From Micractinium sp. NFX-FRZ (taxonomy: Eukaryota; Chlorophyta; Trebouxiophyceae; Chlorellales; Chlorellaceae), in contig JAPTJF010000026.1 of assembly GCA_029339195.1 (NCBI GenBank), positions 1 through 64,000 of the forward strand: a stretch of 64,000 nt of DNA, in the 5' to 3' direction. A program made the position numbers and the translations under genes. Positions 1 to 64,000 of the stretch are shown one piece after another. Positions within the stretch are counted from its first letter, which is position 1. Each line of letters begins with the position of its first letter. The notes below the pieces were generated by a model. It saw only the letters and a list, made by a program, of their open reading frames with translations, ran no database searches and was not told the DNA's origin.

Positions 1-78
1 CCGGTTGTGTGCCGCGCCGGGAACCGTCATCTCTACTGAGACGTACACGGTGTAACAGGAAGGAAGGAAGGAAGGAAA
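1..78. repeat. Dispersed repeat, copy A (cut by the window edge)
   Basis: The first 78 bases closely match 14106-14190. Two blocks are shared: one around TTGTGTGCCGCGCCGGGAAC and one around GAGACGTACACGGTGTAACA. They are separated by a short unlike spacer and followed by a GGAA-rich tail. The block carries TGTAA on the plus strand, the algal poly(A) signal, so this copy could be the 3' end of a plus-strand gene lying left of the window. That last point is inference. Confidence 0.75.
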
Positions 79-175
79 GTCCAACCCTTTCAAAAGGAGC
101 GTCACGCAGGAGCTGCCAGGGGGAGGGGCTGGCAGGGCTCCGCTACCTCAAACAAGCACAGACAGCTTCCTCACC

Positions 176-1830
176 CTATTGCCGCCTCCGCCCGCCGCCT
201 CCCCCACGCCTGCCGCCGCCGCCTGCTCCCCCCAGCCCCATCTGCTGCAGTACCATCTGCTCCGCCGCCCGCTCCAGCTGCCGCCGCGCCAGCGCCACCT
301 CAGCCGCCGGGACAATGGACTCCAGCCACGCCAGCGCCTGCTCATCGCTGCCCTCAAATGCCTGCATGGTGACCGGGTCGCAGCCGTACTCCACCAGCAG
401 CTGGAGGCGCAGCTGCCGGGTTGGGCGCCAGGGGAATAGGAAGGGGGCGGGGGATGGGGGCACGAAAAGGGGGCGAGTGAGGGTAGGAAGAACAAGCGGG
501 GGCGCATGTGTGCAAGGGAGTACGGAAGGGATGCACAAACCGGGGTGCATACACATGCGCATGTGTAACTGAGGGTGCGCCTGGGGCGTGGAGGGGGCAG
601 GCATCTCCGGGCAGTATGCAAGGCTGGCTGGCAGAACTGTCAGCATCCCAACTTAACACCCCCAGCCTCAGGGCCTTTTAGGAAAGCAACTGCCACAGCC
701 ACTGTCATGGCAGCCTGCCCCTCCCACCTGCATGGCCGGCAGGCCGTACTGCTCTATGCTGGGCAGCAGCTGGTTGAACATCATCTTGACGGCCTTGGGG
801 TCGCCCGCCTCCGCCCGCCCCCGCATCACCTGCAGTGCGGTTGGACGGAGCGGACACAAGGAGGGGTCCCACGTTTGCCGGGGACAAGTCAGGGGGGAGC
901 AAGCCCACACGCATGCAGGCAAGGCATGCGTGCAGGCAAGGCAGGCCTGGAACCACAACCAGGCTGGAAAATTAGCTGCTCTAGAGGCCAGCCCACAAGC
1001 AGCCAGGCCTGCCAGGCGTGCCGGCCAGCCACCCAGCACCTGCCGCTCCCCCACCCTTCCTGCCGACCCACCTCGAAGAACATTGCCCCCATAGTGTCCG
1101 CCAGCTTCACCCCCACATCCGGCAGCGGCTCCGGCAGCACCAGAAAGTAGGCAAAGCCGGGCTGGCGCTGCGCCAGTCTCTGCTGGTGCAGCAGCGCGGG
1201 AGAGGGAGGCCGCGGCGGCAGGCGCTCCCCTGCCTCCGCGCCCCCAAGGTCGCCGAAAGCACCCACCAGGCCCGCGGCGCTGCCAGCTCGCGCAGCGGGC
1301 GCTGTGGGGACGCTGGCCCCCAGCTGCTGCAGCTCCTCTGCCACCGCCGATTTGCGAGCCACCTTGGCCGCCTGGTCCGTGTTCAGCGGCGGCAGCCCCA
1401 CCCGGCGCTGCTCCTCCAGCGCCAGGATCTCTCGGAACTGCAGCGTCAGCTTCTTGATGCGGTTGCGCTCCGCTGCGGTGCGCGGCTGTGGGTGCGCGGC
1501 GCTGCTGGCCTCGGCGGGACCAGCCGGGGCCGCCGGCACGGCGCTGCCTCCCTCCGCCGCATCCGTGCTGCTGTCAGCTGGGTTGGTAGCTGAAGTGGTA
1601 GCTGCTGTAGCATCTTTGCTGACTGCTGCGGCGCCAGGCTTGTCTGCAGTCGGTTGGGGTAGGGCACAGTGCTGGAAGGGATGAGGGAGAGGAGCCGTGC
1701 CCTGCAGGCCCGCAGAAGCAATGGTCCGGGGCCACGCTGCTCACAGCACATACCCAGCATGTTAATGTGCAGGCACGGCAAGCACACAAGCCGACCTGTG
1801 ACATAGCACAGTCCCACCTTCCGCTGCCAT
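176..1830 (-). CDS. Conserved-looking protein of unknown function, 4 exons
   Basis: I do not recognise this protein. Model exons (minus strand) are 1830-1818, 1643-1072, 829-728 and 412-176, giving 924 nt and 307 residues. The 13-nt first exon (ATG GCA GCG GAA G) was chosen because it has a GT donor and joins in phase to the next exon. The N-terminal 60 or so residues are Ala/Ser/Thr-rich and look disordered. A charged helical stretch follows (from about AERNRIKKLTLQFREIL), then a Pro-rich linker, then a helical second half ending in a Gly/Arg tail just before TAG. No signal peptide or membrane segment is visible. The helical half could be a protein-interaction domain, but no function is claimed. 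The tiny first exon is the weakest part of the model. Confidence 0.6.
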
Positions 1831-2579
1831 TGGGGGTGCTGCGGCGGTGTGGGAACAGCACGTGGGTGGCGGCCGGCGGCTGGCGGCGGCGGGTGCCCTC
1901 AGGGCGATGCACTGCCCACTATTTTTAGATGGTCAGGCCAGAGCAACCGACGGCCTTTAAGACAACAAGCGAAGCAGCAGCAAGCTCAAAGTTGAATTTG
2001 ATCGACGGCCTTGTAAGGCCTGTGCAAGCGATCACTTGATGCCGAGCCACAATTGACACAAGGCAGCAAGATGGGACTGTGGTTACAACGCACAATGGGA
2101 AGCCACTGGCAGTAGAACGGGGCGCAGCACGCACGCGCCACCGTCCAGCAGGAGTGTTATAGGTTAATAGTGTGCGCACTTCAATGATAGAGCCTGCATA
2201 AAATCTGCCTGTCCACCAAGCAGGCCTTCCGAAACCCCAGCAAGCGAATTGTGCTTTGTGCCTGTGCTTCTGTTCGTCACGACGGTGTGTGGACGCACCC
2301 AGGCTCTCAGCGTGTACAGAAGGACCGAGGAAGACGTTGCGCCCAGCGCCTTAGGCACAGAGCAGCGGCTGCGCGCCCTGGCGGCGTGCAGCGGTGGCGG
2401 CGACTCTCACAGCTGGTGCAGGGCGGCGACAGGGAGGGCAGGCGCGACAAGCCTTGTCTCGTGCACGTCGTGCTAGTCTGCTTACCCCTCCAACAGGGTG
2501 CCCTCAGTTCACACCACCACTCCTCTGCTCCGCCTCACGGCACATCCTGCCCCAGCTCTGCCCTGCGCCGGGGCCCCTC
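1831..2579. other. Divergent intergenic region
   Basis: This stretch lies between two divergently transcribed genes and should hold both promoters and 5' leaders. I see no conserved coding sequence, TATA-like box or repeat I would defend. A GTG-initiated frame beginning at 2394 runs into the methyltransferase exon, so part of 2390-2579 may be 5' leader or additional N-terminal coding sequence. Confidence 0.5.
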
Positions 2580-4798
2580 ATGCACCCCAGCCACACCTCC
2601 GACCGAGGGCAGGCAGCAGCAGCGGCAGGCAGCAGCACGGGCGGGGCCGATGCGCCGCGTGAGGTTGCGGATGCGGAGCTGCAGCTGCTGTCTGAGTACA
2701 CGGGGCAGCGGGACCTGGCTGAGCTGCGGCGCCACGTCACAGCGCTGTGGCGCCGCGCCGTCTCAGGCAGCGCCCCCGTTTACCTGTGCGTGAGGGGCCT
2801 CATGTTCCTGGAGCCACGGCTTAAGGGGCACCCCAGCTACCAGCGGGCACTGCAGTCGATGGCCGCCGCCAGGGTTGGGGCAGCCAGGACGCCGCTGTGG
2901 CTGGTGCGTGCCGATCGCCTGCCTGCCCGTGTGGCCTCCTGGGGTGGTGGTGCAGTTGCAGCTGTGCCTGTTCTGCTGCCCGCCACCCCTACGGTTGCAT
3001 TGACTTCACTCACTCCATTTAACACGCAATCCCACTGGCCCCCCGCTCACGCATGAGCGCAGGACATTGGCGCGGCGGTGGGCACCGACGTGCGCCAGCT
3101 GCGCGTGGACGGGCTGGGGTGGCACGAGGTGGCGGCGCTCGATGTACCAGATGCGGAGCACTACTGGTGAGTGTGGGGGCAAAGTGAAATTGTAAACCCC
3201 TGATTGTGGGGTGGGTGGCTGTGGGTGTGCTCAGCGGGGCCTGCTCAATTAGTGATGTACTCTGGCTGCAGTCTGGGACACGCCTGCCTCTGCCTCAGCT
3301 TTGCCGGTTCCTCCCGGCTCTTGCACCCACCCCTTCCCCCCCTTGTGCACCCTGCCTGCCACTGCCTTTCCCACCATTAATTAGTAAGAACACCGTCAGC
3401 GGTGGTGCTTCATGGCTGTGCTCCTCACCTGGGCCCCGGCCTATCCATCTTCAGGCAGATTGGGCTGGAGCTCTACCAAGACGCCGCCCGCCCGCCCTGC
3501 GCTGCCCTGTTTGGCGACATCACAGAGGATGGCGTGCTGCCGCCTGGGCCTCGTGCTGCCACTACCACTACCCGTGTGGGAGCAGCAGGCATCGGGAGCA
3601 GTGGCGGTGCCAATTGCAGCAGCAGCACCTCTCCGCAGGGCCCCCAGCCGTGCTCGACACCACCGCCGGCGGCAATACAGCAGGCGCTGCATCAGCAGGG
3701 GCAGCAGGAGCAGGGGCAGCAGCGGCGGTGCGGGAGCATAGCTGAGCTGGCGGGCGAGGTGGATGTCGCGTCGTGCACCGCCGTGCTGCACTGCCTCCCC
3801 CGGCAGGTGGTCACCCAGCTGCTGCGCAAGGTGGGTGGCAGGTGTGGGCTGGCTCTCCTGGCTGCTGTGTGCCTGGATGGCCGCCTGCCTGAGCGCGGCA
3901 GCCAGGCAAGGCAGCCTGGTGATCATAGCGTGGTTGAGCACATGCATGCCTGTGCCCACCTGTGCCTGCCTGTGCCCGCCTGTCGCCGCCTGCGCCCGCC
4001 TCAGCAGTCCCGCTGCCCTCCCTGCTGGTGCGCCGGCTGGCACTCGCGCAGGCCGCGCTGCTGCTGCGTCCAGGTGGCCGGCTGCTGGGCAGCACCCTGG
4101 GCGCCCCCAGTCCGCGCGAGTGGGTGGCCGCCTACCAGCCGGGCCGCACCCGCTGGCTGCACTCTGCCGAATCGCTGCGGCAGGAGCTGGCAGAGGCGGG
4201 GTTTCAGGATGTCGATGTGCAGCCCACCAAATGGCGGGTGAGTGCGTTGCGTGCATGCCTTGGCTTGGCAGGTGGGAGGTATGGGAGGGCAGGTGGGCTG
4301 GCTCATGGTTGCCTTGGCTTGCAGGGGGAAGCTGGGGGAGGGCTTAAGCACTGCTGGTGAAGTGGTGGAGGGTAGCAGCGGAGCATAGAGCAGCCTGTGA
4401 TGTCATTGTTGCTCGCCAGCCAACATGCCCTGCACACCAGCGTGCCTCTGCATCCTGGACTCCATGGCAATGACCTGCATCGTTACCTTGCCCCACGCCC
4501 AAACCCATCCCTCCCCACCCCGAGCCCCACCCCACCGTTTAACACACATCAAATCTGCATGCCACTGTCACTCCCTCCCCCTGGTCCTTAATCCCTACCC
4601 CCCCTCTTCCCCCCCCGCCCGGCCCCCCTTGTCCCCGCCCCACCACTGGTGCAGGACCTGGACCAGTCCCTGACCAGCATGCAACCTCTCCTGGACTCGC
4701 ACGTGGGCTGCCAGTTCAGCAAAGAGGGAAGATGCATGCTCGCGTTCACCGCCGTCAAGCCCACTGCTGCGGCGGCAGCAGCAGACGCGGAATGCTAG
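2580..4798 (+). CDS. SAM-dependent methyltransferase (class I, Rossmann fold), 5 exons
   Basis: Exons are 2580-2903, 3063-3166, 3455-3830, 4052-4237 and 4655-4798 (377 residues). Splicing restores a classical motif I (WLDIGAAVGTDVRQL), then an acidic post-I segment (LDVPDAEHYWQIGLELY), a DVASCTAVLHCLP motif IV region, and LLRPGGRLLG before the C-terminal strands. This order matches a family best known from fungal proteins with a DLGCxxGxDxRKL SAM site. The substrate is unknown. A Gln/Ser/Pro-rich insertion of about 65 residues (roughly positions 168-232) sits inside the Rossmann core, which is unusual. The start is the first in-frame ATG in the exon and an upstream exon cannot be excluded. 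No organelle signal is obvious. Confidence 0.8.
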
Positions 4799-5095
4799 CA
4801 GCAGAACGGTGATGTGCCCAAACCCTGTTCGTCTCCTGGCCGTGCTATCCACGCTGCTCCCTGTCCTTGCCTGCATTTCCTTGCACGGCCCTTCTTGTCT
4901 GGCCAGTAACCTTCTCTTCTCCCAGCAGCAATAACCTTCATTCACCTCCCTGGCCGACCCACCTATTCCCGGCCCCCTCGCTTCTGAAATGTGTGCTTCC
5001 CGTCATGGCCATGCCACGATTGTGCGTTCATCCTGCTCGCTGCGCTCTCCACACCCCATCCTCAGCCTGTTCCAACGGAGCGCTCTGTAACTGCC

Positions 5096-5100
5096 CTACC
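5096..5100 (+). terminator. TGTAA poly(A) signal, methyltransferase
   Basis: A TGTAA pentamer lies about 300 nt after the stop codon. TGTAA is the established poly(A) signal of green algae. Cleavage is expected about 10-15 nt downstream. Confidence 0.6.
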
Positions 5101-5122
5101 GAGCGCGGCTAGATGGAATCGA

Positions 5123-5127
5123 TTACA
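5123..5127 (-). terminator. TGTAA poly(A) signal, DYRK kinase
   Basis: TTACA on the plus strand reads TGTAA on the minus strand, about 100 nt after the kinase stop. It sits only 22 nt from the opposing signal of the methyltransferase. Confidence 0.6.
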
Positions 5128-5229
5128 GTGATGGTGGGATCTACTCTGGAAGCGTAGCTACTGCTGCCAAGTCATGCTGCCTTGCTGCCTGTACTGTCCT
5201 GCTTTTCACGCACACCCGTGCGTGCGTGC

Positions 5230-8200
5230 CTAGTAATACTGCTGCTGCAGCCAGGGGTGCTGCAGCGCCTCTGCTGCTGATGGCCGCTTGGTGGGGTCCA
5301 CCTGCAGCCGCGGGGTAGCGAGGGTGTGGTAGGCAGGCAGGCGGGCGGGGCGTCGCGTCAGCAGCAAGGGTGCAAGGCAGAGCCAGCAGCCTGAACACCA
5401 ACCCCACTGCCCCACTGCATGGCATACCCCCCACTGCACGGCTGCGCTGTGCTGCCAATCACCCCGGCCAGCAGCACGGCCGCCGGCCCTGGGCCCCATG
5501 CCCCTACACGCCCGTCACGCTTGCCTGCAGCAGGAGCTTGAGGAATGCGAGCATGCCGTCGTCCGCCTGGGGCACCCGCCGCGCCAGGGAGGTCACCTTG
5601 GGGCGCAGGAACTCGTAACGGCCCTGCGGATAACACACGGCCGGGGGGCCAGGTCAGCAAGGCGGCAGGTCGGCAGGAGGCCAGGCCAGCAGGTGCCGCA
5701 GCCATCCGGCCAGCCAGTCGGTAGGCATGTTGAGAAAAGCAACAGTCAGCACACAGCAGCAAGGCGGCAGTACGGGGCGCAGCGGTAGGGGGAGCGGGAG
5801 TGCAGGCGCACAGAGGCAGCGCACGGCAACACAGAGCGCAGGCCGCACCTGGCAAGCTTGCCTCTTTGCCTGCACGGCCCCTGGGGTGGGCACACCCCTC
5901 CACTAGAAACAAACAACCATCCACCCTCTCCTGGGCAATCCCCCTTCCCCTCACCGTGTGCGGGCTCTTCTCAAACAGGCGTCCGTCCCTCAAGAAGTAC
6001 TTGTGTGAGTAGCGCCCGCGGTGCAGCATCCAGCGGGGCATGGGGCCCAGGATGCCCTCCAGCCGCGCCAGCAGCGTGGCAATTGACTCGTTCTGCGGGC
6101 CGGTGGGAGGGGTGGGGTGGGGAGGCAGGGCAGGGGTGCTAAGTGAAGGCCAGGAGATGCAAGCAGGGCTTGCAGGCAAGTGCGGGGAGCAAAGGCGGGG
6201 GAGAAGGCCAGGGGAGGGGAAGGCCACAGGAACAGGGCCTGGGCACAGGAAGCGCACGCCAGGTACAGCCAGTGGGGCACCGGCCGCCTCAGCCGCCCAG
6301 CCAGCCAGCCCACCAGCCTGCTGCAGGTACAGCATGGCTCACTCGCCGGCCAGCACGCCAGCCAGCCAGCACCCTCCCCCCCCCCACACACACACCGCCC
6401 CCCCACCTGGAACAGCACCCTCCCCGTGGCCAGCTCCGCCAGTATGCAGCCCAGGCTCCAGACGTCCACCTTCTGGTCGTACGGCAGGCCCACTATCACC
6501 TCGGGGGCGCGGTACGACCGGCTCTGCGGGTGCGGTGCAGGAGGGAGGGGTTGGACAGTGGGTGGGAAAGAGGGGGCAGCGGCTGGCGGGGTGTGCAAGG
6601 GCGGGGCACGGACAAGTTGAGTGGGTGGGTCGGGGCAGGCCATGGCCATGCCCCCTGCTCCGTCCAACCTCCCTCCCCCCCTGACCCCCACCCCACCACC
6701 CCGCCCCTTCCCACCCCCACCCACCTGCACATACGAGCTGAGGTGGTCTGTGACGAAGCAGGAGGAGCCGAGGTCGATGACCTTGACCTGGCACCTGCTG
6801 TAGCTCTTCACCAGGATGTTCTCCGGCTTCAGGTCGGCGTGCACCAGCCCCAGGGAGTGCAGGAAGGAGAGGGAGTGCAGGACCTGGCGAGGGAGTCGTG
6901 GGGGCAGGGGAGGCGGGAGGTGCCGTTGGGGAAGGGCCTCGCGGGGACCCAGGGCAGTGTGGGCGAGGCGTGAGCTGATGCAAGTGCCCAAGCAGTGTGA
7001 GAGGCTTGCCTGCCCCGCTCCTCCCCACGCGCCCGCCCTGCTCACCCCACCCGCCCGCCGGCCCTCACCTGGCGTGCGATGGACTGTATGCGTGGCAGCG
7101 TGAAGTACGGCTCGTCCCCGCTCTCCCGGTTGTACTTTTGGAACTCGTACAGGTTGGCACGCAGCAGCTCAGTCACCAGGACCAGGTGCTCCTGTGGAGG
7201 GGGAGGGCAGGGGGGGAACGAATGTTCACCGCAAGTGCAGGGAGGGTGGCATGCATGCATTCACCCCCTCTTTGTAGCTTACAACCGGTTCGCAACACAG
7301 TGCACGCCAGCGGCACAGCTTGCAATAGGAGGCACGCAAAGGCAGTACACCACCCTCTTGTTTCCCCACCTTGAAGCAGAAGAAGCCGTGGAGGCGCAGC
7401 ACAGAGTGGCACGGCAGCGGTTGCAAGAGACAGTACAGCAGACGCCCCCACCCCCCCACCTTGAAGTAGAAGAAGTCGTGGAGGCGCAGCAGGCCGGATT
7501 CGTCCCCCGGGTCGGCCGCGTTGACGTACTGCAGCAGCTTCACCTCGTCCAGCCCCTGGTCAAAGTAGTCCTTGTTGTTCTGCACACAGGGGGAGGGGTG
7601 GGTGGGAGAGGGTGGAGGGAGGGTGGGGCAAAGTTGGGTGGGTGGGCACAGAAACCCTAAGTTGACTTCGTGCCAAGTGCACAACCAGCGAGGATGCTCG
7701 ACACCTGCGCACATAGCCGACATCACACCCAGTGTTCCCAGGCCCCCACCCCCCAGCTGCCACCCCACCCACCCTTACACTCCTCCGCCGCTCCCCCCCC
7801 CAACCCCCACACCCACCTTGATGATTTTCAGGCACACCAGCGCGCCCGTCTTGAGGTCCAGTGCCTGCACGGCGCGGCTGAAGGCGGCCTGACCCAGCAG
7901 GTCCACAATCTGCAGTGCACGGGGGGGAGGTGGAGGGATAAGCATCTGCATTAGGCAAGGGGCTTATGAGACAAGTGCGCAGCTGAAGGTGGGCTGCCCC
8001 AACGCTTGGGTGACCAGGTGTCGGTGGGGAGCAGTGGCGCTGCTGTTGGTGGGGAAACGGGGAGGAGGAGGCGGGGGAGGAGGGAGGGAGGAAGGGTAGG
8101 GTCAGGTCCCCACCGCACCATGCATCGCGCCGCAAACTCCCACCTGACTTGTGTGCTGCCCCCTGGCACCGCCTGCCCCCTCCCGCCCTCCCCTATCCCC

Positions 8201-10225
8201 GCACCCACCTGGTACCGCCCCGCAATCATGTCGTCGATGTGCAGCGGCAGCTCCCGGTTCTGCTCAAACCCGGTGCAGTGCCGGCGGTGCACAATCTTCA
8301 GTGTGAGCACCTCGTACTTCCTGCACACACACACAGAGAAGCATGGGGAGGCGGGGTGGGGGTGGGCAGGGTGCGTGTTCCCTTGGTGCATTCAGGCCTT
8401 AGGTACCACGGCACTACTATGGTACTTCAGGTACTACACCGGTACTACACCGGTACGTCCTGCCTGAGGGGGGCTTGAGGTGGTGGGAACGTGGGTAGAA
8501 GGGTGCGACTGGGAGCGGTGCGCAGCCGTGACCAACAATTTGGAGGCCAGCTGGTACTCACAAGCCCAGATGCTCCAGGCCACCACCCGGCACCATCCCC
8601 AACGAGCCCAGTCCCCAGCCCCAGTCCCCACCGATTCCCCATCTGTCCCCACCTGTCAAAGTACTCCTGGTCAAACTCTGCCGCCGACAGGTCGTCGTCC
8701 GCCAGCTGGCGCGCGGGCGTGGCGTAGCTCAGCAGCTGCGGGTGGGGAAGGGGTGCACCAAGTGTGGGAGGGGGAGGCAAATGGTTGGATGCGTGAGTGC
8801 GGCGGCGGGGGAAGAAGGGAAGTCGGGGCAGGTGGCGCGTGCAAGAAGGTGGAGGGACAGGAGCGCTGGCAGGGGTTGGGCAACAGCGGGAGGCCGGGAC
8901 AGGTGCTGCAAACCGCCGTGCGCAGCGCAGCTGGCCACTTCTCTTTGTCTTTGCAGGCCCCAACTTGCGAGCAACAACACCTCAACTGCCGCCCCCAGCA
9001 GCCTCAAGCTCCTGAGCCCCTGCCCCCTCCCAGCGCCCAACGGTTCAAGACACCCGCCCCCTGCCCCCCCCTCCCCCGGTCCGCACCTGGCTGGAGCTGC
9101 CGTAGCCGCGCAGCAGGCCGCTGCCGCCGTGCCCCATCGCCCCCAGCAGCGGCGGGAACTTGATGCTGCGCTGCACGCCGCCCTGCTCCTTGGCGGCCGC
9201 CGCAGCCGCCACGGCAGCCGCGGCGGCCTGCTGCTGGTAGCGCCGCCGCGCTGGCGTGCTCTCGTCCTCCGTCCCGTACCCGCCAAACCCGGCACTCTGC
9301 AGGCAGTTTCACAAGCAGCGCGCAAACAGAGGAGAGTGAGCAGGGCTGCCTGCAGCCAGGCAGCAATGAGGCGGGCACTGCCGCCAGAGTAGTTGTCTCC
9401 ATGGCAGCCGGGCTGCCTGGCAGGCAGGCAGGCAGGCAGGCAGCGTTGACGAACCTTGCGGTCGGGGCTGCTCTTGAATGAGGCCCAGCTGCCAAAGAGG
9501 GGCGCGGGGTCGGGTGGGGGCGCCACCTCGGAGGGCGGGGTGACCGGGAAGCTAAACGGGTCTGCGGCAGCAAGGGTTTGCGTGGTGCGGGTGGGAGCAT
9601 TGGCAACCGTGAGGAGGCAGGAAGGCGAGGAAGCAGCTCAGTGTGTGTTACAGGAAGCAGCGCATTACGCACATTGAAAAGCACACAGCCAGGGCATGCT
9701 GGCCGTCTCCCCCCACTCAGCTGTGCCCATGCGCCTGCCTCCCCAGACTCCTACTCACCCATCTGCCCTCACTACCAGCCAATCTGGCCCACACCACCCC
9801 GCCCCACCAGCCACCCACCCACCCGCATAGTCAATCATGGAGGCGCCATCGGGGGTGTGGGCAGACCCGCCCGGCGACACGCACTCGCACTCGCTGCCCC
9901 GCTCCGCCGCCGCCGTCGACACGCTCATGCTCACGCCCAGGTGCCGCGCCGTCACGCTCTCCTGCCCCTGCTCCACCGCCCGGCCCGCCAGGTGCGCACC
10001 CAGCATGCGCAGCGCAGGCAGCGCAGGCCGCTGCGGCGGCGTGCCGGCGGGGCCTGCCGCCCCCCCCTGCTGCTGCTGCCGCTGCTGCTGCGGCGGCGGC
10101 AGCGGCGCCGCGCCCTGTGCGCGCTGCTCCCCATGCTGCTGCTGTTGCCGCTGCTGCTGCTCAGTGGGTGCCGCCTGCTCGGCGGGGCTCGCCTCGGCTT
10201 GCAGGGGTGAAGCACCCTGAGCCGC

Positions 10226-10256
<31 letters not shown>

Positions 10257-11307
10257 TGCTCCTGCTGCTGCCGCTCGTGCGCCGCCTGCTGCTCGTCATG
10301 CAGGCAGAGCGCCGCCGCCTCCTGCAGCATCGACTCGCCCAGAGACGACACCCGACTGATGCTTTCCTGGTGGAACAGCGGGGAGCCAGCGGCACCCTCC
10401 TGCCCCGCCTGCTGCGGCTCGGCGGCGTCAACCTGCTGCCGCAGCGTGTGCCCTGGCGGCAGCGGCGGCAGGAGGGCGCTGGTGTCTGCTTGCTGCTGCC
10501 GCTGCTGCTGCTGCCGTTGCTGCTGCCCCTCTACCGCTGGTTCCTGCTGGGGCCCGCCAAGGGAGGACCGCTCCTGCAGCAACACAGCAGGCACAGCACA
10601 GCACAGCACATGGTCAGGGGAGGCCTCCACTGTGTTCAGGCATGCACGCCGAGAAGCGCATAGCGGTTGGGCCAGTGGTGTACGTTGCTGGTAGAGCGCA
10701 CCTGGCCGCCGCTGGGTCGGTCCAGGTGTGTGAGCAGGGAGCGGTAGGCATCTGCGGGAGGGACCGGGCGGTGGTAGAGGTCATGCGGCAGTGGGCCCAG
10801 CATGCTTGCCAAGTGGCCAAGTGGCCAAGTGCCCCATCTCCAGTGCAGCCAGGCCTCCGCAGCCAGTCCCACACAAGTCTGCACTGGCCCTGGCAGTGGC
10901 AGTCAGTGGCAGTGGGGCGCACCGTTGTTGGCGCTGTTGGCTCGGTCAAACACCCACTGCGCCGTGCCGGCCTGCCGCCGCGCATAGCTACTGCTGTGCT
11001 TGCGGGCTGCGCGCCGAGGGGGGCCAGAAAAGGAGCAGTGATGCGGAAGATTGAGCTGGGCTACCTCCATGTGCTCAGGATGCGCAGGACTAGGTGGTGC
11101 ACAGGCGGCCAGGCAGGACGAGCGGCGCCACATAGCAGCCGCAGAATGCAGCAGGCAAAGGCGCCCCCAAAGCCGACCCAAGGCGGCCCTCACCTCCGGA
11201 AGGCCGCTTCTCCGGGCTGCCTGGCAGCTCCCCGCTGTAGTAGCTGCTGCCGCTGCCCTCGCTCTCGCTCCCCGGGCTGTCTGCACGCTGCTTCACCTGC
11301 TGTCCCG

Positions 11308-11355
<48 letters not shown>

Positions 11356-11751
11356 GCCGCGCAGCCGGCGCCTGGGCGACCGGCGCCGGCACGCCCGGCG
11401 GCAGCAGCGCCTGCCCGCTGCTGCTGCGCCAGTGCTCCGTGCTCGTCACCGGCTCATACAGCAGCACCGGCTGCTGCGCCTGCTGCGCCTGGTGCTGCGT
11501 CTTGGAGCGACCGCGCTGCGAGGAGGAGGCGGACGAGTCGCCGTGCAGGTGGCGGTTGAGCAGCCCCATGTCGATGCTGGCGTGCCGTGCATGCTGTGCA
11601 TGCTGTGCATGCTGTGCTGCTGCCGCCACGGCATGCGCCTCCTGCGGCTCCTCATACTGCTCAACACAGGCGGGGCGGGCGGGTGTGTGGGGAGAGGCAA
11701 GTGGGGAGCGGGTCGGCCTGCTGGGAGCAGCTGCTCAGCGGCGGCTGATTC

Positions 11752-11791
<40 letters not shown>

Positions 11792-13543
11792 CGGGGCCTT
11801 GGCACCCGCCGCTGTTTGCTGGCCAACGTGCTAGCATGCGAAGCGGAAGTCAGGCTGCTTGCTGCAATCTGTGCCAGGCAACCGGCACCACGCTCTTCCC
11901 CACCTCCCCGGCATGCACACCCACCTGATAGTAGGCGGGCTGCTCCCGCGGGCCGCTGGCCTCGCTCAGTTGGTCCAGCTCAACTGCGGGGGGGAAGGAG
12001 AGGCAGGTGGGGGAGGCAGGGCACCCTGGAGTTGGTGTCCATGCCGCATGTCCTGGCATGTGCAACAACCATGGCCAAGGTGACAGCAAGCATGGTGGGG
12101 CGGGGCAGGGCGGGCAGGCGGGCCAAAGGGTGGGTGCTGAGCAGGGGAGGGCGGGGCAGGGCAGGTGGGGGCGACAGAGAGCGGCAAGGGGCTGCAGGCC
12201 GGGTGCTGGGCTGCCCAGGGACAGCGACTTCCAGGCTGGCTGGCTGGCTGCCTGCCTGGCTGCCAGCGCGGGCCGGCACTCACATCCCAGGGCCGCCTCC
12301 TGCCCCACGACGTCCATTCTGAGGAAGCCGGGGTCGTCATCGTCCTCGTACTCATCCAAATCACTGCTGCTGCCACACCCGCCTGCACAGGCAGGCGCCG
12401 ACGGGCAACAGCGGGGGGCTCAGCGGCAGGGGTTCAGGCTTGCGACCCACCCGCCGCTTGCTGGAGGCGGGGGCAGGCAGCGCAGCGCGGGGCGAGCAGG
12501 AGGCAGCGGGCGGGAGAAGTGTTGCTGCGTCACGCGCCCCCCTGGCACGCTGCCACTTGCAGCAGAGAGAGGGGGAGCATTTTGCCCCAAAGACGTGCAC
12601 AGGGCACACACAGCACACGTATGGTGAGCAGGCTGCCTCACCAAGCGCCTGCCAGGCCTTGTAGGCGGAGGCGGGGGATGCGGGCGGCGACAGGCCGGCC
12701 GCCTTCTTGGGGGAGGCGGCGGGCGTGGTGCTCTTGCTGCGCCACGCCTCCAGCACCCTGCGCAAGTTGGGGGGCACAGCGGCAGTCAGCCGGAACGGTG
12801 CGCCCCTGCTGCGCGCACACCTGGCCCTCTTGATGCACTCAAAGTGCTCGACTCCATGCAGTGCCAACGCCATGCGGCATGCATAGCCCTGCACGCTTGC
12901 CAGCACTCGCTTGTGCAGTGCTCGACCATTTGCAGGGATGCTGTCTGTATGCCCCCGACTTTCTGCCAGCCCAGCCCTGGCCAGCCGCCATCTGCTGCCG
13001 CTCACTTCTCGGCGCTCTCCATGCTGTCCACCGGCGTGAGGGACTGTGCTGCCGCCAGTGCCGGCTGGAAGTCGACCGTGTCGCGGCTCCCCTGCGGCTG
13101 CACCTGCTCCCGCCCATGCTCGGTGGGCGTGCCAGCCGCGGCAGCGCCGCTGCCGCCGCTGGCGCCGCCTGCTGCCCCGCTGCTGCTGGCCGGCGAGGCG
13201 CTGATGTGTCGTGGGCTGATGGCATCGGGTGCAGGGTACCGGCGCTCTATCTCTCGTAGCAGTGTCTCCTCTGCAGCAGCGGGGGGCGCCAACGGCGGCA
13301 GCGAGGGCGGCGGGGGCGGTGACGCGCCGTTGCTCCAACCTCCCAAATCCCCAGGCGCCCCGGCTCCTCCCTCCGACCCCTGCAAGCTGTGCTCCTTCAA
13401 ATTCCGCGGGCCCAAGCCCGCCGGAACGCCCGCTAGCCGAGGGCGGGGAGGTGCGCACCTGCTGCATAGAAGCCCTCGCTGTGGAGGAACGAGACGACAG
13501 CATTTAAGCTGTGCATCAGCTGCAAGCCGTCGGGGCTCTCCAT
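5230..13543 (-). CDS. DYRKP: Plant-type DYRK protein kinase, 21 exons
   Basis: Exons (minus): 13543-13459, 13270-13006, 12757-12642, 12382-12284, 11983-11925, 11656-11194, 11006-10923, 10751-10684, 10573-9823, 9561-9455, 9296-9087, 8735-8653, 8320-8209, 7909-7817, 7579-7460, 7191-7069, 6883-6725, 6523-6407, 6092-5955, 5623-5525 and 5301-5230 (1140 residues). The kinase domain (about 835-1140) has VCLKIIK, HADLKPENILV (HAD in place of HRD), DLGSSCF and SYVQSRSYRAPEVI. These are hallmarks of the plant DYRK group that includes Chlamydomonas DYRKP/STD1, a regulator of reserve accumulation. The N-terminus carries a LisH-like helix (VVSFLHSEGFYAAEETLLRE), as in plant relatives. Long Gln, Ala and acidic low-complexity segments follow. 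The intron after 5525 starts with GC (CAG then GCAAGC). Serine/threonine kinase activity is expected from the family; the alga's substrate is unknown. Confidence 0.93.
7364..7492 (-). repeat. Duplicated exon end and splice donor, 90-bp offset
   Basis: The end of DYRK exon 15 plus its donor (7454-7492) is repeated at 7364-7402, with about 36 of 39 bases identical. The real edge encodes RLHDFFYFK and the copy encodes RLHGFFCFK, each followed by GTGGGG. The interval is open in the kinase frame. Confidence 0.9.
9416..9443. repeat. (CAGG)n microsatellite
   Basis: Perfect tetranucleotide run inside a DYRK intron, next to an exon donor. Probably length-variable. Confidence 0.9.
11309..11352 (-). 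repeat. CAG/CTG run encoding polyglutamine
   Basis: A run of about 14 CTG triplets, read as CAG on the minus strand, encodes a Gln tract in the N-terminal part of the DYRK kinase. A second Gln-rich block lies at 10080-10270. Confidence 0.9.
11754..11791. repeat. (CAGG)n microsatellite
   Basis: Perfect CAGG tandem run in the DYRK intron between 11656 and 11925. Confidence 0.9.
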
Positions 13544-15039
13544 GTTGTGGCCCCGAAGCGCCGATCGCTCCTGAACTTTTGCTGACAACCTCCCTCAAAC
13601 AGTCCCTGCCTTCCCCGAGTTCAAACTGTTGTCTGCCGCAATGGCAGAGAGAATTTTCAGGCGGGAGCGAGGGGGAGGCCATAGCAGTGGCGGCGGCGCC
13701 AGCCTGGCTCCGCCGGCAGCGCCGCTGGCAGCCTTCTGCACACAGCACACGTGCCCCGCGCTAAAAGTAACTACACCTTCATTGCACGCATGTGCAGCCG
13801 CTTCTTCTATGATAGAACCATGGTACTCGAGATGCGGTGTTGGTAACAAACACCGGCCCTGCTTGCGTGGTGCCTGTGGAGTTGTGCGTCCCGCCACCCT
13901 TCCGTCCCCTCACCCACCCGGCGCCCTCCGCCCGCCCCACCACTGGGCGCCTTGTAGGTGTGAGCGGCACGAAATTGGGATGCCGTCAGATCGCAAAGAG
14001 TCTTTGCTGAGAAAGGCAACCGTCCACTGTGCAGCGTGCCGCCCCCGTCATAACATTGCTGGCCACCCGGGTATCTCAGAAGGCCTGGGGCGGCTCTTAT
14101 TCAGTCCGGGTTGTGTGCCGCGCCGGGAACCGTGTGGGAACCTGTGCTGAGACGTACACGGTGTAACAGGAAGGAGGGACGGAAGGTATGACCTGTGAAC
14201 GGGGGGAAACCTCTGGCTGCGTGCGTGCAGCGGTGTCCCTGCAGTGCGGAACCACGAGCCGTACAGGTGGAAACCCTTTTCGAGCCAGGCAGTGGGGGCC
14301 GGGGGGTGCAAGTGCCAGCAGCCGTCCTTACGCCCCATGCCCTCGCTGTTGCAGCTACCATCCTTGTCCATGCCCTGATTTCTCGCCTGCAGTGAGCACC
14401 TCGCCATTCAGTAGCACACATATAACGCAAGTGCTTGGAATCTGCCAGGGAGAGCAGCGGAGGCCGTGGCTGCAGAGATTTGAGGCTGCAGCGCCTGTAG
14501 CCGCTACAGCGCCCCATGCTGCTCAGTGCGAGCCAAGTGTGTAAAGAAAGAGGCATGCACAACCCAGTCGAGTGTTGCAGAGCTCCGGGGGTGGTGAGCT
14601 ACTAGCTGTGCTGGTTGGGAGCTCTTAGTAGCTCTTCTTGGGAACCCGAACCATTTTGGGCGCTGAGGCACAGCCACGTCCTGTCCTTCTGTGGGCGTGA
14701 GGGGAGCAGGGGCGCGCAGCAGCTGCGGCGGCAGGGTAGCTGTGGCGGCAGGGCGGGACGGAGGTCCAGGAGCGGCGTTCTTGCACTGGTCTGCTAGCGT
14801 TCAATCCCTAAAACAAATGACGTCTCGAACAAACAGATGACTTCAGACTTGCCAGCTCTGCTCTCAGCTTAGAGCAGCCCAGCACTCTTGTGGGTCACTG
14901 CCGAGTGACGGAGCAACACATGCCATGCAAAGCACACACGGCCCTTGCCAGGCCGACTGTTGGCGCGCAGCATCGTTTGAGATCTTGTGCACGCGGATCA
15001 ACTGTTACCGCCTCCGCTTCCACACGCTCGCCGCTTCCG
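13544..15039. other. Long divergent intergenic region
   Basis: 1.5 kb between the DYRK and EMC8 start codons. It should hold both promoters and 5' leaders. Apart from the dispersed repeat at 14106-14190 I see no gene here. Open frames exist on both strands but have no recognisable domain or consistent splicing. Confidence 0.55.
14106..14190. repeat. Dispersed repeat, copy B
   Basis: Second copy of the element at 1-78, in the same orientation, 14.1 kb away. The two conserved blocks flank a spacer that differs in length and sequence. It contains CACGGTGTAACAGGAAGG, hence a plus-strand TGTAA. Confidence 0.75.
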
Positions 15040-16454
15040 ATGAGCCGCGCGTGCACGCTGAGCGCTGATGCGCTCTTTACAGTGCTTTTGCACGCCGCCA
15101 AGCACCCCACCAGCTCTGTGAACGGCCTGCTGCTGGGCACCGCGGGCCCAGAGGCAGGCAGCGGCGGGGCGGCTGTGGAGGTGACGCAGGCGGTGCCCGT
15201 CTGCCACAGCTTTGTCACGGTCACGCCCGTGGTGGAGGCGGCAATGGTGCAGGTGTGAAGGGTGTTGTCCTTGGAAGCTTGTGGAAGCAATCAACTCAGC
15301 CTGGGCAGCATCTGGACAGCTGGCCGGCCTGCCGCTGCTGTGCTGGCCGCTGCTGTGCTGGCTCAGCGCCGCCCCTGTTCACGCAGCTGCTCCCTCTAAT
15401 CGCCCCTTCATCTTGCGCCCCCCGCCTGCCCTGCCATGCGCAGGTGGTGCAGTACGTGAAGGAGCAACAGAAGGCGCGGCCCGGGCTGCGGCTGGTGGGG
15501 TACTACCAGTGCAACGAGCGGCTGGCGGATGGGGAGCTGGGGGCGGGGCGGCGCGTGGCCGACAGGGTGGAGGCCGCATGCCCAGACGCTGTGGCGCTGG
15601 TGGTGAGCCCCTGACCGCCTGCTTCTGCAAGCTTGTTTAGCGACCTGCTCCCAGCTGGAGATCTGCTCCCAGCTGGTAGTGAGGGCTATGGCTCCAGCTG
15701 GAGATCTGCTCCCAGCTGGTGGCGCTGCTTGCAGCGGTGCCTGGTTGGCAGCTGAGTCAGCGCCGTGCCTGGGCCCCACCAGAGCCTGTGTGCTGCGAGC
15801 TGCCCTGGCCCGCCCTTGGCCCATCTCATCCCATCCCATCCCGCCTCTCCGTGCCTCGTTCTGTGCACCCGTGGCTCAGCCGACAGCCGCGTCGTGGCGG
15901 GCATTGCGCTCCACTCCCCTGCATCATCCCACAGCGGACACGCCCCGTCTGTCCCCCGCCTCTTCCCACAGCTGGACGGCCCCTCGCTGGAGGCGGCACT
16001 CAAGGGACCGGCAGAGTCGGAGCAACACGTGATGCACCTGTACTGCAAGGACGGCTCGCGCGGCTGGGTCAAGGTGGCAGCGGGCGGCAAGGGCGGGCTG
16101 CGGTGCCCCACCAAGGGCGTGGCCGCGCAGCTGGCGCAGGTGCGGGGGCTGGGATGGTGTTTTGGCGGGGGGGGAGCCGGGCATTGAATGGAGCTTCCCT
16201 CCTGTGTCCTGCCTTTCCACCCTCTGTGGCGGGAAATGGTTACGGGCTGCCAGCAGCAGCTGCACCACTTGCTCGCCCACGCCTGCCTTGCTGCCTGCTT
16301 GCCCGCCCAGCTGCCGTCCTGTGCCCCGCCTGTCCCCCCTCCTGCGCAGTATGCGGGTGAGGGGCGCCACCAGCAGCTGCATGACTTTGAGGAGCACCTG
16401 GACGACATGTCAGCCGACTGGCTCAACCCCGGGCTGCTGGCAGGCCCAGCGTGA
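15040..16454 (+). CDS. EMC8: ER membrane protein complex subunit 8/9, 4 exons
   Basis: Exons are 15040-15252, 15444-15602, 15972-16139 and 16350-16454 (214 residues, close to the usual EMC8/9 length). EMC8/9 is a cytosolic MPN-fold subunit of the EMC, which inserts tail-anchored and multipass proteins into the ER membrane. The N-terminus (LFTVLLHAAKHPTSSVNGLL) is the family signature. It is followed by PVCHSFVTVTPVVEAAMVQV, the LRLVGYYQCNERL strand-helix, and a C-terminal HDFEEHLDDMSADWLNP segment typical of the family. The zinc-binding JAMM motif is absent, as in other EMC8/9 proteins. The start is the ATG directly before the conserved MPN strand. A single EMC8/9 gene rather than an EMC8-EMC9 pair is usual outside vertebrates. 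Confidence 0.92.
15645..15722. repeat. Tandem repeat in EMC8 intron 2
   Basis: CTGCTCCCAGCTGG occurs three times (about 15645, 15663 and 15706) with related spacers. The repeat lies wholly within the intron. Confidence 0.8.
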
Positions 16455-16591
16455 CAGAGTTGGAAAGATGCAAATTGTCCAGAAATCTTGACGTTCAACC
16501 ATGCATCTGGGCACGCGTGCGATTGTGTTCACCCCGCGGTGCAGCGCATGCTGAGCAGCACACTGAGCAGCGCCATGACTGGTACTGACAG

Positions 16592-16596
16592 TGTAA
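16592..16596 (+). terminator. TGTAA poly(A) signal, EMC8
   Basis: TGTAA lies about 138 nt after the EMC8 stop codon, on the coding strand. Confidence 0.6.
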
Positions 16597-16864
16597 AGCA
16601 TCGCGCCTTGCCACCTTGGCCTTGCATACGCGCATGTGGCACAGCTGCTTGTGCCCGGACTACTTTCAAGGAGTTACAAATGTGGTGAAAGGGAGCAGAT
16701 GTGCGTGCGGGAAGATGTACGCAGGTGGTCACAACTTCACTGTGCATTTCAATGCATAGGTGGGGCTCAAAAGAAGCGGGGTGCAGCGCGCAGGGCCGCT
16801 TGCTGCTCCCAAAAGAATGCGGTGCAAGGCAGTGCAGAGTGGAGTGCGGAGCAGTGCGGTGTGT

Positions 16865-16869
16865 TTACA
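16865..16869 (-). terminator. TGTAA poly(A) signal, ADT
   Basis: Minus-strand TGTAA lies about 218 nt after the dehydratase stop. Another minus-strand copy is at 16674-16678 and could be an alternative. Confidence 0.5.
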
Positions 16870-17086
16870 ATGCTGCTCATGTGGTGTGGCGGTCGCTCAC
16901 GGTGCGCATAGGAAGCCGCTGCTGCCCCAAGGTGTCAGGGGGGCGTGCGCCGCTGGCATGACGGGCCAACAGGAGCAGCAGCAGCAGGGAAGGAGCCACT
17001 GCATGGCCTCATCCGCACACTGGGATGTCAGACCCATAGCCTCCTTCACCGTCTCCCTATGCGTGTGCTGGTGCTGGCCTCCCCCC

Positions 17087-20000
17087 TCACAGATCCGTGG
17101 CCATGGGGTAGCTGCCCAGCACCCGCAGGAAGGGGGCTATCTCCTGCACGGGTGGAGGGAGGGATGGGAGGGAGGGAGGGAGGGGAGGCCAGGGGGCAGC
17201 AGGCTGGATGAGCCGGGGCCGCGATTGGCAGCAGGGAAGGAGGGAGGCAGAAGAGCAGCCGCCTGCAAGCCAGGCAGCGTCAGGCAGCGTGCCAGGCAGC
17301 CTGCACGGCAGCATTGACGCAGCCAGAAGCAGGCAGCCAGAGGCAGGCAGCCCAGCCTGCAGCAAGCGGAGCCCCAGCCTGTCCATGGCCCTGCCCACCC
17401 ACCTGCAGGTGCCGCAGCGCGTTTTGCGACTGCGGGTCCGCCAGGCTGCCGATGAAGTCGATGTAGAAGAGGTAGTTGAAGGAGCGCTGCTGGCCGGAGC
17501 CGCCCGCGTCTGCACAGCAGGCACAGCACACACACAGAGGACGAGGGGGGGTTTGTCGTTGATGGGGAACAGGAGGCTGAAGGCGCGCCTGCATATGCGG
17601 GCCGCCGGCATATGGCCATACGTATCGTATGCAGGAGAACTGAAAGGTAATGGGGGAACATCCCAGCTAGTTCCAGGCAAGCGTTTGGCAGTTTGTAAGA
17701 AAGCACCCCAAGCGCCACGGCACCCGCCGCCCTCCGCTGTGGCCCCCCCCACCCCCGCCCCCCCCGCTCTGTCCCACCTGACAGCAGGCGAGAGGGTTTG
17801 CCCTCAGAGGCCTGCCCGACCCGCAGCCCCCAGCACCCTGCCTACCTGCCTACAGCCTTCCTGGCTGCACGACCCTCTCCCTGCCGCACCGCACCCAACC
17901 CACCCACCCACCCACCCGACAGTATGAGCGGGTTGGCCCTCATGGGCCTGCTCTCAATCTTGGTCATGTCGATGTCCCGCAGGGCAAACACGCTGAGCGC
18001 CTTGAACAGCATGCCGGGGCCCTGCCATGCACAGAATGGACGGGCGGGGGGAGGGGCAAGGCGACAATGATGAGCATGCATGAACAGCATGCCAGGGCGA
18101 TGCCAGGGCGCACGCCTTGGGGAGAGGCGCTTTGAAGGCTGAGCAGCACGCCCGTGCGAACCTGCGGGAAAGTGGGGGCGCAGCAGCACAGCGCAGCGCA
18201 GCGCACAGCATACACAGCACAGCACAACACAGCGCGCACCTCTTGCAGGCTGAACACGATGGAGGTCTTGTAGGGCACGGCGCTGGTGAGGGCATCGGTG
18301 GCCACCAGCGGGTCGCGGGACAGCACCACAAAGCGGGTCACGTTGTCCTTCATGTCCTGCGGGGGGGCGGGGGAGCGGGGATGGCAGCTTGAAGATGTGG
18401 TCGGGATGTGGGGCGCCATGCCCAGCTCACAACAGAAACCTGCTTCACCACAGCGCCGCCCAAATATTCAACAACATACAAAAGAAAGCAAGATATGCAG
18501 TACAGTGGGAGGAGGCGGGACGCGCCTGGAGCGTTCGTCAGGCAGAAACCCACATCACAGAGCACCGCTTGGCACTTCAGCATCACACAATGAGGTGGAC
18601 AGAGAGAGCACAGGACGCGCCTGGATGTCTTCGTCCAGCACGTCTAGGCCGTACAGCTCCCCGGCCCGCCGCGACGCCACCGCCGCCGCGTCCCGCCAGT
18701 TGTTCTCGGCAATCATCTTGGCAGCGCCCGCTGCAGGGCGAGCAGGCAGGGGAAGAGGCGGGACTGGTCAGGAGTGAAGGCATGGGTGGGTGGGTGGGTG
18801 CATGTGTGTGTGAGTGAGAGATGGGCAGCCGGCACGTCGTTACAAACACCTTGGCCCTGGCCGCGACACCACCCCCCGGCCTGCACCCAGGTCATACCTC
18901 CCCTCCCACCCCGCCCCTGCGTACGACCCTCCCTCCACCCCACCCCCAGCACCCCACCCTGCCACCGCCCACCCACCGGTGTCGTCCACCGCCTCGCGCA
19001 CCACCCCCGGCATGCGCCGCGTGTAGCTGTCCGTCTGCGCCAGCGCCTGCGGGTGGCTCAGCACCCGCTTGATCTCGCCCTTCTCCACGCCCGGCAGCGC
19101 CAGCAGGCAGTGGCGCACGTCAACTGCGGGGGCAGCGCGGGGTGTGCAGGGCAGGCAGGGGCGGTCAAGTGGGGTGGGATGGAGGCAGCGCCAGCAGCAG
19201 CCAGTGGCAGTCGTCGTGGCTGGAGCACGGAGGAGGCGGGGCAAGGCAAGCTATGTTGCCCCTGCCTGCTAGCTCCCCACAGCTGACCAGCCTCTCTGCA
19301 CACAAAGGGCATGCGCTTGCATGCCCAAGCTGCCACCCAGCCCACCCCCAGCCGCATGCCCACCTGACACCTCCCCCACGATGTGCAGGCGGTACCGCAG
19401 CAGCAGGTCGTACACAGCGTGGATGCTGCCGCCCAGCGAGTTCTCCACAGGCAGAGTGGCACGCTCGGCCATCCACTGTAGGTGGGGGAAACGGTGGTTA
19501 GGGGACGGAGAGGGGAGGCGGTGACACGGCTGTGCCAGGAGGAGCGAGGCGCATGAATGGGGGGAGCAGCGAGCGGCAGGGCCTTAAGGGTTGGCTGGAC
19601 GCAGGCTGCGCAGAGGTGCTCCTGTCCAACCACCTTTGCCTATCCACACATACATCACGCCACCCGCCGCACCACCCCTGCCCACTGGTCCCAAAGCCGC
19701 AAAGCCCGCGTCGCCCGTGCACCGCTCACTGTCCTCAGCATGCCCACCCTCGCGCTGCTGCATCCCACCCCCCAAATCCCATCTGGCTCAGCGCCTGGAG
19801 TATCACCCTGCCGTCACACCCGCCTGCCACACCATCTCCTTCCATCACACACCACATGCCGGCCCCCCAAGGCAGGGGGTGGCGCAGTAGAGGCAGGAGA
19901 GGGCACCTGTCCCCCAGGAGATCTGTCCCCCAGGAGAGGGCACCTGTGCCCCAGGCCCCACCTGGCTGAGCGCCTGGAAGGCCGTCTCAAACTGCTCGCA

Positions 20001-20690
20001 CGGCAGCGGCTCCCAGCCGGGGCACGCCTTGAGCGCCGCCATCTCGCTGTACGCTCCCGGCACGCCCTGCAGTTATATGGGGTGTTGGGCGGTTACTTTA
20101 AGCAGGCTGGTGCGGGCAGGCTGACATGGCAGGCTGGGGAGGTGCCGAGGGGGCGTTTGCGGTACATGTGGCTGCCAGCTGGGCGAGGCGTGCCACATAT
20201 TGGTGACTCTGTGCCCCAGGGGCCCGGCCCTGCCCCACCTGATGGGCCGGCCTGTAGATGCAAGTAAAGCTGGCATGCAAATACACAGCGCACGTCAACA
20301 CGAAACATGAGTCACGACTCCAAAGAGGTGACCCGCTCCCCGCACCTGGTAGGCCACTCGGTTGATTGGGTGGTAACCCTCATCCCCACCGCCGCTGGTC
20401 CCTGTCGCCCGTGCAATGATGTCAGAGGTGAGCACGCCACCCGGCCCCAGGCTGACAGAGTGCAGCCCAGGCCGTCCCCGCAGCCGCATGGTGGCGGCGG
20501 CACTGCTGCTGCTGCCAGCCTGGGCGCCGCTGGCCGCGCGCTCCTCCCGGGAATTGCTGCTGCTGGGGGCCTCAAGGGTGGAGGCCGCCTGGGCGCGCAC
20601 GACCTTAGCGCTCTGTAGGCGGCGCATGGGCGCGCCGGCGTGGAGGGTTTGGGGCGCCGAGTGAGCCGCCATGACTGAAAAGACTGACAT
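17087..20690 (-). CDS. ADT: Plastid arogenate/prephenate dehydratase with ACT domain, 9 exons
   Basis: Exons (minus): 20690-20346, 20066-19962, 19475-19364, 19123-18977, 18730-18621, 18356-18240, 18021-17916, 17509-17403 and 17143-17087 (401 residues). The enzyme makes phenylalanine from arogenate, or phenylpyruvate from prephenate, in the shikimate pathway. The first 100 or so residues are Ser/Ala/Arg-rich and fit a chloroplast transit peptide. The dehydratase domain begins at [13 protein letters not shown], with [12 protein letters not shown] and the TRF motif ([12 protein letters not shown], about 278-289). A C-terminal ACT domain has KIESRP, the ESRP part of the phenylalanine-binding site. 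The intron after 18621 begins with GC (CAG then GCGCGT), and only this donor keeps the conserved DEDIQ-DMKDN join. Arogenate versus prephenate preference cannot be read safely here. Feedback control by Phe is expected. Confidence 0.93.
18004..18104 (-). repeat. Duplicated exon start, ADT exon 7
   Basis: The acceptor edge of exon 7 (plus strand GAACAGCATGCCGGGGCCCT at 18004) is repeated at 18081 as GAACAGCATGCCAGGGCGAT. The copy lies in the upstream intron, at an offset of about 77 bp. Confidence 0.75.
19781..19980 (-). repeat. Duplicated exon end, ADT exon 2
   Basis: The exon 2 end and donor (19959-19980, CACCTGGCTGAGCGCCTGG on the plus strand) recur in the next intron at 19781-19800 as ATCTGGCTCAGCGCCTGGAG. 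In the copy the donor GT has changed to AT. Between them are short tandem repeats built on CCCCAGGAGA. Confidence 0.65.
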
Positions 20691-21040
20691 TGCGCAATGC
20701 GGGTCGGAAAGCGGGCGCCTTGGCCAAAATTGAGACTGCTCGGGCGGCCGGAACAGAGCAAGCTTTGGGGGCGCTCGGATGCACACAGGGCACGGTTTGA
20801 GCACTGGGTTTATTGGCATCGCCTCTGGTTTGGGCCTTTTCCACGCGATCGTCGTGAACCGCCAGCGTGGCAGAGGAGGTAAAATGAAGGAGCCTCTTTA
20901 TGCATGCTGGCATGCTCCTGACGCTGCAGAGCGTCCTTTGAGAACTCCAAACACCCGGTCACGCTGGGTGGTGCCGCTGCAGGGCTTTCCCGGCTTCACA
21001 TGCTGCACTGAGCTGCACTGAGCTGCCCAAAAACACATCC
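20691..21040. promoter_or_regulatory. Shared divergent promoter region of ADT and KEA
   Basis: Only 350 bp separate the start codons of two divergent genes whose products both appear plastid-targeted. A bidirectional promoter is inferred from position only; I could not identify individual elements. Confidence 0.45.
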
Positions 21041-24000
21041 ATGATGATGTCGTCTGCATTTATGCATCACAAGCTGGCGGTGACGGCCAGACAGCCCAGA
21101 AGGGCTTCCGCTTTGAGAGCTGGCCGCGCGGTGGCAGCTCGTGCCGGCCCGTTGGCAGGCCCAGGGCGCCCGGCGCTGCCCAGAAAGGCGCAGCTTGGCG
21201 CTCACACACGCCAGAGGTGGGTACGCGGAGGGTGCAGCAGCTGGCGGACGAGGGGACTGTTGGCGGTGCCACTGGCGGTGCCGCTGCTGCCAGCACTCTC
21301 TGTGCTGCGTCCCCCTGATCGCCACCCGTTGCCACTGCTGCCTGCCTACCCCTGCAGGCTGACGGTGTGCAAGGGGGGCAGCAAGGAGGGCGAGGCAAGT
21401 GCCGGCAACGGCGCTCACTCGGCGGACAGCAACGTGAGGACGGGATATCGTTCCTGCTTGGCTGTGGTGTGGATTTGCAGGCAGCGCCCCTCTCTTGCCC
21501 ATATTGTAGACAGGCTGGGCGTGGCAAAAATGGCCGATCGTTTGCTCCTGAGGCATATCAACCTGCGGTACCGCCACCGCGGCTGCCTGCTGCCAGGGAC
21601 GTGCGTTAGCGGCACCCGCCGCCGCCCCACCCTCCTGCCTTGCATGCGCCAGCTGTGCGCCCGTCCCAAGAGAGGAATGCCACCAAGCACTCAACTGCCG
21701 CCCCGCCCCGCCCCCCATCCCTCGCTGCTCGCCACCTGCAGGGCGCCAACGGCAGCGCCTCTGCCGCCTCCGTGCTGCCTGAGGGTCTGAATGATGAGGT
21801 GTCTGACGAGGAGGTGGAGAACAACCCGGAGCTGCACCCGCTCAAGGAGGCGCTGCAGCGGGCGCGGCGGCGTCTGGAGGAGGCCACCGGCATTCGGTGG
21901 GTGGGTGGTGCCGAGATGTGACACTGTGCACGTTGTTTTAGATTTTCTTTTTGTTTCTGAAAATCATGCTGCGGTGCTGGGGGACGGGTGAGGCGGCGCC
22001 CTGGAGGCGGCCACCGGCATACGGTGGGTGTGCTGCCAAGTCTTGTTCTTTTTCACGTGTCCAACCGACTTCTTGAGCACCTTGCTGGGCCCGCTGTGGG
22101 GCAGGGGAGGCTGTGGGGCAGGGGAGGTGCCCGGTGTAGGCCACCGGCCTTCGGCCCATGCTTGTTTGTCCCCTTGCGTGCCTAAGTCTTGTGTGTGCTC
22201 GTGTCCCAGCTCTACACATTGGGTTGGGGCATGGGAGCTTCACCTGGAGCAGGCCTCAAAATTTAGAGCACCCCTGCTCGCTTGTGTGCTTGATACTGTA
22301 TCCTTGTGTTTGTGGCTCTCTGACAATTGGACTGGGGTTTGGGAGCTGCTGCCAGCGGTTGTGGCGACGCCGTGAGTCCCTACTGCCACTGCTTGGTGCC
22401 TGCTTGCTCCTTTCCTTCGTTTCCCAGAAGGCGGTGCATCTGGCCGCAAATGCCGCAGGGCCTGCTTCCGCCCGCCCCCACCCCACTCCCTGCCGGCCGC
22501 TCGCCCTTGCAGCAGGGCGCTTGACGCACAGGCCCAACAGCCGTCCTCATTCCCCTCCTTCCACAACCCCACCCTGCCCTCCCTCCTGCTTCCCCCCCTT
22601 TACAAACCTGCAGCGAGGCGCTGGAGGCTGAGGCCCAAAAGGTGGCACAGCTGGCGGTGAATGCTGAGGGGTCTGTGAGCAAGGCGCGGCGCAAGCTGGA
22701 CGAGGCGCAGTCGGAGCTGGAGGCCGCCCGGGCGCAGCAGGCCAAGGCGGCTGTGGCGGTGGAGGAGATCCAGGGGCGCATGGACGTGGCGGCGGAGGTG
22801 GCGGCGGCGGCGGATGCCGTGGCTGCCGAGGCGCGGGGTGCGTGGGTGGTTGGGCGGGATGTGTTGGGAGGTTGGGGGGTGGGGTGGGGCACGCTGGAAC
22901 GCACCCAGCGCCAACAGGGCGCACCGCTGCTGTGCCTGCTGGGCTGCCACTTCCAGTGCCCAGAGGGCACCGGCTGCCTGACCCACTCCGCCTTGCCGGC
23001 AAGCCTGCTCCCCTTGCCCCTCTGGCCCGTCCACTCCCTCTCGATCGGCAGCACGTTGTTGCCACTCCCTGCTGCAGCGGCACAGGAGCAGGCGGGAGCA
23101 GTGAGCGGCGGCGAGGCGGGCGTCGAGGACGTGGCCGAGTCGGTGGCCCGCTCGGCGGCGGCTGCCGACACCACTCTGGAGGACGACCTGTGGGAGAAGA
23201 GCCAGCAGCTGCAGGAGACGCTGGCCAGGATTGCAGAGGCGGAGCAAAAGGTGGGTGGGGCCGGGGTGGGGGTGCCGCTATGTGCGCTGGGGGGCAAGTG
23301 GCCTGCGGGAGAAGAGACAGCAATGCTTGCCAGATTGCCGAGGCGCCCTTCCCCCTTGCCCCCGCTCCTGCCCGGCCTGCTGATAAGGCACACCTCCTCG
23401 CCCATTGTAATCCAAGCTGGTTCCTCCCCCTGTTCCGCACCTCCCTGTCTTCTGCCTGCCCGTCTTGTTGCTGATTCTCTACCCTGCCAGGCGAGCTGAT
23501 AGAGGCAAAGCTGATAGAGGCAGGACCACCTACCTCCATTCCCTGCGCCCCACTGCCTCCTCCCCCCCGCAGATCTCCACGCTGCAAGCCAAGGTTGCGG
23601 GTGCCGAGGATGCGTACAAGCAGGCGGACGGCATCGCCCAGGCGGCCATGGAGGCGGCGGAGGAGGCGGTGAGGGACGAGATGGAGACGATTGCGGGTGC
23701 GTGGGTGGTCGGGGGGCGGGGGGGAGGGCCAGCTCTTTGAAGGTCGGCTGGACACGTGTGGCTCTGGGACCGGGGTGGGCGGCTGGGATGGATGGGATAA
23801 CACGCTCAACGGGTGCAGCAGATTACACAGCAGGCGCCTCCCTGCCATGCGTCTCCCTGCCCGCCCCTCACCATCCGTGCCTTCCCCCCGCACACCTGGG
23901 TGCTGAGGAGGCTGACAACACGCTTTGCCGGCCAGCGTCCCCTCTTTCTGCGCCAACATCCTGAACATGTTACCCGGGCAGCGCCCCTTTCCCAGTGGTG

Positions 24001-27000
24001 TCGCTGGTGTGTTGCCCAGCAGCGGTTCACTGCGGACGGTGCTCCGCCCAGCAGCAATCACCCCAACCTCAACTCGCCAAATCCCACCAAGAACCGCGAT
24101 GCCGCCCCTGCTGTGCGCAAGGCGACCGGGGACGCGCTGCCCAGGGGGCCGCCTCTCCCCTTCCCGCCTCAACTGACCAAGTACTGAATACATCCACTGC
24201 GCTGCCCCCCACCCTTTGCAGTGTTCAAGGAGACTGAGAACGCTCTGCTCAAGGCGATTGAGGACCTGCGCTACCTGGACGACACATCCGGTGGGTGGCG
24301 GGAGGGGTGGGCGCGTGTGCCTCTGGTAGTCTAGCAAAGGGGTCGTGGGTGGGTGCGGTGGGTAGTTTCACAAAAAATTGTGGGGGTGAATGGGTGCGAC
24401 GTGTGTGGCTGCCGGCGGTGATATTGATGGGCAATAGTGCTGCGCTGCGCCGTTTTTGCATGCGGATGGCGGGTGTGATGGTTGTGGGGAGCCTGCCTTG
24501 CGTGCGTCGCCTGGGCCCCCCTGGACCTCTCCTCCCCCGCCTGCCTACCCCCCTGCACCCCCCGTCCCCCACCCTGCCCCTTCCCTCCACTGAATTCCTC
24601 CCCCACCCGCACCCGCAGGCCGCCAGGAGTCGGAGTGGGACCGCAAGGTGGTGCTCAAGTCGGTGGACTCGGAGGACCAGGGGGACGCAGCGCCCGCATC
24701 CTCGGGAGACGCCTCACGCAGCTCGGCGTCGCTCAAGGCGAGCCGGGGGGGGGGGGTGATGATGGGAGGGCAGGGCCAGGGGCAAGTAAGGAGGGCTGCA
24801 GTTGTGCCTTACACTCGACTCGTGTGTTCAGCTGGAATGGTGGGCCCGACTGACTCATCTGCAACGCCCATCATCGTTTGCTTGTTCTGTTCTTGCTTGT
24901 CCTTGTTCTCTCCCGCGCACAGTCTGTGGCGGGCCGGCCTTGTGCAAGGAGGCGAAGCAGGTGGCTCGCATGTCGCACGTCACAGCCAGCATCTCATTTG
25001 TCCACCCCTGTGCCTCCCCTCCCCCGCAGTCTGTGGACCTGCGGCCGTATGAGGAGGTGAAGCAGGAGGCGCAGCGGCTGGCGGCGCAGCAGAAGGGCTG
25101 GCGCGGCCTGCTGGCCACGGCGCAGCAGCACAAGGCGCTGCTGCTGGGCGGGCTGGTGCTGGCGGCGGCGGGGGGATACCTTGCGTACCAGCAGGGCGTG
25201 TTTGCCGCCGTGGCGGCGCAGCTGCAGGCGGCCGCCGCGGCCGCCGCGCGCCTGTGGGCCGTGGCTGCCAACCTCGTCAGGTGCGGGGGCTGGGGGCAAT
25301 GGGTGGCTGGGGGCGCAATGCCGGTGGGGTGCAGGCGCAGCACGCCAGCTTGAAGGCCTTGCTCGTCTCCCTCCTTACCCTTGATCCCCGCACTGTTGCA
25401 CCCCCCTGCAGCCAGCTGCCCTGGCCCCACATCCACATCCACGAGAGCGAGAAGGGGCTGCTGGAGACGATCTGGCTGCTGCTGGCCTCCGTGGTGTCGG
25501 TGCCCCTCATCTGCAAGATCCCGGGCGGCTCGCCCGTGCTGGGCTTCCTGGTGAGGCGGCGGGCACCCGGCGCTGCCTGGGGGGTGGGGGCAAGACTGGG
25601 GCCTTTGCGGGGGGAGGTGAAGGGGAGGCTGGCTCACTTGTTCTGGGCTTCCCGGTGAGGCGGCCCCAATGCTGCCTGGGGAGTGGGGGGCAGGAGCCCT
25701 TGGGCGGGGACGGGGGGGTGTAAGGGGAGGCTGGCTGACCCCACCCCCCTTTTGGGGGCTTCCTGTGAAGCCTGGCGGTGAGTTGGCACCCCTGTCATGT
25801 CGTCCAACAGACCGCAGTTGCACGCGTGACCCCATTTGCATGCCTCCCCTGTGCCCCCCAACCCGTGGTGACCACCGCAAACTTTGCATTCCTGCCCTCC
25901 CCCCCGCAGGCGGGCGGCGCCTTGATTGGCCCCTACGCCCTGGGCATCATCCAGGACGTGGAGAGCATCCGCCACCTGGCGGAGCTGGGGGTCGTCTTCC
26001 TCCTCTTCAACATCGGGCTGGAGCTCAGCTTTGACCGGCTGCGCAGCATGGGCAAGTTTGTGTTTGGCATGGGCACGCTGCAGGTGAGGGCGGGGGGCGG
26101 GAGGGGAGTGCGTGGTGGGAGGAAAGGGACGCTGGCTTGCCTGTAGTCCTATGTGCCTGCGCTCCCCTGCCCCCAACTCACCCACGGCCTCCTCACCCCC
26201 TCTCTGCCTACCCCCCCCGCCCAGGTGGTCATCACCCTGGCCGCCGTGGCCTACACGGGCATGGCGCTGACGGGCGGCGCGCTGGGCGGTCCGGGCGCCA
26301 TCATCCTGGGCGGAGGGCTGGCGCTGTCCACCACCGCAGTGGGCATGCAGGTGGGTCTGCGGTGGGGCAGGGGGAGGGCGGATGTGGGTTCGTCTGTGGA
26401 TGACAGTAAAGGGTCGCACCGCAGCCCCTGGTGAGCTGCCCTGTTCACCCGCTCCCCTCCCCTCCCCTCCCCTCCTCCCCCGCCGCCACAGGTGCTGGCC
26501 GACCGCGGCGAGACGGGCTCCAAGTTTGGGCGCGCCACCTTCAGCGTGCTGCTGCTGCAGGACCTGGCGGTGGTGGTGCTGCTCATGCTCATCCCGCTGC
26601 TGGCACCCTCGGCTGACGGCCAAGGTGAGCAGGGCGCTGCGGGCCTGCTGCAACTGGGCTGCTGTTGTGATGGTTGCGGCACGCGCAGGGTGCGCCAGGC
26701 CAGCGGGGAGGATGTGTGTGTGGGAGGGGATGCCAGCCCCACTGCTGCCACACCCTGCCCTGACGGCACGGCAGGTGTGTGGCGGGGCGGCACGGGGGGC
26801 GTGCCGTGAAAGCAAATGCTGGTTGGTTGCAGCCTGTGCCTTCCCCGCCACACCTTGGCGCCCCCGCTTGCGGCCACCCCAGCAATGCTTACGCCCCACC
26901 CCAGCAAACCCCGCCCTTTAGTGCCCTCGCCTCCAATCCTCCCTTCTCTATGCAGCCGCGGGCATCGCCTCTATTGCCAAGGCCATTGGCGCCGCCGCTG

Positions 27001-30000
27001 TCAAGGCTGTGGTGACGATGGTGGGCATCACGGTGGCGGGGCGCACGCTGCTGCGCCCGCTGTACAAGCGTGTGGCGGGTGAGGCGGAAGGGGGGCGCAA
27101 TTTGCAGGAGGGAGGGGAGGTGGCCAGGGGGCCAGCGGTCGAGAGGGTTGGAAGGGGAGCAGGAAACGGGGCGCATGGTGCTGCGCCCGCTGCTGTACAG
27201 GCGCGTGGCGGGTGAGGCGGGGGCGGGGCGGTGGGCGGTGTGCATGAGGGAGGGGGCCCCGGGAAGGGGGGCAGAGGGTAAGGGGGGGCAGGCGATGGGG
27301 CTCGCCCTGCCGCGCCCGGCTGTGTAAGCGGCGTGCACCAGTGCTGCCCACGGTACAGCACACCACGGCACGACGCCATCGTGCCTCACCCCTGCCTCTG
27401 CCCCTCCTGCAGAGACCAGCACCAACCGCCAGCACATGTATTGCCCTTGCCCGCCCAGTGCCCTCTCTCCCCTTTCCCCCCCACCCCTCCACCCGTCACC
27501 CCCTTCGTCCCACCCCCTTTCCTCTCCCCCTTACCTCCCCCCTACCTGCAGAGACCAACGACACCACTGTGTTCAACGCGCTCACCCTGCTGGTGGTGCT
27601 GGGCACCTCGCTCATCACACAGATTGCGGGGCTCAGCCTGGCGCTGGGCGCTTTCCTGGCGGGCCTGCTGCTGGCGGAGACAGAGTACCACCTGCAGGTG
27701 GGCTTTTCAGCTGACAAGCAATCCTTGGCTGTGCTCAAGTGTTACAAGGGAACTGGGGGGCAGTAGGAGCAGTCCTTGTGGGGGCCGCTGCTGGCGGAGA
27801 CGGCATTGCCGTGGCCCCTCAACGCTCATGTCGCCCGGCTCACTCCGGACCAGCTCCCCTGGTGCTGCAGGTTGAGTCCGACATTGGCCCCTACAAGGGC
27901 CTCCTCATGGGCCTCTTCTTCATGACAGGTGCTCGCGGCCGGGGGCAGGGGTGCAGATCTTTAAAAAGAGAGAGAGAAAAAAAGGTGTCAGCCATGCTGT
28001 GTGTGATGTGCGGGGTGCGGCATGCCAGGCAAGCTGAGTCGGCCGCCCCTCGACCTTGACCTGCTTGGAGCACCCAAGCTCTCCTATCTGCCTGCCCCCC
28101 TCTCCAATGCTCCTTGACGCTCCTCTTCTTTTACCAAAAAACAGGCTGTCCCGTCGCCCGTCGCCACACAGCTCAAGTTGCTTCCCCTCCCCCTCCCTCC
28201 CTCCCCACCGTGCCGCAGTGGGCATGGAGATCAGCGTGCCCCTGTTCTTTGCCAAGCTGAAGACCATCCTGGGCGCGATGACGATGCTCATCGTGGGCAA
28301 GGTGGCCGTCATGGCGGCGGTGGGGCAGGCCTTTGGCCTCACACTGGTGCAGAGCGCGCGCAGGTGAGGGGGTGGGTTGAGTGGGGTGCATGGGTGCTCG
28401 GCATGGGGAGTGTGCAGGGTAGGGCAGGCGCCTGGGCTCACGCTGGTGCAGAGCGCGCGTGAGTGGGAGGGGTTGGGTTGAGTGGGGTGCACGGGTGGGG
28501 CTGGAGCTGTGTGGTGCTGGGAAGCGGACTGTGCAGGGTGGGGCAGATGCAGGGCCCCGCGTGCCGTTCCGCCTGCACTCTACCCCTGGCTCGCTCACTG
28601 CCTCCTCCGAACGGCCGTGCCTGTCATCCATACACACAATCCGCAGCCGCATGGGGCCAGCATGATGCACTCCAGCATGCCCTGCCCCTACCCATACTGC
28701 CCTCTGCCATTGCTCGCCCATTGCCATTTCGCAATGTGCGCTGTGCACTCCAGCATGCTCTGTCCGACCTAACGCTGACTTCTACGCTCTCCACATGTCA
28801 TGCTACCCCCACCACCCGCAGCGGCCTGCTGCTGGCCCCCGGCGGCGAGTTTGCCTTTGTGCTGTTTGGAGAGGCGGTGGCGCGGGGCATCATGGGGGCG
28901 GCGCTCGCCAAGGAGCTCTACCTCGTGGTGGCCCTCAGGTGGGGAGGTGCCTCGGGTGGTGCTTCTAGCAGGAGGGGGGGGCTGGGGCAGGGAAATGGGA
29001 TAAGGTTCTCTCTACCTCGTGGTGGTAGTCAGGTGAGGCGGGCTGTGCCCTAAAGAGGTGTGTGGAAAAAAAGGCGTGGTGCGAGAAGGCGGGACGGGCC
29101 TGCAGCACAGCGCCTGGCACCCCGCCGTTTTCCACCCCGCGTGCACACGCTCGCCCCCCACCCCACACATGCCTCCCCGCCTCCCTCTCTCCTCCCCCTC
29201 CCCTCCCTTCCTGCAGCATGGCCCTCACCCCCTTCCTGGCCCAGTTTGGCGGCAAGCTGGGGCAGATGCTGGAGAAGAGCGACATGAAGGCGCTCCAGGT
29301 GGGTGGGTGGGGGGTGGGGTAGGAGGGGTTTACACCCTGCTGTGTGTGTGGGCGTTTGACATGGAGTGTTGGCGCAAGAGGGAGGGGAGCAAGAGGATGG
29401 GAGGGGAGATGCTGCAGAAGAGCGGCATGAAGGCGGTGCAGGTGGGGGGAGGTAGGAGGGGTATACACCGTGCTGTGTGTTTGAGCGCTTGACATGGGGT
29501 GTGCGCATAAGCAGATGGGAGGGGAGGTGCTGGGGAAGAGCGGCATGAAGGCTGGGGGACACGAGCGAGTGAGGGGTGGGGCACGCGGACCCAGCCCACG
29601 ATGGCCCTCTGTCCCCTCATCCTCGACTGCCAAGCCCGACATGCCCCTTCCCCTCTTCCTACCCACACACCGCTGCCCTGCTCAACCCACCGCCTCCCTC
29701 CCTTCCCTCCCTGCGCCCCCGCCCCGCAGCCCAAGGAGGGCGAGATGGAGGGGATGCGGGGCCACGTCATCATCTGCGGGTTTGGCCGCGTGGGCGAGCT
29801 GATTGGGCAGATGCTGAGCGAGCGCCTCATCCCGTTTGTCGCCCTCGACGTCTCCGCCTCGCGCGTCCAGGTCAGCGCACGCCACACGCAGCATGCCATC
29901 CTGGCGGGCACACGCCACCCTGGCAGCTTCCTGCATCCTGTTCTTTCTTGCATGCGTCCTTGGGGCACATTGCACTACACGTGCGTTGCTTGCCTATGCC

Positions 30001-31692
30001 CAGGCACCCTCCCCCACGCTGCAGCACGCTGTGCTTTTGCCCGTGCCCCTTTGCACGCGTCATCAATCACACTGTGCCAAGCTTCGCCAACGTTCCATGC
30101 CAAGCATGCCCCTTGACGCTGCGCCCATCCTGCCTCCATGCTGTGCAGGAGGGCAAGAAGCTGGACCTGCCCGTCTACTTTGGCGACGCCGGCTCACCCG
30201 CGGTGCTGCACGCCGTGGGCGCTGAGAGCGCCGCGTGCGCGGTGAGTGCCTCCCCCGCCCTGCCCCTGCGCACACCTGCCACGGGTGCAAGCCCCCACAC
30301 CCACGGGCGCCCGGGCTTTGCCCTGCCGCCAGTGCACCCACACCCCTGCCTTGCGCTCCCTCCCACCTCCTCACCTGGCCACCTAACCACACTTACACCC
30401 GTCACGATACTGTGTGGTGATGTCAACATGTCCTCCCTTGCCCCCCCCTCCCCCATGGCGCCAGGTCATCACTCTGGACACGGCGGGCGCCAACTACCGC
30501 AGCGTGTGGGCCATGCACAAGCACTTCCCCCACATCAAGACCTTTGTGCGCGCGTTTGACATTGAGAACGGTGCGTGCGTGGGGTGGGGCGGGCGGCTGC
30601 ATGGCTGAGTGTGGGGTGGCTGGTTGAGCAGGGCATGCAGGTGGGGCGCCGGTAGCTGAAGCTGCGTGGGAAGGGAAGCGTTGTGGGGAGCTCCGCCCGC
30701 CCTTGCCTCCCTGCTCCCATGTGGGGTGCCACCTCGCCTTCACCCCACGGTGTCCCCTCCCCGCCCCCAGACCCCCAAACAGAGCAAACAAATCACTGCA
30801 ACGTCCCCGCCCCTCGCCTCACTTTCCCCTCCCTCCCCTAACCCCCATCTGTGCAGGCATCATGCTTGAGAAGGCGGGGGCCACCGCCGTGGTGCCCGAG
30901 ATCCTGGAGCCCTCGCTGCAGCTGGCGGCGGCGGTGCTCAGCCAGGTGGGTGCTGGGGTGTGTGGGGGTAAAGGAGGGTGTGTATGCCCCCATCAACTTC
31001 TTGGGGTCGGGTTTCATGAAGGCAGAGCGCCGCCGGCACTGCAGCAGCATGCCGCTGTTTTCAAACATGTTGGAGCTGCAATCATCCACCATGGAGTGGC
31101 CCATCTGCTCGCTCTTGCCTCGTCGCCCCCATCACCCCCCTCCCTGCCCCCTTCCCTCCTGCCCCCGCAGCTCAACATGCCCGAGGACGAGGTGGCCGAG
31201 ACGATCCGCTCCTTCCGCAAGACACACCTGAGCGAGCTGCAGATGCTGGCGCAGATGAGGTGGGCAGGGGGGGGACGTGTGCGTGGGTACAAGTGGGCGA
31301 GGGTGGGTGGAGGTGGTGGGGGGTGGAAAGTGCAGTTGGGGGCAGACTTTGGTGGCTGGGTGGCAGCGTGCGGCAGAAAGGCGGCCTGCTGTTGCGCCCC
31401 GGGTTAGATCGAGGGTCCTGATGCCACGCTGTGCTGCTAGCAGCTGCTGCCGATCCCGCGCCTCTGGACCGCCCGCCTGGCCTGCTGCCCGCCGCTGCCC
31501 TGCCCCGTGCAGTATGTAACCGCCGTGCCTCTCTGCCTCTGCCCGCCCTTCCCTGCCTGCAGCGGCAGCAGCCTGGGCTACGGCCCGCCTCAGAAGGCGG
31601 AGCGGGAGCGGGAGGCGATGGATGCTTCCGAGGGAGATGAGGGGGCACCCGGCGGCGAGGGCTCCGCGGCCGCCATGCCCGCAGCCGCCTGA
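21041..31692 (+). CDS. KEA1/2: Chloroplast K+/H+ antiporter of the KEA1/2 type (CPA2), 25 exons
   Basis: Exons: 21041-21216, 21358-21433, 21742-21896, 22614-22837, 23078-23250, 23573-23696, 24222-24290, 24619-24785, 25030-25280, 25412-25550, 25910-26083, 26225-26350, 26492-26624, 26956-27078, 27552-27697, 27871-27928, 28219-28363, 28822-28938, 29217-29298, 29730-29870, 30149-30241, 30465-30570, 30857-30945, 31171-31259 and 31563-31692 (1101 residues). Plant KEA1/2 exchange K+ for H+ across the inner chloroplast envelope. The order fits: an Arg-rich transit peptide, a long Glu/Ala coiled coil (about 80-340), then CPA2 membrane segments with GALIGPYALGII, LSTTAVGMQVLADRGE, LLLQDLAVVVLL and GAFLAGLLLAETEY. 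An RCK/KTN Rossmann domain starting GHVIICGFGRVGE (about 896) follows. Many introns contain copies of adjacent exon edges. Confidence 0.93.
21862..22157 (+). repeat. Tandem copies of KEA exon 3 end
   Basis: The exon 3 end and donor (CCACCGGCATTCGGTGGGTG at 21884) recur at 22011 (CCACCGGCATACGGTGGGTG). A more degraded copy is at 22141. Offsets are 127 and 130 bp. Confidence 0.85.
23191..23347 (+). repeat. Copy of KEA exon 5 end in its intron
   Basis: Exon 5 sequence from 23191 (TGGGAGAAGAGCCAGCAG...) recurs at 23303-23347 (TGCGGGAGAAGAGACAGCAA...) with an internal deletion. The copy has no usable donor. Confidence 0.7.
24920..25078 (+). repeat. Copy of KEA exon 9 start in the upstream intron
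   Basis: The acceptor and exon start at 25027 (CAGTCTGTGG..., ending GGAGGTGAAGCAGG) are matched at 24920-24972 (CAGTCTGTGG..., ending GGAGGCGAAGCAGG). The offset is 107 bp. Confidence 0.75.
25539..25780 (+). repeat. 105-bp tandem repeat spanning KEA exon 10 end
   Basis: Units begin near 25539, 25644 and 25750. Each starts with the exon 10 end (GGGCTTCCTGGTGAGGCGG at 25541, GGGCTTCCCGGTGAGGCGG at 25645, a degraded form at 25756). The first two continue through matching intron sequence (GCTGCCTGGGG..., GGGGAGGCTGGCT...). Confidence 0.9.
27041..27334 (+). repeat. Tandem copies of KEA exon 14 end
   Basis: The exon 14 end (27041-27087) recurs at 27171-27220 with its donor context GTGGCGGGTGAGGCGG intact. 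A degraded third copy lies at 27301-27334. The offset is 130 bp, and the copied donor would shift the frame. Confidence 0.88.
27408..27572 (+). repeat. Copy of KEA exon 15 acceptor
   Basis: CTGCAGAGACCAGCACCAAC at 27408 precedes the real acceptor CTGCAGAGACCAACGACACC at 27546. The copy carries a complete AG acceptor. Confidence 0.75.
27655..27806 (+). repeat. Copy of a KEA exon 15 segment in the next intron
   Basis: GGGCCTGCTGCTGGCGGAGA (27661, exon 15) is matched by GGGGCCGCTGCTGGCGGAGA (27781). The offset is 120 bp. Confidence 0.75.
28323..28545 (+). repeat. Tandem copies of KEA exon 17 end
   Basis: The exon 17 end (28323-28368) recurs at 28422-28466 including CTGGTGCAGAGCGCGC and a GTGAGT donor. 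Flanking intron sequence such as GTTGAGTGGGGTGCA is also duplicated, and part of a third unit lies near 28499-28545. The offset is about 99 bp. Confidence 0.88.
28913..29040 (+). repeat. Copy of KEA exon 18 end
   Basis: CTCTACCTCGTGGTGGCCCT at 28916 recurs at 29010 as CTCTACCTCGTGGTGGTAGT, followed by CAGGTGAGG. The offset is 94 bp, so use of the second donor would shift the frame. Confidence 0.85.
29263..29560 (+). repeat. Three tandem copies of KEA exon 19 end
   Basis: GAAGAGCGACATGAAGGCGC (exon) is followed by GAAGAGCGGCATGAAGGCGG in the copy at 29405-29448 and GAAGAGCGGCATGAAGGCTG in the copy at 29523-29558. The intervening intron sequence (TACACC..TGCTGTGTGT) is duplicated too. Confidence 0.9.
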
Positions 31693-32714
31693 TCCCGCAC
31701 ATCAACAACAACAACAACAACCCAACCCAGCCTGCTGGCGAGGCAGGCGTGACTACTGACAGCTGCCTTCCCCTGATCACTATCGGCCTCCCCGCCTCCC
31801 TCATCCACACGTGTCTCCTGTGCTCCCTGTACCTTTCTCCCCCTGTTCTCCCGCCGGCGCCGCCGCAACCATGCGCGCCCGCCGTGCACGCGCCCCACCC
31901 CCTCTCTACCCCCCTCCTCAGTTCTCAGCATGTTCTGCCCGACCCACACCGAGCAAAGCAACCAAGCGAGGCAACACAACGCCCCTCCCATATGGATACA
32001 CGCTCTGGCCTGCCAAATGCCTGCCCCGGCCCCGCCTGTGGGCAGGCATGCCCTCCATGAAATGCCCTTTTTTGCCTTGCCCTGCCCTTGCCTTGCCCTG
32101 CCCTGTACTGCTCTCCCCGCCCCCCTGAACTATGTTTCCTCTCATTGCCCTGCAACTGCCAACTTTTGAGCGGCGCTAGCACGCTCGCCAGGGGCGGGCT
32201 GGGTGGCGCAGTGGGGAGGCTTGCCGGGCTGGCTGCGATCGATCGAGGGTGGGCCTGCTGGGCTTGCCCAGGAAGGCAGGCAGGTCTTTGACAGCACAAT
32301 GACAGGTTATGACAGGTTAAGGACTGTTTAAAGGCAGGTCATCGACAGCCTGTAGGTCAATACAGGTAAATGACGGTTTGAAGGCAGGCCTTTGACAGCA
32401 TAGAACAGGTACGGTGCAACGAGAGGCAGGGAAAGAATCAAGGGATATGCAGGAAGTTGAGGAAAAAATACAAGTCGAGTGGACAAGAGAAGTGGGCAAG
32501 AGATGTGGGGTACAGTGATACACGGCTCAGTACAAATATCCCCGGCCGGGCAGGCAGGTTGCAAAAAACGGTGAGGTGCACGTACACGATGAGACACAAG
32601 TAAAGCATACGCTTGAAAACCACTTGGGGCGCTGCACAACAACATACTGGCCCGCCTTCATTCATTCGCGCTACCCTGACTGTGCAGCGCAGCAGACGGG
32701 GCAGCGGGCGCAGG
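31693..32714. other. Convergent 3' region between KEA and LRR kinase
   Basis: About 1 kb between two convergent stops. I see no TGTAA close behind either stop. It contains AAC-rich sequence after the KEA stop and a three-copy repeat at 32276-32400. No further gene was found. Confidence 0.55.
32276..32400. repeat. Three-copy GGCAGG(T/C)C..GACAGC element
   Basis: Copies are GGCAGGTCTTTGACAGCA (ending 32296), AAGGCAGGTCATCGACAGCC (32331-32350) and AAGGCAGGCCTTTGACAGCA (32381-32400). Spacings are about 54 and 50 bp, with related ACAGGT-rich spacers. The element is intergenic and its function is unknown. Confidence 0.75.
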
Positions 32715-35700
32715 CTAGGCGTCAGCGGCGTCCTCGTGCAGCCGCTGCAGCGCCTCGGCTGCGCTGGGCCTGAGGGCGGGGTCGGGCGAGAGGCAGGCGT
32801 GGATCAACGCAAGCGCCGCCTGCATGCGACGGGGGGGAGGGACACAGGAAGCGGTGAGGGGCAGGGAGTCACAGGCAGGCGTGGATCGGCGCCGGTGCCG
32901 CCTGCATGCGATGGGGAGGAGGGGCGAGGAAGCGGTGGGGGAGGGGCGAGGCAGCGGTGGGGGACATAGCTGTGGGGGGATGTAGGCAAGGGCCCGGTGC
33001 CGCCTATGGCACTGCAGTCCGAGTGCTGTGCAGGGGGCAAGGCAGGCAGGCAGGCAGGTTGTGTGCAAAGCGGCCCATCAGCAGCACACCGGCATCGTGT
33101 TCCCCGACGGTGGCTGGCAACACCATTCCGCCCCCGGCCACCGTCCTCGCCCAACGACGTGCACCCTGCCCTGCCCTGCCAGCACCCCGCACCTGGGAGC
33201 ACTGTGTGGGCACATGGGGCAGGCGCCAGCCGTCCCGCTTGACGACCAGCACCTGCGTCGTCAGCTCAATCAGCAGCACGCCAAAGCTGCACAGGCGCGC
33301 ACGCGTGTGTTTGAAGCAGCCGCAGCGTCAGTTGGCCAGCATAGCGTGGGATGCAACAAAGTGTGCCGGGCGGGGGCAAGGGGTCTGCGAGCTTCCCAAG
33401 CACCAGGCCCAAAGGGCACTCCATGCTCCACACTTTGCCAGAGCATCTGCCTCAAGCCTAGGACTCACGCATCCCCGCAATGCAGGAACCGAAGGGCAGA
33501 ACAATGCGGCCCACGGTCGGGACGCGTCCCCGAGGCAGGCACAGAAAGCAAAGCATGGGGGGCAAGCACTGCTGGCGTGGCGTGCCATGCTTGCCCCCTG
33601 CCCCCCCCCCCCCATGCTTGCCTGTACAGGTCAGCCGCCAGCGTGCAGCGTCCGCCCAGCAGCTGCTCGGGGGCGGCGTGTGTGTAGGTGCATCCCACCA
33701 CGGAGCGTGCCTGGCTGCCCACCGCCCTCGACATGCCCAGGTCGCTGATGCAGGCGCGCAGGTCTGCCGTCAGCAGCACGTTGCTGCAGGGGCGGAGGAG
33801 GGCCAGGTGGGGACGTGGGGCGGGGCAGCTGGGGCGGGGGCAGGTGGGGATGTGCGTCGGGGGAGCAGGAGCAGGGCTGGCCTAGCGCTGGTGCAACTCC
33901 GACAGCACAGGTGGTTTGTCCAACTCTTCATTTCAGAGCATTCAACCCCTCCAATATGAAGCTGGAGCCCTTCGGGGTGGCGCTCAGTGACGTTACTAGA
34001 ATAGGATTCCAAAGGGGGGGGTAGGCTGCAAGAGGGCGACTACCTTCCAGTCCTCTCAAGCAGCTAGCTTCCTCACAACCCTGCCTCTGCCCTGGCTCAC
34101 CTTGACTTGATGTCGTTGTGCTGCACGCCTGCCCGGGTGTGCAGGAAGTGCAGGCCTTGAGCCACATCCATCGCCACCTGGCGCCCCCTGCACAGCACGC
34201 AAAGCAGGGCCGGGCAGCGTGTCGAGCGAAAGACGCAGGTCGGCCACTGGCCGGCCTGGCAGCGCGGTGCTGCCGAAACCGTGCAAAGAGGCAGGGGTGT
34301 GGATCGGAGTAGCACATCGTGTCTCAGGAGCCACAGCTGCTGCTGCTGCTGCTGCTGCCCGCTACTGCTGCCCCCCAATGCCACCGCTGCTGGCGCACCC
34401 ACCCTGCTTGCCAGTGCAGCCGCTGCCGGGTGCCCGTCTGTTGCAGGGCGGTGCGCAGGTTGCCCCCCGGCATCAGCTCCATCACCATCACCAGCAGGCC
34501 ACCCTGCAGGGGGGCAGTTGGGTGCTCATGGTCTGGGTTAGTAGTTCACCAAAAGGTCGTTTTGGCAAGGGGAGAGAGGAGGTAGGTAGGGAAGGATTTC
34601 AGTTGCCTTGCAGGAGAGGTGCAAAGCATGTCAACAAGGAGACCGCCCCGAAGCACGACGCAGCAGAATGCAACACAGCACAGCACAGCACGGGCAGTGG
34701 CATCCGAGCTGCAGGCTGCATGCGGCGCCGCTTTGCCCGGCCCACCTTGACGGCCATCCCGTAGAGAGGCACGATGCGCTCGTGTGTGCTCCGGTGCAGC
34801 AGCGCCGCCTCGCACAGCCGCTGCAAGCTGCCCCCGGGGCGCAGCTCGACAACCTGCAGCGCATGGCAGAGCGGAGAGCAGCCTAACAACCAGTGGCAGA
34901 GCAGAGAGCAATATGCCTGGCTGCGCATGCCGTGGCCGCGAAGTCGTGCCTATGTGTGTGTGTGTGTGTGTGTGTGCGTTTCTGCCCCGCTATGCTGCAC
35001 ACCTGTCAAGACCACCACAGCAGCAGCCTGCCTCCCCAGCGTGCCGGCAGGCGTGCCAGCAACAGCAGCCCACCTTTGCCGCCACGTCAGAGCCGCCCAG
35101 CCTGCCCAGCATCACCACGCCGTGGCTCCCCTCCCCCAGCAGCACCGGCCGCCCGCCGTTGAACACAAACTGCACGGGAGCAGCGGGCAAGTGAAGTGCA
35201 GCTAAGGGCAAAGCACAGCTCGTATCAGTGGTGCGACCGAGCGGATGCATCACGCTGGCAGTGGTGCAGAGGGGGCACGCCATCCCATCCTTGCCAACAA
35301 CAGGTGGCGCACATGCAGGGAGGGCATGTGTGCAGGGAGGGCATGTGTGCAGGCAGGCAGGCAGGCAGGCAGGCGGGCAGTCACTCGCACGCAGGCATTG
35401 CGTGCAGGGCTGCCCCCCACCTCTAGCTGCCGCGACTGCATCTCAAGCGAGTGTGCCACCAAGTCCAGGCCCTGCTGGCTGCCTGGCAGCTGGCAGCCCT
35501 GCCTGAACCCTCTGACGGCTGGCTTGCCCACTCTCTCTGGCACCAGCGTGCCCTCTCCCTCTGCCTCCTCGGGGACCGCAGGCAGGGGGCCCAGCCGGTG
35601 CGGCAGCCCCAGCGGCAGCCCTGCCCCCGACAGCCGCGCCGCTCGCATGTCCCCGAGAGGCCACATGGCGCAGCCGCTGCCCACGCCGCCGCCCAGCTCA

Positions 35701-38700
35701 GCACACAGCAGCGCTGCGATGCGCTCGCGCAGGGGGCTGGCGTGGCTACTGCCCCCCGTCATCTCTGTGGCACACCACCCTCCTTCCTCGCTTGCTGCCG
35801 AGCCGTCTGCCCCCTGCCCATGCAGCAGCGTCTGCCGGTCGGGGTCGTGCCAGCCTGCTTGCTGGTGCGCCTGCGCCCGCCGCCGCCGCGACAGCAGGAA
35901 GCGGCCCGCCGCGCCCGTCGCCAGCAGGGCGCACAGGGGCAGCAGCGCCGCCAGGCTGGCAAGCAGCGGCCCGCCAGCTGGCGCAGAGTGGTCCGACACC
36001 GTGACGTGGTAGTTTGCACCGCCCAGGAACGCGCATGGCATGCCCTGGACCACGATTGACACGTCAATCCACCTGCAAGGCCAGCACAAAGCGGAGCCCG
36101 GAAATGAGCTCTCCCAGCGCGGCCCCTTGAGCACCAGCAGCCCCCCAGCGCAGCACCATCAGCGCCATCAAGCGGGGCAGCAAGTGGCAGCACCATCAAG
36201 CGGGGCAGCAAGCGTCAGCGCTATCAAGCGGGGCAGCGAGTGGCAGCCGCGCCTGCGCCACAACCGTGCCCACGGCGCTGCTTACAGATCCAGAGTGCTG
36301 GGGGCAAAGGGCGGCTGGCACCACGAGGGGGGCACGCTGCCCTGCACGCCCGTCGCCGCCAGCCACCTGCAGAGAGGGCGTGCATGGCAAGGGAGGGCCG
36401 GCGGAGTGAACAGTATTCACAAGTACTCCTTGCAGGGTGCCATGCATGAGAGGGGAGCCAGCCTGGCAGACCGTGGGCCCAACCCCGCGCTGCACCCTCA
36501 TCAGACTTTGCCTGCATGCTTAGAAGGGACCGGCTTGGGTTCACATACATCTAAAGCACTGCTGTCAGTCCATCTCGTGGGCTGGCCGTCGGCCACAGAG
36601 CCCCTCGGCGGCGGCAGGCGTGCACTCACAGGGATTGCAGATGCGCCCAAGGCAGGCTGGCAGGGAGGGTGCCCGTGAGCGCGGCATTGCCCGACACCCT
36701 GTACGACTCCAGGTGTGGCAGGGCACCGGGTGCCAGCCAGGCGGGCGGGAAGGCCGGGCCGGACAGCGAGTTGTTGTGCAGGAGAAGGGAGGAAGCCTGC
36801 ACCGAGATCGATGGTGGGGGGAGGGCGGCGAGAGCGGCGAGTTGAGAAGCGCAGCGGCGGCGGGTGCGTTCGGGGCGGGGCGGTGTGGGGCAGAGAGCGG
36901 CATCGCAGGGCTGGGGTGGCCTTGGGTGGTGCTCCTCCGCAAGCCAGCGCGTGCGCATGCCGGGGCAGGCACACATGGCACGTGGCATGGAGGCGTTACT
37001 GTAAAGGGCAGCATGTGCCTTTGGGTGGGAAGCTGAGCGGGCACTGCCGGGCGCTGGCATTGCCTGACTGCAGGCGGCTGTGTCGCCTGTGCTCACATTT
37101 GAGGCGGCCCAGGCCTCGGGTAGAGCTCCCGTGAAGCTGTTGCCTTGCAGCTGCGGGAGCAGGAGAAGGGGAGGCGAGCAGCGCTCTTGTGCGTGAGTGA
37201 GGCACAGGCAGCAGGCAGCCAACAGTGCTAGTAAGGCACAGGCTGTAAGGCAGGCAGACGTGCAGCAAGTGAGGCACAGGCAGCAGGCAGCCGGCAGTGC
37301 AACAAGTGAGGCACAGGCAGGCAGGCAGGCGGCATGCTGGCCACTGACCGACAGCTCCTCCAGCTTAGGGTGCTGCCCCAGCAGCTGCGGCGACAGCGTG
37401 CCCGTCAACCCCGAAAAGTCAATGCTCCTGCATTGTTCACATGGATTGTGGGAAGGGGCGGGAGAGGGGGCAGGGGCGTCGAGTCGGCAAGAGCAGGCCC
37501 ACACCACTACACCGGGTGCCATCCAAAAAATCCACCTCCATGCCGTGCCGAGACCCAGCGTGCCTCAGTAGGCGCTTGCGCCAGCAGCGCCGCCAGCAGG
37601 GCTCCCCTGAAACCTACGGCACTCAGCTGTTGTTTGGCACTCGACTACTGGCGCCCACAAACAAGCCCGGCCCCGGCCGGCCACTCACAGGGTCAGCAGG
37701 GAGGGGAAGCCGCCCTCCTGCCACGTCAGCGGCCCGCTGAGGTCCAGGCTCAGCAGGCTCAGCTCGCGCAGCGCTGGGAAGGCGCCGGGGGCGGCCCAAG
37801 TGCGGGGCAGGGTGCCGGTGCCTCCCCGCCGGGGCGCCCCCGCAGTGGCCAGCTCCCCACGCGGTATGACCCCAGCCACCGGCGCCAGCTTGGAGCTCTT
37901 TGTGGCTGCCCACCCAGCTCCCAGCACCGGGGGGGTGTTGACGATGGTGAGGCCGGTGAGGGTGCGGAAGCCGGCTGCCCACCCAGGCGGCAGCTGCCCC
38001 TCAACCCGCAGCTGCAGCGTCAGCTGGCGCAGCGCGGGCAGCACGCTTGGCGCGCTGCCCCAGCTGGGCGGCAGCGTGGAGTGCAGGCCGCGGAAGTCGA
38101 GGCGCAGGTCCTCCAGCCGGGGGAAGGCTCCCGGGGGGAAGGCGGGCAGCGGGGAGGCCAGGGAAATGCCCCCCAGCATCAGGCTGCACGGGAGGCGGGG
38201 CAGGAAGGGGAGGCAGGCGAAGGCAGGGCAGGGCGGTGAGGGCAGGCAGGCAGGGAGGCGGGGCATGACAAGGCGCACTCATGACGTGAGGCGCATTCCA
38301 GGTGCGCACGTGTGATATGCAGAGTGCACAGGGGCGGGTTGACCGGGTCAGGACGGGGGGACGGGATGCACACTCACGTCTGCAGCTGCGGGAATGCGCC
38401 CCTTGCCGTCCACTCAGGGGGGATGCCCGGCCAGGCGTGCCGCACATAGTGCATCAAGTGCAGCACCCGTAGCTGCTGCAGCGCTGCCAGCTCGGGTAGC
38501 AGCGGGCCGCCTGCCGTGGCATTCAGGGTGTCTTCGGAGACCGAAGCCCTCACATTGGCGAGGGTGCTGCATGGAGCGGGTGGGCAGGGTGGGCAGGGTG
38601 GACAGGCGGGTGGGTGGGTGGGTGGGGTGGGTTGACATCATGCAAACGAGGGCTTGCCAGTGCTCCCTGCGGCCCGCTCTTCACTTGTGTCACTTCAGCT

Positions 38701-39094
38701 CAAGAAGGGCAGCCGCCCAGCTGCCCCGCTCCCGCCCACGGAGCTCACATTTCAGTGACGCGCTTCTGGGGGTCGCAGGCGACGCCGCTCCACTGGCAGG
38801 GGTGCAGGTGCGAGGCGGGGTGCCACCCCCGGTAGGGGGCGCCCCACAGCGGGTCGCTGGCATGCAGCACGTGCCGGAGGCGCAGCAGCACCGCTGCATC
38901 CGCCTCCGCCTCTGCAAGGGGGGGAAGCGAGGGGTTGTGGCATGGTAAATCGGAGACCTGAGCCTCTGAGATTGTCCCGGCGTGGGTCAGCACCCAACCG
39001 CAGCCCCACCTGTGGCGCCAGCGGCGGCGCCAACGACCGTCACCGCCACGGTCAGGGCGGCGGCGGCGGCCACTAGTGCCGCAGCAGCCCGCAT
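32715..39094 (-). CDS. LRR receptor-like protein kinase, 16 exons
   Basis: Exons (minus): 39094-39010, 38911-38749, 38566-38378, 38183-37689, 37427-37349, 37150-37097, 36796-36630, 36366-36286, 36072-35421, 35169-35074, 34853-34746, 34503-34403, 34187-34101, 33783-33622, 33286-33193 and 32819-32715 (905 residues). Domain order is an Ala/Val-rich signal peptide (1-28), an LRRNT-like cap with PCQWSGVACDPQKRVTEI, irregular leucine-rich repeats to about 440, and one membrane segment (LLASLAALLPLCALLATGAA) followed by SRRRR. A linker leads to a kinase domain (655-905) with GEGSHGVV, VAAK, HNDIKSSNVLL, SDLGMSR and DLYSFGVLLIEL. HRD is altered to HND but the catalytic Asp remains. The intron after 33622 starts with GC. 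The family senses extracellular signals; the ligand is unknown. This plant-like layout is rare in chlorophytes. Confidence 0.9.
32791..32915 (-). repeat. Copy of the last LRR kinase exon start
   Basis: AGGCAGGCGTGGATC....GCCGCCTGCATGCGA occurs at the true acceptor (32791-32829) and again at 32873-32911 in the upstream intron. The offset is 82 bp. Confidence 0.82.
34952..34977. repeat. (TG)n microsatellite
   Basis: Dinucleotide run in an intron of the LRR kinase gene. Likely length-variable. Confidence 0.9.
36167..36247. repeat. 28-bp tandem repeat, three copies
   Basis: ATCAAGCGGGGCAGC begins units at 36167, 36195 and 36223, exactly 28 bp apart. A partial unit precedes them. The array lies within the LRR kinase intron between exons 8 and 9. 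Confidence 0.88.
37193..37330. repeat. Imperfect tandem repeat in LRR kinase intron
   Basis: GTGAGGCACAGGCAGCAGGC and related units recur about three times and end in a CAGG run. They are confined to the intron between 37349 and 37150. Confidence 0.75.
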
Positions 39095-40328
39095 GCAGCT
39101 GCAGCCGGCTTGGTGCCCACGTCGCGGGGCGTGTGAGTGCTCGCGCTAAAGCATAGGGCTGCGGGCCGGCAGAACAGGAGGGACACTTTTGGAGGCGCTG
39201 GCAGGGACAGGGGTGGCCGACTCCGGAGCCCCCGGTCGCCCTCAAGGACCGCGCATGCAGCTGAGAGAGCGCTGGATTGGGCAATTATGGACGTGCCCTC
39301 TAGCTGGAATGTCGTACAGGGACCTCTTAAGAAAAGTTGGGACTATTGCTGCAGTGGCAGGTTTATCTTCAAACCTACAGAGCTGCGCGTACATGTCTCG
39401 ATCCGCCATGGCAGCAATGCAGCGAGGGCGCCGACCGCAAAGAGAGACTGGAGAGTGGCGGGCGTCTACCTGCCGCCTGCCGCCAGTGCGCCCCGGGGGT
39501 CCCGCTGTGCCAGCCCACGCTGGTCTGCCCATGTCGGTGTAGGCACCCTGCCTGGCTCTGAGCCGTGCGCTCGCTGCCAAGGGGTGCTAAGTTGTGTGGA
39601 AAGGGTGCCGTGCATCACGCTGCGTTTCCGCCAGCAGGCTACAATGCAAGGGGCTGCGGGAGCATAAGGCGACGTTTTGTGTCTGGGTAGCGCAGTGCAT
39701 CTCCACGCCCACCCCCAACTGCCTGTGCCAGAGCCCCCATCGCACAGTACCTCTCCCAATGCTACAAACTTCGTTGCGACACGCTTTGCCCTCCGCCCTG
39801 CCCCATGAGACCTCTGCTGGCCCCCGGCGGGCTCAAAGTGTTGGTTGGTCAATTGCCACACGAGAGCAGGCCCAGAGGGCACAATGTCGGGTACGCAGGC
39901 CCCAACACGTGATCCCACGAATCCCACGCTGTCCGAGGCTGGTGTCCTGCATGTGAAGCGGGCAAGCCAACTCAACTCGCTGCTTGTTGAGCATGTTACA
40001 ACGGCGCTGTTGGCGACAAACAAGATGTTGGCAGTGCGATGCAAACGAACGGCAAAACGTTTGCACAAAGGGGCATCTGTGGAGAGGCAGAGATGAGAGT
40101 ACAGGAGGGCAGAGGCCACGGGGAAGCTGAGTAGGCGTGCGCACGCAGCAAGCAGGGCAGTAAACAGAGGCGGCAAAGCTAGTACTGTACACAGAGCAGG
40201 GGGGCAGCGCGTGTGCAGGACAGGCGGGCAGGGAACAGGGGGCAGGGCTGCACAGCGGATGCCAGGTGGCACCAACAAAGAGGAGGGGTCGTGGTGCCAG
40301 CAGCAACGGGGTCAACGTGCAGCAGCAT
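39095..40328. other. Intergenic region upstream of the LRR kinase
   Basis: 1.2 kb between the LRR kinase start and the PLC-like stop. It should hold the kinase promoter and the PLC-like 3' UTR. I see no conserved coding sequence. Confidence 0.55.
39996..40000 (-). terminator. Possible TGTAA poly(A) signal, PLC-like gene
   Basis: Minus-strand TGTAA lies about 330 nt after the stop, and no closer copy was seen. Confidence 0.35.
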
Positions 40329-43300
40329 TCACTCCGCATCCAGCGCCTGGTACAGCGGCTCCCGCCGCCGGCGCATCACCAGCCTGCGCCCCGCCACCAG
40401 CGCCGTCACCACCAGCGCCAGCGCCGCCGCCGCGCCCGCCGCGGGCAGCGCTGCATGCAGCAGCACGCGCCGCCGGTTGGTCGGCTGCGGCTGCTGCCGC
40501 TCCGCTGGCCAGCCGTCTGTGCTCCACTCGGGGCCGTGCACCGGCAGCCAGGCGGCCTCGTGCCCCGCACCCTGCAGGGCCGCCGCCAGCAAGTAGTTCT
40601 CCCGCGGGTGGCGGGGCAGGTCGTACTGCGTGCCAGGCGGGCAGCTGCCGCGCGCCAGGCTGGCATCCAGCACCCACCCGCCATCCGCAGCATCCAGGCT
40701 GGCATCCGTCCGGCGGCAGGCAGAGGGCAGCTCGGGCATGCCGCAGGGCACGGCGCGCCAGCGGCCGTCGCTGGCGCTCAGCACGCCGCAGTTGGCGGCA
40801 GGGGCGGCCACGCTGCGCCCTGCAACCACTCCAGCTGCCGCTGCTGCCGCTGATGCTGCTGTTGATGATGAAAGCACCCTCGCCTGCAGGCGGGCGTCCT
40901 GGCTGAGGGTGGTGTCATAGGGGTGGCCGGGCGCCCAGGTCCAGATGGCTGCTGCCGCCCTGGTGGGGACGAGGAGGTCGGGGGAGGGCATGTTGAGGCC
41001 GCATCCGATGACCTGCACACACGGGTTGGGGAAGGGGCATGTGAGTGGTTGAGTAAAGTAGGGGAGGGTGAGCGTGAGCAGCAGAGCAGCCATCACTGCA
41101 CAGAGGTAAGCCGCATGCGCGCATGGAACCTGCCCTGCACCAGCCGCCACCCCCTCCGCGGAGCTACGCAGCATGGGCGCAGCTCAGCGCAGCACAGCGC
41201 TGCGCAGCATGGAACCTGCCCCGCACCAGCCAAGCACCCCCTCCACCCCTCACTGGGCGTCCTCCCACCGCAGAGCGCACCGGCGGCAGCGTGAACTCGT
41301 CCCACACCGGCTCGTTGCTCCCCTTCCACACAAACTCGCAGGACAGGGGGCCGTACTGCAGCTCGCAGCTGATCACGCGCGTCAGCAGGCCGTCAAACAG
41401 CGGGCGCGGCTGCACAGAGGGCGGGCGGGGCGGGGCACAGCGGTAGTAGGTCGACGACCGTGCCGGGAACCAGACAGAGCAAGGCGGGATGCGGTTGGCA
41501 AGCCACGATTGCTGGACGTGCCCCTGTGGGCTGGACAATCCAGCAATCCAGCACGTGGGGCCACGGCAGGCGCAGCGCAAGGGGTGGGCAGGGCGGGGGC
41601 GGTGCGGCGGTGGGTGGGGTGGGTGGAGGGGCAGGACAAGCACGCGGGCAACAGCAGAAATACCAACCTACAGCACACAGCACAAGCAGCCAGGCTGGGA
41701 ACCACGCACCTGGATGACGTCGGCGTTGACCTGGCAGGCGGGCACCCCGTCCAGGCTGGCCAGCGGCGGCTCGTTCCACCCGCACAGCGTGGCGTCGCGG
41801 CTGAACACCAGCGGCTGCATCTCCTCCCCATAGTCGGTGCCGCTCACAAACAGCACGCGCTTGCCCGCCGCCAGCATCTGCATGGCACACAGGTGGGGGC
41901 AGCCCATGGAATACAGTTACAAGGCCTGCCTTTCTCACAGGAGCGTGTGGGCGACGCAATGGAGGTGGTGGCGGGGCAGGTGGAAGTGGGAGCTAGCGGG
42001 CACAGGCAGGAAGGCAGGACAGGCGGGCGCAGGCAGGACAGGCAGCGCATGGGGAAGGTGGCCTGCAGAGCCAACTGGAGCGCAAGGCATACAGGGCATA
42101 ACTCCAGCAGGCCGCACAGCATGCTCGTGTGCAGCGTGACCTGCACATGCCCCCGCCGGCCCTGCCCCCGCAACTTTCCCACCCTGTGCAGACTGACTGA
42201 CTGGCTCTCCATCAGCCCCTGCACATGCTCCTTGCGCTGGCCCACGGCTGCCCAACCCAGGCACTGCCCCACCTGCTGCTGCGTGGGCCAGCTGCCCCCG
42301 GCGGCGGCCAGGTCGTCCGTGCCGTAGATCCAGCTGCGCGGGAAGATGCTCAGCACGTCGTCCAGCAGCCGCCCCACCACGCCCTGCAGAGCGGGCGGGC
42401 GGGAGGGCGTAAGTGCAGGCGTTGAGGCAGGCCTCATGGCAGGCACGGTCGCGGGCTAGGGGCCTGCGCTTGGGCAGGCAGACCTGGCTGCCAGACGCGG
42501 CACCTAGCCCTGCACGCCTCGCTCTGCCGTGCTAGCTGCACCGCCCTGCAGCGGGCCGCCGCACGGCGCGCCTGTAATCACTAAAGTCGCTCGTCACCTA
42601 CGCAGACCACCCAACTCCCACCCACCCATGTCTGCAGGTTGGCCTGGTCGTCAAAGTAGAGGATGACAAACTCGTCCTCGTTGCCCGGCGCATCCATCCA
42701 GTCCTTGACCTCCTGCAGCAGGGCAGGGCAGGGCGGGGCAGAGGGGAGGACATGAGACGTGAGACGTGCCGTCTGCCTGCGCTGCTTGTTGCTGGGCCCA
42801 CACTTGACACCGTGCAGGCAGCCGCCAGCTGCCGCCTGCTTTGGGAGCACAGGCCAGCGCCGCGTTGCACGGCGCAGCCCCCGCCCAGCCCAGCGCTGCC
42901 CATGCACGGCCCCGCCCCCGCCCAGCACAGCGCAGCAAATGGCACAGCACAGTGCGGCACACCTCATGCGCGTGCCAATGCACCCCCCAGCCCACCTACC
43001 TGCATCGCATTCGTGAGCAGGCGCTGGTCTGAGGAGGGGATGGAGGAGAGGGAGGGCTCGCAGCCCAGCGTCTCGGTGTCCCACCGAATGTTCTTGTGCA
43101 GCAGCTTGAGCACAAAGTTGAGGGCGTCGACGATCTTGTTGAGGGCGGGGACGTGCAGGCCGCCGCAGTGGGCGATGCGCAAGATGCCGCCAACCTGAGC
43201 GGGGTGGGGCGGTGTGGGAGGGGGGTGAGGAGGGCAGGAGTTGGCGGCGATGACGTGACGGACACGGCAGGGGCTGAGGGCAAGCGGGGCTGGGCAGCGT

Positions 43301-44746
43301 GGCAGGCAGGCGCGGGCGACGCAGGGAGCGGCGGGATGGCGGGCAGATTGCAGGTGACAGCAAGTCAGCCAAAGCACAGAACCCCACACCTTTCAATGAA
43401 GGCCAGCCTTCCAGCACCGCTGTCCTCCTGTCCCAGCTGCACCCCACCCCCCTCACCCAGTGCGTGTCCAGCTCCAGGGAGCGCACCCCCAGGTTGAGCT
43501 GGTCGGTCAGGCTCAGCAGCTGGTTGGCGGTGTTCAGGGGGGCGCCGCTGAAGTCGTGCAGCGCCCACTTGATGTACTTGAAGAAGCCTGGGGGCGGGTG
43601 GGTGGGTGGGTGGGTGGAAGGGTGGAAGGGTGGGGGCGGGAAGACAAATGAGCATTGTGTGTAGGGTAGACAGGCCTCACCCCATGTGCTTGCTGGCAGT
43701 CACATGAAGACGCAGGAGGGCGGGTGGTGGAGTCGTGAATTTGGGCAGCAAAGCAAGCGCTGAGCAGCAGCTGCTGCGGGCAGGGGCACTCGACCCCTCA
43801 ATTGTAATCCACTCAGGCGCCTGCCAGCACCCATGAACCGCCACTTTGCCACCCAGAAATAGCAGCAACTATCCAAACATGGGAAGATGAACCCCCGATC
43901 GAGACGCGGGACATCATGTTTAAAGCTTCCCCGTCGCACGCCGCATCCGTCCGCCAGCCACCTGCCCACCACACCACCCTGCCGCCACCTGGCAATTTTG
44001 AATAACGTAGAATACACTTTGCAAGGTAGGGAAAACACGAAAGCTTCCGGGCAGCAGCCTCACCCTGAAAGTACTCGTCCAGCACGCCGTATCCATCTGC
44101 CAGCGAGATGGCCGAGTTGTGCGTGCCCAGCAGGCTGGCGTAGCACAGCGGCAGCGTCTGCACCAGCCGCGTCTGCTGCCGGATGGCGTGCGCCAGCCAG
44201 GGGTCGACCGACACGCTGCCGCGTGCGCACACGTCCACGCACTGGTCCCCCTCGCACCTGCAGGCGGCGGGGGGTGCGGCGGCGGCAGCGGCAGCGGCGG
44301 CGGGCGAGGTGCAGGAGCTTCATGAAGGGTGTGGTTGTGCGTCTGCCCCTGTGAAAGGCCGAATCGGCTGCTCACCACTACTGATACTGGATGCCGCGAG
44401 CAGCAGCAGGGAGCAACTGCGTGCAGTCCCTACTGGTGGCCCACGCTACTCACCGCTGCACCACGGTGCAGTTCACGCCGGCAGGCACGCCGGTGCGGCG
44501 CAGCGCCTGCAGGCCGCCCACCGGCTGTGCGCGCCCGTCGCTACCGCCCTCTGGCCAGCAGATGTAGGGGAGCAGCTCCCGCTCAGCGGCAGTGAGGTTG
44601 AGGCCCGCCACTGGCACTGCCGAAGCGCAGCGCTGCTCCGGCAGTGGGCTGGCTGAGAAGAGGGGCTGTGGGGGCTCTGTCATTTCTGCACCAGCAATTG
44701 CCAGCGCCGAGGCCAGCGCCAGAGCCAGGAGGAGGAAGCGCGCCAT
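40329..44746 (-). CDS. PLC-like phosphodiesterase, secreted or membrane-anchored, 9 exons
   Basis: Exons (minus): 44746-44454, 44257-44064, 43587-43457, 43194-43000, 42712-42626, 42383-42273, 41877-41710, 41409-41281 and 41012-40329 (663 residues). A hydrophobic signal peptide (MARFLLLALALASALAIAGA) is followed by a Cys-containing segment and a TIM-barrel like the PI-PLC X domain. The barrel shows LLGTHNSAIS with the first catalytic His (about 143), VRSLELDTHW, LRIAHCGGLH with the second His (about 215), FVILYFDDQ and VLFVSGTDYGEEM. The C-terminus has a membrane segment (AAGAAAALALVVTALVAGRR) and then basic residues. The family hydrolyses phosphodiester bonds in phosphoinositides or related lipids. 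The substrate and the residues needed for calcium or product specificity cannot be assigned here. Several Cys pairs fit an extracellular or lumenal domain. Confidence 0.85.
41121..41244. repeat. Intron-only tandem duplication, 86-bp offset
   Basis: GCATGGAACCTGCCCTGCAC (41121) recurs at 41207 as GCATGGAACCTGCCCCGCAC, both followed by a CACCCCCTCC tract. It lies wholly within an intron of the PLC-like gene. Confidence 0.85.
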
Positions 44747-45163
44747 CTTTTGGTCGCGGTGTTTGTGAGTCGGGGGGTGCAATCTAGCAAGGCCACCAGG
44801 CCCGCCTAGTGGATGCGGAAAGCTGCTTGTTGCGGAAGGCACAGGCGGGTGACTCGTTGGTTTGACGCACAGCACAGCATGCCCTACTTGTGTGCATTTG
44901 CGGTCTTCTTTTGCTCTGCACTGCATTCCATCAATCCGGATTCCACCTCCGACATTCCTGCTGCGACATTCCTGCTGCTGTCGAGCAGCTGCAGCAATCC
45001 CGTTGACCCGCAGTCCCGCTGTCGGCAGTCCATTGCCCCGGCCCTTGGAGCCGCTCCCTACAACTGCCTGCAGTCAGAGGAGAGTAGAGGAGCGCAGCAA
45101 CAGCTCTGACAGACCGTACAGGCTGCACCAACAGTTCACACAGCCATCCCGCCCGCTCCAAAG
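44747..45163. promoter_or_regulatory. Divergent promoter region of PLC-like gene and IFT88
   Basis: 417 bp between two divergent start codons. It includes a repeated GACATTCCTGCTGC pair near 44952-44980. No specific cilia-type regulatory motif was identified by eye. Confidence 0.4.
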
Positions 45164-48100
45164 ATGGACGCGCAGCGCACTGGCACCCCGCTGGGCGGCA
45201 GCAGTGCCGGAGGCGCGCCTTCCTATGCCTCCCAGGAGTCTGGACCGCGCCCTCGCACCTCGGTGCTGCTGGCCAAAGCCGGCGCCCCTGGCGTGCTGGG
45301 CCGCCCTGGCACCGGCGCCGGCGCTGCCGCCACCGCCCGCCCCCTCACCTCTAGCAAGGGCGCCGGGTTCTCCTCGGCAGCAACCGCTGGCCCCTCAGGC
45401 TCCCCAGCAGCGGCGCTGGGTCGTGCCAGCAGCGGTGGCATGGGCGTCAGCCCTGCCGGCACCGGCGCCACTGCACCCGGTGGCGCTGCGCCGCGCGAGC
45501 AGTGCGATGCGCTCGAGGCGCGGGTGCATGCGCTGCTGGAGACCGCAGCCGCTCGCATCGCTGCGGGTGACGCCAGCGGCGCGGTGGATGCGGCCAAGGA
45601 GGCGGCACGGCGGGAGCAGCGGCTGTGCGGGCTGCTGGAGGCTGCCGGTAGTGGTGACCAGATCAGCCTGGACCTCAAGTATGCCGTCAGTCTGGGGCTG
45701 GCGGCTGCCTATGAAGCCAACCAGCAGCTGGGTGACGCGCTGGGGGTGTACAACCAAGTCATCCGCTCCCGCTTGTTCCCGCAGGTGTGAGAGTGGATGG
45801 GGCTGGGTCGGGGCGGAGTGAATTGGCGGACGGGGGATGGGGTGGGCAGGGTTGCTGCTCTGCCGGCGTGCGCTGGGTTGGATGATGAGGGCTTGCTGAG
45901 CATCAGGGCTAGCTGATGAATCAGGGATAGGTAAGCACCAGAGCAGGCCAAGCAGCTGCGTTCAACCGCAGCAAAGAGACAGTGGAGGTGCTGGTGCCAG
46001 CACCAGTATTCTCGCATGTGCCCATTGCTCTCCCCAGCTTCCTGCAAGCCGTCCTTGAGCTGCTCTACCCAACCAGCTGAGCTCGCCCGACTGATCTTTG
46101 CACACGCCACCGCCCTGCCCTCCTCCTTGCCTCCTCCCTCATCAGGCCTGCTGGCTGCGCCTCAACATGGGTGCCATCCACTACGCGCAGCAGGACTACG
46201 CGCAGGTCAGCGGGTCAAGGGAGCGCTCTGGGCGTGTGCTTGCTGTGGAGGCGTTGCCCAGAAGCAGACATTCGCCCCTACACTGTGCAGTCATGTGTGC
46301 GTTCCGTATCCCCGCCATCTCCCAGTAGTGCTTACCCCTTCTTTATGCCGCACAATGTGCAGGCGGTGAAGCAGTGGCGCATGGCGCTGGACCAGACGCC
46401 GCCCGCCTACTGCCGCCTGCGCCTCAACACGCAGCGCAACATTGGGCTCGCGTTTGTGCGGTCGGGGCGGTATGCCGAGGCGGCGGACGCCTTCAATGCC
46501 GTCATGCAGGTGCCTGGGTGTGGCGGTGGGAGAGCAGAGTTGCATCCATTGCTGCAACCCTGCTTGCACATTGTGCACATGTCATGCTCCTGCACATGTC
46601 AATGCTCCCAGTGGCTGCCAGAGGGGTGTGTAGGGCGGGTCCTGGCGGGGCCGCCGATGCTCGCCCCGGCCCCTCTCTCACCTCTTAATTCTTCCCACTC
46701 ACTCCCGCCTGCAGGACGGCCCTGACCACCAGACCGCCTTCAACCTGGTGCTGTGCGCTGTGGCGCTTGGGGACACCGACCTCATGCGGCACAGCTTTGC
46801 GCAGCTGCTGCAGGCAGGTTCAGGTGGTGGGCCGGGGCATGTGGCAGGAGGGAAGGATGGACTGGTGGCTGGCTGGGTGGGCAGCATGGAAGAAGGCTAC
46901 AGCTCCAACGGCTGCTGGCTGCTGCTGCCAGGCCAGGCATGTCTGCTGTGGTACGCACGTGTGGTGGCCAGTGCAGCCTTCACGTGATCCCCCACCCGCC
47001 ACCGCAGCAGCCAGCCTGCATGCCAGCTGACGCATGCCTGCACTGCGCCCCTCTGCAGGTGCCGCCCTATGCCGATGAGAGCATCAGCGAGGAGGGCAGC
47101 GAGGAGGCGCCCGGGTGCTCCGCCGGAGGCCCCCAGCAGCCGGGGCAGCAGCCGGATGCGCTGCAGGCTGATATGGCGGCGAGGCAGGCGCAGGTGGACG
47201 GCTACATCCTGAGCGCCGCCCGCCTGGTGGCGCCGCTGGTGCACGACGGCAGCTGGGCGCGCGGCTTCGACTGGTGCCGCGAGCAGCTGAATGCCGCTGG
47301 GTATGCCGCGCTGGCGGGGGAGGTCCAGCTGGCGCGGGCCAACGAGCACCTGGCGCGCAAGCAGTACGCCGCCGCGGTCAGCCTGCTGCAGGAGTTTGAG
47401 CGCAGCGACAGCAAGCAGCGCGCGCAGGCGGCGGTCAACCTGGCCACGCTGCACCTGCTGGAGGGACGGCTGGAGGCGGCGGCGGGGTATGCCGACTTCT
47501 GTTGCGAGGCGGAGCCGGGGAGCGCGGCGGCGCTGGTCAGCGCGGGCAATGTGCACCTGGCGGCGGCGCGGGCGGAGGAGGCGCTGCAGGTGTGAGGGGG
47601 ACGAAGGTTTGGGGTGGGGTGGGCGGGTGGCATGGGTTGCCAGGGGGTCTACCAACTGTGCAGCTGGGTGCAGGGCTCACGGGTAGCTGCTGTGTGGGCC
47701 AGGGATGAAGAGGTGGGGGCTGCAGGCATGCACGCAGCTGCACTGTCCCGTGCCGACCTGCAAACATGCCCCACCGTCTGCCCCACCGGGGAACGGCGCC
47801 TGGGGCCTTTCACATTGTGCTAAACTGTCCGCTCCCCGCCCCCTGTACCTGTCCCCCACTGCAGCTGTATGAGGACGCCCTGCAGGTGGACCCCGCATGC
47901 CTGCAGGCCCTGTTCAACGCAGGGCTGGCCTGCCGCGCGCTGGGCATGCCCGACCGCGCGCTGGCACTCATGCAGCAGCTGCTGCACGCCACGCCGGGGC
48001 ATGCGGAGGCCATGTGGCAGGCGGGGGACTTGTGTGACGAGCTGGGCGACACGGCACGGGCGGTGGAGTGGCTGACCCGCCTGCTCACAAAGACGCCGCA

Positions 48101-49954
48101 CGACTCCAGCGTGCTGTCACGCCTGGGAGCCCTGCACGCCAAGTGAGCTTTGCTTTGCTTTGGGGGGGTTACAGTCTTGATTCCGCAAACAAAGCGCGAC
48201 ACAGACCCCGAGCAGGGGGTGCGTGCGTGGGGTGTGTGCAGTGAGCGTCCGGGTGGAGCATTGGGGGTGCCACCAGCTGTCGCGCCCTGCCGTCCCACCG
48301 GGGACTCTTCCTCCTCTGTGGGAACTCTGTACTGCCCTGCCTGAGCGTGTCTGTGTGTCCTCTCCACACACTCGTGCTTGGCCCCGCGCCCTCCTCATCA
48401 ACCCTCCCCCGACCGCCACAGGCCGGTTGGCAACAATGGCAAGTGATGGTACATGGCAAGCCTGCTTTACCCTGCCTCCTCATCTTCCTTGACGTTCGTT
48501 TTGAGGCTGATAGCAGATTGGTCCTCCTGCTGCAGGCGTGTGATGAGGGTAGGGCGAGGCAGTGGCATAACACACCAAGGCATGTGCTCCCGTACCCTCC
48601 CCACCATTTCTCACTCCATCAGCATCACTTTTGCTTCTGGCCCCTCCCCCCCGGTGCTGCAGGCTGGGCGACGAGGGCGAGGCTGTGGCCTACCACAGCG
48701 AGGCGTTTGCTGCCGACCGCACCAACCTGGAGACGGTGTCGTGGCTGGGGGCGCACCACGTGCGGCGGCAGGACTACCTGGCGGCGGTGCCATACTTTGA
48801 GGCGGCGGCGCGGGCGCAGCCGCGGGAGGTGGGTTTGGGGAGGAACAGGGCGGGAGGAGGGTATGGTGCAGGGAGGAGAGGTGCAGGTGCTGCAGTGGGA
48901 GGCAAGGGCGTGCTGTGCTCTGTTTGCCAGGGGTCGGTGTTCACTCTGGACCTGAGTCGGTGGCATCCCGCTCTGCCCATGTGCTAGGCTGCTCCCAGCC
49001 CACATTTGCTGCTGGCTTAACACACCAAGCTGCTGCTGCCGCTGCCCCACCGCAGAGCAAGTGGCCTCTGATGGTGGCTGGCTGCCTGCGGCGGGTTGGT
49101 CGGCTGGAGGATGCGCTGCTGCGGTACAGGGAGGTGAGCGGCACAGAGCGGTACAGGCGGAGGTTCACCTTGGGGGAGGCATGGTTGAAGGCAGGGGTTT
49201 AGAGCAGAGGGCGGGATGTGTCAGGGGTTACAGTTCTCGTCTCAGCGAATGTGTTGTGCTGCCAATCGTGGTGCCCGGCCCAGCAACTCGGGTGCTATCA
49301 CACCCTTGTTCAGCATGGTCTCGCTCCTGCCAGGGCAGCACCTGTGTAGCTGTGCATAGCAGCTGGCACGGAGATCCTCATCCTGGCACTGTCCACTGTG
49401 CTTGACCACGCTTGGCTGCAGGTGTACCGCATGGCACCCACCAACATGGAGGCACTACGCTACCTGACCAGCCTCTCCGGGGTGCGGCCTGCCTTGCTGC
49501 CCTTGCCCCCGCTGCTGCTGTTTCTGCTGCCGCTGCTGTGCAAGCCTGCCGCGATACTGCACTACGTGGCCTGCCTGTACCGTCGTCTGGCTGCCACTCT
49601 GCTCAGCTGGAGCTCACTCCCAGCCTGCCTCACACTGCATCGCCTCTCTTTGTTGCTGCCACCCGTCTGCAGGAGTTTGGGCTGCAGGAAGACGTGCAGA
49701 AGTTCACCTCGGAGATGGAGAGGCTGGAGCGCATGCAGGCAGCTGCGGCTGCTGCACCCACCACGGCAGCGGCGGCGCTGCCGCCGCCAGGCACCGCGCT
49801 GGGCCGCGTGACCGCGGCGCGCCCTCCCACCAGCGGGGGCCGGCCGGGGGCGCTGCCCGGCCTGCCAATGCCGCCTGCGGCGGCGGCGGCGCTGCAGCAG
49901 CAGCGGCGGGCCAGCGGCGCGATGCGGCCGGGCACGGGCGCGCACGCAATGTGA
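45164..49954 (+). CDS. IFT88: Intraflagellar transport protein IFT88, 10 exons
   Basis: Exons: 45164-45784, 46146-46205, 46363-46509, 46715-46813, 47059-47589, 47865-48142, 48663-48828, 49056-49133, 49422-49481 and 49673-49954 (773 residues; Chlamydomonas IFT88 is of similar size). IFT88 is a TPR core subunit of the IFT-B complex that builds cilia. After a low-complexity N-terminus come family segments: LRLNMGAIHYAQQDYAQAVK, QWRMALDQTPP, RNIGLAFVRSGRYAEAADAF and TAFNLVLCAVALGDTDLMRH. TPRs with LYEDALQVDPACLQALFNAG and VYRMAPTNMEALRYL follow. The C-terminus is a Gln/Ala/Pro-rich tail. The intron after 46813 needs a GC donor (CAG then GCAGGT) to keep the VPPYADES frame. The reading frame is intact throughout, so it is probably functional. 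Confidence 0.92.
49119..49170 (+). repeat. Short copy of IFT88 exon 8 end
   Basis: GCGGTACAGGGAGGTGAGCG at the donor is followed 28 bp later by GCGGTACAGGCGGAGGTTCA. The copy contains AGGT but lacks the full donor consensus. Confidence 0.65.
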
Positions 49955-50388
49955 GGGCAGCCCTACAATTGCCCACGTCCTGCCCCCTGGCCTTGCTGCC
50001 TTGCTCAGTGTGAAGGGCGCTGTGTAAAGGGCAGCTGCGCATTTGTATCATACAAGCAGGAAGAAGGGAGAGCGGGGAAGGGAAGGGGAGCAGGGGAGGG
50101 CACAGAAACAGGTTGGAGCACAGCAGAGCGAGCGCAGGAAGACACAGGTGTTGCACAGTTGGGCAAGGTTGCATTGGGCAGCGCAGACGAGAGGGGGAGG
50201 GTGTGACGAGGCATGAGCCCACCATATGCCAGGCAGGCGCACAGTCGTGCCGTGTGCCGCACTGCGTGCAATCCACACCCTCCTGTTAAACGTGCCAGAC
50301 CTGACGGCAAGCCAACGGCAGGTCAAGCTGCCAGCCTCTCTCCATCCAGCAGCAGCCTAGGGGGCTGGCTGGCTGGCTGTCTGCCTGC
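49955..50388. other. Convergent 3' region between IFT88 and TFIIA
   Basis: 434 bp holding the 3' UTRs of two convergent genes. Apart from the IFT88 poly(A) signal nothing else was recognised. Confidence 0.6.
50023..50027 (+). terminator. TGTAA poly(A) signal, IFT88
   Basis: TGTAA lies about 70 nt after the IFT88 stop codon on the coding strand. Confidence 0.65.
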
Positions 50389-51865
50389 CTAGAAGTCCAT
50401 CTCCCCGGTGCAGCGGTGCACCAGGTAGTCGCGCCCCTTGAGTGTGAGCACGCAGTCCTTGAGCACCACCTTCCACTTGCTCTTGCTGCGCTGCACCTTT
50501 TCAAACTGGCCCAGCACCACGTCGGACACCGCCGCCTCGTCCACCTCGTCGCCTGCAGCAGGGCGGCAGGGGGTGGGATGTTGGGGTGAGAGGCAGCATG
50601 CGAGGTGGTGGGCGAGACGACAGCCTGGAGGGGCAGAAGCCCGGCTGCAGTGTGGGGCCGCGCTGGCACCTGCCTTGCCTGCCAGCAGAAGCGCTGCGCC
50701 CAGGCTGCTGGCTGCCCCCCGTCGGGTCGGCTGCTGCCTGTGCCCTGCCCCTGCTGCCGTCCCCAGGGGCTCTGCCTCAGCCACACCCACCGCCGCTGTC
50801 CCCCGCTGTGCCCACTCTCACTCACGCTCCCAACTGCCATTCCCTGGTTGCAGTGCCGCACACTCCGCTCACCGCTGCTGGCACCCGTGTCTCCTGCTCC
50901 GTTTGTCCTGCTCTGCCTCAAGCCTACTCATCAATGCAACGCCACGACCTATTCCCGCCAGAACCCTACGTATTGAGTCCGACAAAATCAATGTATTTTT
51001 GTAACATTTTCACTCACCGCTGGCCTCATCATCTTCTGTGAGCGGGTCGTCGTCCTCCTCCTCCTCCTGCTGCTGCTGCTCCTCACCACCCACCGCATCG
51101 TCCTCGCCGCCCTCGCCGCCCGCATCGTCATCCGCCGGCCCATCCTGCTGCGGTATGGTGCGCTGCACTTTGGCGTCTGGTGCCCCGCTGGCGCCAGACT
51201 CCAGCCTGCGTTTCTGCTGCTCTGCGGCTGCGGCTTGCGCCGCCGCCTGCGCCTGCATGATTGCATGCGCCTGCATGACCGCTGCCATGTTCAGGGGCGC
51301 TCCGCCCTGCATCATCATCTGAGGCATGCCCGGTGGGAATCCAGGGGGCCGCATGCCTGCCAGGATCTGCTGCTGCAGGAGCTGCTGCTGCTGGTGCTGT
51401 TGCTGCTGCGCGAGGGCCATGCCGGGCGGCAGGCCGCCCGGCAGGCCCGGCCGGTGCTGCTGCTGCAGTTGCTGCTGCTGCTGTATGACCCTGCAGGCGG
51501 TTGAGCAGGCTTGACAGAGTGAGAAGAAGCGGGGGAGGGCGGGCAGGCGTGGCAAGGGCCCCACTCAAGAGCAGGCCAAGACTTACTGCTGCCCCTCGTT
51601 GCTTGGCTCGCCAATCACTCCCGTCGCCACCAGTTTGGCCTCCCACAGCGCCCGCACCTCATCCAGCACAGACCTGCGCAGAGGGCAGGGGCGGGTCAGC
51701 TGGGGAGGGAGGGAGGGGGCACAGGAGGGGTGATGGCGATCGCCCCGGCACTCACTCGTCAATCCCCTCCTGGCTAAACTCTGGCTTGACGCGGGATACA
51801 ACATCGTCGATTATGCTCTGGTAGCGGCCGACAGTGTTTTGCGACAAATCAGTGCGGAGAGACAT
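50389..51865 (-). CDS. TFIIA-L: Transcription factor IIA alpha/beta subunit, 4 exons
   Basis: Exons (minus): 51865-51756, 51673-51587, 51490-51018 and 50552-50389 (277 residues). TFIIA binds the TBP-TATA complex and stabilises it in the RNA polymerase II preinitiation complex. The N-terminal helix region (YQSIIDDVVSRVKPEFSQEG, VLDEVRALWEAKLVATGVI) and the C-terminal beta-barrel (QFEKVQRSKSKWKVVLKDCV, ending DYLVHRCTGEMDF) are the two conserved parts of the large subunit. Between them is a Gln/Met/Pro-rich linker, then an acidic stretch, where the alpha/beta precursor is cut in other organisms. The protein is intact and close to normal length. The gene is convergent with IFT88. Confidence 0.95.
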
Positions 51866-52940
51866 GGCGCAGCGCAGCGGCTCTGGTGCAGCGCCACAAC
51901 GCTGTAGGTTGTAATGCACTTTCGGGATGCACCGGGATGCCCGGGAGTGAAGCAGCGCCACCGAGCTGGCAGGCTGACGAGGCGGGGCGGGAGAGTGCCG
52001 CCGCCTGCCCTGCATCCTCCCGGAGGCTATGCACGGTGCGAGGAATAAGCACAAGCCAGGGTACGATCCTCCGGACATAAGGGCATCGGTTTATAGTCCG
52101 CTCAGGGCGGAATGAGGCGATGGGCAGCCAACTGCTACAATTATGAGCGCCCACGCTCTCACTGTTGACACCGCCGCACCACGCAAGTCGGGCAGGGGAA
52201 AAAGTCAGGCTCGAGCAACTTTGGACAAATGTGAGCACCGCAGTGTGTAATTGATGCTTGCGACAGCAGCCGGGCAGCCTGTTCCCTGGCTGAAAAGGCA
52301 GCGGTGAGCCTGTGCCAGAGCACCGCTTGGTCTGCCGCTCGGCTTCTTTGCTCTTCGATTGCCCTGTGCTGCTCCGACCACCCGCCCTCATTCTGTGCCG
52401 ACCCGCCGACTCCCTCCGTCTTGCTTCCAGTGGGCACCTGCCTGCCACCCCCAGCTTGCTTCCAGTGAGCACCTGCCTGCCGCCCCCAACTTGCGTGCAG
52501 TCAGCCTAGCCTGCCTGCCGCCCTCAACTTCGCCTCCCGGCACTGTGCCTGCTCGCCTGGCCAGCCTGCTGCTTGCACTACTGCTGTTCCCAGCTTCAAG
52601 CATGCTGGCCCCCCTTGCGCTAAGTCACGGTGTGGTTGTCAAGCGCGAGGCAGTTTACACTGGCGAGTGCAAAAAAAAACAGACAAGTCGTGGCCCGCTC
52701 ACGACCATGCCAGAAGTGAAGGGAGGAGGGACATACAAGCAGGAAAGGAGCAAGGGGGAGGGGTGTGGGGGGGGGGAGGGCGGGGTTTCTCTTCTCGCTG
52801 CGGTCACGCGTGGGGTCCCCCCACGCGCGCCAACAGATAAGGTGCGGCGCCCCCAACGGGGGGCGCCGCGGGCTGCTGCTGCTGCTGCTAGGCAACTTAC
52901 ACCATGGATGAATAAGTCAAGCTGTGTGAGCAGCTCAAGC
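51866..52940. other. Intergenic region upstream of TFIIA
   Basis: About 1.1 kb expected to hold the TFIIA promoter and the PsbP 3' UTR. A tandem CAGTGGGCACCTGCCTGCC-like repeat sits near 52430-52480. No gene was recognised. Confidence 0.5.
52897..52901 (-). terminator. TGTAA poly(A) signal, PsbP
   Basis: Minus-strand TGTAA lies about 40 nt after the PsbP stop codon. Confidence 0.6.
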
Positions 52941-55034
52941 TTACACCACGGTGAAGCTGTCCCAGGCGCCAATGGCGTCCTTCTTCGCGCCCTTGAACCA
53001 GCGCTTGTCGCCGCACTGCACCTTGAGGAGGTACAGGTTGCCGTTGGACACGGTGGCGGCAATCAGCTGGTGGCGGCCGCCCTCGTCACCGTCGGCGGTA
53101 CGGGTCAGGATCTCGTACTGCAGGGGCGGGACGGGCGGGGCAGGGGGGAGGGGAGGCAGGGAGGACAAAGGGTCAGCACGGAGCATGGAGGAGGGCAGAC
53201 AAGGGAGTGTGGGGCAGGAGGGCAAGGACGGGGGCCGCACCCAGGTGAGCCGCCAAAATTGAACCTTGAGCCTTGTGCCCCCAGCAGCACCTAGGGGCGG
53301 CAGCCCATGCAACCGCACCACCGGGTCACCTTGCCATCACAACCCGGAACGTGGAGCTCCCTCACAGCGCAGCGCCACCCTACCCACTCCTCCCCTGCTT
53401 TCTGATGCAAGTTGCCCTCTGTGCCATCAGCTTAGCGACCACTGGCTGCGCCAATTCACAGCGCCAATAACACCCGGCTGCTCCCGTTGAGGAGCCGCAC
53501 AGAAGCTGTGCCTACCTTGTAGTACTTCTTGCCCTTCTTGTCGGTGGCCTCCTGCACGTCCAGCACGCTGGCGGCGGACACCTTGTTGGGTGCAAAGCCG
53601 CCCTCAGACTGGGTGGCGCCTGCGGCAGGGGCGGCACATCAGCAGGGCGACGCGTCAAGCAGGCAGGGCGAGCCGGCGGCGCGCACGTGTGTGCTGTGCT
53701 GAGGGGGTGAGCTGCGGCGCGCACGAGAGGCCGGCGGCTCGGGCCCCTTGCTCCAGGCTGCGTGCGGTTGAGCGCAGCGAGCGCTCACTGCACCTTACGA
53801 AAGAAACATTGCTCGACCGCTGCGCTGCAGTGCTGCCAATGCACGTGCTCCATTGCCGCAGGCGCGGCCAGCGGTGTGGCTCAGCCGGCGGCCCCTCAAC
53901 AGGCATGCGGCCTGGCACCCAGCCAACGCAACACACACGGGAGATGGACGCAATTGACCTCTCAAGCAAGTCAACACCAAATCGTCAAATACATGAGCTC
54001 TGAAACGACTGAGCTTGCATCCATGGGCGTGTCGCAGCGGTGAAGGCTCACCGGTGAAGGCAGCAGACTCGCCCAGCAGGTAGGCGTTGTCGGCCAGGAA
54101 CTTGTCGGCGTTGCCCAGGTCCTCAATGTTGTTCTTGCCAACCTTCTGCACCAGCACAACCAGGTTGTTCACGGCATCGCCGTTGTCCTCATACCTGCAG
54201 CGGGGGCAGCGGGGCGGGCGGGCAGGCGCAGGGGTGAGCGCAGCGAGCACAAGGGGGCGTCGCGAGCTCGCAACCTGGGCGGATGCTGCACAGCTGACAA
54301 GTGGCTGCTGCATCCTGCATGCCCTACAGTGCTGCGCTACGGGTGCTGCGCCTGCTGCCGACGTGCGGCGCCGCAGTCGGGTGCTGCCGCTGCCGGCCAC
54401 CAAGGAGGCACGCACCGCAGCACGGTGCCAGGGAAGTCCTGCTCCTTGGAGGGGTTCCACTTGCTGGGGAGCAGCAGCGCAAAGCCCTCGCCGGCGTAGG
54501 GGATGAAGCCTGCAGCAGCATTGCAACCAGGTGGCCAGGGGTGAGCAGGCAACGCGGGATATGCGGCGCCCCGCCGCTTGATCACGCGCGGCGCCGCTTG
54601 TCTGCCCCACTGCCCCCGATCGCCAATGCGCTGGCGGATGCCACGCACCGGACGTGTTGGTGACCTTGCCAGCGAACACGCGGGCGGCATCGCCGTAGGC
54701 GGCCTCAGAGGGCTGGGCGGTGCTCACGGCGGCAGCAGCGGCCAGCAGGCCCAGGGCAGCGCGGCGGTCGACGGCCTGCGAACACAGGGGAGAACAGTGA
54801 GGCAGCGACGAGCGCCGATGCTGCTGCCCGCCCGCGTCACGATAAGCTGGCGATATCGGCTGACCCCCGTCCCTCCTGGTCCGCCCAGCGCCCCCCGCGC
54901 TCCCATTTTCTGCTCACCGACTCCTGCTTCTGCGCCCGCACAACCACGGAGGCCCGAGCGGCCTGAGAGGCGCGCTGGGTGGGCTTGGCGGCCACCACGG
55001 CCTGGCCGGCGAAGCTGGAGGCAACCGACTGCAT
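52941..55034 (-). CDS. PSBP: Photosystem II oxygen-evolving protein PsbP (23 kDa), 6 exons
   Basis: Exons (minus): 55034-54918, 54775-54649, 54509-54416, 54194-54052, 53619-53516 and 53117-52941 (253 residues). PsbP is an extrinsic lumenal subunit that helps retain Ca2+ and Cl- at the water-splitting Mn cluster. The bipartite targeting sequence is clear. A Ser/Ala/Arg-rich transit peptide leads to a twin-arginine lumen signal ([20 protein letters not shown]) ending PSEA before AYGDAARVF. The mature protein has the family motifs [54 protein letters not shown] and [11 protein letters not shown]. Length and domain content are normal, so it is probably a major PsbP rather than a PsbP-like paralogue. 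Confidence 0.96.
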
Positions 55035-57124
55035 GGCTGTGATGTTGTGATTGACCAGAAGGATGGGAGACTCCTGATGGCGAGAGCGGCGAGCAGGGGG
55101 CAGGCTTCATCCCCAGAGCTCAGGTCGATGCTGACTGTATTACCCCGGGTCCTCTGCACTAGATCGCGTCGCTTGATCGCCCCCAGGCCCCACAACTGGG
55201 CGGCTTGCCGCAGCAGTGCGTTTGTGAACGGTGCGCAAGCCCGCGCTGCACTGCAAGCACTGCAGCTCCTGCCGCCGCCCGGCCGCCCGCGCCGCCAGTA
55301 GTGTGCCTGTCCACCCGCCAGCAGTGCAGTTTGCTGCCTGGCTCTGTTGGCACAAGGCAGTAGCCACTTTTCCCCAGTTATAGAGCGTATTGCATGGAAG
55401 GTCAGCAGCGGGGCGGTGCGGTTGACACACCTCGACTACGTTGCCACCTGCCGCGCTGCCACCTGCCGCATGCGCAAACGCTTTTGCCAGAACTTCTTGG
55501 GCTGCACCTCGGCACTGCTGCCCCGGCACTGTTGCCCCGAGATGGTGCCGTATGTAACATAAACAGATTAAGAGCAATGTGGAGCACCAGAAGCAGCGGG
55601 TCATTGTGCGCCTGACATTGCGTTTCTGCCGTAGGCAACGATTGCGCCAGTGCTTCTTGGGAATCTCAGTGCTCAAGAGGGCTGCCCAGAGTCTCCAGTG
55701 CCCCCTGCCTCAGCATCAGGAAGGACTGTGGGCAGTGAGTGCACCCGCACCCCTCCGGCCCCTCTGGCGGCATTTCCTATCCCCCAACACACTTGAAAAG
55801 GGCCCAGCACGCGCCCTGCCTTGCCCCGGCTTGCCCCGAATGCGTCCGCCAGCCGCATTCCAGGCTGGGCATCTCGGGAATGCACAGGCAACCAACGGGA
55901 CAGCCCTGAGCACTGCGCCCAGCTTGAGGGTTGTGGCACACCTACCAGCATGCATCCTGCCCAGGAGAGCGCACTGCACGCCTTCCGTGGCGGTGGCAGG
56001 TCGGGTCAGAGTTGACAGGGGATGGATGGGAGCACAGCATGGCAAGTCAACAACGGGTCGGGGAAAGCGGAGCAGGGAGGGGAGAGAGGGGAGGGAGGAG
56101 CAAGGCAGCACGCAGGACTGCGCAGCAGAAGGGACAACAGCAAGCGGGGAGGACGCAAAAGGGAAGGTGGTTGTGCATGGGTGAGCGGGAGGGTGAGCTG
56201 GCTGGCTGGCCGGCAAAGGCTGCACAGCTCAAATGCACGGGCTGCCGCACAACGCAAGTTAAGGGAAGGACGGGCACACGCACGCGTGGCAAGTGTGAAT
56301 CTAGCAAGGGGGTGAGGCATGTCAGTTGGGGCGCGTCAGGCACTCTGCTTCTCCGGGCATCGAAGGGCCGCAGCGGCATGTGGGGAAGCGCGGTCGCAGC
56401 GAGGGCGCCGCACAGCAGGCTGGCAGGCGCAGCGCAGCACCCGCTCCGCCGCAGCGGCTGCAACAAGCTGTGCCTGCCCCAGGTTGCAAGGCCAAGGGGT
56501 GCAATCATCGGCCTGCCGGCGGTCTGTAATTTACGTCTGGCCGCTGCCGCTGCATGCCATACACCCACGCCTGCAGCAGGGGCAGCAGGCAGCGGGCCAG
56601 GCAGCAACAGGCTGTGAGGGGTGGGTGCGGCAGGAGATGCAAAAGGGGCCCAGCTAGCAGGTGGTGGTTAGTGGTGCGAAGCGACTTGTTGCTTCCAGGC
56701 TGCGGGGCCCAAGGCTTGTGCCGTCCACGCCTCTGCAGCACAGCGGCACAGCACTACACGCCAAATGGCAGCATGCATTGGTTGCGGTGGCACAGCGCAC
56801 CGTCAGCATGGCTGTACCGCAGAAGGGCAACAGCACAGCAGCATGCAGCGCAGCACTGCACCACAGCATTATTGCAGCACCGCCGCTGCCAGCCCAGGCA
56901 GCCAGCAGCCGGGAAAACGACACAGCAACATCATGGCAGCACCACCAGCCGCACTGCAGCACATACTGCAACCCTGCATCGGCACGGCGGCAGAGCTGCA
57001 GGGCGGGGCGCCCTTCCGGGTCCTGGTTGCAGCAGCTTGATCCCAGCAGCAGCAGCAGCAGCAGCAGCTGGGTATGAGCCGCAGCAGCTTGGTGCACGGA
57101 GCAGCACCGTGGCCTAGGCAAGAC
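55035..57124. other. 2.1-kb region without a recognised gene
   Basis: This lies upstream of PsbP and downstream of the PWWP gene. It should hold the PsbP promoter and the PWWP 3' UTR or further PWWP exons. It has CAG/GCA-rich tracts (56810-57070). Open frames on both strands show no known domain. I see nothing I would call a gene. Confidence 0.45.
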
Positions 57125-60100
57125 TCACGGCAGCAGCATGCATTCAACCAGGCAGCTCAGCATGCAGCGGCAGCTGGGCAGGCGTGCAGGCAGGCACACC
57201 TCGTCGATCGCCCGCTGCAGCAACTTGTGCTTGATGCTGGCGTGCTTCAGGTAGTCTGCAGGGGGTAGTGGTTGGGTTGTAGAGGCAGGGATCAGCAGGC
57301 AGAGCACAGTGGGTGACGGCCACGCAAGTGAATGAATGCAGGGGGGGTATGCGCCCTGAGAAGGCCGCCGCCGCTGCTGCTGCTGCTGCTGCATTGGTTT
57401 GTGAGGGCCGGAGGTACTCACTGCTTCCGCTGCTGCCCTTGCCGCTACTCCCTGGTGCTGCTGCTGCTGCCACCACCTAGCTGCCGCGCTGCTCTTGCTG
57501 CCTCCAGCCCTGGTACCGCTGCTGCTGCTGCCTCCACCCCTCCGGCTGCTGCTACCGCCGCTGCTGCTGCCACCACCCATGCTGCTGCTGCCGCCGCTGC
57601 ATGTTCACCTGGGTGCGTTTCTGTGAAGGGCTTCAGCGCCGAGGGCGGCAGCCAGTTGTAATCGTTGGAGCCTGCAGGCATGGCAGCAACCAGGGGTTTG
57701 GTATTGAGCGGGGTGGGTGCCGGGAAGGTAGCTTAGCGGGCAGCCTGCCAGCATAGCAGCACTCGTGTCGGTGACGCCACGGCAGCAGGCAGGCAGGCAG
57801 GCAGGGGCTACAGTGTGCCTGCTTACAGCGCTTTCACCCGCAGGCACGACTCACGGAGCAAAGGACGTATGCGTGCTGGCAACTGGCTCACTCCCCATGC
57901 CCTGTCCAGCAGCACGGTACCCCAACACATCTCCCCCTTCCGCCAAGCCATGCCGTGCTAGCACTCCTCCTCGGCGCACCTGAACTCCCTGTGCCGCATC
58001 TGCTGCCTACGCACCGCCACACCATCACCGGAAAGCACCTCTCACCACACCGCCACACACCCCCCACACCTCGCCACGCCACCCCACTGTGCCGCCCCAC
58101 CCCACCCACCGTAGAAGACGCAGAAGAAGTCGGAGGCTGCATGCTTTGGCTTGAAGTGCTCGTCAGCTGTGGGGCGCTGCAGCTGGGCGGGCCACCAGGG
58201 GTACAACCCAATCTTGGCCCACACCAAGTCTCCCGCCTTGTACTGCGCCGCTGCTGCTGCCGCCGGGCCGCCAGCGGCGGCGCCACCGCCCGCCGCCGCC
58301 CCGCTGCCGGGCCGCCGCTGCGCCGAGGCGGCTGCCTTGGGCTGCTGCTTGGGCTTGGCGGCGGCTGCTGCCCCGGCGGCATGCTTGGGGCGGGGCGCGC
58401 CAGCGGGGCGCGCGCCGCCGCCGGTGGCACCGTTCAGAAGCTGCTGCCGCTGCTGCAAGCTGCGGGGGGCGCCCGGCATCGGCCGGATCGCCTGCCCGCC
58501 GGCGCCCGCCGACTCCCCGCCGCCAAAGCCGCCAGGGCGCGCCAGGCTGGCAGGCACCCCGCTGTTGAAGGGCCGTGCAGAGGAGGCAGCCGTGGGCAGC
58601 CGCTGCAGATGGCCCCCGCCGGGCGCCCCTCCCGCGCCGCCGCCTGCTGCCCCATTCGCGGCCTTCTTTCGCTGCCCGCCCTCGCCTCCAGCCGCATGGC
58701 TGGCAGGCCGCTTGCGGCTGCTTGGCCGGTCACTCGTGCCGCCGGCGCTGGGGCCAGGGGCCGGCGGCGCCGGGCGCTGCAGCACCTGGTGGCTGCTGGT
58801 GGCTGGGGCGGGCGCATAGCCCTGGGTGCGCCCTGCTGCTGCCCCCGCCACGTGTTGCTGCGGGCTGCTGGGCGGCGGGCCACACGTCGCCAGTGGATGC
58901 GGGTGCTGCTGCCGCCGCCACGGCGCCTGCTGCTGCGGCAGGCCCAAAGCAGCTGCCTGCGGGCGCACACGTGGCTCCGGTGCATCGCCGACCTCTAGCT
59001 GGGCAGTGGCTGAAACCTGGTATACCTGCGCTATCCTCTCAATCTGCTCCGGCTGCTTGCCCGGCGGCCGTCCGTGCACACTCTTGGGCCCCGCCATGCC
59101 GCCGCTGCTGGGGTGCTCTTGCTGCCCGCCATCATCTGCTGCACCACCGTCTGCTCCACCCTCCGCCTTGACCGCTGCCCCTCCGGCCTTGAAGGCTGGA
59201 TCGTCGGGATGAGGCTGCTTGCCTGGCGGCTGGCCGTGCACGCTGCGAGGGCCGGCGCCGCCTGCCGTGTCCTCCCCTGCCGCCCCTCGTGCCGTCGCCG
59301 CCGGCCCTTGCTGCTGCAGGTGCGCCCTGAGCGCCTCCGCCTCTGGCGTTCGGTCGTCGGGGTACGGCTGCTTGCCCGGTGGCTGCCCATGCACGCTGCG
59401 TGGCCCCGCCCAGGGCGCCTGGCCGGGGGCCGCGCACGCCGGCGGCGACGGCTCCGCAGAGCTCGGGCTGAAGGGGCGGCCCGGTGAGTCGGACAGTGCC
59501 GCCGCGCCTGCACCAGCAGCAGGTGCAACCCAATTGCCATCAGTTAAACATATCAACCATACACGCAGGGGTAGTGGCAGGGCACCCTTGGCCCTGCGCT
59601 GGCCGGGCGGCGGCAGCCCGCTGCTGCGGGCGGCCAGGGTGCCTAACGCTCTTCCTGGGTGCTGCCAGCACCCGACACGCCCCCGGCGGCAGCCTTGCAG
59701 TTGCAGCGGGCTGCCGCCAGAGGTCCCGCATGCCAGATGTGGCCCATGACAATGTGAGGGCCTCTGGGAAAGCAGGCTGCACCCGCAAATGCAACAACGC
59801 ACTCCGCCGCCGGGCAAGCCGCTCCCGCACCTCGAGAGGGGGACACCCCTTCGTGCTGCTGCTCGCTGTGCCGCCCGACGGGCTGCCATGGCGGCCCCTC
59901 TGGCTTGCGCCCTGCACCACACGCGAGGGCACGTTTCAGGGTAGCAAGGGCGGCTGCAGCAAGCAGTGCAGCGCCCTGCCAGGGCTCCAGGCGCCACCAG
60001 TGGCGCCGCCGCCGCCGCCGCCGCGCTGCGGCGGGCAGAACCAGGCAGGGCCACGCCTTCCCCGCTCCTGGCGGCGAACCCCTTTGGTCGGTACATGTCA

Positions 60101-60370
60101 CAACCTCAATTCCCTCCCCTTGAAAGTGCAGCAGCAGCGGGAGGGCACGAGCAAAGAGGACCCACCAGAGTGCAGCAGTGACTTCAGCTGTTTCGCTCCC
60201 CGGATCACCAATTTTGGTCCTGCAGCACGACAGTAATATAACTAGAGTCAAATGAGGGCCCTGGAGCCCGGGGCCAGGCTGCAGCGAGGAGGGCACGACA
60301 TGGTCGGCTATTTCGCTCTACCTGCTTCTCCTTCCTCCTCCAGGCGAGCCGAGATGCTAAGATTGTCCAT
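57125..60370 (-). CDS. PWWP-domain protein with three SVHGxPPGKQP repeats, 5 exons
   Basis: Model exons (minus): 60370-60322, 59507-58110, 57671-57609, 57451-57422 and 57255-57125 (556 residues). The C-terminal PWWP domain (KAGDLVWAKIGLYPWWPAQL, FFCVFYGSNDYNWLPPSALK, DYLKHASIKHKLLQRAIDEV) is split over four exons. PWWP domains usually bind methylated histone tails and DNA, so a nuclear role is expected. Upstream are three copies of GP(R/K)SVHG(Q/R)PPGKQP, 51-54 residues apart, and a basic stretch (SSRKRPASHAAGGEGGQRKK). The first exon (MDNLSISARLEEEGEAG) was chosen because its ATG, donor and phase fit. A continuous open frame upstream to 60096 is an alternative start. The end at 57125 is a read-through stop, and further 3' exons are possible. 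Confidence 0.7.
59051..59407 (-). repeat. Three coding repeats of the SVHGxPPGKQP motif
   Basis: Repeat starts on the plus strand are 59051, 59213 and 59366, so units are 162 and 153 bp (54 and 51 codons). The core is strongly kept while the linkers between copies have diverged. Confidence 0.85.
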
Positions 60371-61307
60371 CTGGCCGATGCTGGAGCCCCGCTACAGTTC
60401 CTCCAGCCTTGCCATTGCGGATCGAACTCTGTCTTCAAGACTGGCTGGCTTTCGGGAGCGCTGACTGAAGCTGGTGCTTATTGGGTGCAGTAGGGAGGCT
60501 CGGAAGCGCAGGGAATGCGAGAGCAGGCGTGTACTAGGAGAGGTGTACTGCTGGAGGGCGGGAGGCAGCGGCATATCTGCTGGGCCACACAGCCCGCCGG
60601 TGCACCCACCCCCATCACTGTCCAGACCGTCATTCCATGGGCAACGGATGTAGAAACAGGTTGCAGGGAGTGCCCTGCGTCAGACCACGCACGACAGCAC
60701 TTGGACCGGCAGCGGCGGGAGTTCAAGAGGGAGGGCCACGCCACCCAGCCACCCACCCCCGCCCCCACCTAGCTGCAACGCCTCTCCGCGTTCGCACAGC
60801 TTATTGGATCACGTACATGGCAGCCATGCAGCTTTTAAGCACACACTGACCATGCCATCTGGCTAAGGTTCTCGTGATGCGCTGGTTCACGCCCACGCCC
60901 CCACACCTGCAGCTCCCTCGCCGCCTTAGCTCAGACTCTTCCTCTTCTTGGTGCCTCTGCATCGCCGTTGAATTCCAAACGGATCCAGTTGAACTCCATA
61001 ATAGGGGTGGGGGGGCATGGTGCACCCCAGCCTCGTAGGGCAGGCTGAAGTGCGGCCACGCGGCGCCCTGCTCTGCGGCAATTTGTCCGGTGTGCTGCTG
61101 ATGCTCAATCATACATCCCAGCATTTATTGCTTGCCATCATGTGCTTCGTGTCACCATCACGGCTCCTTCTTTATGCAAGCCGGCGCTCCGTGGAACTTG
61201 GTGGCGTCAACACCGCCCCGCTGCGCCGTGCATGCTGGGCATGGCGTGGCGGAATCGAGTGCTTGCAAGGCCGCTTCGTCTGATCGTCACTTGTGTGAAC
61301 ATTTATC
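60371..61307. promoter_or_regulatory. Divergent promoter region of PWWP gene and dehydrogenase
   Basis: About 940 bp between two divergent starts. No conserved coding sequence was found. The minus frame ending at 60392 looks superficially coding but lacks a splice partner. Confidence 0.4.
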
Positions 61308-63828
61308 ATGGATGCCCTACTCTACTGCAGAGAGTTTGTTTCGGTGGCCTTGGAGTGTTGCCTGCAGGTGGGTGGTGGTGGCTGCGCTGCTTTTGTTGGC
61401 TCTCTCTTGCCCCTTTATGCTCACCTGATTTCTTCACATGTTGTGCAGAAGCTATGGATGCGCGGGCTGCCGAGCCTGAGCCTCATTGGCGGTCCTGCGG
61501 CTGGACAGGTGGTGATTGTCACTGGCCCAACCAGCGGCATCGGGAGGGAGACTGCAGCGGCCCTGGCAGCGAGAGGGGCCCGAGGTGAGGCCCGCGGCGG
61601 CCTGCTGTGAGCACCTGCCACCGCCTCTCCGCCTCCCCACCACCACGCCGCCGCTCATGCTCCCTGCTGCTGCCCCTGCAATGCAGTGATTTTGGCCTGC
61701 CGCAGCATTGCGCGGGGAGAGGCATTGAAGCAGCAGCTGGAGGAGGAGGCGCAGGCTGTGGGGCAGGCACAGCCGGAGCTTGAGGTAGGCCCTGGTTGGG
61801 CAATCATACCGCGGCGGGTGGACGTCGGTTGCACATCGCCAGTGTTACTGCAAGTGCAGGCTTCACGGCGTGCTGCTGCACCTCTGCCAGCTGAACAGCG
61901 CGTTCCTGTGCTACACTTGCCCGGTTTCCCGCAATCGCCCACCATGCCGCTCCGCTGCGCCCCTGCCGCTGCCCCGCGCTGCCGCCCACCTTCGCCGCGC
62001 TTTACTGCTGCCTGCACCCCCTCCTGCCTGCCTGCTTCTAGTATATCAATTGTAGTATGTGCTGCGTTTGACCCCCTTGCTCCCCTGCAGGTAATGCAGC
62101 TGGACCTCTCCTGCCTGCCTGCCACTGCCTCCCTACCTGCCCTCCCGCCTCTTTCCCTCCCTGACAGTTTCAACCTCTCGTGCTGCCTGCCCACTGCCTG
62201 CCCCCTTGCCCTCTGCCCCCCTGCAGGTCATGCAGCTGGACCTCTCCTCCCTGCAGTCCGTGCGCGCCTTTGCGGCCGCCTTCCGCGCCCGCGCCCTGCC
62301 CCTGCACGCCCTGGTCAACAACGCCGGCATCTTTGCCATGTCAGCGGCCCGGGAGACCACGCCCGACGGGTTTGAAGCGCACCTGGGGACCAACCACTTG
62401 GGGCACTTCCTCCTCACGCTGCTGCTGCTGCCCAGCCTGCGGGCCGGCGCGGAGCAGGCGCGTTGGGGGACCCGGGGGCACCAGGGGTGTGGGGCATCCA
62501 GGCGGGCAGGCACAAGGGATTGTGCGGCCGCGGGGGCAGCGGTAGCGTCGGCATCGTGTCAGCATTCTTGCCTGCTCCATTGCCTGTGCGTTTGCCTGCC
62601 TGCCCAACCCGCCTCTGCCCCTTCCCCTCCCTTTCCACTGCACCTACCCGCTGCTGCCCTGCTACCAACAGTGCAGTCCCCATCACTGTTCCCCATGCAT
62701 CAACCTCGACCTCACCCACACTCCAACGTCTCAATTCCACCTCCTCCACCCCCTCTCACCAACCATCCTACTTCACTAGCCAACCAACTCCAGCCCCCCC
62801 CCGGCGCCCTCACCTTCGACCCAACCCCACCCCACACCCTCGTGCAGGCGGGCCGCCCCTCCCGCGTGGTCCACGTCTCCTCCAAGCTCCACTTCATGGG
62901 CAGCATGCGCCAGCAGGACGTGAACCTGCAGGCGCCAGGCGCGTACAACTCGCTGGCAGCCTACGCCCAGAGCAAGCTGGCGCAGGTGCGGGCTTGAGGA
63001 AGTTGCTCGGCCACATCACATCACAACACATAGCTGGTTCCTGCCTCCGCTGCCCAAGCAGTTGCGGTGTGCTGGCCCCGCTCTGCATACTTGCGCAGGC
63101 CGCCAGCCTGGCCAAACAACCACGCATGATGGCCAGTTCCAGGGTGGAGTTGTTTGCTGGGCAGCTGACCACCTGTGCAACGTTGTCTTTCCCATTTCAA
63201 CTCGCCACAACAGACCGCAAGGAAACAGCAACGCCCTCCCTGCCCTCCCTGCCCCGCAGGTGCTGTTTGCGTGGGAGCTGCAGCGGCGGGCGGGCGGCGC
63301 CGTGCGGTCTGTGTCTGTGCACCCGGGGGAGGTGATGACGGATGTGGTGCGCAGCCTGCCGGGGCCGCTGCAGACGGCGTACCGCCTGCTGCTCACCACC
63401 GTACTACTCACGCCGCAGCAAGGTGGGCGGCCTCTCAAGTGGATGGTGGGGAGGAGCGGGGGCGGGTGGGGATGGTGAGCACTGCATGGCTTGGAGTGGT
63501 GCACCCTGAGTGATTGAACACGGCTGACCCTCCACCCTGCAACTCCCGCCTTGTGCCCGTGTCGGCTGCGAGGCCGCCAGCGCCAGGTGCAGCAGGGCAA
63601 ACTGGGTTATGTGCTGCATGCTCCTGCGCTGCTCTCACTCCCCTCCCCTTCTTCCACCATGCCCTGGGATATGCGCCACCCCAACCCGCCCGGCCCAACC
63701 TGTACTGCCTCCCTGCAGGCGCGCGCTGCAGCGTGTACTGCGCCACCAGCCCCGAGCTGGACAAGGAGAAGCTGGCGGGAAGCTACTATTTCGACTCAAA
63801 CTGCGCCCCCATCCCGCCCAGCAAGTGA
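61308..63828 (+). CDS. Short-chain dehydrogenase/reductase, 7 exons
   Basis: Exons: 61308-61367, 61449-61584, 61687-61784, 62227-62457, 62848-62985, 63260-63422 and 63719-63828 (311 residues). It is an NAD(P)-dependent oxidoreductase of the classical/extended SDR group most like retinol dehydrogenase or WWOX-type enzymes. It has the cofactor motif VTGPTSGIGRETA (about 44-56), ACRS after strand 2, LVNNAGIF (NNAG about 128-131), NHLGHFLLT, a VHVSS serine, and the catalytic YAQSK (Tyr 214, Lys 218), then VHPGEVMTD. A hydrophobic N-terminus may anchor it to a membrane. The substrate is unknown. The intron after 62457 uses a GC donor (CAG then GCGCGT), and only that keeps the frame. Confidence 0.92.
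62083..62255 (+). repeat. Copy of dehydrogenase exon 4 start
   Basis: CTGCAGGTAATGCAGCTGGA at 62085 precedes the true acceptor CTGCAGGTCATGCAGCTGGA at 62221. Both continue CCTCTCCT. The offset is 136 bp, and the copy keeps a full acceptor. Confidence 0.9.
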
Positions 63829-64000
63829 GAGGAGGACAGGGTGGGGTGGGAGGAAGGGTGGCAGTTGTGCGCTGGCTGGAGGGCGGGCTTCAGAGTGCAT
63901 GGCAAGGATCTGCCTGCCTGGCATCAATACCCAGCCTCCTTGCCTGGCAATTGGTGCCCACCGGTACCCTCCCAGCCTTCCGCTCCTGCCTGCCTGCCTT
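63829..64000. other. 3' flank of the dehydrogenase gene
   Basis: Expected 3' UTR and intergenic sequence up to the window end. It contains CTGCCTGC-rich tracts. No TGTAA is visible, so the poly(A) site may lie beyond the window. Confidence 0.5.

What the first reader, a model, noticed from the sequence alone, without database searches (positions are those of the whole stretch)
21041..31692. Introns carry decayed tandem copies of the adjoining exon edge and splice site
Seen directly: at least nine of the 24 KEA introns contain one or two extra copies of the neighbouring exon end or start. Each copy is joined to intron sequence that is often copied as well. Offsets run from 94 to about 145 bp. 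Examples are 21884/22011/22141, 24920/25027, 25541/25645/25756, 27041/27171/27301, 27411/27550, 27661/27781, 28344/28443, 28916/29010 and 29263/29405/29523. The same pattern occurs in other genes here (7364, 18081, 19781, 32873, 49147, 62085). Inference: recurrent tandem duplication across exon-intron boundaries lengthens introns and creates decoy or alternative splice sites. The copies differ in age, so this looks like a continuing process. I do not know of a described system of this kind in chlorellalean algae.
Basis: partly seen in the sequence, partly recalled or inferred. Interest (0 to 1): 0.85.

Follow-up and report, generated by a model that had tools for sequence, protein, structure and literature searches.

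The report
Exon ends copied into neighbouring introns
In this green alga about one intron in five of those examined carries a decaying copy of the exon edge next to it, usually a short piece of exon about 110 letters away, which looks like the trace of frequent small duplications that survive only when the original splice site still wins.

Summary
I built the KEA gene by hand (25 exons, clean 1085-aa frame) and trained a gene finder on it. In 304 kb of this genome, 81 of 387 modelled introns (21%) hold a direct copy of their own exon edge at offsets 50-400. Controls at the same score are near zero: exon ends match their own intron in 25 of 307 cases, other introns in 6 of 11,680, inverted in 0 of 307. 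Edge-spanning repeats exceed random placement 2.5 to 4-fold.

Two rules stand out. The nearest offset is 80-130 nt in 59 of 86 edges, median 110. The copied exon part exceeds 50 nt in 10 of 90 events, against 42% in simulated random-breakpoint duplications. A 40-kb stretch scored with unchanged settings, expectations noted first, agreed.

The copies decay like non-coding DNA. Best reading: recurrent local tandem duplication plus a splicing filter sparing units with little exon and a full intron end. A direct test of the filter was not significant, and intron parts are more decayed than expected. No RNA or second genome was available.

The parts
21041..31692 (+). KEA-type K+ efflux antiporter gene, 25 exons and 24 introns, 1085 aa
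   Evidence: hand model with clean frame; 75-91% identity to Micractinium and Chlorella proteins, 61% to Picochlorum
22001..22030 (+). intron 3: copy of exon 3 end plus donor (original 21874-21903), offset 127; further, shorter copy at 22138-22154
22508..22540 (+). intron 3: copy of exon 4 start with its acceptor (original 22609-22641), offset 101; further copy at 22423-22464 of 22634-22675
23302..23322 (+). intron 5: copy of exon 5 segment 43-64 nt from the donor (original 23187-23207), offset 115
24109..24146 (+). intron 6: copy of exon 7 start (original 24217-24254), offset 108
24947..24965 (+). intron 8: copy of exon 9 start region (original 25052-25070), offset 105
25631..25664 (+). intron 10: copy of exon 10 end plus donor (original 25527-25560), offset 104
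27180..27230 (+). intron 14: copy of exon 14 end plus donor (original 27047-27097), offset 133
27781..27801 (+). intron 15: copy of exon 15 end region (original 27661-27681), offset 120
28418..28459 (+). intron 17: copy of exon 17 end (original 28319-28360), offset 99; the alignment runs on into the intron
29010..29035 (+). intron 18: copy of exon 18 end plus donor (original 28916-28941), offset 94
29400..29552 (+). intron 19: two copies of exon 19 end (original from 29260), offsets 143 and 261; second copy 29521-29552
7364..7401 (-). gene model 5230-13543, intron 15: copy of exon end plus donor (original 7454-7491), offset 90, 95% identical
7977..8003 (-). gene model 5230-13543, intron 13: copy of exon start region (original 7872-7898), offset 105
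16192..16270 (+). gene model 15040-16454, intron 3: acceptor-edge copy (original 16309-16387), offset 117
18081..18105 (-). gene model 17087-20672, intron 6: acceptor-edge copy (original 18003-18027), offset 78
19770..19799 (-). gene model 17087-20672, intron 2: donor-edge copy (original 19949-19978), offset 179
17790..17815 (-). gene model 17087-20672, intron 7: donor-side copy (original 17926-17951), offset 136
32871..32925 (-). gene model 32715-34171, intron 3: acceptor-edge copy (original 32789-32843), offset 82
43936..43967 (-). gene model 40329-44746, intron 2: donor-side copy (original 44082-44113), offset 146
48551..48592 (+). gene model 45164-49954, intron 6: acceptor-side copy (original 48674-48715), offset 123
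62078..62118 (+). probable acceptor-edge copy (original 62214-62254), offset 136, 93% identical; my gene model starts inside this exon, so it is not in the intron counts

Best explanation
Small tandem duplications arise often in this genome (shown: excess of direct repeats at short offsets). When one spans a splice site, the gene gains a second, decoy site. It survives only if the authentic site still wins (inferred). For an acceptor, the authentic site must keep its own branch point and pyrimidine tract, so the unit must carry about 60 nt or more of intron. For either edge, the decoy must carry too little exon (mostly under 50 nt) to be recognised as well as the real one. Survivors are therefore mostly units of about 80-130 nt with 20-50 nt of exon. 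The copy then decays as non-coding DNA inside a longer intron (supported: flat divergence over codon positions; copy-copy divergence about twice copy-original). Repeated rounds give two or three copies per intron.
For: Local excess at score 16 or more: 639 hits at offsets 20-600 against 31 on 581 control offsets. Edge placement: donor-spanning 40 against 10.1 expected, acceptor-spanning 23 against 9.3, same-intron 56 against 39.9, intergenic 33 against 77.5. Own-intron specificity at score 18 or more: 25 of 307 donor edges and 19 of 307 acceptor edges, against 6 of 11,680 for each control; exon segments 60-100 nt from the edge 0. Direct only (0 of 307 inverted for each edge), and next and previous intron 1 of 301 each. 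Intron part repeated at the same offset in 17 of 40 donor and 9 of 30 acceptor events at p 0.05 or less. Exon part over 50 nt in 10 of 90 events against 41.7% simulated; 12 of 101 with the added stretch. Branch-like CTRAC motifs peak 30-60 nt before the 3' end of 312 introns. A filter of exon part up to 50 nt and intron part of at least 60 nt, applied to the size spectrum of intron-internal repeats, predicts a median offset of 110 (IQR 95-123); observed 109.5 (IQR 97-130), KS p 0.07; without the filter KS p 2e-10. Codon positions 0.153, 0.200, 0.198. Exon-exon repeats are multiples of 3 in 85 of 90, edge copies in 27 of 91. Further stretch agrees: 11 of 47 introns.
Against: The filter thresholds (50 and 60 nt) were chosen after seeing the data, and the spectrum of intron-internal repeats of 50 nt or more rests on 28 introns. 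A direct test of the filter was not significant: splice-competent copies do not have clearly shorter exon parts (median 29 against 32 nt, p 0.17) nor longer intron parts (80 against 79.5, p 0.75). Intron parts are more decayed than a neutral tandem duplication allows: among donor copies with exon identity 0.9 or more, 1 of 7 shows intron homology next to the site, where simulation expects 0.95 or more; at identity 0.8-0.9 it is 5 of 12 for donors (expected 0.44-0.79) and 1 of 10 for acceptors (expected 0.23-0.60); below 0.8 there is no shortfall. The simulation of exon parts was donor-side only, with assumed ages and indel rates. No transcript evidence exists here for which site is used.
Confidence: 0.6

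Rival explanations
1. A duplication process tied to the exon-intron boundary itself, for example breakage or template switching at the G-rich intron start and C-rich intron end, makes units of about 105 nt. The narrow size is mutational, not selected.
For: Edge copies have a narrow offset range while intron-internal repeats are mostly short, median 43 nt. Introns run from 49% G at the donor to 48-50% C at the acceptor. The edge class is unevenly spread: 28 of 64 introns in the C1 stretch against 3 of 37 in C10 (chi-square over six stretches p 2e-5); between genes the unevenness is weaker (68 of 2000 shuffles reach it).
Against: A selection filter on ordinary repeats fits the size distribution without a special process. 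Donor and acceptor edges behave alike (offset KS p 0.06) although their base skews are opposite.
Confidence: 0.2
2. The copies are kept because they work, as decoy or alternative splice sites or as splicing enhancers that tune the authentic site.
For: 35 of 83 edge-adjacent copies still score like true splice sites. Exon-derived parts are better preserved than intron-derived parts of the same arrays (copy-copy 0.74 against 0.64, 20 pairs, p 0.0003; unrelated baseline 0.63-0.66).
Against: Copy GT and AG letters are not clearly better kept than their neighbours (G 0.90 and T 0.73 of GT, A 0.72 and G 0.83 of AG). Divergence is flat over codon positions, and offsets show no preference for multiples of three. 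Part of the exon-intron difference is ascertainment, since copies were found by exon similarity.
Confidence: 0.12
3. Detection effect only: duplications are uniform along genes, and edges stand out because one copy is frozen by coding selection.
For: Simulation gives edge duplications a 1.2 to 1.6-fold detection advantage over intron-internal ones. Intron parts seem to decay fast, so internal copies may be hard to see.
Against: Does not explain why exon parts stop near 50 nt, where detection should improve, nor the scarcity of 50-80 nt offsets at edges: 4 against 33 at 80-110, compared with 11 against 9 inside introns, Fisher p 0.001.
Confidence: 0.08

Closest known systems
Short tandem duplications and minisatellite-like repeats
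   Same: Direct local copies, one to three extra copies, different divergence
   Different: Narrow unit of about 80-130 nt and short exon part at splice-site edges; too diverged for a standard tandem-repeat finder (one search lists no row of period 94-145 in KEA)
[quoted passage not shown] potato RdRp case PMC4974935, abstract and passages seen)
   Same: Tandem duplication touching splice signals; the potato case copies an intron-exon boundary
   Different: Here the intron already exists and only grows; the copy lies inside the intron and the models show no new intron or exon
Human introns from tandem arrays (Zhuo et al. 2007, seen only as a reference-list entry in PMC3488318; content recalled, not read)
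   Same: Tandem arrays that include splice sites
   Different: There, as recalled, new alternatively spliced introns are proposed; here, copies inside existing introns
Introners / introner-like elements (search listings only)
   Same: Repeated sequence associated with many introns
   Different: Each copy matches its own exon edge; other introns match in 6 of 11,680 comparisons
Chlorella variabilis NC64A genome paper (Blanc et al. 2010, not held; I recall uncertainly that it may mention exon ends repeated in introns)
   Same: If the recollection is right, the same phenomenon in a relative
   Different: Could not be compared; the paper could not be opened

Membership tests
Tandem duplication (direct, local) | Copies in direct orientation, close by | tested here: met
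   inverted 0 of 307 at score 18 or more for each edge; next and previous intron 1 of 301 each
Tandem duplication (direct, local) | Whole unit repeated, intron part included | tested here: inconclusive
   intron part repeated in 17 of 40 donor and 9 of 30 acceptor events, but seen in only 1 of 7 of the best-preserved donor copies
Introners | Related sequence in many unrelated introns | tested here: not met
   exon-edge match to other introns 6 of 11,680 for each edge
[quoted passage not shown]
   copies are interior: donor-edge copies lie downstream of the modelled donor and acceptor-edge copies upstream of the modelled acceptor
[quoted passage not shown]
   no genomic DNA of relatives available
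Duplicated or mutually exclusive exons | Whole exon copied with both splice sites, coding constraint on the copy | tested here: not met
   no event with a segment holding a whole exon and both flanks; codon positions flat
Regulated alternative splice sites | Copy used in transcripts | not testable with these tools
   no RNA data; by eye, KEA proteins of relatives show no insertion at the junctions that carry copies, apart from length variation near the intron 8 junction (one of the six relatives is a partial protein)

The most novel reading that the evidence does not exclude
Splice sites in this lineage are natural hot spots for a size-limited duplication process, and the exon-derived copies are held more constant than the intron around them, so the intronic exon stubs may act on splice-site choice. 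Even if they do not, the survivors form a natural competition experiment that reads out how much exon (about 50 nt) and how much intron (about 60 nt) a splice site needs to win.
Probability: 0.2. Interest if true: 0.85.

Novelty: new variant of a known kind. Interest (0 to 1): 0.6.

Why it matters
About a fifth of the introns examined contain a partial copy of their own exon edge, typically about 110 nt away, yet the gene models, and in KEA the proteins of relatives, keep the original. That gives many natural pairs of possibly competing sites for measuring what the spliceosome of a green alga needs from exon and intron, may explain part of intron length variation, and warns gene annotators that copies can look like real exon edges.

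Tried and rejected
Paralogues or a second haplotype of KEA, which would show presence or absence of units, were not found in this assembly; of the many short C1 matches I looked at two query stretches and four loci, and both queries are simple repeats. Relatives' DNA was sought in viral contigs without result. A test that decoys with longer exon parts are more often dead was not significant. Introner, whole-exon duplication, coding alternative exon, inverted repeat and assembly-error readings were set aside. Literature: ten searches, several with capped lists, listed no paper whose title or abstract start describes this pattern; beyond listings I saw only passages of PMC3446292, PMC12636532, PMC4974935, PMC12902096, PMC3491373 and PMC3488318. 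Counts of edge events differ between calls (donor 40, 34, 36, 53, 55; acceptor 23, 22, 23, 37, 36) because of tolerance at the edge, whether events wholly inside the exon are included, and offset range. Rows dropped: introns of incomplete genes, introns under 100 nt or beside exons under 40 nt (307 of 340 kept). In one search exon ends far from the intron also gave 0 and 1 of 307 at score 18 or more.

Full report
What was checked. The finding names nine KEA introns with extra copies of an exon edge. I rebuilt the gene by hand: 25 exons, 24 introns, 3258 coding bases, one clean frame. The protein is a KEA-type K+ efflux antiporter, 75-91% identical to five Micractinium and Chlorella proteins and 61% to Picochlorum. 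Read by eye, the alignment shows no insertion in relatives at the junctions that carry copies, apart from length variation near the intron 8 junction; one relative is a partial protein and the N-terminal part aligns poorly. So the original edges appear to be the conserved ones. The organism is most likely Micractinium or a near relative (inference). Exon ends match their own intron better than any of the other 23 introns in 9 of 24 cases, exon starts in 3 of 24, exon middles in 0 and 2 of 24.

Beyond the gene. I fetched 200 kb from five other contigs and trained a hidden Markov gene finder, starting from KEA, on 264 kb. It gives 339 introns (median 268 nt), 340 with the KEA hand model put in, and recovers 23 of the 25 hand-made KEA exons. 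A scan for direct repeats, scored against local base composition, gave 639 hits at offsets 20-600 against 31 on an equal number of control offsets of 3-12 kb (score 16 or more). Of 260 repeat events at offsets 50-400, of which about 19 are expected by chance from that control, 40 had one copy spanning a donor and the other inside the following intron (10.1 expected under random placement) and 23 spanned an acceptor (9.3 expected). Repeats with both copies in one intron were 56 against 39.9, within one exon 63 against 22.8, and intergenic ones 33 against 77.5.

Own-intron test. Using only exon letters, so that splice consensus cannot help, the last 40 nt of an exon match the following intron at score 18 or more in 25 of 307 cases, and other introns of similar length in 6 of 11,680. 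Exon starts give 19 of 307 and 6 of 11,680. Exon segments 60-100 nt from the edge give 0 hits on both sides (211 and 220 exons long enough), and segments 40-80 nt away give 0 and 3 (252 and 258 long enough). Reverse complements of the edges give 0 of 307 for each edge. The copies are thus local, direct and edge-bound.

Two size rules. The nearest edge copy lies at a median of 115 nt for donors (45 introns) and 107 nt for acceptors (30 introns), 24 of those 30 between 80 and 120. Intron-internal repeats have a median nearest offset of 43 nt (48 introns). Restricted to offsets of 50 or more, edge and internal spectra still differ (KS p 0.0007). Edges have 4 events at 50-80 nt and 33 at 80-110, internal repeats 11 and 9. 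The exon part exceeds 50 nt in 10 of 90 events. Simulated donor-side tandem duplications with random breakpoints, mutated and passed through the same detector, give 41.7% (p 2e-10). In the hand-made KEA gene alone it exceeds 50 nt in 2 of 13 events (my count from the coordinates), so the gene finder does not create the rule.

Replication. After fetching a further 40 kb from contig C2 and before analysing it, I wrote down the expected results. With unchanged settings, 11 of 47 introns carried edge copies. From the printed rows, 8 of the 11 nearest offsets lay in 80-130 nt, and 2 of 12 events had an exon part over 50 nt (both 52). Edge matches at score 18 or more were 4 and 4 of 47 against 1 of 916 for other introns (donor edge), and no inverted match reached 16. 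Pooled: 81 of 387 introns, 101 events, 12 with exon part over 50 nt, 59 of 86 nearest offsets in 80-130 nt.

Fate of the copies. Differences between exon and copy are spread evenly over codon positions (0.153, 0.200, 0.198), and the copy's splice letters are not clearly better kept than their neighbours. Copy-copy identity of the exon part (0.74) fits twice the copy-original divergence (identity 0.86), in 20 pairs. Offsets of edge copies are multiples of three in 27 of 91, those of exon-exon repeats in 85 of 90. So the copies look like non-coding relics. 35 of 83 still score like real sites, and these are the less diverged ones (p 0.013). Introns with copies are longer (median 400 against 262 nt).

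How it most likely works. A tandem duplication over an acceptor leaves two acceptors. By general knowledge of acceptor choice (recalled, no call), the downstream, authentic one can be used only if the unit brought along its own branch point. In this genome branch-like motifs peak 30-60 nt before the intron end, which would set a lower limit of about 60 nt of intron. A copy with little exon should lose against a site with a whole exon behind it, which would set an upper limit on the exon part. Applying exon part up to 50 nt and intron part of at least 60 nt to the spectrum of ordinary intron repeats reproduces the observed offsets: predicted median 110, IQR 95-123; observed 109.5, IQR 97-130; KS p 0.07. 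The three weaker or absent filters tried fail (p from 3e-6 to 2e-19). The thresholds were set after the fact. A more direct test, that surviving decoys have shorter exon parts, was not significant (p 0.17).

What does not fit. If whole units were duplicated and then decayed neutrally, well preserved exon copies should sit next to recognisable intron copies. In 7 donor events with exon identity of 0.9 or more, only 1 shows intron homology beside the site, where simulation expects 0.95 or more; at 0.8-0.9 it is 5 of 12 donors and 1 of 10 acceptors, below expectation; below 0.8 there is no shortfall. In one C2 intron 29 of 29 exon letters are kept while the pyrimidine tract beside them has drifted. 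In another array the homologous intron part lies further on, after a second small duplication (read by eye), so part of the shortfall may come from where the test looked. Either the G-rich and C-rich intron ends turn over much faster than other sequence, or the exon-derived stubs are held back by selection or conversion. Copies were found by exon similarity, which accounts for part of the difference.

Uneven spread. The C1 stretch has 28 of 64 introns with copies, C10 3 of 37; over the six stretches the difference is strong (chi-square p 2e-5). By gene it is weaker (68 of 2000 shuffles reach the observed dispersion), though KEA has 10 of 24, two C1 genes 8 of 12 and 7 of 12, and two other genes 0 of 15 and 0 of 10. 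I have no explanation.

Known or new. Tandem duplication, duplicated splice sites and intron gain by tandem duplication are known kinds (PMC4974935, passages seen). A genome where a fifth of introns carry such copies under a narrow size rule was not recognisable in the listings of ten literature searches, several of them capped. I recall, without certainty, that the Chlorella variabilis NC64A genome paper may mention exon ends repeated in introns; it is not held. I therefore file this as a new variant of a known kind.

Noticed in passing
window and five further stretches, 340 introns in 264 kb: Introns have a steep base skew: 49% G in the first 20 nt falling to 27% by +160, and 48-50% C over the last 40 nt. 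Donor consensus reads CAG|GTG(A/G)G and the trained model has GC at about 7% of donors.
   Followed up: partly
introns of 150 nt or more (312): Branch-like CTRAC motifs are concentrated 30-60 nt before the 3' end.
   Followed up: partly
C1:48828-54949 (- strand) and C1:56165-59645 (+ strand) of G000: Two neighbouring, divergently oriented genes that look like flavodiiron proteins (flavodoxin plus flavin reductase; ODP-type beta-lactamase domains; the name flavodiiron is my inference) are among the genes richest in edge copies (8 of 12 and 4 of 9 introns).
   Followed up: partly
L006:7556-7663: An intron starts with a CTGTGCTGCG-type simple repeat directly at the donor; similar repeats occur on many contigs, in one of two loci looked at again directly after a modelled exon end (L025:1501).
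   Followed up: partly
264 kb, exons: Tandem repeats inside exons (offset 20-600) are almost always multiples of three (85 of 90), so short tandem duplications also enter coding sequence in frame.
   Followed up: no
window 24738: KEA intron 8 starts with GC instead of GT in the hand model.
   Followed up: no
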